Part shown: piece after piece, positions 1 through 64,000 of the stretch
Position numbering within the stretch: the stretch's first letter is position 1
Layout of the letters: each line of letters starts with the position of its first letter
NCBI RefSeq assembly: GCF_910592395.1
Contig: NC_088320.1
Location: forward strand, 13,330,501-13,394,500
Origin: Lineus longissimus
Lineage: Eukaryota; Nemertea; Pilidiophora; Heteronemertea; Lineidae
Length of the DNA: 64,000 nt
Direction of reading: 5' to 3'
Made by a program: the position numbers and the translations under genes
The notes under the pieces: model-generated
Seen by the model: the letters and a program-made list of their open reading frames with translations, nothing else
Told to the model about the DNA's origin: nothing
Databases searched by the model: none

Positions 1-290
1 CACAACCTATCGGTCCTTATGTACAGTGTAGGTTTAGACAGGGACATAGTAACAACCTTTCGGTCCTTATGTATAATGTAGGTTAAGACAGGACATAGTC
101 ACAACCTATCGGTCCTTATGTATAGTGTAGGTTTAGACAGGGACATAGTAACAACCTTTCGGTCCTTATGTATAATGTAGGTTAAGACAGGACATAGTCA
201 CAACCTATCGGTCCTTATGTATAGTGTAGGTTAAGACAGGGACATAGTCACAACCTATCGGTCCTTATAGTGTAGGTTAAGACAGGGACA
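1..290. repeat. about 50-bp tandem repeat, six units
   Basis: The word ACAACCT recurs at 2, 52, 101, 151, 200 and 250, each followed by CGGTCCTTATGTA or a close variant. Units alternate between TATCGG and TTTCGG types over the first four, so there is a hint of a 99-bp higher-order unit. The array starts at or before the window edge and ends about 80 bp beyond the stop codon of the transposase gene that follows. Confidence 0.9.
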
Positions 291-373
291 TGGACATGAT
301 GATCCCGTGGAGTGCGGATGAACGATCCCGAGGTCCCAAACACGTCGTTTTCTAAGCCGTTTTCTAACATTAT

Positions 374-1405
374 TTACACGTTCTGAACACGTCTCTCGTA
401 AAGAATGGCGGTGACCTCTTGCCGCCTTTGCTGACCTTGCAATCGAATTTGGCGTACAGCCAAAGGAGCATCTGCAGCCTCGGGTTCTACACCATCCTCA
501 GCCTCTTCCTCTTCATCATCACCGAAATCATCTGAGTCATTAAGTGACTTTGCGACATTGTGCAATACAACACAAGCAATGATGCATTTTGGAGCGTTTG
601 CCAGTTTGAGACGAATGCCATAACGCAGTATCGGAAAACGTCGTTTTAATTGTCCAAAGGCTTGCTCGATGACCACACGATTTCTTGCATGTTCTCGGTT
701 GAAATGTCTCTCAGCTGCAGTATTTGGGTTACTGTATGGTGTCATCATGTATGGGGCTATTCCATATCCTGAATCGCCAAGACTCCCTTGTACATTCCTT
801 GCAACTTTCCTGTGCAGGTCCGATGTTTGGAATATTCGAGAATCGTGCACAGACCCTGGCCATACGACATCAACACTCGTGAAGGTACACTTTTCATAAC
901 ATGTCGCCTGAACATTAAATGACGCAAAGTTCTTTCGATTGATGAAGTCATCTCCAAATCGGCCGTGTGGCTTATCAATGCGTACATGCGTGCAATCGAT
1001 AGCTCCCAGTGTGAATGGAAAACCAAGCTTTTCTGCCCAAAGTTCCTTTGCCCGCGCCAAATCTGCATTTGAACTAGGAAACGTTATCCACCTTGGGTGC
1101 TGTTCCGATATGAAATCCAAGGTACTCGCAACGTACATCGATACCGTTGGCTGCGTTATGCCCATCACCTCTGCAACAGTAGTCTGGTATCCAGGAGCTG
1201 CCAAATAATGCAAAGTTGCCTCCATGCGTTCCACTGGAGACAGACATCCGCCACGAGTCTCGACGGTTTCAGGTAGAAAAGTTTGTGCAAGCCATTCAAC
1301 ATTATCCTTCCCAAATCGAAATAACTTGCGGTAAGTCGCTGGATTTATCTCAGCTCGATCTATCCGACTCTTATAAACCTTCACTTCTCTTACGGGCATG
1401 AACAT
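374..1405 (-). CDS. HARBI1-like (PIF/Harbinger) DDE transposase nuclease
   Basis: An uninterrupted single-exon reading frame of about 343 aa, close to the usual 340-400 aa of HARBI1 proteins. The frame stays open upstream to 1423, but the first ATG codons are at 1405 and 1399, so I start at 1405. Counting from 1423, residues 80-100 look like a helix-turn-helix (TTVAEVMGITQPTVSMYV). The nuclease motifs follow in order: GAIDCTHV (Asp 143), WPGSVHDSRIF (Asp 194), GDSGYG, and NRVVIEQAFGQLKRRF (Glu 253). An acidic tail (DDEEEEAEDG) precedes the end. In PIF/Harbinger elements this nuclease acts with a Myb/SANT-like partner; none is adjacent here and I found no clear terminal inverted repeats, so it is either an element whose ends are lost or a host-kept HARBI1 copy. 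Family assignment is secure from the motifs; activity is not known. Confidence 0.9.
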   Translation of the reverse strand: MFMPVREVKVYKSRIDRAEINPATYRKLFRFGKDNVEWLAQTFLPETVETRGGCLSPVERMEATLHYLAAPGYQTTVAEVMGITQPTVSMYVASTLDFISEQHPRWITFPSSNADLARAKELWAEKLGFPFTLGAIDCTHVRIDKPHGRFGDDFINRKNFASFNVQATCYEKCTFTSVDVVWPGSVHDSRIFQTSDLHRKVARNVQGSLGDSGYGIAPYMMTPYSNPNTAAERHFNREHARNRVVIEQAFGQLKRRFPILRYGIRLKLANAPKCIIACVVLHNVAKSLNDSDDFGDDEEEEAEDGVEPEAADAPLAVRQIRLQGQQRRQEVTAILYERRVQNV

Positions 1406-1924
1406 AGCGCAAGTTAGGTACAAAACGGACGCTGTAGAAAAGGGTCAAGCACCTCTGGACGAGCTCGCCAAACTGCGAGCAAATGCTTCGGTTTGTAAGG
1501 ACAAGCACGGTCTTATGTATATGCATTCAAGCATTTTCTATTAGTTCAAGCTCATGCTTGTTAGACCAAGCTTTTGCTTTTTCTACTCAAGAAGTTGCTT
1601 GTTCTATGAAGCAAAAGCTAAACTTTATGCATACCGTTTCAAGAAAAAGCCTCGAAAAAGCAAATGCTAGTTTTTATGTATTCGGGCCAATAACTATGGT
1701 TATTCCTGCAAATACAATAGTGTGCCCTGCTTAGGAAAAAATAGGCGCTTGTCTCATATATATATATTTTATTAACGTGTCACCTTTTACAAAAAGCCAG
1801 CCTGCAAAGGCTTACGAGACACAATAATTCATAATTTGCAAACGGGAGTGCAACATGTCGACCGCGGCAAATGGAGGGGTGGTCCGACCATACACGACTT
1901 ATTCTACTTAAGATTTGAGGCGGT

Positions 1925-3369
1925 TTATTTACGCATTTGGTAGATGAGTCGTATACAGCTAGCTACACGTCCTGCCACTGTCGGACTCGACAGAAGCGCA
2001 TTCAGTCCACCGCTCCGGTCCATGGAACCAACATTTTCACCAATATCCAACAGCAAGTCCACCCGCTCTCGGCTATATTTTGTACACTCCAAAAGAAAAT
2101 GGAACTCATCTTCCACTTTTTCATCACCACAGTTCTTACAGGTTCTATTTTCAAGCGGCACACCCCGATATCGTCCTAATTCTATACCTAGAGGGAATGT
2201 ACCGTTACGCATTCTTGCTATTGTAGACCTACTTGCCCTACTTAGTGGCAATAAAACATATCTCTCCGTACCGAATTCCTGTTTTAACAACTTAAACGTT
2301 CGTAGTTTTGGCATGTTCACCACCTCATTTTTCCATTTAACCACATAATTTGCCATGAGAGCGTCCCTTATCCGGCCTGAAAGCTCCCTATTTTCTGCTG
2401 CTGAGAATGTCCTGTGTAGCATGGGAGCATCATAAATGTTAGTCATATTACAATCGTTCAAAATAGTTTTTATACTTTTGCACCAGTTATCTTTCCCTTG
2501 TCTAGATAACTCATAATCCCATAGAAATATGTGTTTGGCAATTCTATGAACAGGCAAAGTACACAGCTTAAACCACAAGTTACACATCTTGACATGATGC
2601 CTGATAGACAGCGGTATGGAACCCATGTCGCCCACTATTGCCGGTATACCTGAAAATTTACCAACTCCTAGAAACGATCTTAAACACCGCAAATGAACTT
2701 TCTCACATTGTCTATAAGTTTTAAAACCCCAAACACTGCAACAGTAGTCCATCACTGGCACCACCTGAGCGTCATATAAGCGTATAATATACGAATTATA
2801 CATGAGTCCTCTTGCCGTCGAGAAATGCTTCGCTAAAATACCTGCTAGAGCCTTTGAGGCCCCTGTCGCTAACACGTCTGCAGTGTGGGTATAATCTAAA
2901 TATTCATTCAGTTCTACACCCAGATAACGATAGGCATTAGTTCGCTCAATATCATGTTCTCCAAAATGAAATACATAATTAGTTGGCGCTTCACATTTCC
3001 TACGAAAGTGCATAACTTTTGTCTTTTCAACGTTCACTGCCATACGCCACTTTATACACCAAATCCGCACCATGTCTATCATGTTTTGGAGCGATTCCTC
3101 ATTGTCACTAATCAGGGCGATATCATCAGCATACAACAGAATAGCTATATTTCTACCGTTTATAGCTACGCCATTTCCTTCACTGTTTATCTGTTCCGCT
3201 AGATCATTGAGATATAAAGCAAAAAGAGTTGGCGATAGGCTGTCCCCCTGTCTAACTCCGCACGTTGTCCTAAAACTATCAGTCAGACACCCATTGATGC
3301 GCACGCGTGCATCTGTATCCTTGTACATTGACACAACCGATTTAAGGAATCTGCCGTAGATGCCTCATA
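1925..3369 (-). mobile_element. 5'-truncated non-LTR retrotransposon, RT C-terminal half
   Basis: One open frame of about 470 codons encodes the second half of a non-LTR reverse transcriptase: RQGDSLSPTLFALYLNDL (palm), then the catalytic YADDIAL, then NVEKTKVMHF and YRYLGVELN (thumb region), and a C-terminal zinc knuckle CKNCGDEKVEDEFHFLLEC. The frame can be followed upstream only to about 3369 (RFLKSVVSMYKD), so endonuclease, fingers and first palm motif are missing. That is the usual 5' truncation of a LINE copy made by target-primed reverse transcription. The element's 3' end lies toward low coordinates, where 1740-1925 is AT-rich and non-coding. The open frame has no internal stop, so the insertion is probably fairly young. 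The clade (Jockey, I or RTE-like) is not decidable by eye. Confidence 0.85.
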
Positions 3370-4493
3370 TGGACAAAATGCTTCAGAAAAATGTTTGTGT
3401 AAGTTATATGATTTAAGTTGTCTGGGGGCTATTGTCCTGGTACAAAAGAAGAATGATATTTTCATTATTTTGATAAATTCTTACGAAACTGCCGAGTTTT
3501 ATTATGTCTGACTCACTAAATCATTATAAAATTCACTCACTGTGTTGAACTCCCGAGTACCGACGATGCCAAAGTTGATCATACGTAAGAATTAATTGTA
3601 ACTCTAGAAACTCATTATATTTCCATACCTGATTTTCAGATCCTGGGTCTTAATACACCTGGTGAAGTCGAATGGCTTAGCAACCATATGGGTAATACAG
3701 TGGATATCCACAAGGAAGCCTACAGGTTGCACGAATCAACTATAGATATTTTCTTTTATCAGAATGTTCCCAGGCTTTATGTCTCGATGTAGCATCATAG
3801 GCCTAAGGGAATGCATATATGCAATTCCCTGCATGACCTGCTTGATGTATTACCCAGCTTATCTTCAGGTTTTATTCCCATCGCCTTCTTAATATCTTGG
3901 TCGAAGATGGCATCGTCCATATTGGAGCATTTAATGAATTCGCTCACCAGGTAAACACCACCGGTGTATTTAGCAGTTGCAAGAAACTGGACGATGTTTG
4001 GATGCCTGAGCTTTGTATTCACCATTATCTCCTTCTGGATCGTTTCTGTAATGGAAAGTCTCGAACCTTTCGGTAAAAGAATTTCTTTTACCGCAACATC
4101 CGACCCTGCCCAGTGTTCTTTATAAACTTTGCCGAATGTTCCTGCACCTAGCAGCAAAGATCGTTCTAAGTTGAGGTCACTAAGTGGCACTTCTGGGACA
4201 GCAAATGCTACATCGGTTATGTCGGGAGCAGGGCACTTGCGCTCACCACTTGGTCCAGCTTGGACATCAGACCTCTCGCTTGATGCATATACTTGCCAAA
4301 CTAATTTTATTTTCTTGGAGGTATCGGTAAAGTTGCCGTGGGTTACCTGGCAGTAGTAGACTCCTGCTTCTTGAACCGTTAGTATGCATGACCGCCCGCC
4401 GCTATGAACGAGCGCACCATCTTTGTACCATGTTGTGGCAATTTTCCTTGTTTCTCTGGAGTTTAAATTTCCCGCCTTGTAAACCCCTTTTTA

Positions 4494-5150
4494 ATGAGCC
4501 CTGTTTGTTACTTGTGTGAACCCCTTTGCTCTGATGGACCCTTTTTAGCCTCCTTTTTAGATCTCCACCATTTTGCTTTCTTCTAACTCATTCATTTCTA
4601 GTTTTACCAATTTCAAGTTATGATTTTCCTTGGGGTAGCTCCCATTATCAGCACACAAATCGTTTGGTAAGCTTAAATAATATGTATAGAACCCTTCTTT
4701 TAATATGATTTATGTATAAACGGTCTGCAGGAAGGATTCTTGTGCCTCTCTGTGCAGCCCTAAACCCCCTTTCCAGTGCCCATGTTCTCAGGCAGCCTTG
4801 CAGAGCATGTGGTCCCTTTATATGTTAATTTACATGGGGGTTTTCCTTGGGATTTCCCTCATTATCATGCAAATTTTGGGGAATTTCCAGCTCTGGCTTT
4901 TTGTCACCTGGTTTGTTTACAAACAATAATGTACTTTAGATGTGGTGGGGGAATTTATTGTAAAAACGTATAGGAGACGTTAGGTCTTTTTCTTTTCGCT
5001 GGTCTTTGGTCTTTCTAGTGTTTATTTTCTGTACTTGTTGGCTATTATTTCACATGTTGATGCTATACTTGCATTTACTTGTCTTTATTTGTATTTTCAG
5101 TAAATCTCTATAATCAAGGGAATTTCTACGTTTGTGTTGTTTTTTGAGCT
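4494..5150. other. non-coding stretch splitting the kinase gene, possible insertion
   Basis: The reading frames of the kinase gene stop on either side of this segment: ...YDWYIGAAQK on the high-coordinate side and ...TTWYKDG on the low side. It has no open frame of note and is AT-rich. It could be an inserted repeat or simply an intron; I could not identify matching termini or a target-site duplication. Confidence 0.35.
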
Positions 5151-6369
5151 GCCCCAATATACCAGTCATATCGGATTGTGTCGTCGTCTTCACCGTGATA
5201 TCCCGTGATGATACCAATAATTAGATCAGCCCCATCGTAGCCCCAAATTTCGTCTGGATGGTGAAGTATGATCCCATCAACACGTTTAGGGGCAGATGGA
5301 CAGATTACTTCTTTTGTGCCTTGTTCATTCGTCTCGTTCTAGATAATTTCAAGGAGTTTTCTTTCGCCCACAACAACAGAAGAAACAGTGAAGCCATCTG
5401 TGCTGGGGCTATACCATTCGTCATCAGGCAAGGTGTTGGTGTTGGCGTGGTCTTTGCATTGTGAAATGCTGCAACATTTAAGATATCTTGCATTTCCCGA
5501 GTACATTGATATCATTTCCCGGCCGTTCGTGACTGAAATAGCCGGGGAATCCGGTGCACCTTCCTTGGTCAGCTTCCTCAATGTTGGAGAAACTACAATA
5601 ACACTCATCTCATTAGTTGTTACATCACGTCTGTTTGCAGGCATCACTGTGGCTTCGGAACCTGCTGAATCTGCTGCATCATTGTCATGCGTTTCAGTAT
5701 CTGATGTAGGGAAAGTGCCATCTATTTTCTTAGTAGTCATCATATAAAGAGTGCAGTTCGAAGAAAAGAGTCCACGAGATTTAAGATACTGTCCATAGTT
5801 GGAATTGTTGCCATTGACGTCTTCGAATTTCGATATAATCTGTCCTTGAGCATCACCCAAGCTAACTTCCATATCGCACAGTATCCCAAACTTCGACTTT
5901 CCATCCATAAAAAACAACAGCTGGCCTTCTTCTATTATGTCCTCCACACTCATATCTAGGGATTGGTTCGTAGGAATACTTCTAACCCCACCACCGTCCT
6001 TCAGAAAGATATGTTTGAAACATGCACCCTTAAAGTGCTTCCAACCGAGACGGACGAGTGGCTTTCTTGACCTCGACATCTTCGCTGAACCACTGCTGCC
6101 CTGGAATAGAAAGGTGGAAGAGGTGAGAATATTTCACTGTCAGATGATTTTCAAATCGTTCCATAGAATAATTGTTATGCACATTCCTGATGAACATTCC
6201 TTATGTCTTTTAAACGAACCAAGTCTCCGTGCATTTGAATAATACATATTTAAAAGAGATCAGGGGGTACGGGAAATAGTCAAACTTACATGCAAGCCTA
6301 CTTGCCAGTATGTCTAAAATTCGCAAATGACATTCTATGATCACCGACAGGCGGCTCCTCCAACTCGGG

Positions 6370-6562
6370 TGACTACAAAACAAAGACTCAATACCCAAGA
6401 CCTAAACAAAGATCCCCTACTACAAAACAAGACCCAACTACAAAACAAAGACCACCCCTACTACAAAACAAAGACCAGATCAAACACTGTTCAGTATTAT
6501 TGGGGCCTTTGTTTTGTAGTAGGGGTGGTCCTTGTTTTGTAGTTGGGTCTTTGTTTTCTAGC
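6370..6562. repeat. imperfect long inverted repeat (CTACAAAACAAAGAC type)
   Basis: The left part (6370-6476) repeats CTACAAAACAAAGAC about five times. The right part (6510-6560) carries the reverse complement, including TTTGTTTTGTAGTAGGGG, so the two halves can fold on each other around a spacer near 6480-6510. It sits inside an intron of the kinase gene, next to the donor site at 6579. Confidence 0.8.
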
Positions 6563-7324
6563 CACCCCCTCCAACTCACCTTTTGGCCTACTGTCGTTTC
6601 AAGTGTAGTCTTTTGTTTCTTTGCTGCAAATCCTTTCCCTTTCCCAAGCCTTATTGTCTTCATTATGTCTTTAATCTTAGCATCATTTGTTGTTCCGCCG
6701 CTGGCACCTGAAAGAGAATTATATATCATTTAGATACGGCATCATTCAGTCATACGTGAATTTCTGAATGGAATGCTATCAATGCCGTATTTAACCCTCT
6801 CCCACAGAAAAATCAAAATGGCTAAATATGCATTTTCCAAGCACCTGAGGGCAAGACGTTAGGATATCCCTATAGCATCATTTATTGCACATCTTTAATG
6901 AGCAGTGCCTAAAAATAATCTAACAAGGCCAGGGCCCGCCAAAATAAAAAAGTCCTGGGATTTTTCGTTTGGGTCGCTAGGGTATGCGTAGACTTGCCTG
7001 AGAGTTGCTTGGGTTCAAGGGGTTAATCAGTTCGATATCAAATAATTTGTACCTTTTATAACAAATTACTTCCGGCCGGCCTTTTCCCACCCTCCAGGTG
7101 GCACTTTGAAAACACCATCTTTGGCGCATACAACATACTTTTCTTTTTCTCCATTGGTTTGTTCAGTAAAAGCTAACGATGATGCACCCGGGAATGGCTG
7201 CCCTGTAAGTGAAATACAGAAACATGTTTTGTTATCCTCATAGATCTACCTCCCTGCGTCTACATCAGGGGGCAATGAGAGAAACCTTGCTACTTTGGCC
7301 CTGAGCCAACAGAAGGTCTCAGAT

Positions 7325-7640
7325 GAAAATTATTTCCACCAAGATGAATATTATTTCCACCCACAGGTGTAAACTATTTTCACCCAGGTGAATATTATTC
7401 TCAGGTGAATACCATTCTCACCTGGGTGAAAACTATTTTCACCAAGGTGAATATTATTTTTACCCAGGTGAATATTATCCTCAGGTGAATACCATTCTCA
7501 CCTAGGTGAAAATTATTTTCACCAAGGTGAATATAAGTTTTACCCAGGTGAATATTATCCTCAGGTGAATACCATTCACACATAGGTGAAAACTAATTTC
7601 ACCTAGGTGCTATTCACCTAGGTGAATATTATTTTCACCT
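7325..7640. repeat. minisatellite of TTCACC-TAGGTGAA type
   Basis: Repeated short segments such as TTTTCACCCAGGTGAATATT occur with small changes through the stretch. Many are near-palindromic (TTCACCTAGGTGAA). It lies in the first intron of the kinase gene (7203-7996). Confidence 0.85.
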
Positions 7641-8145
7641 AGTCGACTATCTTTATTGTAAAGTAATGGACGTCTGTATGATCCATATCAACTATCTCTG
7701 ATCTCTGCCGGGAAAGGGTAGACACCAGCCTGGTATATCACTTACACCATTTACTTGTCAACATATGTCCTTTTTTAGATTCTTTCTGACCTCGGGGGAA
7801 AGTAGGCCTATATGCTACAGATCTATGCTTGCAACTGCACAGTGTATTATACGCCCAAAGAACATGCATAGCATAGGACAGGTAGCCTACACGTGAGAGG
7901 CTTCGTATTATAACCTATCATATGTGGTATATACATCAAAGCATACATCAAAATACCGTTTTTAACATTAAGAGGTATTCTTGAAGTGAAACCTACCTAA
8001 CTCATTCAATGAAAATAGCTGATTCTGCAGAAAAAAGGTGTATGAACCACCGGTGGTCTCGTCGATTACTTTTACTTTCTCCATGACTGTAACGGCAACG
8101 TACTAATATGTTACACTTTATCTGATTGGCTAAAAGTTTCCTAGT

Positions 8146-8226
8146 GATTGAGGATTTTGAATTTCGGATTTCGGATTTCAAATTTCGGATTTAGGATTTC
8201 GGATATCGGATTTCAAATTTCGGATG
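8146..8226. repeat. GGATTTC short tandem repeat
   Basis: About nine units of ATTTCGGATTTC-like sequence in a row, just upstream of the kinase start and beside the decayed mobile-element fragment. Confidence 0.8.
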
Positions 8227-8463
8227 GGCTCTCTTGGCTTTCGTATAGTTGAGTGTAATGACCACCTTTACACATTTTCTGTAAGGTCACAAGACTTTAT
8301 CTTATTTAAAGACAAACCAATTCCTTGAAAATACCTCTCCTCAATCTGAGCCTTAATGTACATGTAGTTTAACTGATTTGTTATGGCATAAATTGCCTGA
8401 TTCCTCGAAATTATGCTTTCCATTGGAGACTGAATGGGGTGTACAACGTTTTTTATTTTCACC

Positions 8464-8546
8464 AGATCGAACTCTGTTTTCTGGACTTTGTCCGGATCGA
8501 GCGAAGCTCTCTGTTTGAACTCCGTTCTCATGACATTGTCCAGATC
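8464..8546 (-). repeat. two diverged copies of the in-gene short repeat
   Basis: GATCGAACTCTGTTTTCTGG and GAACTCCGTTCTCATGACAT are two diverged copies, with a third truncated one (GAGCGAAGCTCTCTG) between them. They correspond to the GCTCGAG...CTCAGGACGAAGTC orientation of the repeat seen at 63.1 kb. Confidence 0.65.
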
Positions 8547-8773
8547 TAGAAAATTCTGCAAAAACCGAGATACTAATTTTGTGATGGTATTCATTGAGTT
8601 TGAATAGGACCTCTTCCAACTTATTTCTGTTCTCATAAATCTGTTTTGCTTGTTTGTCAATGTTAAGACGAATAGTGACAACAGGCTTACCAAATTCATT
8701 TACTACTTCGATATCTTCAACTTTTCTAATGTTATCTAATTCTTCTGTTTCAAATGCAAGTTTCTTATCCATT

Positions 8774-8800
8774 GTCGAGCCTTGCTCTCTTGACGAAGTC
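8774..8800 (-). repeat. copy of the in-gene short repeat
   Basis: GTCGAGCCTTGCTCTCTTGA followed by CGAAGTC. In the gene it is translated as TSSREQGST. The position that would be TGA in this frame of the 63-kb consensus is different here, so the frame stays open. Confidence 0.65.
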
Positions 8801-9002
8801 ATAGTAATAGACTTAAGACCTGGAACGTTAGGTTTACCCTGATGTTCCATTTTAGTTTGATGACCCTTGGTTTTTCTATGAGATGCCATGTTGGTATATG
8901 AAATATACCTGTCTCATGTATCACAATAAAATTTCTTATTTCTATCCATTTCGATGAATAAAACGTTATTAAATTTACAATATTGGGTCTATAATTAACT
9001 AA

Positions 9003-9743
9003 TGTGGTGTGTAAGGAGATGCTGATGGTAATGTAGCTTGACAGTAGTGATAGTGATTCCTGTTACTGGCGTTACAGGAACTGACGTTCCATGTACTGGC
9101 GTTACAGAAACTGACGATCCTGTTACTGGCTTTTCAGTTTCTCTAACATCTCTGTCTGTGCTAGCTTCTTTCCTTCTTCTAAAAAAGTCTTCTTAAGGGA
9201 TTCTACATCAACTCCAGTCTGGCTCTCCCTTAATTTCTTTTTAATACATGTACCATTTTTCATTGAAATGTACTTCTCCTTCTCCTTTAGAATTAAGCTG
9301 AATTCCTCTGTAGAGATGTGTGAATCATTTAAGGCTTTACGAACTAAATCATTGACAGTGTTAAGTTGAAATGGCTAGCATACCTATCGTCCATGTTTTT
9401 CTGTCTTATTAAGTATCTTCTTCTTCTGCCAACTTAGAAATGAGGAAAAAAGAGCACTTCCTATTGTCACACCACCCAAAGCTAAACCTATCGGTGCAAT
9501 TATGTCTCCAGCTAATGCTGAAATACCAACAGATCCTGCCGTTACACTTACAACAGTAAGACCATGGCTAATACCAGTAATCGTGTCAAATGCTTTCTTG
9601 TATTTGAAAAATATGTTTCTTCTGAATTCAATCTCCTCTTCAAAGAACTTCTTTACATCACTGATTTGTTGAAGTCGGACACTCTGAGGTCCGTTCTCCT
9701 TTGATCTAATCAAATCAGGATAAAGCTTATTACCTTCCTGCAT
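9003..9743 (-). pseudogene. decayed mobile-element gene: hydrophobic hairpin protein, frameshifted
   Basis: From ATG 9743 the protein has a charged N-terminus, an amphipathic helix (KKFFEEEIEFRRNIFFKYKK), then two glycine/alanine-rich hydrophobic stretches (VSVTAGSVGISALAGDI and IAPIGLALGGVTIGSALF) that look like a membrane hairpin, then a basic segment ending at 9384. The coding signal continues in another frame (NDLVRKALNDSHISTEEF) to a stop at 9123-9125, and in a third frame a Thr/Val/Pro-rich tail (VTGSSVSVTPVHGTSVPVTP) runs on toward 9003. So at least two frameshifts break it. I recognise the style of a recurrent uncharacterised invertebrate protein associated with mobile elements, but no function is known to me. 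Confidence 0.6.
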
Positions 9744-9781
9744 TTAATTAATGAGAAAAATTAGAATCTAGTGTTGGCTCT

Positions 9782-9927
9782 GTTCGAACTCTGTTCTCAG
9801 GACTTTGTCCGTCCAGACGAGTTATGCTAGGAACTGGCTTACCAGTAGTGGGTTGAGCTTCGCTCCTGCTACTTTGTTATGCTCTCTTGACGAAGTCGAG
9901 CCTTGCTCTCTTGACGAAGTCATAGTC
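9782..9927 (-). repeat. cluster of in-gene short repeats, three or four copies
   Basis: Copies at 9782-9811 (TTCGAACTCTGTTCTCAGGA...), a diverged one at 9850-9878, and two in tandem at 9879-9927 (GCTCTCTTGACGAAGTCGAG...). The tandem pair has a spacing close to 28-30 bp. They belong to the same family as the copies at 62.0-63.5 kb. Confidence 0.65.
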
Positions 9928-10120
9928 AAAGTCATACTGGTAGATAGTCATACTGGTAGATCTTGGAACTGACGTTACCGGTTCAACTGTAATTACTGGT
10001 TTACCAATAATGGGATTACCAGTAGCTGCTTCTTCTTTCTCCTCATTTTTTTCTGTAAAACTCTTCTCGTACAGTCATTTGGCCTCTTTGAGTAACCCCA
10101 AGTTATGTTCATTTAACTTC
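9879..10120 (-). pseudogene. gene remnant with Thr/Val/Pro-rich tail
   Basis: Minus-strand codons from about 10120 read KLNEHNLGLLKEAK, then a TGA, then LYEKSFTEKNEEKEEAATG, PIIGKPVITVEPVTSVP and finally the short repeat read as DFVKRARLDFVKRA before a stop. The tail resembles the one at 9003-9125, so the two may be tandem duplicates of one C-terminus. With an internal stop and no clear start this is a fragment. Confidence 0.45.
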
Positions 10121-10315
10121 AGGTAAACTTACTAATCAATTTTAAACTTACTAATCAATTAAAAGCTTAAGGTAATACTAGATTAAATCGGTATTTTAAA
10201 TCATCAGGAGAAGTGAAATTGAATGTATTGAAATTACTTTGAAGTCTATTACTAAAGTTCAATAATTAAATTAACAGTTTCAGGGTTTATGCCATTTCGA
10301 AACATATCTCAGTAG

Positions 10316-10510
10316 AACCTCCCCTTGCGGACACCACTGCCAGGCGGACACCTCCGCATTATGGACATGTTCGTTCAGTCCCTAATTTTTCTAAGTCATT
10401 TGCTTTAACCAAAACCTCTGTAGGGCGGACACCTCTCTACTCCGAATTGTGGACACGGCCATGGTGACTTTTTAGTCCAATTGCCTCGCAATTGCGGACA
10501 GTAAACAAAA
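10316..10510 (+). mobile_element. end of a Tigger/pogo-like element (solo terminus)
   Basis: CAGTAGAACCTCCCCTTGCG begins a run of GCGGACACC-type sub-repeats, the style of terminal sequences of pogo/Tigger-like non-autonomous elements. I found no matching opposite terminus nearby, so only one end seems to be present. Confidence 0.5.
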
Positions 10511-10911
10511 ACAGTGGCTTCCCGTGTTCACTCAGGTAGTCGATTAGACCAGCTAACAGGGGTGAAGTTTGCGTAACTGATGAACATAATTAGACACTGT
10601 GTTCAGTTGATTACAGGGTAGAGTGAGTTTAATGTCCGTTTCTCTCCTAATTATAACCGAATGTTCGTTTAATTATCTTCACTGCGCATCACATTGCCAA
10701 GCTACTATATATTGTAACATTAATTGCAGTTCATTGAGTTGTTTGTCCCCTTGTGCTCTAATTACAAAGAATAAAGCTTGATGTGTAGTAGCTCAATCAA
10801 ATGCTTCTATTAAACTAAGTAAGGATTACGCTGTCTATGTAATAGGTAGCGTACGAGTACAATCTGCATATAGTTTTGTACAATAATGCACATATACGTA
10901 TGTCGACTATA

Positions 10912-11025
10912 GTTTGATATATAATGTTGAATATTAACAATACATGATGGTTTGATATATAATGTTGAATATTAACAATACATGATGGTTTGATATATAA
11001 TGTTGAATATTAACAATACATGGAT
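10912..11025. repeat. 38-bp minisatellite, three units
   Basis: Three consecutive copies of a 38-bp unit beginning GTTTGATATATAATGTTG. The duplicated segment has four units at 15913-16064, which explains a 38-bp offset between the two large copies. Confidence 0.95.
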
Positions 11026-11494
11026 GAGCTATACTGTTCTTACTAATACGTCGAATTTAAACAAGGAATCAATTAAATCTTTTTTGGTTTTTGTCATAGG
11101 CAATGTAAGTAACAAGGTGATACAACTAGAACTTTGGTTCTTACTAAATGTTAGATGGTGTTGATGGGCGAACCCATTTTGACCCAATGTCAGTTTATCA
11201 AAATACTATCACGGACGTAAACCTAAACTGGCGGCGTGTAAACGAAGGAGATGTACGACAGCGGAATGCCAATTATAATTCCGGCTATCGAGCAATGTAG
11301 ACACGAATGCTATTTGCTAGTAGTCGAATAAATTCAACTACAAATTCAACCACAATGGCCGAATCGAATGTCTACTACGAAGTATGCTAGAAGTGCTTGA
11401 ATGCACTATTTAGAACATGACGTCACCGATTAACGCCTAGTTCTTTCTGTAAACTAGAAAACAACCAAATTTATATAACACGCCTACAATTTAG

Positions 11495-12114
11495 GTGCTT
11501 AAAGAATGGTGGCCCTTCCGTTCAACCCGGAAACAACGACTAGAACCGAGCATCAAGACCCATCCAACGATGACATATGTAACCACAGGACATTCTAACA
11601 CACCATCACGAAGGACTATAATTATTCGTCCAGACCTAAGCATATATGACATAAATAGTAAGATTACCCAACTAACTGGAAAACCAGAACAGTGCATGAA
11701 ACGTCAACGATATAAAATCTGTCCACAACAAATGCGAAGACAAACCCTACAGGCCTACGAAACCGGCCAGAATAGGTATAATACTATACGAATGCATGAG
11801 CTAGCGTGTAGCACAATTTTGCACATACACAAGGGAGAAATCCCATACAAAGCGATTATGTCAATACACAGGTTTGGAAACGTAATCAAAACATGAGCTC
11901 ACAAACAAAATGGCGGCTCAATTTAAGTGCATGTCATTACGACATTACGAAGTGGAGTGACGAAGACTACGCCCTACTGACTCCCAGTCAAATTTTGGAA
12001 TTAAAAGGAGAAATTATCGGAATAATCCTACCAGGACCTTCAAACTTCAACTTCCTTCAACGAACCGCCTTCAAACAGAATAACATGGCACATGATTCCA
12101 ACCAGGACGAATGA
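11495..12114 (+). other. two overlapping open frames of unknown status
   Basis: A 133-codon frame (11495-11896) and a 73-codon frame (11893-12114) overlap by ATGA. The first begins with a non-ATG codon; its protein is basic and rich in Arg, Gln and Thr (RRTIIIRPDLSIYDINSK). I recognise no family and there is no second line of evidence for coding. An identical pair lies at 16534-17153 in the second duplicated unit. Confidence 0.2.
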
Positions 12115-12890
12115 TACAAATAAAAACACAGGAAACCCGGGAAGAACGAAAAGGCCGTGTGCTCCCTGCAGGGCCCTAGCAGAATGAGAGCGAAAACCTA
12201 GTGCGAGGCCGTGATCTCGCGTAGTTTTATTAATTTTATAATATTTCTTTTTTATTTGACTCCCATGAGCCTCTATTAAAATGGCGTCCGTTTGTTTACA
12301 ATGACTATAGCACATGAGGAAATGGCACTTCGCCAAAACACAGTGGATGCACAGTCATACAAAGCGCTCTGGTATCGCAGATTATTCACTTGGATCGAGG
12401 TTACCCGTCAAACAGAAAAATAAAACGCCCCCAAATCGAGTTCATGACGAGTTTATTGCCGTCAAGTACTCGACTCTAAAATCTGTAAATGGAGGAGACT
12501 GGAGAAAGAGACTAAGCATGATCTAGAACAAAAGAAAACTGAAATCACAAAGTTTGATGAATATTTATAGACTTTCCATTATGACCAACAGCCCAAATTC
12601 CTCAATCTGTCATGTGCCACTTCCAATTCCCGTGGCACAGTTGCCATCTTTAGATTTCAGTTGCCACTATCAAGACCAACTCAAACCAGTTCGCCCACAC
12701 CAGTCTCCCTGTAGTCATGACTTCACAGCTTGTGAATTCTCAGTTCTAGTTCTAGTTTATGTTGTTGTTCGCCCTCGCAATTGATATAGACTATAGGTAT
12801 TTGATGATTTAGTGTGATCTGCTTCCTCGGAAATCCAACTCGAATGGTTTGACTAATTTCTATGATGGCCGAACCTCTCGAAGCGTTTTG

Positions 12891-14312
12891 CTAACCAACT
12901 GGCGTAAACCGCCTAGCGTATTTTATTGTCTTCTTACTCTGTCCTTTACTCATATCTTTAATTGTGTGTACTGGTGATAATAGAACGCTATTAGGTAGCA
13001 TTACTAGTCTGCGTTCTTTTCGATATTTACGTTGTTTCCACGGTATCCCAATATGCCAATTACTGACCGAAACAATGGTCACCTTATTAATCTTTGTTAC
13101 AGTTTTCAAAGGAGCCAGAGGAGAGCATACGTCTCTGATAAATGTTACACTGGAAAGTAAGTTTTTGTTTTTATGTGAAAATAAAATCGTTGATTCCTTT
13201 TGATAGTTCAAAAAATAAAAAGTTTGTACATACGGGACCAACAACACTTCCAACCGCATTCTCGGTTGAGGAAAGACACGATATAGTGCAAGGAATCCTT
13301 TCTTTATCCTTTTATAGAATAAGATATGACCTTGTCGACTTACGAAATAATGTCCTTTGGCATTGCGTTCGAAACTTTGCCAATTATTCAGTTCAAAAAG
13401 CGCATTTTGCCCGCGTATCCAAGTTATATTAAAGATGGAGAGAAATGGACGACGATAGCTTCCTATGACAGTGCCACCTATCACAAAGATGTTTTTCAAG
13501 CCAATCAGCAAGCCAAAAATACAATGTTTAGTTGAACATGGGTGATGACGAGGTAGGATTATTGTGTCAAAATGACGAGTTGATATATCAAACAACTTAA
13601 ATACAACCGTTTTGTATCCACTTTCCCGGCGCACGTAATAGAGTAGCCATAATTTTCCGTTGTAAATATTTCCAAACATCACACTAAAACGATAGGAAAC
13701 AGACACATTATGAACGAGTGCATAAACATTCCTTTGTTTAGGTTGGTAGACAAGTATATTTCTTAAGGCATGAACATGTCCTCTATCATCTCGATGAACG
13801 AATAGTATCGAATTAGAACTGCCGTCAAACAGAAACAGCCTGGCTTCATATTTACTCCAAATGACTGATACGGGTGGTTTGAAAACGACTGGTTCAGAAA
13901 CTCTGTACGTTTGGGTTCTTTTTTCCTGAAAGAGCAGTTGTTAAAGTGTAAGTAGATGAGCGCTGCACTGCTTTTCATTCTTGTTACCACAGTACAGTGA
14001 GCCTTTAACCAGGGACCCAGAAACTTCTGTACGGAATGCCATATGGTATGATTTACTGCCACAATTAGTATCATATTTGACTTTGAGACGGATTTTAGCT
14101 TAAACACGATCGAGACTTGGCATGTGATAAAACCTTGCCTCTAGTTGATACATAAGCCATCCTGTAGTAATCGTTACATCTTTCCTCTCCAAACATGTTG
14201 CCTTCTCACTGTGCCGTCGGCAAACATGGCCGCCATTATTCCCTCGGGTATTAATAGTTTTGCAACTTAGCACCAAAAAGCAAACAAATGCGCAATGACA
14301 CCTCGACCGCAT
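12891..14312 (-). CDS. predicted secreted beta-strand-rich protein, copy A (possibly broken)
   Basis: The large terminal exon runs from an acceptor (CTCTTTCAG, exon from about 13927) to the stop at 12891, about 345 codons. It is full of alternating hydrophobic/polar strands (NGKLWLLYYVRR, NIFVIGGTVIGSY, GHILFYKR), reminiscent of a beta-propeller, but I cannot assign a family. Upstream, ATG 14312 starts a signal-peptide-like sequence (MRSRCHCAFVCFLVLSC) and exon 1 ends near 14139. The exon-1 donor is GC and its acceptor region has AA where copy C has AG. A middle segment with several Cys (14098 to about 14000) has no clear in-phase donor. So the 5' splicing of this copy is doubtful and it may be a pseudogene. 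Copy B is identical in coding sequence. Confidence 0.5.
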
Positions 14313-14739
14313 GTTTTTATCAGCAAAACTTGGCTGAATTATTTCTCGATCATGTGTAACCTTTTTGTAAAACCTGCTTTGGGTTGGGACCATTGTCAGT
14401 TATTGCCGAAAATGTACGAGACCACTATATCAAAGACAAGGCATGATCATGACCACTAGGCAGTATTAATCAACGTTGCATTAATTCATCCAACATCTTG
14501 ACCTAATTCAATCAAAGATCTGATTGGCTTTTTCAAACAACAACATTTCAACATGAGAAAGCATCAGAACTATTTCTGTGAAGCCGAAATAGTGCCGATA
14601 TTTTACAAATACATGTAATTCAATTTAACAAGCATTATTACCGGCTATTACTGTAGAAGAATTATAATAAAACACACCGTGGCAACACCTTGGATACTTT
14701 TATTTAATTTGTTAATTCGGGTTTTCCGTGAAGCAGGAA

Positions 14740-15230
14740 ACCGCTTTACCACAAGTGGTCCGTTTCAGCCAATCGACTGCTCGGAGTCGAAAGTACACCC
14801 TGCTTTATGAAATTTGGTACTATATATTATATGTACTTCCTGTAATCATCTATGTGCCGTCGACGTAACCGCAATAGCTCACCTACCGATTCCGATGGCC
14901 CAGTTGACCAGGCGACCGCCTCATAGATTGAAGGTCGAGAAGTCACCGGTGACTATACAGTAGTTCACTGTGCTTTATGAATTGTGGTACTCTACTGCCT
15001 GAGGTGTCACCTTCTTGAGGGGCTAATGTGTTGAAAGGCACTGCTGCTCAAAGGCGTTGTCGCAAGTGCTCAAATACCGAAGCTCGAGCAGTCGCTGGAG
15101 TCGAAGGTATACACCGTGCTTTATGAAATACGGCACTCTAATATCAAAACACTCTCCCTGGTTCAGGCAATGAGGCTACGCATCGCTTTATTATCAACAG
15201 AAACATAATGTGTTTTTCACGATGTTATAT
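14740..15230 (+). repeat. tRNA-like/SINE-like repeat cluster
   Basis: Three related segments contain CTTTATGAAAT-TTGG-TACT (at about 14805, 14970 and 15118). One is preceded by GATGGCCCAGTTGACCAGG, close to a pol III A box, and by a B-box-like GGTCGAG. A cleaner version at 22413 reads GATGGCCCAGTGGCTCAGG. I take these as tRNA-derived SINE pieces; the same cluster recurs at 19779-20270. Confidence 0.45.
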
Positions 15231-15912
15231 CCGATATCTCACCTGCATCGATCAAGTGCGTATTAAAACTAAATGATGTATTTTTGGGAGAAAATGCCCT
15301 CTAGAAAAACAAAATTTCAGGTTATTGTGTGTACCCCCCCCCCCCCCCCGCGCCCCAAAAAAATGTACGGAGCGTTGACCCGAAATGTCATGAAAGTTGG
15401 AATTCTTTAAATTTTGCATCCAAATATCATCGATGGGTACTTGTAGTTTCAAAGATTGTGGTATTTCTTCTCTCTTGTAGTGAGGGAAACAAGAAATATA
15501 GTCCAAGTTTAATGTTGTCATTGCGACGAGTTGTAAATTCTTATACATTTACCCACTTTCAAAAAATGACTTAAAAAAAGCTTAATACACATTTTAAAAT
15601 AATATTTTGCCATACAGGGTAGAGTGAGTTTAATGTCCGTTTCTCTCCTAATTATAACCGAATGTTCGTTTAATTATCTTCACTGCGCATCACATTGCCA
15701 AGCTACTATATATTGTAACATTAATTGCAGTTCATTGAGTTGTTTGTCCCCTTGTGCTCTAATTACAAAGAATAAAGCTTGATGTGTAGTAGCTCAATCA
15801 AATGCTTCTATTAAACTAAGTAAGGATTACGCTGTCTATGTAATAGGTAGCGTAAGAGTACAATCTGCATATAGTTTTGTACAATAATGCACATATACGT
15901 ATGTCGACTATA

Positions 15913-16064
15913 GTTTGATATATAATGTTGAATATTAACAATACATGATGGTTTGATATATAATGTTGAATATTAACAATACATGATGGTTTGATATATA
16001 ATGTTGAATATTAACAATACATGATGGTTTGATATATAATGTTGAATATTAACAATACATGGAT
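15913..16064. repeat. 38-bp minisatellite, four units
   Basis: Same unit as at 10912-11025, here four copies. This is a length difference between two otherwise almost identical duplicates. Confidence 0.95.
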
Positions 16065-17929
16065 GAGCTATACTGTTCTGACTAATACGTCGAATTTAAA
16101 CAAGGAATCAATTAAATCTTTTTTGGTTTTTGTCATAGGCAATGTAAGTAACAAGGTGATACAACTAGAACTTTGGTTCTTACTAAATGTTAGATGGTGT
16201 TGATGGGCGAACCCATTTTGACCCAATGTCAGTTTATCAAAATACTATCACGGACGTAAACCTAAACTGGCGGCGTGTAAACGAAGGAGATGTACGACAG
16301 CGGAATGCCAATTATAATTCCGGCTATCGAGCAATGTAGACACGAATGCTATTTGCTAGTAGTCGAATAAATTCAACTACAAATTCAACCACAATGGCCG
16401 AATCGAATGTCTACTACAAAGTATGCTAGAAGTGCTTGAATGCACTATTTAGAACATGACGTCACCGATTAACGCCTAGTTCTTTCTGTAAACTAGAAAA
16501 CAACCAAATTTATATAACACGCCTACAATTTAGGTGCTTAAAGAATGGTGGCCCTTCCGTTCAACCCGGAAACAACGACTAGAACCGAGCATCAAGACCC
16601 ATCCAACGATGACATATGTAACCACAGGACATTCTAACACACCATCACGAAGGACTATAATTATTCGTCCAGACCTAAGCATATATGACATAAATAGTAA
16701 GATTACCCAACTAACTGGAAAACCAGAACAGTGCATGAAACGTCAACGATATAAAATCTGTCCACAACAAATGCGAAGACAAACCCTACAGGCCTACGAA
16801 ACCGGCCAGAATAGGTATAATACTATACGAATGCATGAGCTAGCGTGTAGCACAATTTTGCACATACACAAGGGAGAAATCCCATACAAAGCGATTATGT
16901 CAATACACAGGTTTGGAAACGTAATCAAAACATGAGCTCACAAACAAAATGGCGGCTCAATTTAAGTGCATGTCATTACGACATTACGAAGTGGAGTGAC
17001 GAAGACTACGCCCTACTGACTCCCAGTCAAATTTTGGAATTAAAAGGAGAAATTATCGGAATAATCCTACCAGGACCTTCAAACTTCAACTTCCTTCAAC
17101 GAACCGCCTTCAAACAGAATAACATGGCACATGATTCCAACCAGGACGAATGATACAAATAAAAACACAGGAAACCCGGGAAGAACGAAAAGGCCGTGTG
17201 CTCCCTGCAGGGCCCTAGCAGAATGAGAGCGAAAACCTAGTGCGAGGCCGTGATCTCGCGTAGTTTTATTAATTTTATAATATTTCTTTTTTATTTGACT
17301 CCCATGAGCCTCTATTAAAATGGCGTCCGTTTGTTTACAATGACTATAGCACATGAGGAAATGGCACTTCGCCAAAACACAGTGGATGCACAGTCATACA
17401 AAGCGCTCTGGTATCGCAGATTATTCACTTGGATCGAGGTTACCCGTCAAACAGAAAAATAAAACGCCCCCAAATCGAGTTCATGACGAGTTTATTGCCG
17501 TCAAGTACTCGACTCTAAAATCTGTAAATGGAGGAGACTGGAGAAAGAGACTAAGCATGATCTAGAACAAAAGAAAACTGAAATCACAAAGTTTGATGAA
17601 TATTTATAGACTTTCCATTATGACCAACAGCCCAAATTCCTCAATCTGTCATGTGCCACTTCCAATTCCCGTGGCACAGTTGCCATCTTTAGATTTCAGT
17701 TGCCACTATCAAGACCAACTCAAACCAGTTCGCCCACACCAGTCTCCCTGTAGTCATGACTTCACAGCTTGTGAATTCTCAGTTCTAGTTCTAGTTTATG
17801 TTGTTGTTCGCCCTCGCAATTGATATAGACTATAGGTATTTGATGATTTAGTGTGATCTGCTTCCTCGGAAATCCAACTCGAATGGTTTGACTAATTTCT
17901 ATGATGGCCGAACCTCTCGAAGCGTTTTG

Positions 17930-19351
17930 CTAACCAACTGGCGTAAACCGCCTAGCGTATTTTATTGTCTTCTTACTCTGTCCTTTACTCATATCTTTAA
18001 TTGTGTGTACTGGTGATAATAGAACGCTATTAGGTAGCATTACTAGTCTGCGTTCTTTTCGATATTTACGTTGTTTCCACGGTATCCCAATATGCCAATT
18101 ACTGACCGAAACAATGGTCACCTTATTAATCTTTGTTACAGTTTTCAAAGGAGCCAGAGGAGAGCATACGTCTCTGATAAATGTTACACTGGAAAGTAAG
18201 TTTTTGTTTTTATGTGAAAATAAAATCGTTGATTCCTTTTGATAGTTCAAAAAATAAAAAGTTTGTACATACGGGACCAACAACACTTCCAACCGCATTC
18301 TCGGTTGAGGAAAGACACGATATAGTGCAAGGAATCCTTTCTTTATCCTTTTATAGAATAAGATATGACCTTGTCGACTTACGAAATAATGTCCTTTGGC
18401 ATTGCGTTCGAAACTTTGCCAATTATTCAGTTCAAAAAGCGCATTTTGCCCGCGTATCCAAGTTATATTAAAGATGGAGAGAAATGGACGACGATAGCTT
18501 CCTATGACAGTGCCACCTATCACAAAGATGTTTTTCAAGCCAATCAGCAAGCCAAAAATACAATGTTTAGTTGAACATGGGTGATGACGAGGTAGGATTA
18601 TTGTGTCAAAATGACGAGTTGATATATCAAACAACTTAAATACAACCGTTTTGTATCCACTTTCCCGGCGCACGTAATAGAGTAGCCATAATTTTCCGTT
18701 GTAAATATTTCCAAACATCACACTAAAACGATAGGAAACAGACACATTATGAACGAGTGCATAAACATTCCTTTGTTTAGGTTGGTAGACAAGTATATTT
18801 CTTAAGGCATGAACATGTCCTCTATCATCTCGATGAACGAATAGTATCGAATTAGAACTGCCGTCAAACAGAAACAGCCTGGCTTCATATTTACTCCAAA
18901 TGACTGATACGGGTGGTTTGAAAACGACTGGTTCAGAAACTCTGTACGTTTGGGTTCTTTTTTCCTGAAAGAGCAGTTGTTAAAGTGTAAGTAGATGAGC
19001 GCTGCACTGCTTTTCATTCTTGTTACCACAGTACAGTGAGCCTTTAACCAGGGACCCAGAAACTTCTGTACGGAATGCCATATGGTATGATTTACTGCCA
19101 CAATTAGTATCATATTTGACTTTGAGACGGATTTTAGCTTAAACACGATCGAGACTTGGCATGTGATAAAACCTTGCCTCTAGTTGATACATAAGCCATC
19201 CTGTAGTAATCGTTACATCTTTCCTCTCCAAACATGTTGCCTTCTCACTGTGCCGTCGGCAAACATGGCCGCCATTATTCCCTCGGGTATTAATAGTTTT
19301 GCAACTTAGCACCAAAAAGCAAACAAATGCGCAATGACACCTCGACCGCAT
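17930..19351 (-). CDS. predicted secreted beta-strand-rich protein, copy B (possibly broken)
   Basis: Second copy of the gene at 12891-14312 with the same coding sequence: signal-peptide-like start at ATG 19351, GC donor after exon 1, a Cys-containing middle segment, and the 3' exon of about 345 codons ending at 17930. The identity of the coding part shows the duplication is recent or is maintained by conversion. The comments on doubtful 5' splicing for copy A apply here. Confidence 0.5.
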
Positions 19352-19778
19352 GTTTTTATCAGCAAAACTTGGCTGAATTATTTCTCGATCATGTGTAACC
19401 TTTTTGTAAAACCTGCTTTGGGTTGGGACCATTGTCAGTTATTGCCGAAAATGTACGAGACCACTATATCAAAGACAAGGCATGATCATGACCACTAGGC
19501 AGTATTAATCAACGTTGCATTAATTCATCCAACATCTTGACCTAATTCAATCAAAGATCTGATTGGCTTTTTCAAACAACAACATTTCAACATGAGAAAG
19601 CATCAGAACTATTTCTGTGAAGCCGAAATAGTGCCGATATTTTACAAATACATGTAATTCAATTTAACAAGCATTATTACCGGCTATTACTGTAGAAGAA
19701 TTATAATAAAACACACCGTGGCAACACCTTGGATACTTTTATTTAATTTGTTAATTCGGGTTTTCCGTGAAGCAGGAA

Positions 19779-20270
19779 ACCGCTTTACCACAAGTGGTCC
19801 GTTTCAGCCAATCGACTGCTCGGAGTCGAAAGTACACCCTGCTTTATGAAATTTGGTACTATATATTATATGTACTTCCTGTAATCATCTATGTGCCGTC
19901 GACGTAACCGCAATAGCTCACCTACCGATTCCGATGGCCCAGTTGACCAGGCGACCGCCTCATAGATTGAAGGTCGAGAAGTCACCGGTGACTATACAGT
20001 AGTTCACTGTGCTTTATGAATTGTGGTACTCTACTGCCTGAGGTGTCACCTTCTTGAGGGGCTAATGTGTTGAAAGGCACTGCTGCTCAAAGGCGTTGTC
20101 GCAAGTGCTCAAATACCGAAGCTCGAGCAGTCGCTGGAGTCGAAGGTATACACCGTGCTTTATGAAATACGGCACTCTAATATCAAAACACTCTCCCTGG
20201 TTCAGGCAATGAGGCTACGCATCGCTTTATTATCAACAGAAACAAAATGTGTTTTTCACGATGTTATATC
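19779..20270 (+). repeat. tRNA-like/SINE-like repeat cluster, second unit
   Basis: Duplicate of 14740-15230, lying at the equivalent place in the second unit. Confidence 0.45.
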
Positions 20271-20650
20271 CGATATCTCACCTGCATCGATCAAGTGCGT
20301 ATTAAAACTAAATGATGTATTTTTGGGAGAAAATGCCCTCTAGAAAAACAAAATTTCAGGTTATTGTGTGTACCCCCCCCCCCCCCGCGCCCCAAAAAAA
20401 TGTACGGAGCGTTGACCCGAAATGTCATGAAAGTTGGAATTCTTTAAATTTTGCATCCAAATATCATCGATGGGTACTTGTAGTTTCAAAGATTGTGGTA
20501 TTTCTTCTCTCTTGTAGTGAGGGAAACAAGAAATATAGTCCAAGTTTAATGTTGTCATTGCGACGAGTTGTAAATTCTTATACATTTACACACTTTCAAA
20601 AAATGACTTAAAAAAAGCTTAATACACATTTTAAAATAATATTTTGCCAT

Positions 20651-22735
20651 ATGATACAAACCCTTCATAAATCATCAAGTCAACCGGTTTATATCCTCTT
20701 CTCCGGCGCACGCGGTGGAGCAGCCATAATTCCCCGTTGTGAATATCACTGAACATTTCAGTAAAACGAGAGGAAACAGACACATTATGAACGAGTGCGT
20801 AAACATTCCTTTGTTCAGGTTGGTAGACAAGTATATTTCTTAAGCCTAAGGCATGAACATGTCCTCTATCATCTCGATGAACAAATAGTATCGAATTAGA
20901 ATTGTCGTCAAACATAAACAGTCTGGCTTCATATTTACTCAAAATGACTGATACGGGGGGTTTGAAAACGACTGGTTCAGAAACTCTGTACGTTTGGGTT
21001 CTTTTTTCCTAAAAGAGCAGTTGTTACAGTGTGAGTAGATGAGAGCTGCACTGCTTTTCATTCTTGTTACCACAGTACAGTGAGACTTTAACCAGGGACC
21101 AAGAAACTTCTGGACGGAATGCCTTATGGTATGATTTACTGCCACAATTAAAATCATGTTTGACTTTGAGACGGATTTTAGCCTAACCACGATCGAGTCT
21201 TGGCATGTGATAAAACCTTACCTCTGGTTGATACATAAGCCATCCTGTAGTAATCGTTACATCTTTCCTCTCCAAACATGTTGCCTTCTCACTGTGCAGT
21301 CGGCAAACATGGCCGCCATTATGCCCTGGGGTATTAATAGTTTTGCAACTTAGCACCAAAAAGCAAACAAATGCGCAATGACACCTCGACCGCATGTTTT
21401 TATCAGCAAAATTTGGCTGAATTATTTCTCGATCATGTGTAACCTTCTTGTAAATCCTACTTTGGGTTGGGATCATTGTCAGTTATTGCCGAAAATATAC
21501 GAGACCACTATATCAAACACAGGGTATGATCATGACCACTGGGCAGTATTAATCAACGTTGCATTAATTCATCCATTATCTTGACCTATTCAATAAAAAA
21601 TCTGATTGGCTTTTTCAAACAACAACATTTCAACATGAGAGAGCATCAAAAATAAATCTGTGAAGCCGAATTAGTGCCGATATTTTACAAATGCATGTAA
21701 TTCAATTTTATAAGAAGCATTATTGCCGGCTATTACTGTAGAAGAATTATAATAAAACACACCGTGGCAACACCTTGGATACTTTTATTGAATTTCCCAT
21801 TTGTAAGCAACATATTGGCGATGATCGCTCGACCGGACAACTGATCCGGGTATTTCCGAGTATGATTAGGACATGCGAACATTGCCGAAAGGAAGGGGAC
21901 TAAACTGAATGGGGGACTGCCGTACGAACGCACAAACTGAATCAAAACATGCTCGCTGCAGTGACGGCAAACTCTCCACAAGTTGAACCTCTGCCCGATA
22001 TGATTCATTATGATATTTGATTTATTTCTCCTTTCTTTTTGCCATCTATAGTCGATCCTATTATCACTTGAATTACCCTGAAACAGCGTGGTATTCAAAT
22101 TACTATACCGGATACTGGCCGCCGGATATTGACAATAGACCCGACGAAAATCTTTGTTGGTTGGTGAAATTAAGGGGCGAATTATTTGAAAGGCGCTGCT
22201 GCAGTTTCTTTGAAATTATTGCTAACGAATCTTAAAATTTCCTGCGTCATTTTATCATGCGGATGAACGAAATCAATATGCAGAGGTTTAGAGTTTTTCG
22301 GACAAATTTGTTCCATAGGAATCGAATTCTCCATTCAAATGTCGGTAAGAAACGGCATTCGCATGATATTTGGAGCCTACATGCCGTCGACGTAACCGCT
22401 CACATACCGATCCCGATGGCCCAGTGGCTCAGGCATCCGCCTCAGAAATGGAAGGTTGAGCAGTCGTGGAAGTCGAAGGTACACCGTGCTTTATGAAATT
22501 TGGCACTCTTCTATTAAAACTCTCTCCCTGGTTCAGGAAACGAGGCTACGCATTGCTTTATTGATCAACAGAAACATAATGTTTTTTTCAAGATGTTGTC
22601 TCCGATATCTCACATGCATCGATCGAGTGCGGATTGAAACTAAATGCTGTATTGTTGGGAGACAATGCCTAGGAAATTTAATTTTTTCTTTCTTGTAGGG
22701 AGGGAAACAAGAAATACATACTGTTACGATAGGTC
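20651..22735. repeat. older partial third copy of the duplicated segment
   Basis: Resembles about 13600-15550 of the first unit with many differences. Around 21785-22370 the sequence differs from the other copies (replaced or inserted). It directly follows the second unit. Its greater divergence shows it was separated long before the two nearly identical units. Confidence 0.8.
20655..21395 (-). pseudogene. secreted beta-strand-rich protein, copy C, truncated
   Basis: ATG 21395 starts the same signal-peptide-like sequence. Exon 1 ends at a textbook donor (GAG|GTAAGG) and a tiny 39-nt intron ends GGTTAG, so exon 2 joins in phase (GWLMYQPE | AKIRLKVK). The 3' exon starts after CTTTTAG near 21009 (AAAAAGAACCCAAACG) and matches copies A and B for about 110 codons, then diverges after RRRRGYKP and stops at 20631. 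So this copy keeps good 5' splice sites but lost most of the 3' exon, the reverse of copies A and B. Confidence 0.5.
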
Positions 22736-22739
22736 TTAG

Positions 22740-23560
22740 TCAATCACACAAGACGTAACACAAAACGAACTACACAAGTCCATTGCACAAATGAACACAA
22801 GATCGATTCAAAGAACTACCGATAAGTGTATTTCAAACTGGTACAAAAACTATTATAACGAATTTACATCTTTTGAAAGTAACACCATCTTACCCGGCGA
22901 CTTGCGTCGTCTCCAACCAATTCCTAACCGGCCGGGATGACCGAAGACAACCGAAGGATGTCACATCCCCCCCCCCCCCCCCACTTAAATGTTTCATCCC
23001 TGATGAAACTAACTCACAAGGAATACTTAGTACCAAATCACCATAAAAATAATCACCATTTTCACAGACACAATACTACTAAAAAAACACCTTACAAGCA
23101 TCTTTTACAACCGAAATAGTCTAACAGTCAATCGACTGTGCCACAAAATTATCTGTGCAAGTACAAATATTGTTTATATAACAACTACAATGCAGTCAGA
23201 ACCAGTATTTGAGAAAGTATCAAGCTACTGATAATATGTAAAGAGCAATCTCTAGTGAACTCACACAACTGTTTGACATGGGGGAGCCCCCCAAACCCCC
23301 GTCCTTCTGACATATATAGCCAGTACATTGGGGGATGAGTCCCCCAAACCCTCTCCCCCGTTCTCTGAAAGTGACAGGTTTTAGTCAGTACATTGGGGGG
23401 AAGGCCCCCCTACCCCCCCCCCCCCCGTTGGACTCTAAAAATATAATTCCTTGGAGTTGGAGACGCTAAACAATAAGGCCCCATAAAGAAATAGTCCCCG
23501 CCCCGGTAGCTGTCTCATATCTGCTAGAAGAAGCAGCTATTTGTGGTGAAATAATAATTG
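22740..23560. other. no gene; poly-C and GGGGG/CCCCC-rich repeats
   Basis: No supported gene. A C-run lies at 22966-22982. From 23280 to 23430 a repeated theme of C- and G-runs around CAGTACATTGGGGG and AAACCCCCGTCCTTCTGACA appears. The same theme recurs at 24480-24500 and 24715-24790, so it is a dispersed repeat. Runs of this kind could form G-quadruplexes, but no function can be read from them. Confidence 0.6.
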
Positions 23561-23562
23561 AA

Positions 23563-24100
23563 TGCATGTCATGACACCCAGGAGCTTTTTCTCATTTCTG
23601 AAACAGTTGCATGGTTGGAATGAATTTCCAAATCAGTCCGTCAAATCTCTATGCAATGAAAATTGAAATGTCACAACTGTCTCCACCGACGTTGTCCTGT
23701 ATGTCCTAGCAGACGATTTTTAAATAAATGATGTGATTGATATACTTGTAGATTGGACTGAATTATTTCTTCAATGATATGAAAATTGAAAACCCTCTGA
23801 CATGCCTGAGTACAAAAATGCAGAGGCAAGACACACCATGCATGACATGACACCCAGGAGCTTTTTCTCATTTCTGAAACAGTTGCATGGTTGGAATGAA
23901 TTCCCAAATCAGTCCGTCAAATCTCTATCCAAATGGAACATTATGACCACTCTATATTTGTGCAGTAGTGTTAAAACTGACTTTTTTGAAGTAAAGTACG
24001 TAAATCGAGAAGAAGAGGACGTTTACTTCGTCTGCAATGAAATGTCACAACTGTCTCCGCCGACGTTGTTGTCCTGTATGTTCTAGCAGACGATTTTTAG
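23563..24100 (+). repeat. direct repeat, two copies of a mobile-element-like segment
   Basis: The segment from CATGACACCCAGGAGC through AGCAGACGATTTTTA occurs at 23563-23724 and, longer, at 23840-24100. The first copy lacks about 100 bp in the middle. The longer copy is within an open frame (23802-24086, MPEYKNAEARHTMHDM) of unknown family, probably part of an old transposable-element gene. Confidence 0.7.
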
Positions 24101-25860
24101 ATACACTTCAAGACGGTGGCGCCGGTGTGAATAAATCTACTTGCGTGATTGGTCAATGGCTCATGACGTCATGAAATAATTGCGTCAACAACGGGAATCA
24201 TGGTAACTGTGGTTGCGGTGCGTCGTGAAAGCAGGATCGGCAAGCGCGGCCCGTATGGAATGCAACAAACTCTACCGGAACCGGAACTGTCATGGGTCTG
24301 CACAAATTTTTTTCAGATTCGATGGACATGATGGATATATGAATTTTGTTTACACTTTATATACACACGTAACCATTTCACTCACTACGTTGTGTGAGTT
24401 AATAAAGTAATACTTCACAAGTACACTTAGACATACTTAATATTATCAGTGCAGTGCCCTAGTAAGCGCGCAGCGCCTTTAGGTTGGGGGGAAACCCCCC
24501 AAACCCCCTGGTTGGGACCCTGCTATAGTTCCTTCCGCCAATTTTTTGTTTTGATAGACAGTTTTCTCCGTGTATCGCATTAGCAGTAACTCAACTCCAT
24601 CGTCATATTAATAGCCGGCAAAGAAATGGAAAATGTCCCCCCCCCCCGAAAGGTGTCCAGACAGATTCTAAAAGTGCAAGCTCTATTGAACTCGCGCAAC
24701 TGTCGCCATGGAGAGCCCCCCCCCCCCAACCCCCGTCCTTCTGACATGTTTTAGCCAGTGCATTGGGGGAAAGGCCCCTCAAACCCCCTATTGGCCTCTC
24801 AATAAGTCCTTCCGAGCTGCTTACCCTGGGGCGCTCGAGTGGAACCCCGAAATCTTCATGATGGTGCAGTCCTTTGACACGTTTAACCCAGAGCGAGGAA
24901 GAGGTACTCCTTTGATGGTACCCTAACTGCAACCCTCAACCATCATTACCCTTCCTTTTCACTGGCATGATATTGGCAAGACTCCCAAGAGGTCGTACTG
25001 GTGGCTTCCTTGAGACAATTGCTTGTGGTCGTACCTGGGCAACCAATTCAAGGGGTCAGGGATCTAGGGATCAGGTTTTTCCCCCACCAACATGTTGCCG
25101 AATTGTTAATGCATACAAAATTGGTTGGAAAGGGTTTTTGCTGGCCAAGAGACTGGAAGACACTTGACTCTTGAGGAACACCAGACTGATGAACAAAGAA
25201 CCTGAGGAACATAGAACCTTCTTCATACCTGGGAGCATAAAAAGCCTGCTAGCAAATATTGATTATTCTTTAGAAAAAAACAGAAGATCTGCAAAACCAA
25301 TCGTACCCCATAAAAACATACATTCCTCCTTAAGGTGTCTCCGGATCCCACCACGGCCCATATGGAATTCGTTCAAAAGGTTTATTGAAACCTCAAAATA
25401 TTTTTTTTTTCTCGAAACGCCTGTCCGTCTTTTGCTTCATTAATTCTGGATTATGTCCAATTGAAAGCATCTCTTGGATATTATTACTAAATTCAAAACA
25501 CTTATGACGGGGAGTAAACCCCCAAACCCCCCTGAAATTGAAGTTTGATTAAAAATAGTGTGAATATTCTTGTGGTTCTCTCTCGGAGCTCAGAATAGTC
25601 GAGTTGCTTCCTTCGCGCGTTTATCTCTTTTGGCGGCCATTTAAGTCAAATATAAGCCATTTGAATCGAATCCATGGACTTGAGAAACATTGTTTACATT
25701 GGATACGTCATGTATGTTAAACATAGTAGCGCTTCGCAGAAAAGCCTTCGGCTTTCTGCTGCGCGCTTATAAATTAGCGACGGGTTAGCAGTTTTATCGG
25801 GGGTTACTTTCGTCGAGGCACCGGCACATACGTCAGGCTGTTCCAACTTCCAACCCCCAC
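24101..25860. other. gene-poor stretch with dispersed G/C-run repeats
   Basis: Only short frames without recognisable domains occur. G/C-run repeats lie at 24480-24500, 24630-24650, 24715-24790 and 25505-25540. I see no gene I can support. Confidence 0.5.
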
Positions 25861-25889
25861 AGCAAATTGCGCCAAAATTGGCTTGGTAC

Positions 25890-26085
25890 TCCGTCTACGG
25901 ATAGCTGATGGTGATTAATCATGAACGTTCCGTCCATGGGCCGTCCACGGATAGCTGATGGAGAATCTCCATCAGCTATCCGTGGATGGGCGTCCGTGGA
26001 TGGAACGTCCATGGGCCGTCAATGGATAGTTGATGGAATCCGTTATAGAATCTATCATGTTCCATCATAGATTCTATGACGGAAG
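25890..26085. repeat. hairpin-forming inverted repeat (TCCATCAGCTATCCGTGG)
   Basis: A perfect 20-bp inverted repeat with a 1-nt spacer lies at 25945-25985 (left arm CCACGGATAGCTGATGGAGA). Around it GAACGTTCCGTCCATGG-type segments recur in both orientations, extending the imperfect dyad over nearly 200 bp. A related piece lies at 51570-51600. Confidence 0.9.
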
Positions 26086-26935
26086 AAAGTTAAGCTTGGC
26101 CAATTTTTCTCCTTATTTTCCGTAAGTTTGATTAGTGACGCCGTATCTTGTTTATGCTCCAATGCTTTACATATCGTTTTTTGCCAATCCTGCGAGTTCC
26201 GTTTGGGGGTTAGTATTCAGATTCTTTGCGGGGATATCAGTCATTTGTCTGGGGCACGGATAGCTGTAGCTATGTAGGGGGTGGGGGAGGTGGCAGGGAT
26301 GTGGCCCCTTAGTCATCAGTTTCATCTCCCCCTGACGAATCAACTTGGAGTCCCCCTGATCGCATCCACTCAAATAGTCAGTTTGATAATAATGCATATA
26401 GTCGATAATTAAGAAGTAACATAACATGGTACTTAAGGGTTTTTTTAAATACTATTTCACACATGGCATACATGTATGTTTGAGAACATCGAATCATGTA
26501 CACTGTCACATTTAAGCCAACATAATCAGCTCTTGCGCATTATAATCAATGTTACGAATTCAAAATGCTTCTTCTTCGTCATAACATTTATGCCTAACCA
26601 ATTCGTTCAGTTCCAGTTCATGAATCATGTTCACTTTCTATTATGGTTGGCTTTGGTCTCACTGACCACCTGATGACCTGAACCGTAATAGGTTTGGCTT
26701 TGCTAGTCTGAATGCAAAACCAAAGGACCCAGTGAGGCACGACCCCTAACACTAACTGCATGAAAATGGTCCGAAACTAATTCCAAGTCTCGATTACTGT
26801 AGTCTCATTAAATCTTAACATGTTATTGTGTTCAAACTTTTTATAACTATGTACATGCAAAAGCAAATGTATGAGGATAATGCAGCAACCATGAATTAGA
26901 AAATTGGAAGCTGGAGTTGTAAACGTTATTGTGTC

Positions 26936-27448
26936 TCAGAGACTATTGCTTGACTTGGAATTAGTCGTGGTCACGGTGTTAATAATATTTAAGTCTCGTT
27001 TCTCCGGGCCTATGACAATACCCAAGTGAACCGCCGTGCTGTCGGCCTGAACACGGAACCTCTGAAAGAGAACAAACATATCCCGGTAGTCGACTCTGCC
27101 GTGATAAGATTGGAAAAACAAAAGTTTGCATTTGGTGGGATTAAATGTTATCATATATGCGACTGAAAACTCTCCCGCTATCAGCAGCTGTATATTCAAA
27201 GATAATTTTGATGGGCATAAACTAATGATATCGTCGGCGGAGCCAAACGCACCAACAAAGTTAGTTCCTATATAACATCCGACCCCTGAGCCCTTTAGTT
27301 TCAGGAGTAAAACATCGATATAAGTCGAAAAAAGAAAAGGGGATAGGATCCCACCTTGCTTAAGCTGAAAGGGTAGATGTCGTCCTGGGTGCCGACAAAT
27401 GGTACCCAGGTCCGAGATCGACTGGACAATAAGCACCCTGGGTGCCAT
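26936..27448 (-). pseudogene. non-LTR reverse transcriptase fragment
   Basis: About 170 codons resemble the palm of a non-LTR RT: LKQGGILSPFLFSTYIDVLL, then FVGAFGSADDIISLCPS (the catalytic Y/F-A-D-D has become S-A-D-D), then ITFNPTKCKLLFF and VHLGIVIG. Both ends of the RT are missing, and the first catalytic residue context is damaged, so this is a dead fragment. It belongs to a different lineage from the copies at 1.9-3.4 kb and 53.5-53.9 kb. Confidence 0.75.
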
Positions 27449-27617
27449 TACACTAGAAAAATAGCACCCAGCTTCTTTTTGCCTGGCTTACGGATCTTAG
27501 GGACGACGACGTTTCTTGCAATCTCGTTTTATCTCGCGCCGTTGTACTTGCGGCATTAGCAGTGCGCGAAATAAAAAGAACAGATAAACAGAAAAAAACG
27601 CGTTTAGGCCTAAAGGT

Positions 27618-27692
27618 CTTTGAAAGCACATTTCGGATGATTTATTCAGAAAAGGTATATAGGAGGGATATATCCAAAATGTGCTTTCAAAG
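27618..27692. repeat. small inverted repeat
   Basis: TCTTTGAAAGCACATTT and AAATGTGCTTTCAAAGA face each other around a spacer of about 40 bp. Such a stem could be a MITE remnant or a structured transcript; nothing else supports either. Confidence 0.7.
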
Positions 27693-27779
27693 ATATATAT
27701 AGTAGATAAATATACGAGAAATGCAGGACCAAGACCTGCATAAACGCGGCCACTCATTAGTAGGCCAAAAGGCCTCAAT

Positions 27780-28993
27780 CGTGCACTGGCGGTTTCTGGC
27801 TAGGAATGAGTCTCATTTCAGTGCTGCATAGAACCAATCCAACAAAATAGTTTACTGAATGATGCGTGTGAGGGGATTTATTCCTACGCAGCCCATTGTC
27901 TCACAGACAAGGATAGGACCTTACTATTGTAAAGTTCACTGCTATTTACAGTGTAGACCATCCACAAATGCACCACGCCTACTACCCAGGTAGATATTTT
28001 TATTAAAATTCGAGATCAGCATAGACTGTTGATTTTGACATGTATTTCCATTGGCAATACACATATTTCCATAACATTAATTGCAAACATTGCAAGACAA
28101 TCTTGCAATGTCCGTAATCTACTCACGTCTGTAAGTGGTATCAACGATTTGTCTGGGCGATGTATTTAACGGCTCTATCAAAGCCGAAGAAATACGAGAA
28201 TTATCGATATCGTGAAAATAACCAGTGGAGATATACGATTCCATTCCAATACAAGCGATGAATAGCGATCGAAATACGATATTGTTCGACCATCGGATTA
28301 TGCCACCTGCGGATGCAACAGGTAAGGCCTTAATCACAGTAATGCGACACCAAGAACCTATTGCAGAACTGAAAACCTGGGCCCACCTTGAAGAGTCTCG
28401 TATTCTGATCTCCTTTTCTGATCGGATTCGATCGAATTTACTCACGATTATTAAGGATTAAATCTACGAGAATTCACTATTCGTGGAATTTGAGAATCTG
28501 CTCTGCATGACTTCGCAGTCGAGGCTTATAATACGAAATTAATTCGATGCACAGATTAGGCACTCCTGTAGATTTACGAGAGATGACGATGCTGATACAG
28601 AATACGATCAAAATACGAGTGAAATACGAGATCTGGGGTTCACAGTGCTATCAATCAAACAGTTTAATTTCTTCCTCATAGAATTGGCAGATGTAAAGTC
28701 AATTCTATGAGCTGGTTCATATGATACTTTCTTCACCCCAGATGGTAAAAGCTAGTATACCTTTTCTTGTGTGACAGTTTTTTTTTCTCTATGACGAACA
28801 GCTGCCTCCACCCAGAAAAGCGTAGCTGCCACATATGTACAGGTTCCACCCTAACCCGCTTTAGAGTTGCAGTTGGCAAATGTTCCCACATTTCTCGACG
28901 ATTACCCATGGTTTGGTGGCTGTTTCACTTAAACTTTGTGAGTTGAGCACCTAAAACAAGGAAGGCACATATATAGCAGGATATAGGGGTATA
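27780..28993. other. no gene seen
   Basis: Only short overlapping frames. Words such as AATACGAG recur between 28180 and 28630. I see no splice-linked coding signal here. Confidence 0.5.
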
Positions 28994-29527
28994 TCAGAGT
29001 ACGAAAATTCCACCACTGCGCAGCATGTTTACATCACTTAGCCAATGATTATCACGGAAGTTATCATCGCTATTGTCAGTTAAATTTTTCAATTCCTTTC
29101 CCTTCATCATCATTCGGAGACATATGTCGTGGAATTCTGCATCCTCATGTGAAACTCTACAGCAGTGCTGCATGATTCTACAATTTTCTGAAACCTTTTC
29201 AAGTGCACCCCTTGCATCGCCTGGCTATAAAATAGGTTTGTGGCCTGGCCTGTACAAATTATCAATGGTAAATTAAAGCATCAGCCCACACAATAAAACT
29301 AAACTCACCCTAGCTGTAAGGACAGCAATAGCATCATTCACATAGGCCACTCTGACCTCCCGGACCCATCCAAAGGTGAACTGATTGTGTGCATCCAGTC
29401 TTTTATAGGCACGCATTTCCCGAGTGCTGTACACTGGGTTGGTAGACAGAACAAGGTAGTTAACCAATTCAATGTACGTTATTTCAGGCAATGCCTTGCG
29501 TTCATTGCTAAAATCGGACTTCTTCAT
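28994..29527 (-). CDS. possible two-exon gene, SWIM/YqaJ-associated N-terminal type
   Basis: Exon 1, 29527-29309, starts at an ATG and ends AGG|GTGAGT; exon 2, 29224-28994, follows TTTTATAG. Both are whole numbers of codons (73 and 77), so the join is in phase and gives about 149 aa. Exon 1 has YIELVNYLV, YSTREMRAYKRLDAHNQF and GWVREVRVAYVND, a pattern I know from the N-terminus of uncharacterised invertebrate proteins that often carry SWIM zinc fingers or a YqaJ-like nuclease further on. Exon 2 (LEKVSENCRIMQHCCRVSHE) is not something I recognise, and neither downstream domain is visible, so this would be a short or truncated form. The family hint is from memory and weak. Confidence 0.4.
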
Positions 29528-29529
29528 GC

Positions 29530-30735
29530 AATAAGGATCAACTCCATTAATGTATTTTAACTTATATTTGTATAATCGTTTGTTTTCAGGTCGTAAATTT
29601 CATTGATATTCGCTTTCTTCTGCTAAACAAGACACGACCGGCAGGCACACGGCCGCCATATTGTATCGATGGTGGCCCCCCAACATGGCGGTCGGTGGAA
29701 ACCTGTGACGTCATTGCAAAGGGTCTATTAAAAGCGGGTTTCGCTCGAGCAACATTCACAGTACCCTTCCCACGACAAAAATCATTATCAAAGCGATCTT
29801 AGAATAACCGTCATCAAGTTAAACGAGAGTTTCTGAGCGGAAGCCTATTGTCAATATGATATATGCTTGTTAGAGCAACTGATCTGCACCATACTGTTGA
29901 ACAGGAATTAAGTAGGCACATTTTTAACGACCAGGACATGTACGCTAAACAGTAAGCTGAATCGGCTGTAGTATGGCGAAGTCCGCATTTAAGCTTACGT
30001 TATCGTAGGCTCTTTCTTGAATTGCCTGTCCCCGCTGCAAGTTTGTTTCAATTCGTGATGATACACAAAAACACTTCAACAAAATGTTTGACAGCATAAA
30101 ACCGATCTTGATTGAAGAATTAAAACATTAGGAACGTGCTTATTGTATTATAACGCCAAATTACTCACTGTTGTTGCGGACTCTTGATAGTTGAGGTTGC
30201 TGTCAGTGATATTGTAGTCTCTGACAATCGAACTGTTCTGGTGATCTATCGTATACTCCGTGCTGTTGTGAACGCTGGATATTGTGATTGGTCAGTGTTG
30301 TTGGTGATCTCTCGCATGAAAAACTGCTTTTATGATATGTTGAATATTTTCCATGGCACGGCTTTGTGATCTCTGAGAATGCTTCCGCAATAAGTGTGAT
30401 ATTACTCACTTCTGCTGTAAATTGCGAAATCTGATGGCACTGCAGTTTGTGATCGTTCACAATCGGACCGCTTCGAGCCTTTATGTTGGTATAAAGTGTC
30501 TGTGCAGGCAGTCCTGGTTTATGGGATATACAGGACGGTGTTTACAGACACGATATGCAGACAAATTCGGTTCAAATGAACTGAAGGGTAACAAGTTATT
30601 TTATAACATGTTTAAGGAATACAAGAATTGGACCAAAAAGTTGAGTTGGTGTTGATGTGTTGGCTGAGGAGCGGTTATACTCCCAATGGCTTAAGTTCCT
30701 AGAAGTATTAGCTGTCGTCAATATGTAAACACGTT
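29530..30735. other. no gene seen; possible promoter side of the minus-strand gene
   Basis: No supported coding sequence. A small inverted repeat around 29653-29690 reads GGCCGCCATATTG...CAACATGGCGG. The stretch 30180-30480 has TG/TGTTG-rich segments but no clear motif. Confidence 0.4.
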
Positions 30736-30739
30736 CTCG

Positions 30740-31090
30740 CCAAATGATTGCGAAGATTCAACCCCTTCGTTAAAGGGTTAAATGACCACATTTAAGCAAA
30801 GAAACCATCCAAATCCTGCTTTAGCAAGAGTAGCACAATGCATTGCGCTGACAGAGAAAAAAATGTACTATTCAAAATATCCAAAAAGAAAATAACACAG
30901 GAGGATCACAAAGTAAGCTGGCGCTTAGAAGCCACGGGGAATATTGGGCTGCTTGCGAGGTGGTTTGCGTGTTTAAATTTTGCGAGGCTTTTGTAAATAT
31001 CACGCAAAATTTGAGTTTACGTTGCGATAATTTTGCGTGGTCGCTAAAATTTGCGTGGTTTTTCCGATGCGTGGCTTTTCCAGAGTCCTA
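30740..31090. repeat. solo right-end fragment of the Harbinger-derived repeat
   Basis: Resembles 34615-34985 in the same orientation, including CGCCAAATGATTGCGAAG against CGCCAAATAATTGAGAAG and a TTTGCG/GCGAAAATTTTGCG-rich segment. It is a detached copy of the right end of the element described at 31878-35046. Confidence 0.65.
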
Positions 31091-31115
31091 TGATCTCTCG
31101 TGGAGTTTACTGCCA

Positions 31116-31412
31116 TCAATCCTTGCATTTCGACGTCTTATAATTCTGGTAATATATTTTGCATAGTTTGTTTGATTTCAAGAAGGTTACATAGGTGCAG
31201 TTTCTATTGTAGGTGATATTACAGAACCTAACACATTCCTTGAAATTTGTGGCTCCAAATTGAAGGTCAAGAACAGAATAACCAAGGTCACGTAGTGGTC
31301 GTCGAATCAATTTCAGACACCGAATGTCGGATTTTTTAATCAAATGAGTAACGGCGAAGTGGTCTGCTGGCTCTAGAAAGTGAATAATGGTTGGGTGTGA
31401 TAATGAAACTAT
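31116..31412 (-). CDS. possible terminal exon with a PAN/apple-like Cys pattern
   Basis: After the acceptor TTTTTTCCCTTCAG (exon from about 31412) a frame runs about 98 codons to a stop at 31116. Its end (FKECVRFCNITYNRNCTYV then SNKLCKIYYQ) has the Cys spacing of PAN/apple domains in extracellular proteins. Only one exon is visible and the gene's 5' part is not found, so the call is tentative. Confidence 0.3.
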   Translation of the reverse strand: MVSLSHPTIIHFLEPADHFAVTHLIKKSDIRCLKLIRRPLRDLGYSVLDLQFGATNFKECVRFCNITYNRNCTYVTFLKSNKLCKIYYQNYKTSKCKD

Positions 31413-31574
31413 TCTGAAGGGAAAAAAACATGTTGTCGTGTACAGCTGCAATCTTTGTTCTGAATGAAGAAATCATTGCTCCACCAAAACAATTTAATGA
31501 ACCACGAGTATTCTATTTTCTATAATGTAAACAGTCATTCCTTACAAGCGTCTGTTATCTTTGTGTATTTTGCA

Positions 31575-31795
31575 GACTCGTGCAAATGTGACCCGTTCTA
31601 GCAGAACCAGTCGCATGTCGAACATAAGATGAGCATAGATGACACCAGAAGATAATAGAAGAAATTGATGACGTCAGATTTCACAAAAGGTAGACTACAG
31701 TGAAATGAACAAATAGTCCGTCTCAACCGGTAGGTGATAAAGCTTTGAACCAGTGAAACCTTGAAACCAGTGATAAACCTTGGAATCAGTCCTAA
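31575..31795. repeat. left member of a 200-bp inverted pair
   Basis: Segments such as GTGACCCGTTCTAGCAGAAC and CCAGTGATAAACCTTGGAAT are found in reverse complement at 35860-36020. The pair flanks the whole Harbinger-derived element and may be the ends of an older element into which it inserted. Confidence 0.65.
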
Positions 31796-32284
31796 AAATG
31801 CATAAAAACATGAAATGATGCCATTTGAACCTAAGGTGGTTACGAATCAATATTTGGAGCTTATTTTTACATGATCAGGGGCCATATTTACGAAGGTATC
31901 GCAAAAAATGCGTAGCGACGTGTTTGCGATGGGTTTGCGGGCACGCTAATTTTGCGATGCGTGTTATTTACGAAGACCTCGAAAATTCCTCGCAAAAATA
32001 TTGCAATTTGGTCAGCCCTCAAAGTTTGCGAACACTACACTCGCAAAGTTCCATTTCATGATTTGAATCCACGCTTTTTATGTGCCGTCCATCCCGTAGG
32101 TAAAGTCTGAAAAGATATCGATTACAGGGTGTTTATATGGTGTATTGAATGGACGTAACATTGAGACCTAATTCAGGCCTACGTAATCGTTGTCTTGGCA
32201 AAAGGTTACGTAGTCTTGTATAAGTAAGATGTTCACATGAATTGGGTGATCAAACATTTCCAGTCCATTTACAATCTTATCATC

Positions 32285-33477
32285 ATGGAGCAAGCAGGGA
32301 AAAAAAGTTAATGGTGGTCGCAAGAAGAGAAGGAAGTGTTGGTGGAAGGCGTTGAAAAAAAGATTCGTGTCATCAACAGTAAATTTTCGGATACGGTCAC
32401 GAATGCAAAGAAGAAGAAGTGTTGGGCAGATATTACTAAGAATGTAAGCGCTTGTGACGTGTGCCTTCGATCAGTGGATCTTGTAAAGAAAAAATGGGAG
32501 GACCTTAAGTCGCGAACGAAAGCCAAATCTGCGGCCATCAACCGAGAGGAGAACGTGACCGGGGGAGGCAAAAAGATCAAAATAGATTTGACGCAGTTTA
32601 AGAGGCGGATTTTAGCTCTTACTGGTGAAACAGCCACCAAGGGACTGCAAGGAGCCATTGACACGGCCGAATCATCCCCATGCTCGGTAAGATGATTATT
32701 ACATTAATATTTGAATCCCCCCCCCCCCCCATATTGCTTGTAACGTTGGAGTATCTTATCCCCCAGACAGCAGGAGGCGATGTGTTTCAGGATCAATTCT
32801 ATTTGAACTCGAAAAAAAATTATGCCCGTGTATTCTGTCAGTATATGCTTAAAGAGCAAATTAATTGTTAAAAGATACTAATTTTTTTACAGGGTTTAAA
32901 ATCTTTTCAGGCGGATACATGACCAACCAAGTCGGAGCATGATGACAACGAGTATGACATCACGTATGACGACGCATTCGACATGTATGAAGAGGAAGCA
33001 TCTGACGTTGACAGCGAATACTGCGTCAGTACAAATCGGAAAAAAACAAGATGCAACTCAACTACCCCAGCAGAAACTCCTGCAGCATTTGGAAACCGGA
33101 GGTCAATGCCAGCAGTAGTTGGAAGGTCCACCTCTGTCACTCTTGCAGCAATTGCAAACCGGAGGTCAACGCCAGCAGGAGTTGGAAGGTCGACTTCTCC
33201 CGCCGCCATCGGAAATCCAAGATCAAGCTCGGCTATGATTCCAGCAGGTAATGAAGCAGTTCAGAACAGAAACAAAATATTGAAGATTGAGGAAGAGAGG
33301 CCAGTTATCGAAAAAGCTAGACTTGAAATTGAGGAAAAACGGTACAAAGTTGAGGAAGATAATAATCGTCTTTTACAGGAAATCGTGGTAATCCAAAGGC
33401 AGGGAGCTCAATATCCGACACCAAGTAAGACCACTCCAACTCCAAGTTCCGGCATTTACGTTCTATCTAATGCATGA
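32285..33477 (+). pseudogene. Harbinger SANT/Myb-like DNA-binding protein gene, broken
   Basis: From ATG 32285 the frame reads MEQAGKKS, then TAA (32309), then continues WWSQEEKEVLVEGVEKK with CWADITKNV and KKKWEDLKSRTKAKSAA, the pattern of the SANT/Myb-type domain in Harbinger accessory proteins. Exon 1 ends at TCG|GTAAGA (32686). After TTTCAG at 32910 a second exon follows in phase, but a TGA at 32920 interrupts it. It then encodes an acidic stretch, repeats of the FGNRRSMPA/GRST type and a coiled coil (EERPVIEKARLEIEEKRYK), ending at 33477. Two in-frame stops make it a pseudogene. In this family the protein binds element ends and brings the transposase to the nucleus. Confidence 0.7.
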
Positions 33478-33949
33478 AATATCTTTGAAACGCTTCCTGA
33501 AAAAAAACTAAACTAAAAAGACAGCAAACTTTGTAGAATACTAGTAGTATGTGCATTGACAGTCCATGTACAGTACAATCACAAGCCCTACAAAGATTTG
33601 TGTGCAACAGTTCATTAAAACGAAAATACGTTTGGTACATCTACTGCCAAAATCGGTGTCAAATGACTTTCATGACTGCCCACTTATTAATATTCTTGAA
33701 CCTTCGGAGTACATTGTATTAAAATGCATAGATATTTCGTACTCTATATTCCTCTACTGTAGCCTACTTGACTTAATTTTCAATTAAAATCACTCAAAAT
33801 ACCGGTCATCTTTCTCTATGTTCTTTTTTATCGATTGTGATAAAATAACTGTGTAGATACTGGCAATGCGATGGATACCCTCCAAAAAGTATCGACGAAT
33901 CGAGGACAGCTATAATGTTGGTTATTTTATTTATCACACCATTAAAGTC

Positions 33950-34181
33950 CTAGCCATGAGCAAAGTATTGCTGGACGATTTGGTTTCTCGCCTGAACACC
34001 GTCTTCGCGCATGAAGTTGGGATTAGGTGGTTTGACATCCTCCTCTGGGTTATCATCTTCATTAGGCGGAGCATCGACAGGCATTAGAACACCATGCTGT
34101 TCACAGATGTTGTGAAGTACAGCTGTTGCAGAGATGACATTGACGCAGGTTTCCAGCTTTACTCGCAGAAGGCCCCCTGAA
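33950..34181 (-). pseudogene. HARBI1-type transposase, last exon only
   Basis: After TGTATTTCAG a short frame begins GGLLRVKLETCVNVISATAV and continues LHNICEQHGV with an acidic Pro-rich tail, ending at 33950. This matches the C-terminal helix region of HARBI1 transposases (compare LANAPKCIIACVVLHNVA in the gene at 374-1405). The DDE core should lie further right but 34220-34780 holds no trace of it, so it was deleted. Confidence 0.7.
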
Positions 34182-35859
34182 ATACAAATTACTGATATAA
34201 CAGGAAGGAGCTTCAACCATTTATTGGGGACCTGCAGGCGGATAACCCAAGGTTCTTACTAATACCTAACTGGTGAAGAAATTTATTGAACTTGGGTGGG
34301 AACCTCATTTCTAACCCCCCCCCCCCCCCCCCCCCCCCCACATACACTATACCATTACCAAATAACATATGCATGTACAATTAATGAACTAATTAATGGA
34401 GATTATTAGTGCTAAATAGACGCATTGGTTGACTATTATAAATGCTATGCATTGAGTACTTTGAAAAAAAACCCAGGACAATATAGGCCTACCTTTCATT
34501 GGAATAAAATATTTCCTAACAATTTCTTCGATAACGCTTAATGGAAAGAAATCACTAGAAACAATGCATTTCAATTATTATCAAAACATTGTCACTGCAC
34601 ACTATAATAATTATATACACGTTAAAACGCTGTCGCCAAATAATTGAGAAGGTTCTGCCTTAAGTTAGGGGTTAAATGACCTCAGTAAAGCTACAAAGTG
34701 TCAAAACCATGCAATAGTAAATATGCTACAGTGACTTGCTAAAAATATACACTTATCAATTCAAAGATCAAAATAATTAACGCCGTTTTGGTAGGCTCGC
34801 AAATTTTGCGGGAGCTTGTGGACCTCTCGCAAATATTGAGCTGTTTGCGAGGTGGTTTGCGTGCTCGCAATTTTGCGAGCCTGTCGTAAATACTACGCAA
34901 ACTTTGCATTTGCGTTGCGAAAATTTTGCGTGGTCGCTAAAATTAGCGTGGGTTTCGCGATGCGTGCCTTTCATAAATATGAAACATGGCTTTGCGATTG
35001 CTTCGCGTGCTCGCAAACTTTGCGAGCCTTTCGTAAATATGGCCCCAGATCGGAATTTGACGGTAGTTTAGAAGTCAGTCGTATATCCGATTCAATAATC
35101 TATATTTTAGAACAACCCAGTCATACCTCGCCTCCAGTGTACATTACTGATCTCCCAAATATAGGCATGCACGTCACGACACGCCCACCACACACCCATA
35201 ATATGGACCAATCAGCGCTCAGCTTACTACGCCACCACACGGGGCCTATTTGAACTACGGAGCGGTGTGATCATACAGGGTGATACAGAGAAGATTGACT
35301 ACATCATGCATTACCGGCTGGCACTTATCCGTAGAAATGTAGATGAAGGTTTATTACCGAAGGTTTTAGCCGGGTTTGGAGATGAAAAATGTGAATAAAT
35401 TCCTTCGCTGTGAGCGATTTCGTACATATTCATGTACACATCGAGGGATGTAGAGATATTTTCGTGATGTAACCAGTTCTAAGCGGACACATTTTTTAGT
35501 GATACCCGTGTGCATGTTTGTCATATCTACTGAGCTTTATCAGAGCATTATATATACAAATGATTCTTCTAATAAAAACGTTTTATTTTAGTATATGGAA
35601 TATAAAACAATCACAAAAGCTTACTTTTGCTTTCATCGAAGAGCAATAATTAGATATATGCAAATGGCGGCTCGTCATGAATATAAGTTTATTTTTTAAC
35701 GACAACAACATATTTCCAATGCATTCAATGATGACGTCATCCTCCACAAAAAGGTTGATTCTGGAACTACTGGCAAATTGCTACCAATAAAGTCAGCTGG
35801 GACGAGATTGGCAGTTGGGAGGGTATAAATCGTGGAAGGAACGCGCCCGATTTCACGCG

Positions 35860-36020
35860 GTACTTGCACAGTGATTCCACGGTTTAGTACTGACTATTCC
35901 AAGGTTTATCACTGGTTACATGGTTTCACTGATTCCAAGTTTTATCAACTACCGTCTCAACCTGCCAAGCTCCGAGCAACATGCGACCGGTTTTGCTGGA
36001 ACGGGTCACAAATGCTCTAG
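35860..36020. repeat. right member of a 200-bp inverted pair
   Basis: Reverse complement of 31575-31795 with moderate divergence; contains CATGCGACCGGTTTTGCTGG and AAGGTTTATCACTGG. Confidence 0.65.
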
Positions 36021-36956
36021 ACTCGCCGATCTAAGACCGGTCCATTTATTTGAGGTTTGACCATCCCCAGTATGATATGGATAGAGCAGGTCAAGGTCAT
36101 ACTGATTGGCTAAAACGCTCCGGTGTTCAGTGGTGATACGTTGATGGAATGTGGGTGGCATTCGAAATGAACTGATCACTTGTGACCTAACCACTTTTAT
36201 TTCTATCAACGGTTATGGTGTGGTCGATCAATTCTCCTGACTATTATTAGCCTACGTATATTGACGACGGATTTTCAATAACAGAAATCGCATTGAAAAT
36301 AAAGTGGCAACTTAATGAGCTTATTCTGACCTACTGGAAAGGCGAAATGCATAGTCTTACTTCCACTACAGGTTTTAAACCCGGTGTAAAAGTAACCCAC
36401 GACCTACCTAGCTGGAGTCCGCCGGACTCTAACTCCTGGGAATCTAAGTCCTACGATCCTGGACGGCTAGGAGCTGGAGTCCTAGGACTTAGGTTACTAG
36501 CAACCAATGTCCTTGGACCGTGACTCCTTAGGAATGTAGGTCCAAAATCTAGTAATCTCCGTCCTAGGTGGACTTCCATTACTAGAACAAACTAGTATTC
36601 CAAGTCCTATGCAAAACTACAGTAGATTTTCAAGGAAGATACATTACTCTACTCAAAGTGCCTGCACCTAATTTTCATTCGCAGTGAGGTGTTGCAGCTT
36701 ACCGATTTTCTATGGCAATGGCTTTTACAATTTCATTCGCCTTGTACTGTACATGTATGTACATAAAGAAATCAACAAGTCATTCTGTTTAACCAGATTC
36801 TGTATTTGATGCAAGTATTCACAAGGGTGGACATAAATACTAGTATCATACCCTGCTCTTGAATTGGGCTCTCAAATCACTCTGTTTTTAACCAGAATTG
36901 ATACATATTGTGGTATTGATAATGTGTTGACAGTGACATGAAGACTGGAACGTAGT
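36021..36956. other. no gene; TCCTAG-rich repeat at 36400-36610
   Basis: Segments like GGAGTCCTAGGACTTAGG repeat in both orientations. Similar sequence makes up the minisatellite at 39712-39978. No coding signal. Confidence 0.6.
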
Positions 36957-39900
36957 TTATTTCTTTTCATTCTCAGACGGCCCCTCATGCCATATCTTTA
37001 AGTTCGCCCCGTTTATTGAGGATTTCAAGTGGATACCATCCTCGTTCGTTAACAAGTATCCCCCGCTCTTGGTCTTGCTCCTTATGACATACGGGCCCAG
37101 CCAAGGTAACGCAGATTTTCCCCCTTTTCGATCCGATCGTACCAAATTTTTCTTCAGGACCTTAGTTCCAACGGGGATATCCTGCAACAAAAAGAAATAT
37201 GAAGTTTGAGAACAGAAGTTTGCAATACATGTAAGGTGCCACTTGCCTTAGACAATAGCTTCTTTGCAACATTTCCCTTCTTCAGATCAGTGACGTCATC
37301 TTCGCATGGTCAAATGAAGCAACATTTTCATGAATAATACATGAATACGTTTTGTCTAACACTCACGTTTTGAGAGATCCTCCTCTTGTTGTAATGCGTT
37401 TCTTGTCGCCCCTGGGCCTTCTTGATGTTTTTAAGCACTTTCTGCCCTATAGACTCTCGCATTCTAGTAACTCTCTTATTGACCTCTGCATGTTGTTCAC
37501 TCCCACTTCGTCGGGGTTCGTCTGCTTCGGCGTTTCCCTCAGGTTCATCCACATCTTCAGGAAGAATGGGTTCCCTAAAATGAATAATGATTGAACTTGC
37601 GCGACACATAATAAGAGTGATTCAAGGATATTGTAACCACTTATAGCTACACACGCAGCGCTTAAAACAATATTGATAACCAGTTAGTACTTGGAAACTG
37701 GTAAGTACATGTCAGAACGAATCACTTACTTATTATCAATCTAAGCTGAATTTAAGACTTTTTTGGTGTCAAAAGTTTGGGTCAATTTTCCTTTCCTTTT
37801 AGACAACAGAAGACCAATAATTACCTGCCATACATGAGGAAAAAGGGAGAAAATCCCGTTGAGGCGTGCTTTGAGGTGTTGTACGCGAACACGACTTGAG
37901 GCAATTGGTTCTCCCAGTCATCACCTGGCTCCATCTTTAGTAGCATTGCTTTCAATGTCTGATTGAAACGTTCTGGAGAAAAAATACAAAAAATGAAGCG
38001 AAATTAATTTACGTATAAAACAGAATTAGAATATGTGGCCTTGTAATGTATTGTCTGCATTTATATAGCGCTAACAAGTTAACCTGCTCAAGTCCTTCAC
38101 TTTCCAGTTAATCCATTCGACTGAGGGTGGTAAGCCGTGGTTCGGTGGTGCGACATTTCTAAAGCAGTCACTATGCCCTTCACAATCTCGTTGTTGAATT
38201 CCCGCCCTTGATCGGAGATCGAAACCCTTGCGAAACCAAAACTGAAATAAAGAATACGAATACGGAATTATGTTTTTTTGTGCGTATGTCTATTGATGAA
38301 CAGTCCTGTCCCTGAGTAAAGCATGATGGGTTATACTTACATGTAGCTGCCAAAGTAGCGCTAATTTGACTATCGCCTATGTCTTAAGTTATAGTAATGT
38401 CTTATGCCTATGTCCTATCAACATGATCAAGGAGAAAGGAAAATTATTTATTTGTCTGATTTCATTCTCTATTCATTGTTCAAATTTAGTCTATAAAACT
38501 TACCACAAGAATGACTTGAAAAGCACCTTCGCAACACCTTCTGCATGTTTTGACGGTAGTGGGTTCGCCTGGGCCCACTTGGAGAAGTAACAGGTCGTCG
38601 TGCATATGTATTTATTGCCATTCCTTGACTCTTCTAGAGGCCCGATAAGATCGATACCAATCTGAAATCACAAAAAGGGGACAAAACGAAAGTAGAGTTA
38701 GAACGCAGATAATTAATTGTAGCGTCTTGCCCAGTAGGACACCACTGCATTACGAGATATTACATTGTATTCAAATGCAAGATACTATCGCTATTTATAC
38801 AAGCATACTGCAGTTAGTTATAAATAATGAAGAGTGTAAACTCACCGTTCTATAGCATTGCACTTTAGCGACAGGGATCGGGTGAAGAGGCAGGGCGACC
38901 ATATTCATTTTGCGGTTTACCAGCTGGCATCTTGGGCATTTCTTCAGAAAGGCATTAACGTCGGCTACAAGGTTTTGCCACCAATAGCGCTTTTCAACTT
39001 TGTCCAAGGTTTTATCCCTTCCTAAATGCCCACCTGAAATGTTGGAATGGTAGTTGAAAAGAGGAAAGATTTTCGGTACCACGATCATTTCACCAAAGTT
39101 GCCTTCAAATTAAAATTCGCTTATTTGATATAAGTGTTCAAGTGTATCCTTAGAACAGTAAGCACATCAGTAAACACTACGCATAAATTAACCATCCATC
39201 GCTTACCTAAGGCCGACGAATGGAGATTCGCAAGCGCGTCATCGATCTGTTTTGGCGTCATAAGGACCTTGCGCCAAGGACTTTCGTGTAATTCCCCATC
39301 TTGGACAGCATCATCGTAAGTGCCTGGGACGTCGTTTATCTTCTTTTTCAGTCGCCGATACACGAGTTCACCGCGTTCAAGCTGTAAAAAGACGTATGCT
39401 GGTGTTAACAGTGAAAGCATTCATGGTTGTTGCTTCCCAGTCTAGTTTTTTTTTAGAAATTTGAAATTTTTTTGCTTGCAACAAAATTGCCTGTTTGGGA
39501 TGAACACTGTAGTCGTGCGTACACGCATTAAAATGTATTGAAATCTAGATCAGCAACACCGAATTTGTTGCACATATTTGTCGAAAAAGTGTACCATTAG
39601 ATTTCGCGCTGGAGAGGAAAAGGCCTATGCTATGGCATGGGGTCTATATATTGATTGAATTTGAAACATCATAACCAAAATCCTACGCAGCGCATCAATA
39701 GCCTTCTCAAAAATAAGCTTCCTCCAGTCATCCGGACCTATTTTCCTAGGAAAAAAAGTCCCCAAGACCTCCTTTCCTAGGAATCTAACTCCCCCGGACC
39801 TTCTTTTCTAGGAATTCAAGTCCCAAGACCTGCTTTCCTAGGAATCCAAGTCCCCCAGACCAGCTTTCCTCGGAATCCAAGTCCCCAAGACCTGCTTTCC

Positions 39901-40113
39901 TCGGAATCCAAGTCCCCCAGACCAGCTTTCCTTGGAATCTAAGTCCTCAGATCTGCTTTCCTAGGAATCCAAGTCCAAACTTACCTTAAAACTGTTCTTT
40001 GCTGCTCGGCGGATGGACCGCTTCCTCGAAAGACTGCAACGAGCTGGATAGGCATGGTCCCGTAAATAGCGAAAAATAATGTGCGGGTCATGAGGTGTTC
40101 TTTCGGTTGACAT
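36957..40113 (-). CDS. eight-exon gene for a retroelement-derived integrase (GIN1/KRBA2-like)
   Basis: Exons, high to low: 40113-39985, 39381-39207, 39033-38846, 38661-38504, 38241-38105, 37972-37825, 37574-37367, 37181-36957. Their lengths keep one frame throughout, giving about 455 aa from ATG 40113 to the stop at 36957. The N-terminal HHCC zinc finger is completed by splicing: LHSSALG ends exon 2, GHLGRDKT starts exon 3, and KKCPRCQ follows. The core has IGIDLIGPL (first Asp), ISDQGREF (second Asp) and, 35 residues later, HPQSNGLT followed by the Glu whose codon is split between exons 5 and 6. VVFAYNTSKHASTGFSPFF and LPWLGPYVIRSK..SGGYLL complete an integrase of Ty3/gypsy type. Splice sites are GT-AG except the exon-5 donor (G|GAAAGT). 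Multiple introns and lack of gag, RT and LTRs point to a host-kept gene. Similar single integrase genes are known in animals as GIN1 or KRBA2; which, if either, is not settled. Confidence 0.8.
39712..39978. repeat. minisatellite, about 34-bp unit, in the integrase first intron
   Basis: Roughly eight units of TTTCCTAGGAATCCAAGTCC followed by CCAAGACCTGC or CCCAGACCAGC. It ends 7 bp before the exon-1 donor (39984). Confidence 0.9.
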
Positions 40114-40261
40114 CTAGGCGGGAATGAAGGCCAATACAAGTTTCCACTTGCGTTTTATAGGCCTAGGCTACACTGATGATCATGATTGAATGTTGAGTCA
40201 CTCGAATGATTGTAATCGATTATGCAAGATGTAATGAAGAGAAATAAACAAAAAAAGAATA

Positions 40262-40332
40262 AACGAGCGGGACTCGAACCAGCGGTTTCTGCTTACTAGG
40301 CAGGGACCATGACCACTACACTATGGGGGATT
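40262..40332 (-). tRNA. tRNA-like sequence (pseudo-tRNA or SINE head)
   Basis: On the minus strand, TAGTGTAGTGG fits an A box and GGTTCGAGTCCC a B box. A four-pair anticodon stem CTGC/GCAG closes a seven-base loop CTAGTAA (anticodon would be AGT, Thr). The acceptor ends do not pair, so this is probably a tRNA-derived repeat rather than a working tRNA gene. Confidence 0.4.
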
Positions 40333-40557
40333 GGCTGGCAGACAAGCCAAAACTTTAAATATTTGAACGCATGTTCTATTATATACCGTAGTACATGCGT
40401 ATGTAATTTAAGTGGGTACGGACATTGGTTACGGGGACCTCAATTTCTGTCACTGTTGTAAAAGAAATCTAAGTCACCCAGTAATCAAAGTCCTACCTTC
40501 CTTTTATATATATAGGAATCGTAGCCCAGGAAGGGAAGTCCGGTTAGGACAACCTTG

Positions 40558-40586
40558 GGAACCAAGGTCCGTAGGACCTTGGTTCC
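40558..40586. repeat. perfect 13-bp hairpin
   Basis: GGAACCAAGGTCC and GGACCTTGGTTCC around the loop GTA. It sits in a larger TCC/GGA-rich repeat related to 36400-36610. Confidence 0.85.
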
Positions 40587-40619
40587 GGGCGGACTTGCAT
40601 TTCTTTTACACCGGTGTAA

Positions 40620-43445
40620 CATCTGTGGTTGTTTCCCATGTGTCAGTGTTTCCAAACAATAGGCAGCTAGAGAGACCACGACTTTTCAATAGGGGGGATA
40701 CACAGAAAAACTTGTCAATCTATTTTTGAGCGTTCCCAAACAATGAGGAGAAACACTCAAAAACAGAAACACTCAAAAACATTACACCGGTGTTATTAGC
40801 TCCGAGCCTATTTAACACGGATATCATGTAATGGAATCAGAATGAACTCGGACACACACCAGACACACACCGCAGTTTCCTATAGTTGAAGTTCCACAAT
40901 GCTGTTGCCCACCCTCCATGTCCATTCCGATTGAATAATGTTGAGTGGCAACCAGCGACATGGCGTACAATATCTGAGGAGGCTTGGCTTGCATATCATG
41001 AAACAATCTTAGATCGGTGAGTTTAGAGTATAAGTAACGAAACACATACCATCGCAGAATTTCTCGAAGTGCACAAATTTAGCTTGAGCTGTATTGCATG
41101 ATTGAAACGAATTCTTATCTGTAATGGTATGGCGACTGACTCGGCTCAAATCACATTTCATTCCGAAAGATTCAGATGATTTGATCAATGATTGGTACAG
41201 ATCACGTCCTTTTGTGTTTCTTTTTTTACAACAAAAGTCGAAAGAAAGGCATTGAAAGTTGTATTTATTATAACGGCATGATTTTAAGCAATGTATCAGC
41301 GGTAAAGAATACCTTTCGTCGTCGTGGCCATCTATAAAAGCGACTGATATCCATCTAAATTTGATTTTACGTTTTGGACAATGAGCTGTAATTAAGAGAT
41401 TGTTCATTAAAGAGATTGAATTGCGCCTCCAGAAGCAAGCAACAGCGCCACCCGTAGCAGAAACAAGCACTGCTTAGTGACGTCATGGTTTCCATATACG
41501 GCATCTCATTTGCATATTTTTACAACCTTATTTACTACGAGTTATAAATATGCCAGTAGCACGTGTATCATGCCGGGCGGCGCTGTCAGGTGTTTCCACT
41601 ATGGGTTACATAATCGGCTACAAAGAGGCCAGTGTTCTAGTAATGAAGTTTGCAATGATAGCGAAAGAATGTTAGAGTATGTTACGCAGTGAATAGCGAT
41701 AGTAGTGAGTTGGAGAGAGGAGAAAATGGAAAATGTCACTGCTCATGGCGAATGTCGGAGCCTCTAGAGACGCTGGTCTCGTCAGTACGCCAACGGCATT
41801 GAGGTGTTCCCCAAGGGTGGTGCAGACGCCAAGACGTGAGACTAACACCGGCGCGGTGACAGCTGTAGCAGATGGAGCCACGCCACTAACATTTTTCAAG
41901 CATCCAAATGGTACCTTACAGATCCGCAAGGGGCGCGTTACCGAAAATGTTGCAAAAATCAATAATGTGATCGTAAATATTGTCATATTTTTCAAGATGA
42001 GAGTATGTAAATGATACGCAAACGGTAAACCAATGAAAGGCCAGTATCTATTGAACCTTACAAGTAATTTGGGGGCCTTGAAACTCCTTATATTTATCAA
42101 TGAAACCTTATTCCCGCCTAAGGTTTTGACCGGGCCGTCCAAAACTCCCCATTTTTTGGCGGGCCCTTCCCTTTAACCCTTTGAGAAAGGCGTAAACTAT
42201 TTTACAGTTAGGAAAGTATTCCTGGCGGATTTCAGTGCTTCTTCACGTTTACATAGATTTTTGCATTTTCTCCTCTGTACTGCTTATTTCGGGATGAACT
42301 TTGATGAAGTCTTCAGGTTTTTTTATTCATGTATACAATGGAATATGCTAACATTCATTAACACATATCTCATACACTAAACCGAAACCCCAAACAATCG
42401 TCTAAGGGCTGCAATGAAGAGGTTTTTTTGGATTGACTTGCAATTTCCTAACTCGGAAATTTGTTCTGGTCCCAATATTTGATTTAGGAAAAGCCATAAA
42501 TTTGCCCAGAAGTTTTCGCACAGCGGTCAGAAAGGACAATGACTTTTCGCTATGAAGCCGACTAAAGGTATGACGTAATTTTACTGGGTGACGGCGTTAC
42601 GCATGGATACATTTTTTAAAAATGTATTGCTTATCATCATGATATCAGAATACAAAAACATCAATTCATGCTAATGTGCCATGTTTTCTCTTCAGTTTAC
42701 CAATGCTTTCCTCTTCTCTTAGCACAGTAAATGAATGTTGAATGTAGCATGTCAAAATAGTTAACATTAACATTTGCATATTGAAGAAATATGCGGTGGT
42801 GGACAATTTAACTTCCTGTAAAAAAATAAAAATAAAATCCAATATGAATATCAGAAAGAGAGCCAAGTGACTTGGAGAAAAGAGTATACTGGGGAACATG
42901 TAATAGAAATAAACACCTTGTGCGCAATGGCTTACGATTTTCATCGTGGCCTCTTTAGCTTTAGGTGTCGCTTTGCTCACTTTCTGCATTGGGTCCACCC
43001 CACACCCAAACAGCGACACTTAAGACTTATCAAAACTATGAAAATACAATTAAACAACCAACTTCTAACCATGCTCAGCCCAATGAAGTGTGGTTAAATG
43101 CCCCGTCCTACTATTCAGTATCATCGGATTTCGCGTCAAGCACCGTTAAAAAAGGAGGTCTGGTCACTTGCCGTGTCACATGCCAATAATTTCGGTGTGT
43201 GTGTGAATTTATCCAAAAAGTGGTGAAAATTAGTTATATACAATAAGACAACCAAACGAGTGGTTGTCGTTTTCTGTTTATCACATACCACCAATACGAT
43301 TTTTGAGGGATTTGTAGCTCGAATCAGCGCAAATTTCATTCCCGAAAATCCAAGACCCAAAGTGCGCCTTGCGTCGCAATGACGTGAATGACGCGATGAC
43401 GTTACCACAACAAAACAATCGAATAAAATTGTTTTGCCGGTATCT
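40620..43445. other. gene-poor stretch
   Basis: Several frames of 90-155 codons on both strands (for example 41009-41470 minus and 41672-42142 minus) lack recognisable domains and consistent splice signals. I do not call a gene here. Confidence 0.4.
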
Positions 43446-43449
43446 TCCA

Positions 43450-44540
43450 CATTCGCCTAATCCACATTCGCCTAATCAACATTCGCCTAATCCACATTCG
43501 CCTAAACCTTTTTAGCCTAATTCCTTTCTCGCCTAATCCTTTTTCGCCTAATCCACATTCGCCTAATTCCCATTTCGCCTAATTCCATTTTCGCCTAATT
43601 CTTTTCTCGCCTAATCCTTTTTCGCCTATTCCATATTCGCCTAATTTTGGCATATACCTAACCCCCCCTCCCCTGTGGCACATAAAATGGGTCATTCCAA
43701 AATGCAATCTCTTATGGTCAGTGATCTTAGCTTGGGTTATGGAATATTCTGACTCATGATATGGCCCATTCATTTTCGAAAAGCCATTTCCTTGGTTCAG
43801 TGATCTTAGCTTGGGTTATCCATAAAACGGACCATTCCTTTTCCAAAGGCCATCACTCAATTTAAGTGGTCTTAGCTTGGGTTGACAGCTTTTCCACCCT
43901 TTGAATAAATGATGAATCATAAATTATTTTTTTGTCTTACATAATTTGTGCTGATGCTTTTACTGATGCTTTCACCTGTCTGAACAAACTGAGATGGAAT
44001 CGATCATATATCTTGATTTGATTGATGTCAGAAAGATTATGAATTGTACATTAATGCGCACACTTCTTTTTTCTGGGTTGAAAAGCATTATTTATTAGCA
44101 ATAAACCCTCCGAGCCCCATCCACTAACCCCCCAAAAAAAATTAGGGCAACCCCTTAGTAATTAGGGCAACCCCTTAGTAACAGGACCTGATATTCAGAG
44201 ATACCCGCATCACTTAAAAATTCTACTCCCCAATAGTCTATACCTTGGGACTCGATTATGAAAATAATGAGCTGGTGATTTAAAAAAAAAAGAGTCTACC
44301 GTATAGCTCAAAATCCCTCCCCCAACCCCAACACCTGGCACAGGAATCTTAACCCCTCTGACTGGAAGGGTCCAAGTGATAGGGGTGGTACCTGTTAGGC
44401 GAATATGGAATTAGGCGAAAAAGGAATTAGGCGAAAAAGGAATAGGCGAATGGGGAATTAGGCGAAAGTGGAATAGGCGAATGTGGAATTTTTTAGGCGA
44501 ATGTGGATTAGGCAAAAAAGGATAAGGCGAATGTGGCATA
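43450..44540. mobile_element. element with inverted arrays of TTCGCCTAAT repeats at its ends
   Basis: The left end (43450-43644) is an array of about 14 units of the kind ATTCGCCTAATCCAC. The right end (44395-44537) is an array of the reverse complement (TTAGGCGAAAAAGGAA). Between them lies about 750 bp without coding sequence, with repeats of GTGATCTTAGCTTGGGTTAT (43720, 43800, 43870). Two arrays facing each other suggest a non-autonomous element with long repetitive termini. Confidence 0.65.
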
Positions 44541-45600
44541 AACCGTTTTGCCATGTCTGAAATGTCGCAATTTGTATCAGATTTGATTTATTTGTATACC
44601 TCGATATCGTCTTGGCATCTGATAAAATGATTGTAGTATGAACATGCCAGTTTTTTTCTACCTGGTAATTACAAGTAAGGACATCCTCTGAACATGTGTC
44701 GAAACATTTCAAGAAAATGAAAACCACTAATTCGCAAGCTTTCAGAGACATCTCAATTGTTTTCCTGTTCGAATTATTATGACTACATGAAGAAGATCGA
44801 GGACTATTAGAACAAAAGTGCATTAAATCCTTTCGGCACAATTTAAATTCCTCTTTTAAAACTCTGTTAAAACTTGACTCTTTTTGTCTACAAATTAGAT
44901 CGATATCCCGTGGGGAAAGAGAGTGTCCGTTCGGACGCTGATTCGCCAGGGTGATATATATGTTTCGAACTTTATCAAGAACAGGACAAAAAACAATCGA
45001 ATGTTACACTTGAATTACAAAGTGGTCTTGCCTCTCGACCAGAATGTATGAATTTGTCATCAGTGTTGACTCTTCGCCGTCACCACAATTTCGATCTTGA
45101 TCATCACAAACAAATATCCTTTGCTTAAACCCAAAAAAACTACCACCAACTTATGCGTGAAAATAGCAACACATCGAAGAGAGCTAAAGCGCCAATAAGT
45201 TCCTGTTGAAAGAAAAAAAACACCTCAGACATATTTCCTTCTCAATTTGTCAACAATCAGTACTTACTTCTCATCGACTTGGATATCTTATGGATTGTAG
45301 AAAATACAACACTGGTAGACTTTACTTACATTGTCTGCGCAGATTACGGTAAACAAATACTTTATCAATAGAGCCATCTACCTTAAAATGTCCAGGATTT
45401 CCTTGACCTACACCTGCGATATATTACATACAGAAGCTCAGCTCGACAGGTCTACGTGAGGTTCAATACCAATCAGTTCGATATGCAATATACTATACGC
45501 ATATAGACGCACACATTCGAAAAAAATTGAAGCCGTTTAATCGTAGCACATATCGATTAGTATCGAGGGAATAATGAAAAACAATGAATAGGTCTTTTGA
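44541..45600. other. no gene seen
   Basis: AT-rich sequence with short frames only and no recognisable feature. Confidence 0.4.
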
Positions 45601-45610
45601 AATCAAAGTC

Positions 45611-45681
45611 TTCTCCCGGGATTCGAATCCGGGAACTCGGGCTCAGAATACGAATGCTCTAACCGTTTAAGCTAGGGGGGC
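45611..45681 (-). tRNA. tRNA-like sequence (pseudo-tRNA or SINE head)
   Basis: Minus strand: begins GCCCCCCTAGCTTAAACGG (A-box-like), and ends with a good T-arm, CCCGGATTCGAATCCCGGG. The 3' acceptor strand does not pair with GCCCCCC and the anticodon stem is poor, so it is not a convincing functional tRNA. Confidence 0.4.
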
Positions 45682-45977
45682 TTTCTTGTGAACTGCTGCC
45701 AGGAAAAAAAATATCTTATATGAATGGCGATTATGCTTTATTTTTGAGAGATGAACCAGAAATTTTCTCAAGTACATGTAATAGAAGAAGATACCAAGAC
45801 AAAGGTGAACATTGCTAAGAGAAAGAGTAGACTCCACATACATAATCACGCACAGCAAAGAAAAAGTGACTTTCTTCCTGCAGTTGCCCACTGGAAGCCG
45901 CTCATAGATGTTGAACAAAGATTACACACAAATGCTTGCACTTTCTATAAAATCGTATAAAACGACCGGCATTTCAG

Positions 45978-46057
45978 GCAGCTCAGTGGCCTTGAGGATA
46001 AGAGTGTTGGCAAATAAAACCAGAGGTCTCGAGTTCGAGTCCCGATGAGAGGATCTT
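45978..46057 (+). tRNA. tRNA-like sequence followed by a T-run
   Basis: GGCAGCTCAGTGGCCTTGAG carries an A-box-like start and GAGTTCGAGTCCCGATGAG a B box; eight T residues follow, as in a pol III terminator. The cloverleaf is incomplete. It faces away from the minus-strand tRNA-like sequence at 45611-45681. Confidence 0.35.
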
Positions 46058-46287
46058 TTTTTTTCCTTCCAGAATTCTCTGCGAAGGTCTGCATCGGTTT
46101 GTGAAATCAAGCGCATCGAAGCATTGCAGGTCTATCATGTTTCAGGCCGTATTCAGAAGGGCCTTTCAGTTGTTTGAATTTCTTACTTTTGCCGCATAGA
46201 GTGCTCTGGTTTTGTGCATGCAGTTCAGCTTTAATGCTTGCAACTTCGTCCAGGACTGAGTCTCGAATATCCATTGATATATAGATA

Positions 46288-47305
46288 TAGTGGAACCCCG
46301 GTCGGCGACCACCTCAGTAACGCGACCACCCCGCGAACACGACCAAAATTCTCCGGTCCCGAATGGTTTTCTCTCTAATTCTCATTAACTGGCCCTCGCT
46401 AACACGACCACCCCGGTACCCAGACCGCGACCACCAGCTTGGTCGGTCCCAAACTGCAAATTAACCCCGCTAACGCGACCATGAGGCCTAATTGCCGTAA
46501 TCAACCATGACCGCATCGTATCAATTGGCACCTTCTCGCAAATCCGTGTTGATAGTTAGCACCTCGAACACAATGACCATGGGAATCCATATGAAAATAA
46601 ATGATGTGTAAGTGAGTTTGATCAAATGTAAGCGCAAATAAAATGAAGAATAAACTTTCTTTTCGACTCACGGTTTGTTTTTCATCATTTAGTATTAAAT
46701 GATGTCAAGAGGCATGCACACGTAGTTTTTAGGACAAATAAATTATGTTGATTAGTAAGAGTACCGATACTCAAAGTAAAGAATGCTTACTACGTCGTAA
46801 TATTGATAAAATATGTTTTTAAAAAGATGATTTAATCAGTACCAGTTCAAATTGGCTGAAGTTAAAGCAGGAAGACATCAGGAATAATTCTCAACATCTT
46901 CTCACATCACCTCTCTCAATGTTAGCGGGAATATTAGCTTGACATCAAGAAGGGCAGCTGCCGATGGTGTGAATGACATGCTTGCTCTAATTAGCATGCT
47001 CAAGTTTTAATGTAATGTTTGGTCTAATTAGCTCTCGTCAGTTTATTTACTCATTTACATAAGTTGTAAATTAAACGCAAAACACTCAAGAAAATGATTT
47101 TTTATTCGTGATATACACACAAATTATCGAATCACCCGGTGGCGTAGTCATTAATGCATGTCAATGTACACACAGCATATCTGCTAGGACGATGTTTTGG
47201 CGGGAAAACCTACTTATGATTCTTAAATTCACTAACGCGACCACCCCGGTAACACGACCACTTCGGCTTAGTCCCTTGGGAGGTCGTGTTACCGGGGTTC
47301 CACTG
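46288..47305. mobile_element. non-autonomous pogo/Tigger-like element
   Basis: The left end TAGTGGAACCCCGGTCGGCG and the right end ACCGGGGTTCCACTG are inverted repeats and are flanked by TA on each side (46286-46287 and 47306-47307), the target duplication of Tc1/mariner-pogo elements. Sub-terminal GCGACCACC motifs repeat inside. No transposase frame is left in the 1018 bp. Confidence 0.75.
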
Positions 47306-47499
47306 TACATTTGTAACAAAGGCGTGAAAACGCAATATATAATGGGCAAAACAAACCGCGTATTGATGACATAATGAAAATGTTTCTTAAACTAGTATCC
47401 CAGGATTATGATGGCCTGGTCCGGATTCTTTAGATAATCTCTACCTTGGCGTTTGCTCGGCTTACGATTTTACAGCTTAATATTCTTACCACGGGATGA

Positions 47500-47640
47500 G
47501 TCCGGGCCTGTTGTATTCAGACAGATTATTGCATATGGTTCTATAGAGGCCATGGCCGTCAACAGCTCAGCGCATAGTAGAATCCTTTGTTTCCGGACAT
47601 TTCATCCTAGGACATTTTAAACTTCTACACCGGCCCAGTC
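47500..47640 (+). repeat. dispersed repeat, copy 1
   Basis: Contains GTCAACAGCTCAGCGCATAG and GGACATTTTAAACTTCTACA. Related copies lie at 49340-49460 and 56945-57110. Confidence 0.7.
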
Positions 47641-47840
47641 CCTGTTTGTGGCCAACAATGTGGTTTCCCGCTAAACAATGCCGACATGCGACATTCCGTG
47701 GGGCACCAACTGTAAAATTGAATTCGCATAAGAGATTAGTACGAAATCCAGGGGCTTCTATACAAGACACTTCTGTCTTTAGCTATACATCCCTGCGGTA
47801 TATCTTTGAGTATTACTTGATATTACCCACCATGCAGATA

Positions 47841-50800
47841 ATGTTTCGTCAGAACGTGTCCAATTATCACTCTGTAACTTTACATGTGTCACAAGAAGAG
47901 TCGGTGCCTGCAGAAGCCGGAAGCCAGGAACTATTCGATGAAGAAGTTGCTGTTCGGTCGCCTTCACCCCCGCAAAGCAGACATCGAAATGTAGTGTTGC
48001 CCAGCACAAGTTCAAGAGCAGATGGACGTTCTGGGCAGTTGGCCGAAATCCGTAAGTTTATAAAATAAAATATCATAATGTTCACACCATAGAATACATC
48101 AGAAGATCGGACTTGACTGTCTAGAGCGATCGAGAAGAAGAAGAAGATAGCTGGGTCCTCCAATCTCTAATCCTTACTAAATTCGAGAAAAGTTTGTGTG
48201 TTTGTGCGCTCATATCTCCCAGACCGAATGGCTGAGCGACCCCAGATTTTGCATGTAGCATTTAACGGGTCCCGAAAATGTCCTTACGAAGCCCGATTTT
48301 TGAATTTACAACTAACAATCCGATCATAACGCCGTTTATTGTTATTATCTAACGTTATTCAGCTTGCCCGCGCGGCGATTTTAAATTCGCGTCATGCGAC
48401 GTCTCGAGCCCTGTCACTTCAGTTAAAAAGCTTTTGCGCGTTTACACACAGCTTGGTGAGCGATTTTTGTTCGGAATCAAATTGTGAAAAGAAGGTTTGA
48501 ATTAAATGTATTGATTGATGGCGGCCACGGGTACAGTAGACTAGTATTGACAATACGCTGTAGTCACCTGAAACGGCGGGTTTATTTATTTCGGGAACAT
48601 TTACCTAGGCTAAGACTAAGAGACTCCTCTCAACCCTAATTTATGTAGGGCGACAGAGACTAAATCAGTAATGTGCGACATCCGGGATACTGGTGACGAC
48701 ATAGGATCGTTCCCGCGCTCTCCATGGTATATAATCGCAGAATGCTATTTGAATTGCTCGGTCTCGCGTTCGCAGGGTTTTGCGCCTTCGGCGCTCGCAT
48801 TTTGCAAAACGGGCGACCCCCCCCCCCCCCCCCCCCACCCCTGCTGCGACATCACGCTCCGCCCCTGATAATCGACTCTTCTTTTATCATTTTCTTCTCA
48901 CACTTCAGATATACTTATATATGTGTAGTGAGGTCCTCGAACATGTTTATTAAACGTGGCCAACATATAAAGCAATTAAACCAATTTTCTATACATTTGA
49001 TACATGCTGTCTCTGCTTGACTTCAGTCAAAGAGTTGGCGTACTTAAGAAAGGCTTCTGACCACCAGAAGGCGGCCAATAACAAAATGGCTAATCAGATG
49101 GATGCCATGACAAGAGAAATCGCATCTCTGAAGAAGATGTTATCAAAATCATTCAAAGTAACCGAGTCAGTTATAATGGTGAGGTTCAATAACTATTGAA
49201 GAAGAATTCTTAATCTGAATACATTGTAATTTTATCTCATGATCTAAGAAACTAGGGATATTATGAATATCAGGGTCATTAGCGCAGACGGTAATGAGAT
49301 CTATGTAGCTGGTGAAGAAGTAAAAAAAGTCCCCTGGAAAAAGTGTCCGGGTCTATTGTAGCTCAGAGACTGAAGCGCATAATAGAAACCTTTGTTCCCC
49401 GGACATTCTATCCAAATTATAGGACATTTTAAACTTCTACACCGGAAAACGGCAGGGGTGATAATGGACTTTGACTGACAGGTATGGACATATTCTCTAT
49501 ACATATCATTGTGGCAGTTTGTGCAACTTCAACTAAGGCCTTTATGAATGGTTACGTTTATTTTCTTACATTTACATATCTATTTGCAGGAACCATATGA
49601 CTGTTGGCTAAAAAAGTCATTTTCCTTGACGTATGCATGCCAGACAACTGCCAATTGCTAGCAGAAAGTCAAGTTTTGAATTACAATAGTTAGTAACCAT
49701 AAACTGATGATCCCACGCCATGCAAACATTTCAAATCATCCTAGGTGTTCAGTGGTAGGCCTCATAATGAAGGACAACAATCACAACCAATCAGAATAAC
49801 AACTCGTTTAGCCCTATTTGTAAAGCATGGCAATGATAAGGCCATGATGATCTTTCTGTTACCAACACGGCCACGGTGTCCGAAGGCCTGATCCAAGCCT
49901 AGCTATTGACTGAAGTCATTCTAAATACTAGTTGACGGAACATGTGTACTGCATAGTCACTAGTGTTTTAAATATGATTCACCTTTCACCATGTCGTTTC
50001 TCTTTCAAGGATAAAATAAAAAACATCGCTGCTGAATACGCACGGCTTTGATTCTACAGATCCGCACATTATCCAGGCGTGCTACAGTCACAAGAAAGAT
50101 AGGTTTACTTAGTACAGGAGTGACCTGAAGAGAAAGGTAATTTCTCTAATTTGTATGCATCTGCCTGGGTCCATCCAGAATACAGTTACCTTGTCTTTCG
50201 GCCAAGCTATAGCAATCGAAATCAATAAACGAAATTCACACAGTATGGAACATACACATGATTAACATTGAGTGTTCACCCCGGGGTGTTCACTAAACGA
50301 TCTTAAGTTATAAATTAACGGCCCCAAAACTTATGAGAATCAATTATTAGAGTCCCAGGGTAACTTACATATAGGTCGCTATTAGCCTATTAGCAGCAGT
50401 GTATTAAGTGCTTAAGTCGCTTGACCAGTCTTATGTAACCTGGTACAATCACATGCACATCAACATCAACATTTCCACTCAACTGACAATATACTGCTCA
50501 TCGTGATTATGTTGAATAGGATTATCTGATGAGTGCTGTCTGCGTTGTTGGGCTGGAGTTTTGATATTATTCACCCTGCCCATTAACATAAATCTAAACT
50601 TATCCGATATAAACATATCTGATCTAGATTGATCTGACCTGTTCTGCTTGATAGATTTACTGTAAGTGTATATTTCTATTCAACAGCTAAATGGAAACCC
50701 CAAGGGAGTACATCCCATGGCCATGCCGGTCGGTACATGATACATGGTTCATCCAACAGTGTGATATGTGCCTGTCATGGACCTGCCATAGAGTTACGAT

Positions 50801-51167
50801 ATATGTTTCATTACATGTATTCAGTTAGCAGCGAACATGTATCTGCAGATTGCAAGTGCACCCCTCATGTACATGGAGATGGCCAAAATTAGACTATTCA
50901 TCACTACTTTATTTTGACCAGACAAACAGCCATACCCTGTGATATTGCATTCTTATTAATCGCTCGCCATTTGCATTGCAGCGCTCATTTGCCTACAGCG
51001 TCAAGCTGTTCCGTCGAGATGAGGGCCCAGCAGAGCCAGAGGAGAAAGACTTTTGGCGTGGCTATACAAATTACAGGTGCCTAGCTGTGGATAGCCCCGA
51101 CAGCTGGGCCAAGCTGTTGGAGATAGACGATAAGCGGGTGGGGAAAGCCATTGATTGTAACATGTAA
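47841..51167 (+). CDS. 3' part of a spliced gene, coiled-coil protein of unknown function
   Basis: Three exons fit in phase: one ending at 48051 (ATCC|GTAAGT; its start near 47841 is uncertain), 49027-49178 (after GACTTCAG, ending ATG|GTGAGG) and 50982-51167 (after CATTGCAG, with the stop). The first encodes an acidic, Ser/Pro-rich stretch (SQEESVPAEAGSQELFDEE), the second a coiled coil (MANQMDAMTREIASLKKML), the third a compact tail (RSFAYSVKLFRRDEGPAEPE, WAKLLEIDD). I recognise no family. No promoter or first exon was identified. Intron 1 contains a poly-C run (48819-48836), intron 2 a dispersed repeat copy. The final codons lie in a duplicated 82-bp segment. Confidence 0.45.
49340..49460 (+). 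repeat. dispersed repeat, copy 2
   Basis: GAAGCGCATAATAGAAACC and CCCCGGACATTCTATCC match the copies at 47500-47640 and 56945-57110. It lies in an intron of the preceding gene. Confidence 0.7.
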
Positions 51168-51297
51168 TTATGGGGGTTAATTGAATAGAAGGGATTAATT
51201 GTAAATAATTGTAAAGCGGGTGGGGAATCCGTTGATTGTAACATGTTAATACGGTGGTTAATTGTATAGAAGGGATTAATTGTAAGTAATTGTAAAG
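51131..51297 (+). repeat. 82-bp tandem duplication over a gene end
   Basis: AAGCGGGTGGGGAA...GAAGGGATTAATTGTAA occurs twice in a row with period 82. The first unit includes the last codons and the stop of the gene ending at 51167; the second is non-coding. Confidence 0.85.
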
Positions 51298-51299
51298 TA

Positions 51300-52110
51300 A
51301 AACGATTGTAAATAAGGGGCAATTTTTTTTCATTCAAATGTAAATACATGTAAAGTGATTGTAATTAAATGGGTAAATTTAATTGTAATTGTAATTAACG
51401 TGTAAATGAAATGATTGTAAATAAGATGAAAACATTATTGTAAGGTATGGTGTAAAATGCACATTAAGTTTAATATAATAAATATGGGTTAAAAATATTT
51501 TATTTCTTTTCTTTCTAGTGGAACTATGATGGAACTCACAGCATAGAATCTACCACGGAAGTCCCATGAACGTTCCATCCATCAGCTATCCGTGGACGGA
51601 AACTTTTGCTTACTGATATATCAGTAAGCAACCATTTTTCTGCAATTTATTGTGAGAGATGAGTGTTAAGCCACCGAAGTTCTACTAGAAATGGAAGATT
51701 TTCCTCCAAACAAAGCCAGTACATTGTAGATTTTCCTCCAAACAAAGCCAGTACATTGTATTCAACTCTTGTGTAGCAAGAAATGGGGATTCCCAAAACA
51801 TCAGTGTGTCACTGGTAGAGATGAAACACCCTTCCATGGGCCAATGGTCACGATCGTTTTCTTTTTTCACTGGTAGTGGAAACAACCTTCCGTGGGATCC
51901 TAGCCTCAATTGTCTTTCTCCCTGGTATGGTAGTGGAAACAACCTCCCGTGGCCCTGACGTCTTTTTCTCTACCAGTATTATAAGTGGTGGAACACTCGA
52001 AGTACAACGCGTAATATTCACAACACTTTGTCAAAATATGAAAAATAGTTTTTTTTAACCTAACTTACCACTCTGGAACGAATTCCGAGAGTTTTCCATT
52101 GCTTATTCAC
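51300..52110. other. no gene; AT-rich and short repeats
   Basis: TGTAATTGTAA-type runs continue to about 51440. A piece of the 25.9-kb hairpin repeat lies at 51540-51600 (CCATCAGCTATCCGTGGACG). TTTTCCTCCAAACAAAGCCA occurs twice between 51699 and 51760. No gene. Confidence 0.6.
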
Positions 52111-52116
52111 CTTTTA

Positions 52117-53220
52117 TTAAACTCTTTTGCTATAGATCTTCGCGACTAAAGGTATATGCTGGCCCCTATTCCCCCTTGGCCAGCTAACGAATTCACCAGC
52201 TTTGGTTGGAAGGATAGCATATGACGTGTCATGTTTGGCGGTGAAGGACATCAGCAACCTCATTTGGCCACTCCCGCTACTAATTAATTTGTTCTTAGTT
52301 TTAACGAGATCATTGTCTACGTGAACGATTTCGTACACACTTAGAAACTTTCCATGCAAATCCTGTCTTTCATCAAATATTTCGATGCTATTGTCAGCTT
52401 TAACTATAAGGTATTTGTTTCCAAATAGATAGGCTTCGTTATATTTATACATGAGCCATAAGTCATTGAAGACCTCCATCTTTGTTTTGTCATCAATGAG
52501 AGTTTTGCATCGGATTGTAAAAGGTCTGAAGGTAAACGAATACATGCATTCTCTATCACACTGGATACTTTTGAGTTGAACACTCCTTTCGTACAACCCT
52601 GCCTTTTGACGCTGTCCTGCTGAACCCAAGTTCTTTACATGTTTAAGCTTGAAGAAAAGTCAACAGTCTTGTATCTTGAACCAGTGTAGAAATGACAGTG
52701 AGATAGCGATGGGTCCGTTCGTTTTGCTGTTGCCATATCTTCGTTTCGTCGCATAAGTTAGCTCTAAGAAAACATTTTCTCCGCATGTCGCCACTCTTAA
52801 CCACCGAAAACGTTTACGCCCACTCACAAGACGCGTCTTAAATTCATTATAAGGGATTTTTAGTTTCCGTATGTTACCTTCAAGTTCAAATATGGTGATT
52901 TTGACAGTCTTCCGTTCCGATACAAACCAGTTAGCTCCTGTATTACTTATTCCTACAAAACTATTCCTATACTCACCAGATATGAGGACTAGCTTTTTTA
53001 CAGTGAAATGCCTAGTCAGTATATAAGAAGACATTGTCTTGTTCAGGCGATAGACATACACATTTCGAGGCGTTGAGAAGATCATATCGGCAGGAGCGGC
53101 CATCGCGACTACCTGGAGTCCCTGGTGGTAATAAACTCTAGCACTATGCGCTGGAAACTCTCCTTTAATTGTGATATCTTGCTTCAAGTGATATAGATGC
53201 TGAATCACAGAGAACAACAT
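52117..53220 (-). pseudogene. beta-strand-rich protein gene with one internal stop
   Basis: One frame runs from ATG 53220 to the stop at 52117, about 367 codons, interrupted only by a TGA (about 52657-52659, after FLHWFKIQDC). The same frame resumes at once (LFFKLKHVKNLG) and stays open, so this reads as one gene with a single stop. It has repeated short strands (NVYVYRLNK, KVTIFELEG-like KITIFELEG, SIEIFDERQD, KYLIVKADN) as in beta-propellers. Its build recalls the genes at 12.9-14.3 kb, but I cannot show homology by eye. The stop may be a mutation, an error in the sequence, or a recoded codon. Confidence 0.5.
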
Positions 53221-53479
53221 CTTTAGTGAGAGCTGCAGCCGATATGTTTAGCCGAGTCGTTCGTTTGCTGCCCAAACATTATTTGCCGTCGGTGCCACCT
53301 GGATATTGACGCAAACCTCAATTTATCTTGGTCTTGCCTCAACCATCAAAGACAGAGAAAAATCAGTGACCCATTGTTCGGAACAAACCCAACTCCCGAG
53401 CCATTGCTCGTTAAGATTCGGAAAATCAGTCATTGATTCTCCGGGGGAGTCAGCTGAACATCACAAATTCTGAAAGAGC

Positions 53480-53881
53480 ATCCTCGGTAACCTATGTTTA
53501 AATGGTATTCTGTACGGTCTTCCGAAAAGTACTATTTCACTTAAGCGCATTCGAAATTGGGCTGCCAGGAGAGTTTGCCGCCGGCGGAAATTTGAGCACA
53601 TAAAACCTGTGCTCAAAGAGTTACACCTGCTGCCGGTAAAATGCAGGATCTCACACAAGGCGTTTCTTTTGGCATACAAGGTTTTAAACGGACCTCCACC
53701 AAAGTATTTCGATGGGATACTACGACCAGAGAACAATCCACAGCACACACGATCTTCAAACATTGTCCAACTTTCTGCAGCCGTGCAACGGTCTCCCAAA
53801 CATGTGAAACTCCCTCCAAACAATCACACTTTCAAAAGTCGGCTGAAGACCAAGTTGTTTCAGGACGACTTTGGTAGCTAG
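53480..53881 (+). pseudogene. C-terminal end of a non-LTR reverse transcriptase
   Basis: The plus-strand frame reads RIRNWAARRVCRRRKFEHIK, then VLKELHLLPVKCRISHKAFL, LAYKVLNGPPPKYF and finally FKSRLKTKLFQDDFG before a stop at 53881. These are the typical last 120 residues of CR1/RTE-like LINE reverse transcriptases. The catalytic part is absent, as expected for a strongly 5'-truncated copy. Confidence 0.75.
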
Positions 53882-53889
53882 GGTAGCGG

Positions 53890-56800
53890 CTTTATCAGGT
53901 TTTGGAAAGGGGAAAAATAAATATTACTTTATTGTTACTATCATCGAGGAAGGGAGAAATAGGTGAAAGGGGAAGAAAAATGATTTTATGTCTTTCCTGA
54001 GTCATTTCAACTATGTCTAGATGTGTTTCGAGGCCACTAAAGCCTAGTTGCTCTTTCAAGTGCTTATCCATAAATAACCTATTTTCGGACAAGGTTGTCT
54101 CATCTTTTTATTTAAGGGGGTGATATATTCTGATGCTCGTATCTCAGCCCATCATCAAGAGATCCCCATGTATCAGACATCGTTTTAAAGAATAAGCCAG
54201 TACCAATAGCTCAATTTCAGGAATTTTCCCTACAACCTCAATTTGGCAGAGTGGGTCACATATCTCAATATTATAGTGACACAGAGACAAAATAAGGACC
54301 TTCTATCCGTTAATTTAACCATAACCCGCGTATGAGGCATAAATTTAGGCGGTAAGAACTGGTCTACTTAATGACTTTCAATTTAAAAAAAGGTTGGTTC
54401 TGGTTCCTCAATATCTGAATTTTTTGTAATGGGAAAGCCATTCTGAGCGGTCAAGGTGTCACTAGAGGCAGGGACAAGCACAATCAGGAAGACATTTCTG
54501 AATTCCTCAGGCAGGGACTTTCAAAAGGGATCAGGGCCATGGAGAATCGGAGGATATGACTCAGGAAGATGTGATTATATATTTTAATGTCAACACTTGA
54601 CTTCAACTATTTACAACTATTTACAACTACACAAATACAGTGACACAACATGGAACTCTTTAAACACAGCAATCAGCTCTTGGTCTGATTAAAACACTCC
54701 CAAAACAATTCAGCAGTCAGCTCTTGGTCTGATTAAAACACTCTCCAAACAATCTCCTATTTACAGTAAATGGTTGATAGAAGGATATCGACTCATGTTG
54801 ATATCTTCGCCGTCTATAAGACGGACCATGAGTTCAATTAACTCGTCCAAAAACTCAACTAGATCTTCTAGTTCTATAAAAGTGCCAATGATGATGATAT
54901 CATCTGGATATATGTGCACACTTGGTGCATTCAAGGGAACCGAAGGTTCTGGCATCTTTAGAATTGATTGTTTACCTCCCCAGAAATACCAATAGATTAG
55001 ATAGGATTGCTCAAATATAACCCTCTGGGTTTAGGAGCTGACTCAAGTCAATTTGGAGTTGGTACACCAAAAAGATCAAAGCTACTGCCTTTGTTTTGCC
55101 TATAGATTAATTAAAGTACATTCATCCTCATGGATAACCAGTGCTGCTATTAGCAAGCTACACAATGCATAAACATGTGCGTGAGGAATCTGACAGAATG
55201 TAAGACAGTACTAACCTGACTTAAATGATAATTCTCAGTGTACTAGTAAGAGTTCTACTAGGAGAACCGCTAGTTGGCTAATTGGGCCTGGTGTGCAGGC
55301 AATCTCATTGTTTTGGGGCTTACATGAGCTTTTATACCCCCTACGGGGTCCTCCCACGGGCTATCCCGTCCCCAGATAAATTACGATTCTTGAAAGATGC
55401 TCAATGTTTTGAAAGATGCACCAACTTTAGGCACAATTTGTAACCGGTAAAAATATTCTAGGTACACATAAACTGCTCACCGGGAGAACGAGTACTGACG
55501 GCACAGCGGTTGTATGTACAATGCGGACTCAAACCGGTCCCAAGATGAACGAAGAAGCTAAAGGTTAATTTTGTTACATTTTAATGGAAAAAAATTGGAG
55601 TGGTTCCATCTCAACTACTTCAATGTGTCAAAAATAGAATTCAGCGTAAGAGGTTGCTACATGCACTTAACTCATTTTTGACGAAATTTTCGCTTCGGCG
55701 ACTCATGGTTCTCACCGCCTCAATTGCTGATGCTTTCGTGTTGTTCCTAAAGTAAAGTTCAATCGCGGTTGATCAACTTCCCAGGATTGTAGCTGACACG
55801 AGGTCGAGTTAAAGTTTGTAACCGCCGCCGCATACGTACAGACGCACACAGCCACGACGAGCAACAGCACAATATGGCTTCGGATCTAATAGACTGCAAG
55901 CCATACATGCCATAATCACATTGAAACCTTAGACATTAGATATTACGAGTATTTGCTATGGAAATGTGCCAACTCTATGTGTTAGTGTTAAAGCAATGTC
56001 ATGCAAGTTAATTCGGAGTGAACACTAGAATAAAAAAACTGTTAATTTTGAATTAACCTTTGGTTGTCCCAGAACTTTGCAAAGTGATCTAATCTCATGG
56101 TTAACAGCTGGCTTATTCTTGTTAATAGTGTTTACCCAGAGTTTACCCAAAGATTTAACGTGGTCATTGATAGGACACAAACTAACAGGTAACCTTTAAC
56201 CTTTTTGCCCGGAGAAAGCGTTTGAATGTTGTCACGATTCGATGTTGCGCCCAGATTGACGCTGCGACCTGTGATGACACAACCGACGGGTTTCTGCACT
56301 TCACGTTTAGTATAGGAACTAAAATAGAATAAACAGGAAACATACTAAGTAACTGGTTGAAATTTAACTATGAACAAGTAAACACACCCAGCGGCAAGCA
56401 TGCAATTAGATTAACTAAATTACTAATTAATTAATTACCCGGATGGAGCTCCATACACCACACAGTACTTTGACCGGCCCATACATATACAATACCAGAC
56501 GGTCATACCGGACAACACCCTGTCCTCCCACATGTAGATTACCACTGTACACTTCCACAGGCCTATTACACAAAGATCTATACAAAGCTGGCTATCTACA
56601 ACCAAACTAATACAAACTGGCTTATCACACCAAACTAACTAAACTACCCAACTGAATACGTGTAACTACTTTGAAACTGGTTTCACTGAACCTAGCGATA
56701 TCCACCAAGTGTACATTGTATATTACAAAAGGTTTGGCACACTTACCCTAAGCAAATTCACACCTCATTCCTTCTCCTCATTCTCACCAGACAGGAAGTG

Positions 56801-56940
56801 CTCAGAAACCCACTGGGCAACTTCCTACAACACACCCATTCAAACCAAACATTAACCCCTTCACACCAACACTCATACTGACACACTGACAACCATAGTT
56901 AGAAATGACGCGTTTTGTGACAAATGTTTAGAAGTAGAAA
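53890..56940. other. gene-poor stretch
   Basis: No supported gene over 3 kb. AATCAGCTCTTGGTCTGATT occurs at 54670 and, slightly changed, at 54717. A small frame at 54761-54955 is acidic and hydrophobic but has no family match that I know. Confidence 0.5.
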
Positions 56941-56944
56941 GTGC

Positions 56945-57110
56945 CCTCCTTGAAAAGATTTCCGGCCCTGTTGTATCCTGACGAATTGTGTAATATGTTA
57001 TGGTGGCCTCAACCGTCAACAGCTGAGAGAATAAAGCGTATAATCAAATCATTATTCCCCGAACATTCTATCCAAGGACATTTCAACTTTCTACACCCTA
57101 TTCAAACAAA
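56945..57110 (+). repeat. dispersed repeat, copy 3
   Basis: Here the repeat sits in an open frame (56941-57306, non-ATG start) reading TAERIKRIIKSLFPEHSIQG, so the family may derive from a transposable-element coding region. Copies 1 and 2 are at 47500 and 49340. Confidence 0.6.
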
Positions 57111-57931
57111 CGTATCCCACACAGCAACCAAATTATATGCACGGGTGAAGCATAATTCTGTTAGAAGCTACACAGAGCAATGTTTTGAAGTCCCATCTAG
57201 CGAACTATGTTGTGAGTCAAAGCGCAGAACTAATGTAATTCCGAAAGTGGTAATTCTCTTGACCTGGGAAATATCTTTTTTTGGAGTACAAAACGATTTC
57301 GTTTGATTTCGTTTGATTTCTGCCGGTGTGGTATACCACAAGCAAACCGCTAGACCCACAGTCTTAAGGTTTTCCAAGCCAATGACCACTACTCGGGTGT
57401 GGTCTGATATATATCTCTTGAAATCGATCCCGTGCGGTTTTGTGTATGAAACCTCCGAAAATCAGAAATCAAACCATGTAAACCATGGTCACCGAGTGAG
57501 CCCATAAAAAATCATACAGATTCAAGACAAAATTTCCCGCTATTTAGAAAAAAGGACCAACTGAATCTGGATAGTGAGTTCTTGCCTGATACCGTAATAA
57601 GATCCAGCCCACCAATCATCAGTCTGGAAAGTGCAGATATATCTCTGGGCTACTACTCGGGAATCTCCTTTGACATGGAGGACCAGAAAAACAGAATACC
57701 TCTCGATCAATTATCTATCACGTATACCATTGGGAGAAACCAATGGTGTTTTACACTGTCACTTGGTTGCTCAAAAAGCTACACGTACCTTCTTCTGGTA
57801 TACCCGTGAACCCATTTGACGACACGCCACCACCCTCTCCATACACGTGGCCTTCTTTTCACTCAGATGACAGAGAAACCGTGCATCAACGTGTAGCGCG
57901 GCTACTGTTAAACAGTCCGGATTGATACACA

Positions 57932-58065
57932 ATAGAATATATGTATTGTGGTGGTAGGAATCTAGGTAATTCTAAGCTATTTTAACAAAAGCCCTTACAG
58001 GCCTTTTTGTCTCAAATTAGCTTAGAAACCCCTAAGAACCAGACACCACAATACATATATTCTAT
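57932..58065. repeat. MITE-like inverted repeat with perfect 22-bp arms
   Basis: Arms 57932-57953 and 58044-58065 are exact reverse complements (inner part CACCACAATACATATATTCT). The spacer has a second, weaker dyad (AGGCCTTT, TTAGAAACCCCTAAG). Confidence 0.9.
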
Positions 58066-58445
58066 CATTCATTAGATTCCCAGTGAAGCGTTGCAATGAA
58101 ATGGTCAATGAAATGGTAAGGGAATACTAGAGTTCAATGGGTTAATGTAATCATGACTTACTGTATTCCAACAGAAAGTACACGTCAATAGCTTTCCAAG
58201 GATACACCATTGCAAATATCCATTGAGAAATGGCAGAGAAATGAACCCTTGAAGTTCGCACAGTCATCTTGATAGTCCCAGCGTATTCCAATAAATGCTG
58301 TAGGCCTACAAGACAGCTGTTACAGTGATTATTCATTGTTGCTTGAATCTATTGAAAATAATGTTGACAGTGTCTGCATGTACATGGTAACATATGTTAC
58401 CAAACAATACTCACGTCCTAAAGTATTACAAAAGTCTATTGTTCG

Positions 58446-58551
58446 TTAATGCGTTTATCCGACAGAATTTCCAGACATTATTTTAACGACCGCAAAAACA
58501 ATTTTCAGCGCTGAAAATATTTTCTAAAATTCTGTCGGATAAACGCATTAA
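58446..58551. repeat. MITE-like inverted repeat with perfect 25-bp arms
   Basis: Arms 58446-58470 and 58527-58551 are exact reverse complements, beginning TTAATGCGTTTATCCGACAG. The total length is 106 bp. It lies 290 bp upstream of the intronless gene array. Confidence 0.9.
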
Positions 58552-58579
58552 GACACAATAGGCCTTTTCATGTCTTTGA

Positions 58580-58676
58580 CAAGCAAAAATAATTAATGAT
58601 TGCAACATCTGATATGGCCATTGTAATTTGCAAGCAAAAATAATTAATGACTGCAACATCTGATATGGCCATTGTA
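58580..58676. repeat. 51-bp direct duplication
   Basis: CAAGCAAAAATAATTAATGA followed by TGCAACATCTGATATGGCC occurs at 58580 and 58631 with one difference. It is within the 300 bp ahead of the first gene of the array and could mark the element's left boundary or a regulatory duplication. Confidence 0.85.
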
Positions 58677-58839
58677 CAACTTAATATCACTATGGTTTAA
58701 AGGCAAATGTTATTCTGTCCATGGAGACATGATGTCAACGTCACACTTTCTCCATCTGGTGAAATTATTCCATTAAAATAAATGACCTTTTTACTGTCTT
58801 CATTAACCAAAATTCAAGGAAAAAATTCAAGTAAATTAA

Positions 58840-60201
58840 ATGTATTATCCAATAGCAAATCAACATAAAAGTAAATTCACCTATGACTTCTTTAATTTAG
58901 AAGTAACTGTTAATACTAATAACTTCTTCAGACTACAAGAAACTAAGATAACACCTGGGTTTTTGAGCCTGAAAAATGAGAAAGACTGTCTGCGACTGGA
59001 AAAGAATCCATTATCGTTTTACCAGAACCAATTTAACATGGCTGTTTGGTTTGCTACAACAGGTTGTGGTATTTCAATAGACGATCACTTGAATCACAGT
59101 GACCCATTGTTAAGGTCAATTTACAGGTTTCATGTTTACTATCAAATATTGAAGATCATGAAGAATCTAGAGATACCAATTCCAGGTGAAAGTGATTTTA
59201 ATGAGACAAACAATAACATTAACCGTAGGAAACTAGGAGGGTTATTGAGTGAATTTGGTTTAAAAGACGAGTACGATTTCTCGGTGTTTGAAAATAACGG
59301 TGGTTGGAGGTCATGGAATGTACCGGATTACAACCCGAACATAACTGATCCCGGATATTACATCAATGATTCTAAAATCAATTTCTTCCTCATGCAAGTT
59401 CATGAAAATAGAATGCCACCGATGTTCAGTAAAGACTGGGATGCTGGAATGGCTAATTTCAAATATCCAGATATTTTCATCAAGGATCATGTCAGGAGAC
59501 ACAAGAATGTATTTGATGTAATTACACAAAATGAATGTCAAACCTATCAACAATTCATGATATTTAAATCAAATGGTTTCTCTAATCCTGGAATAGAGAG
59601 GTTGAATGATACAATAAGAACATATGTTTACTGTATTCTGGGTGCTCAGGCATTGACCAGAACACCAATAATTGGAGTACCGGGTACAGAATTGGATGCA
59701 CAGAAGGAATTTAACAAACTATTAAAGGATTCGATTAATCAACATCCTGATATTCCCACTTCAATTCAAAGATACCAAAAAGCAGTGAGTGACACTCATA
59801 CAAGACTAGATTATGTAATATCACCAGGATTGTATGTCATAGGATCAAATATGGTACTCGTTATTGGTAAGCTGGATAACTACAATAATAACATTTTAAT
59901 AGCGCCAAAAAATGCTAAACCCGGTAAGAATGACATTAACCACAAAAAGACCTTACCACCACCACTGATGGAAGGAAATAGTTCTAAGAAAATAAGAGTT
60001 AAGAGTAGCGTTGGTACATCAATAACCAGTCATAAACCAAAGAGTAATGTTGATACACCAAAAACAACTGAAACCTCAAAGAATACTCCTACTACTACTA
60101 AACTTGACACCAAAGTTGAGAAGGAGGATGATACTCATGAAACAATTAAATTCATGCTTTACTCAGTTGTTGGTACATTGATTGTTTTTATGGTTAGATA
60201 A
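58840..60201 (+). CDS. virus-like element gene 1: large tail-anchored protein, unknown
   Basis: An intact intronless frame of 453 aa starting at ATG 58840. The first 350 residues are globular (YQNQFNMAVWFATTGCGIS, LLRSIYRFHVYYQIL, NYNNNILIAPKNAKPGK). Residues 365-430 form a Lys/Ser/Thr/Pro-rich linker and the last 20 (FMLYSVVGTLIVFMVR) are a hydrophobic tail with a basic end, a likely tail anchor. I have met this globular region among uncharacterised proteins of cnidarians and other invertebrates, but know no function. It has no copy of the 30-bp repeat. The next gene starts 11 bases after its stop, so the two are probably expressed together. The upstream region is AT-rich without a clear TATA box that I would defend. 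Confidence 0.75.
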   Translation: MYYPIANQHKSKFTYDFFNLEVTVNTNNFFRLQETKITPGFLSLKNEKDCLRLEKNPLSFYQNQFNMAVWFATTGCGISIDDHLNHSDPLLRSIYRFHVYYQILKIMKNLEIPIPGESDFNETNNNINRRKLGGLLSEFGLKDEYDFSVFENNGGWRSWNVPDYNPNITDPGYYINDSKINFFLMQVHENRMPPMFSKDWDAGMANFKYPDIFIKDHVRRHKNVFDVITQNECQTYQQFMIFKSNGFSNPGIERLNDTIRTYVYCILGAQALTRTPIIGVPGTELDAQKEFNKLLKDSINQHPDIPTSIQRYQKAVSDTHTRLDYVISPGLYVIGSNMVLVIGKLDNYNNNILIAPKNAKPGKNDINHKKTLPPPLMEGNSSKKIRVKSSVGTSITSHKPKSNVDTPKTTETSKNTPTTTKLDTKVEKEDDTHETIKFMLYSVVGTLIVFMVR

Positions 60202-60211
60202 ATAAGTAATT

Positions 60212-61886
60212 ATGGCTGAAGGAGGTGAAAATTATGAAATGGATGATTACGATTCACAATCATCATCATCATCATCAGGAACTTTTGAACAAATTCTAGA
60301 AATGAGAAAGGATGATTTAATTAATCAATATATTCACGCAAGATACAACACAGGTGAAATCAATAGAACTTTTCAAGATGACGGCACAACATACAACACA
60401 GGAGGTGAATATATCCAAATGGATGAGATAGATCCTAATACAGGTGAAACCAATAGAACTTTTCAAGATGACGGCACAACATACAACACAGGAGGTGGAA
60501 ATCTTACTACTGAAACTTCATTCACTACAACTCCAGAAAGGCCAGGCACAACATACAACACAGGAGGTGAAAACTTCATTAAGTACACCTCCAGAAAGAG
60601 TAAGAGGTATTGTCCCTGAATTGATGGAAAAGGAGTCATTTCTAGATGATAAAGAGGATAAACTTGATACAGCATTGAAAAAAAGTGGTAAATGGAAATA
60701 TGACCCTAACAAACTAAGTAAACTAGCAACACGTATTTATTTGCAAAACGAGGAACCTTACTTCTTGCCTACAAAAGGAGAATTAGCAAACTTTACAGAA
60801 CAACAAAAGAACAATATGAATAAAATTCCTAATCCTAATGGAGGGAATGCCTTTATCATTCCTTTAATTAAATCAGATGGTAAATTCCTTTCTGAAGGCA
60901 CATTAAAGACTAAGTTTGGTACTAGATTTGCTAACATGATTAGAGGTATGATTGCACCTGACCCACCAGTAAGGGAACCTACATTAGTAACCCCTGAAAC
61001 ACAGGCAGTAATTAATGAGGTATACAGTTCAAACAAACCAATAGATAAACTGATAGATTCTAATGATGATGAACTTAAAACACTGGGTTTTACTGAATCT
61101 GCCTTGAGAGAACTTAGAGGGTTAAAACAGGCTGGTGATGATCTAGCTGCAGTAAAGAGGGATAAGGACATGCAAATAGAAAGCCTAGAAGAAGAACTTA
61201 ATAATTTAACAAGAGACTATGTAAAGTCTGTAGAAGAAGATACTGAAGATAAAGGAGAGTTGAAAAAGCAAATAGATGAACTAAATGACAAATTGTATGA
61301 GGAACAGTCAAAGGTATGGAGGTTAGACAATGACAGGGAGTCACAAACTAGAAGAATTAAACGTTTAATTGTTGATGTTCTAAAGAAACCAGATTCAACT
61401 ATTCCTCTGAAGGACAGAATAAAGTTACTTTTTAAGACGTATGGTGTAACTATTAGCGCCATAATAACAGCTGTTGTAATGACATTTACAACTCTAGGTC
61501 TCAGTATCAGTAGTGCTTTAAGTGGTGCCACTAAATCTGTAAAACCAACTCCAGGACCAGACCCAACTCCAGGACCAGAACCAACTCCTGGACCTACACC
61601 AGAACCAGGACCAAAACCATCAATACCAGATAAAGTAAAAGAAGGTCTCAAGAAGTTTGCTGAATGGCTAAAAGAACTAGCCAAGAAATCAGCTGCGGCT
61701 TTACCGGGAATCATCGGTTCTATCGTATCATTTCTCCTGAAAACAATTGGTGCAGTTGTTGGCTTTCTAGCTGAACATCTGATCATAGCAGTTATTGCTA
61801 TTGTGAGCTCCATAATTTATGGTTTAATTGGGGGTGTTAAAGCCTTAAAATCACGTAAAACAGTAAAATCACGTAAAAGGTCTTAG
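60212..61886 (+). CDS. virus-like element gene 2: repeat, coiled coil and membrane protein, one frameshift
   Basis: Starts at ATG 60212 and reads an acidic, Ser-rich N-terminus followed by repeats of DGTTYNTGG and TTYNTGG (60352-60570). Near 60580 the frame must change by one base: the repeat GAAACTTCATT has become GAAAACTTCATT, an extra A. After that the frame continues to 61886: a globular part (TRIYLQNEEPYFLPTKGELA), a coiled coil (about 61140-61350, LEEELNNLTRDYVKSVEED), a hydrophobic segment (AIITAVVMTFTTLGLSIS), a proline-rich hinge (PGPDPTPGPEPTPGP) and two more hydrophobic segments (PGIIGSIVSFLLKTIG and LIIAVIAIVSSIIYGLIGG) with a basic end. Total about 555 codons. The shift may be a mutation, a sequence error in an A-run or programmed frameshifting. 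No known family beyond recurrent invertebrate element proteins. Confidence 0.7.
60352..60570 (+). repeat. in-gene tandem repeat encoding TTYNTGG
   Basis: ACAACATACAACACAGGAGG occurs three times (60388, 60478, 60548) with a weaker fourth at 60345, separated by longer repeated stretches. The repeats are in frame until the extra A near 60580. Confidence 0.85.
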
Positions 61887-61934
61887 GTGACCTTCTATCA
61901 AAACAATGTTTAAAAAAATAATTATTATGTAAAT

Positions 61935-63167
61935 ATGAATAAATACATCTCATTAAAAGACTATTATTCTAGTGAGTCAGACTTCGTCCTGAGAGCAGAG
62001 CTCGAGTGGAACAATGAGAATCTTAAAGGATACATTCGTCCTAGGGTTATGGATCGAGCAGAGCTCTCGGGACGAAGTCTAACTAGAAATTTTAGTGAAG
62101 AAAATGTCAGCAAGAATTATGACAGTGGGAAATTTGATAAGCCTACTCGAGCTATGCTCTCAAGACGAAGTCTGACTGAGACAATCAAAGTAGTCCTGCC
62201 AAGAATGAAAGAATATGACGTCAGTACCAACACTAATGCTCAATTCTGCCGTAATTGTAAAAGGTGGACACTTTTTGAGTATCAAAAAAACTTGAATTCA
62301 GCAAGGTACGCAGCTAAAACTGTGAAGTATCAATTCTGCACCAATTGCAATTCGACTACTTACGACGATGATTTTAAAACTCTTGAGATCAATATTGACA
62401 ACAAGACACGTTACTTTGACAGTATTCTAAGGAAACTTGGATGGAGTCGGCTGTCCGAATCGGCAGTTAAGTATTTAAAGGACTTTGTGGAAGGGTATTT
62501 ACATTGCTACTTTTCAAGTCACAGAAAATGTCTTAGTAAGCAGAGATATGAAAGTACTCTTCAGTCAGCCCTAAAAATGGGTATTAACACTCTCCCCTCT
62601 AAGTTTTGTAACCAAGGGTTACATGGTGAAGCCATGCTTTTTAAATTTCACTGTGGGGAATATGATTGGTTTCTTGCCATTGAATTTATTAACAGGGCAA
62701 TTGGTAAACCGCAATTAACCGATGAGAATATCACTGACCTTAGACTAGTGTACTATGCTTTCCTTAGATTTCTGCATTACTGTGGTGTGAAGGTCACCAT
62801 TAACTACAAGGTATTTTTACACCAAGCCTTTAAAACGCTGAAAATTGATTATGTAATATTTACACCTTTTTTAACCAAGAAGGAGCGAGTAAATGATTTG
62901 GAGAGATTATGGTATGATTTCACTCAAAGTATTTTCTTCCAGAATTACAAGGTTGAGAAGGAATATGACCAGGATATTGACAAGCAGTTTGACGTTTTAC
63001 TGAGTGCCAGTGCAGGTCGAGACATTAACTGCATCAGTAATATTAAGTTTACACCAGCCAGACTTCGTCCTGAGAGCACAGCTCGAGCCGGACTTCGTCC
63101 TGAGAGCATAGCTCGAGCCGGACTTCGTCCTGCGAGCATAGCTCGATCTAGTGTTAAGATGCAATAA
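61935..63167 (+). CDS. virus-like element gene 3: zinc-ribbon protein carrying 30-bp repeats
   Basis: An intact intronless frame of 410 aa from ATG 61935, 48 bp after gene 2. Residues 105-138 hold two CxxC pairs (FCRNCKRW and FCTNCNST), a zinc ribbon. The middle (about 150-355) is predicted globular and helical (SRLSESAVKYLKDFVEGYL, DLRLVYYAFLRFLHYCGVK). The 30-bp repeat is present six times: as DFVLRAELEW (15-26), RAELSGRSLT (41-50), RAMLSRRSLT (72-81), and three in tandem at the C-terminus as LRPESTARAG, LRPESIARAG and LRPASIARS. The stop codon overlaps an AATAAA. A zinc ribbon suggests nucleic-acid or protein binding; no specific function is known to me. Confidence 0.75.
   Translation: MNKYISLKDYYSSESDFVLRAELEWNNENLKGYIRPRVMDRAELSGRSLTRNFSEENVSKNYDSGKFDKPTRAMLSRRSLTETIKVVLPRMKEYDVSTNTNAQFCRNCKRWTLFEYQKNLNSARYAAKTVKYQFCTNCNSTTYDDDFKTLEINIDNKTRYFDSILRKLGWSRLSESAVKYLKDFVEGYLHCYFSSHRKCLSKQRYESTLQSALKMGINTLPSKFCNQGLHGEAMLFKFHCGEYDWFLAIEFINRAIGKPQLTDENITDLRLVYYAFLRFLHYCGVKVTINYKVFLHQAFKTLKIDYVIFTPFLTKKERVNDLERLWYDFTQSIFFQNYKVEKEYDQDIDKQFDVLLSASAGRDINCISNIKFTPARLRPESTARAGLRPESIARAGLRPASIARSSVKMQ
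61979..62009 (+). repeat. 30-bp in-gene repeat, forward, phase 1
   Basis: Read as DFVLRAELEW. The triplet that is TAG in the tandem copies of this orientation is GAG here, so this frame, otherwise closed, stays open. Confidence 0.85.
62052..62082 (-). repeat. 30-bp in-gene repeat, reverse orientation
   Basis: ATCGAGCAGAGCTCTCGGG then ACGAAGTC; read on the plus strand as RAELSGRSLT. Confidence 0.85.
62144..62177 (-). repeat. 30-bp in-gene repeat, reverse orientation
   Basis: CTCGAGCTATGCTCTCAAGA then CGAAGTC; read as RAMLSRRSLT. Confidence 0.85.
63061..63150 (+). repeat. three tandem 30-bp in-gene repeats
   Basis: Units at 63061-63090, 63091-63120 and 63121-63150, each beginning GACTTCGTCCTG and holding AGCTCGA near the end. 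The unit is exactly ten codons, so adding or losing one does not disturb the frame. Core dyad GAGC-ATA-GCTC. Confidence 0.95.
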
Positions 63168-63218
63168 AGTTGTGAAAACAGCATTTTGCACTTAACAGTC
63201 ATTTTTCCATAATTTTAA

Positions 63219-64000
63219 ATGAATAATCAGCAAATGAATAGTCAGACATCTGCAGTGATTGAACAACAGATGAAACAGATTGGTGTTATGAGTCCTGAGA
63301 GCTTAGCTCGAGTTGGGGCTTCTAACCTACAGAATACTGGTAGTTACCAACAAAACAGAACTAACTTTCAACATAACTGCTCTACAAATCAACAAGTTTC
63401 AAACAAGCAGTTGAATAGTTCAAATTTTGTTAATCCTAGTCAAGGAATAGTTAATCCCAGTCAAGGAATAGTCAATTCTAGTTGCCAACTAGGCTCAACT
63501 CGAGCTACGCTCTCAGGACAAAGTCCGACTAGCAATCAACAAAATTTGAACTATTTGACTGATAGTGGCCTTAAAGCCAAACAAGACTTAGAGATTCTAG
63601 TTGCAACTGGTAAAAGCAAGGATTTCCTTAATAAACAAATAACTTTTAATGACTTAGATAATATGACTGAAAAAGAAATCTTAAAACACCATAGAATGTA
63701 TGAAACAAAGATGGCTGCCAGACTTAATGATTCTTTGGGTAAGACAGTAATTAAAGCTTACACTAAATTATCAAGGTGGTTATTACCAATAGATGATGAA
63801 GATAATCTTTACCATGATCTTAGAAATGATTATTTGATAACTAACGAGTTGGATAAATGGCTTGGATGGTTGAGTTTGAGAATGGGACCATTAACTGCAC
63901 TTGCCTCAACAACACTTATTACTTTAGGTCATTGTCATGAGGAATCATCTATGACTGCATCGAGTATGACTGCATCAAATATGAATACACCAAATATGAC
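63219..64000 (+). CDS. virus-like element gene 4 (continues past the window)
   Basis: ATG 63219 starts 51 bp after the stop of gene 3 and the frame is open to the window end (260 codons seen). The N-terminal 110 residues are Asn/Gln/Ser-rich and low in complexity (NNQQMNSQTSAVIEQQMKQ; NPSQGIVNPSQGIVN). They contain two copies of the 30-bp repeat, read as MSPESLARVG (63284-63316) and STRATLSGQSPTS (63495-63532, opposite orientation). A predicted folded part follows (NDLDNMTEKEILKHHRMYET, KLSRWLLPIDDEDNLYHDL, DKWLGWLSLRMGPLTALAST), then MTAS/MNTP-type short repeats at the edge. I know similar folded regions in uncharacterised invertebrate element proteins but no function. Confidence 0.7.
   Translation, partial: MNNQQMNSQTSAVIEQQMKQIGVMSPESLARVGASNLQNTGSYQQNRTNFQHNCSTNQQVSNKQLNSSNFVNPSQGIVNPSQGIVNSSCQLGSTRATLSGQSPTSNQQNLNYLTDSGLKAKQDLEILVATGKSKDFLNKQITFNDLDNMTEKEILKHHRMYETKMAARLNDSLGKTVIKAYTKLSRWLLPIDDEDNLYHDLRNDYLITNELDKWLGWLSLRMGPLTALASTTLITLGHCHEESSMTASSMTASNMNTPNM
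63284..63532. repeat. two 30-bp in-gene repeats in opposite orientation
   Basis: 63284-63316 is forward (GAGTCCTGAGAGCTTAGCTC), 63495-63532 is reverse (CTCGAGCTACGCTCTCAGGA then CAAAGTCC). Both preserve the reading frame of gene 4. Confidence 0.85.

Follow-up and report, generated by a model that had tools for sequence, protein, structure and literature searches.

We propose, with a probability of roughly 0.7, that a double-hairpin unit of 27 bp is a non-autonomous micro-element that moves into the genes of a Polinton-type element and duplicates 3 bp of its target on insertion. The unit is likely selfish, and would likely rank among the smallest known mobile parasites. Copies of it lie in the 64,000-nucleotide stretch of DNA analysed here (the window) and in related loci of the same genome.

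Results

What does the unit consist of? The unit proper follows the pattern C-GGAC-nnn-GTCC-TGA-GAGC-nnn-GCTC-G, that is, two hairpins with 4-bp stems, free loops and a TGA linker between them, and together with a 3-bp duplicate of its flank it adds 30 bp, or ten codons. The original prediction described a 30-bp unit; the period of 30 bp stands, but the unit itself is 27 bp and the remaining 3 bp are the flank duplicate. Since 27 and 3 sum to 30, insertion in any frame or on either strand keeps the reading frame. We aligned 35 hand-picked units (30 distinct; 12 from the window, 11 each from loci L079 and L100, and one from L081), excluding the half-unit at 63284, one weak L100 match and most of L080-L099. 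The alignment is gap-free, and 96.7% of the stem cells are paired. Stem cells changed on both sides number 14 against 4.1 in shuffles, and the stem covariation score is 0.191 against 0.106 (none of 500 shuffles as high in either case). Two other covariation measures are not above shuffles (387 of 500 as high for pairs changed on both sides, 499 of 500 for pair types), and stem pair 2-12 is broken in six of the 30 distinct units. All six units that were folded gave the predicted two-hairpin form, with weak hairpins of -3.2 to -4.1 kcal/mol (z -1.3 to -1.9). An imperfect inverted repeat of 5 bp, CGGAC/CGAGC, is all that the ends of the unit share, and terminal inverted repeats of at least 10 bp are absent. 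A hammerhead or other known RNA was considered and rejected: Rfam over 58-64 kb gave no near-threshold match on any unit, the best match in that interval being mir-375 at 17.4 bits against a cut-off of 46.7.

To judge by its predicted genes, the carrier is a Polinton-type element. Its left part occupies 57934..64000 of the window on the forward strand and extends beyond the window, where it was followed in L079 and L100; the left boundary is common to about 30 of 40 scored places. Downstream of this left part lie a polymerase B of organellar/viral type (PF03175, E 2e-18), a retroviral-type integrase (PF00665) and a chromodomain, both above the Pfam cut-off, and an A32-like packaging ATPase (PF04665, E 7e-15); the other element ORFs scanned gave no Pfam match above cut-off to capsid proteins or a maturation protease. 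The genes discussed here are all on the forward strand: gene 1 (58840..60201, 453 aa), which has no unit in this copy and whose structure model is mostly helical; gene 4 (61935..63167, 410 aa), with six units; and gene 5 (63219..64000, running off the window end), with one unit and one half-unit. The homologue search returned no protein homologue of gene 4, and no relatives of genes 1 and 4 were found in viral contigs. Towards the other end of the window, 374-1444 holds a possible PIF/Harbinger member with a DDE_Tnp_4 transposase.

All eight main copies of the original prediction were recovered, five forward and three reverse. In gene 4 these are site A (61978..62004, forward, flanks AGT/AGT, reading SDFVLRAELE), site B (62055..62081, reverse, flanks AGT/ATC, with no clean duplication), site C (62148..62174, reverse, flanks AGT/AGT, reading RAMLSRRSLT) and a 3' tandem array of three forward units at 63059..63085 (AGC/AGC), 63089..63115 (AGC/AGC, predicted to form two hairpins on both strands) and 63119..63145 (AGC/ATC). 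Gene 5 contains the forward half-unit (63284..63310), which has lost its first hairpin here and is a full unit with AGT/AGT flanks in L086, and a reverse unit (63501..63527, AGT/AGT) reading RATLSGQSPT. The translations LRPESIARAG, RAMLSRRSLT and DFVLRAELE given earlier are correct, and the last of these does carry GAG at the triplet where the tandem copies would give TAG. The five diverged copies at 8.47, 8.52, 8.78, 9.79 and 9.90 kb are likewise present, all reverse, in a decayed Polinton remnant, and each keeps at least seven of eight stem pairs: 8468..8494 (flanks ATC/ATC), 8516..8542 (GAAC/GTTC stem), 8776..8802 (TGAC/GTCA and GAGC/GCTC stems, reading TSSREQGST), 9785..9811 (GAAC/GTTC stem) and 9897..9923 (flanks ACT/ACT). 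Their scores are 11-21 bits, whereas the eight main copies reach 32-49; the two weakest, at 8.47 and 8.52 kb, are not secure by score alone because they fall within the range of shuffle maxima (9.5-16.6, from five mononucleotide shuffles on one strand).

Are the units adapted to be translated, as had been suggested? Both orientations and several frames had been claimed, and each of the six phases is in fact represented among the units in open frames. In all 11 distinct cases whose frame would read the TGA linker as a stop it is changed, and it is kept in 67 of 91 elsewhere (P = 2e-6); similarly, an ATA loop occurs in none of seven cases where the frame makes it stop-relevant, against 38 of 95 elsewhere (P = 0.04). 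This frame-specific stop avoidance supports, at the level of sequence, adaptation to translation. It also disfavours translational bypass, the behaviour of yeast mitochondrial byp elements, since stops are avoided by frame. The claim that units do not break genes holds for most gene 4 copies listed, but some copies carry stops, and those in L031, L046 and L076 end early.

Filled and empty states of the same site are best seen in gene 4, for which we compared 70 of 102 scored copies. The unit-free core of 844 bp has a single length in all 70, and divergence between copies in this core is 0.8% at the median and at most 2.4%. The first part of the gene has 12 lengths, with 66 of the 70 copies in two series of 30-bp steps, and the 3' array ranges from 1 to 10 units. 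Of the scorable copies, 11 of 67 lack the unit at site A, 12 of 70 at site B and 12 of 50 at site C. State changes counted on the gene 4 tree (A 4, B 12, C 7) may reflect recombination or poor resolution, given the low median divergence.

Copies of gene 1, gene 4 and the polymerase are found both with and without units. The polymerase region measures 1,203 bp in 55 copies, 1,233 bp in 45 and another length in three (103 scored, from 831 candidates). At the unit at L079 3214, all 17 other polymerases aligned, which were picked from at least 120 matches, show a ten-column gap, so the unit residues are not shared there; two of the three unit sites in the polymerase lie in a variable region, where these proteins also lack the unit residues but with a gap that is not exactly ten. 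P0003, 97% identical to gene 1, has one unit as ten additional residues, and the region of the unit site in gene 1 is predicted to be disordered (residues 380-431, pLDDT under 50). In a set of 163 proteins homologous to gene 1 or to the polymerase, unit-like peptides occur only in P0003, a real unit, and in P0087, where the match is chance-like. An extra unit at C1:13114690 gives DDL-TRAMLSGLRP-TKDL against DDLTKDL in L079, and in L081 one unit sits within a 48-bp insertion rather than one of 30 bp. Units are also lost: comparison of L079 at 4193 with L083 reveals that 30 bp have been lost at a match of 5 nt. Some empty sites may therefore be secondary.

Does insertion duplicate the target? 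The test set comprised isolated units with at least seven of eight stem pairs, 321 of 758 records, which reduce to 29 sites. Equal 3-mers stand on both sides at 16 of the 29 and are absent at the other 13; shuffling of the pairs gives 4.9, and no shuffle of 10,000 reached 16. Site B has clear filled and empty forms, yet its flanks differ. The duplicated 3-mers are AGT (8), ATT (3), AGA (2), and AGC, AAT and ACT (1 each).

A scan of 391 Mb in 30 contigs for the strict unit pattern gave 1,715 matches, 858 on the forward and 857 on the reverse strand, and the reversed-pattern control gave 0 and 0. The 100 matches listed of these 1,715, none of them beyond 14.65 Mb on C1, form nine clumps with element genes in every clump, and their largest nearest-neighbour distance is 7.5 kb against a mean spacing of 228 kb if even; spread through unrelated DNA is not seen among them. 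Unit copies lie on contigs of 13-29 Mb, near transposase and reverse transcriptase genes, and are not mitochondrial. Exact unit matches numbered 0 in viral contigs and 0 in bacterial and archaeal contigs, a set from which records near this genome may be left out.

Discussion

The unit belongs neither to the mitochondrial double-hairpin elements nor to the Rickettsia palindromic elements, the two closest known systems. The cited accounts of double-hairpin elements in fungal mitochondrial DNA and of hairpin-forming elements in sponge mitochondria describe two adjacent short hairpins, presumed mobile and sometimes inside genes, with complementary stem differences in the sponge elements (PMC10085805, PMC2800124). 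Like the double-hairpin elements, the unit has two adjacent hairpins with a short linker and is present or absent between orthologous positions. However, those elements are mitochondrial and mostly intergenic, whereas the unit resides mainly in the protein genes of a Polinton-type element on chromosomes, duplicates its flanks at 16 of 29 sites and uses all six frames. Rickettsia palindromic elements are described as palindromic repeats whose in-frame insertion does not destroy the protein genes that receive it (PMC10969869). The original prediction drew this parallel, and it holds for in-frame insertion in coding sequence but not for size or carrier: the Rickettsia elements are about 150 bp, bacterial and found in unrelated host genes, and the unit is 27 bp, on a Polinton-type carrier, and seen in one element family only. 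REP/REPIN sequences are extragenic and bacterial, and are mobilised by RAYT transposases. They are very short hairpin units of high copy number (PMC3116915). In both respects the unit resembles them, and it differs in having flank duplications. Similarly, it is short and non-autonomous like MITEs, with target duplication at those 16 sites and none at 13, but it lacks their long terminal inverted repeat. The usual MITEs are far longer than 27 bp. No title or abstract listed from the open-licence PMC literature describes such units in Polintons, and a search of that literature for archaeal 12-bp indels, considered as a parallel, found none.

As likely mobile DNA, the unit lies near the lower size limit for mobility, and in a young element family several of its sites can be seen both filled and empty. 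The proteins of a virus-like element, including its replicative polymerase, offer a natural experiment in tolerance of repeated ten-residue insertions. The system is a lead to a putative mobility activity tied to Polinton replication, and would provide a chromosomal counterpart, carried by a transposon, to the coding palindromes of Rickettsia.

How might so small a unit move? We infer that insertion into Polinton DNA takes place during its replication outside the chromosome. Copying in other Polintons is protein-primed; such copying would displace long single strands, in which the two hairpins of the unit are predicted to form, and a nuclease or a template switch would then put the unit at a new AGT-like trinucleotide. 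Entry linked to replication would account for the absence of listed copies from host DNA, where an insertion could be tolerated at most places. Selection on the carrier would then retain stop-free copies, and loss apparently proceeds by 30-bp deletions between neighbouring inverted units. A Pfam search of the element's ORFs recognised no mobilising enzyme; a candidate may be an endonuclease-VII-like stretch in the element's own polymerase, below the Pfam cut-off. We put forward tentatively, at well short of even odds, the stronger proposal of a 27-bp hyperparasite that consists of two hairpin recognition sites alone, is moved in trans by the Polinton replication machinery, is confined to Polintons and yields ten readable codons with any insertion. 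Such an element would be smaller than any transposable element described so far, and the first to live on a self-synthesising transposon.

The main rival, which we regard as unlikely but serious, is spread by template switching with no dedicated mobility system. Here a match of 3 nt, in most cases AGT, between a target and the flank of an existing unit would let the element's polymerase slip or switch, copy that unit and switch back; tandem arrays would arise by slippage, and gene conversion between copies would spread empty and filled states. In the orientation of the unit AGT outnumbers its reverse, ACT, by 8 to 1, an excess that homology-guided copying fits as well as a transposase does; the head-to-tail arrays of 1-10 units with AGT or AGC separators and the loss at a 5-nt match between L079 and L083 are also as template switching predicts. 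On the other hand, the ATT, AGA and AAT duplicates follow the target and not the common AGT flank, unless the donors had those flanks, and slippage alone leaves unexplained both the paired stem changes and first arrival at unrelated sites.

Micro-element movement must also be weighed against a functional signal, in which the unit would be a recognition site for packaging, replication or self-recognition that spread because its carriers benefit, somewhat as do bacterial DNA uptake sequences. Its palindromic half-sites, variable spacers, conserved stems and near-equal numbers on the two strands (858/857) are consistent with such a role, which nonetheless seems improbable because unit number and place differ between copies no more than 2.4% diverged in the core, and a unit arrives complete, by insertion with a duplicated flank, and is not built up by point changes. 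We think it quite improbable that the unit is a conventional host MITE moved by a host DDE transposase such as PIF/Harbinger: the 3-bp duplications and the DDE_Tnp_4 transposase at 374-1444 would suit it, but the duplications differ from the TWA expected of Harbinger, the ends share just the imperfect CGGAC/CGAGC repeat, and host DNA should be hit too, whereas all 100 copies listed of the 1,715 are in the element. Finally, an ordinary conserved or repeated peptide, with DNA similarity merely following, would account for the tandem LRPESIARAG array in gene 4 but is virtually untenable, already contradicted by the occurrence of units in all six frames and on both strands, by the lack of the residues in 17 of 17 aligned homologues, and by 204 unit records outside ORFs of at least 150 codons, some of which may sit in shorter ORFs or in ones cut by a locus end.

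Results

Eight copies of a 30-bp repeat inside coding sequence were named in the original prediction, and all eight are present in the window, seven whole and one half. Thirty base pairs holds as the period; the unit proper is 27 bp, the remaining 3 bp being a flank that reappears on the unit's opposite side at many sites. In register, the unit reads C, a GGAC-nnn-GTCC hairpin, TGA, a GAGC-nnn-GCTC hairpin, and G. We aligned, without gaps, 35 hand-picked units (30 distinct): 12 from the window, 11 each from L079 and L100, loci that continue the carrier element, and one from L081, another locus of the same genome. This set excludes the half-unit at 63284, a weak match in L100 and the majority of loci L080-L099. 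Among the distinct units, stem pair 2-12 is G-C in 19, A-T in 3, T-A in 2 and broken in 6, while pair 18-24 is G-C in 21, A-T in 9 and never broken. Doubly changed stem cells number 14 versus 4.1 in shuffles, and the covariation score is 0.191 versus 0.106 (each 0/500 as high); the number of stem pairs with double changes (2 versus 1.8) and of pair types (5 versus 6.0) shows no excess. All six units tested are predicted to fold as single strands into the two-hairpin form (−3.2 to −4.1 kcal/mol), only modestly more stable than shuffles (z −1.3 to −1.9). Both the sequence and the pairing of the stems are conserved, yet the hairpins are not strong.

The carrier element begins at about window position 57934, a boundary common to about 30 of 40 genome places scored, and runs past the window's end. 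Its genes 1-5 fall inside the window; past the window come another small gene, an opposite-strand gene, and genes matching an organellar/viral-type polymerase B (PF03175), a chromodomain-bearing integrase (PF00665, PF00385) and an ATPase of the A32-like kind (PF04665). Judged by these domain matches, its gene content is the Polinton/Maverick set; capsid genes and a protease were not recognised in the mapped part, which stops short of the right end.

Copies of this element carry the same sites with and without the unit. At least 102 copies of gene 4 (61935..63167) were scored in the genome and 70 analysed. The unit-free core (844 bp) has a single length in all 70, with a stop in one; its divergence has a median of 0.8% and a maximum of 2.4%, and its 73 nonsynonymous and 34 synonymous variants give about half the neutral ratio. 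The first part of the gene falls into 12 length classes, 66 of the 70 copies lying in two series of 30-bp steps. Site A (61978, +) is filled in 56 copies, empty in 11 and unclear in 3; site B (62055, −) is filled in 58 and empty in 12; site C (62148, −) is filled in 38, empty in 12 and unclear in 20. Empty site A reads TCTAGTGAGTGGAAC and its filled form GAGT-unit-AGTGG; filled site C is ACT-unit-ACT, and the flanks of site B differ (AGT and ATC). The array at the gene's end (63059-63145) holds one unit in 5 copies, two in 36, three in 21, four in 6, and seven and ten in one copy each. Likewise, of 103 copies scored of a 401-codon polymerase region, 55 measure 1,203 bp, 45 measure 1,233 bp and 3 differ from both, and a 97%-identical homologue of the window's gene 1 has one extra unit, in a stretch predicted to be disordered. 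Departing from the usual 30-bp, 3-bp pattern, translations of L081 (~148) and L099 (~38) place the unit within a 48-bp polymerase insertion beside a repeated TTD (9 bp).

For the flank comparison we kept units that stand alone and retain 7 or all 8 of their stem pairs (321 of 758 records); pooling them by outer flank gave 29 sites. Identical trinucleotides stand on both sides at 16 sites, versus 4.9 by shuffled pairing (0/10,000 as high): AGT at 8, ATT at 3, AGA at 2, and AGC, AAT and ACT at one each. Read in unit orientation, AGT outnumbers ACT, which suggests an oriented process. Two earlier tallies, which count arrays and shared contexts repeatedly, point the same way (34 of 57 flank contexts against an expected 10.7; 22 of 31 units).

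As outgroups we used 17 other polymerases, 38-59% identical, chosen from 120 matches listed. All 17 have a ten-column gap at the L079 unit at 3214, which was therefore most simply gained; the residues of the other two polymerase units are absent from them too, but there the sequence is variable and the gap departs from ten columns. Sequence comparison indicates that units are also lost: two neighbouring units in inverted orientation in L083 correspond to a single hybrid unit in L079, and a five-base match explains the 30 bp by which the two loci differ. On the gene-4 core tree, state changes number 4, 12 and 7 at sites A, B and C, all more than one per site; near-identical copies may have recombined, or the tree may be poorly resolved, and either could produce this excess. 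A second, decayed Polinton remnant lies at 8268-9743 (−). At the start of the polymerase it shares 55% identity with the intact element, and decayed units with compensated stems lie inside it (8.3-10 kb), so that units were likely associated with Polintons before the copies of the present burst arose.

The strict unit pattern, searched as exact matches on both strands of 391 Mb (30 contigs), matched 858 times on the forward strand and 857 on the other (1,715 in total); the reversed pattern matched nowhere in the genome. We examined the positions of 100 matches listed, which span contig C1 from its start to 14.65 Mb. Allowing gaps of up to 10 kb, these form 9 clumps, with a largest nearest-neighbour distance of 7.5 kb versus 228 kb under even spread, and element genes occur in all 9: six are tied to the element by polymerase or gene-4 search matches, and three by pieces reading as polymerase, gene 1 or gene 5 (L086, L088, L090, L091, L095). 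Between 10 and 57.9 kb of the window, no unit exceeded the threshold used.

Long ORFs give 102 distinct combinations of frame and sequence, which together use all six frames, one frame just once. Where the TGA linker would be a codon, TGA occurs in 0 of 11 versus 67 of 91 elsewhere (P = 2e-6), and where the ATA loop would give TAG, ATA occurs in 0 of 7 versus 38 of 95 (P = 0.04); these P values are rough because combinations share ancestry. Such frame-specific avoidance supports the proposal that the repeat is adapted to be translated, and we predict translation of the units rather than bypass or splicing. At L079 722, a unit's edge provides the stop codon of one gene.

Discussion

What could move such a unit? 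The 30-bp differences, the 3-bp flank duplication with its AGT preference, gain and loss, and, among the 100 matches listed, clumping in the element are observed. We propose that mobility is coupled to off-chromosome replication of Polinton DNA, when single strands would be exposed; this link would account for the listed copies avoiding host DNA. The actor might be the element's own nuclease, and polymerase residues 512-559 include an endonuclease-VII-like stretch (21.6 bits, below the 23.6 cut-off); the polymerase itself, through template switching, or a host activity are further candidates. Since Polintons duplicate 6 bp when they integrate, the integrase is a less likely candidate.

Double-hairpin elements and repetitive hairpin-forming elements of mitochondria have the same anatomy as the unit (PMC10085805, PMC2800124), and Rickettsia palindromic elements likewise lie in frame inside genes (PMC10969869). 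The unit belongs fully to neither the double-hairpin nor the Rickettsia class, and no Polinton-borne unit of this kind came up in the open-licence literature searched.

Additional features

The carrier's left end begins with a 134-bp imperfect foldback (57932-58065) whose 59-nt arms match at 76%; another inverted repeat comes after it (58430-58567; 41-nt arms, 88%), and both are possibly terminal structures. Adjoining this side, 57200-57937 is a different repeat, 98-99% identical at six other places on contig C13. Gene 1 (58840-60201) has 43 homologues, all with uninformative names, and matches nothing in Pfam; its predicted structure is mostly helical, with a helix at the C-terminus. On contig C19, polymerase copies at 4329456, 4338525 and 4347594 follow one another at intervals of exactly 9,069 bp, which suggests that part-elements are arrayed in tandem. 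ORFs at 10912-21000 repeat at a 5,039-bp shift (11495/16534, 12891/17930, 13763/18802), which suggests a 5-kb tandem duplication. Finally, 374-3364 holds a reverse transcriptase fragment and a DDE_Tnp_4 transposase, which may be PIF/Harbinger-type.
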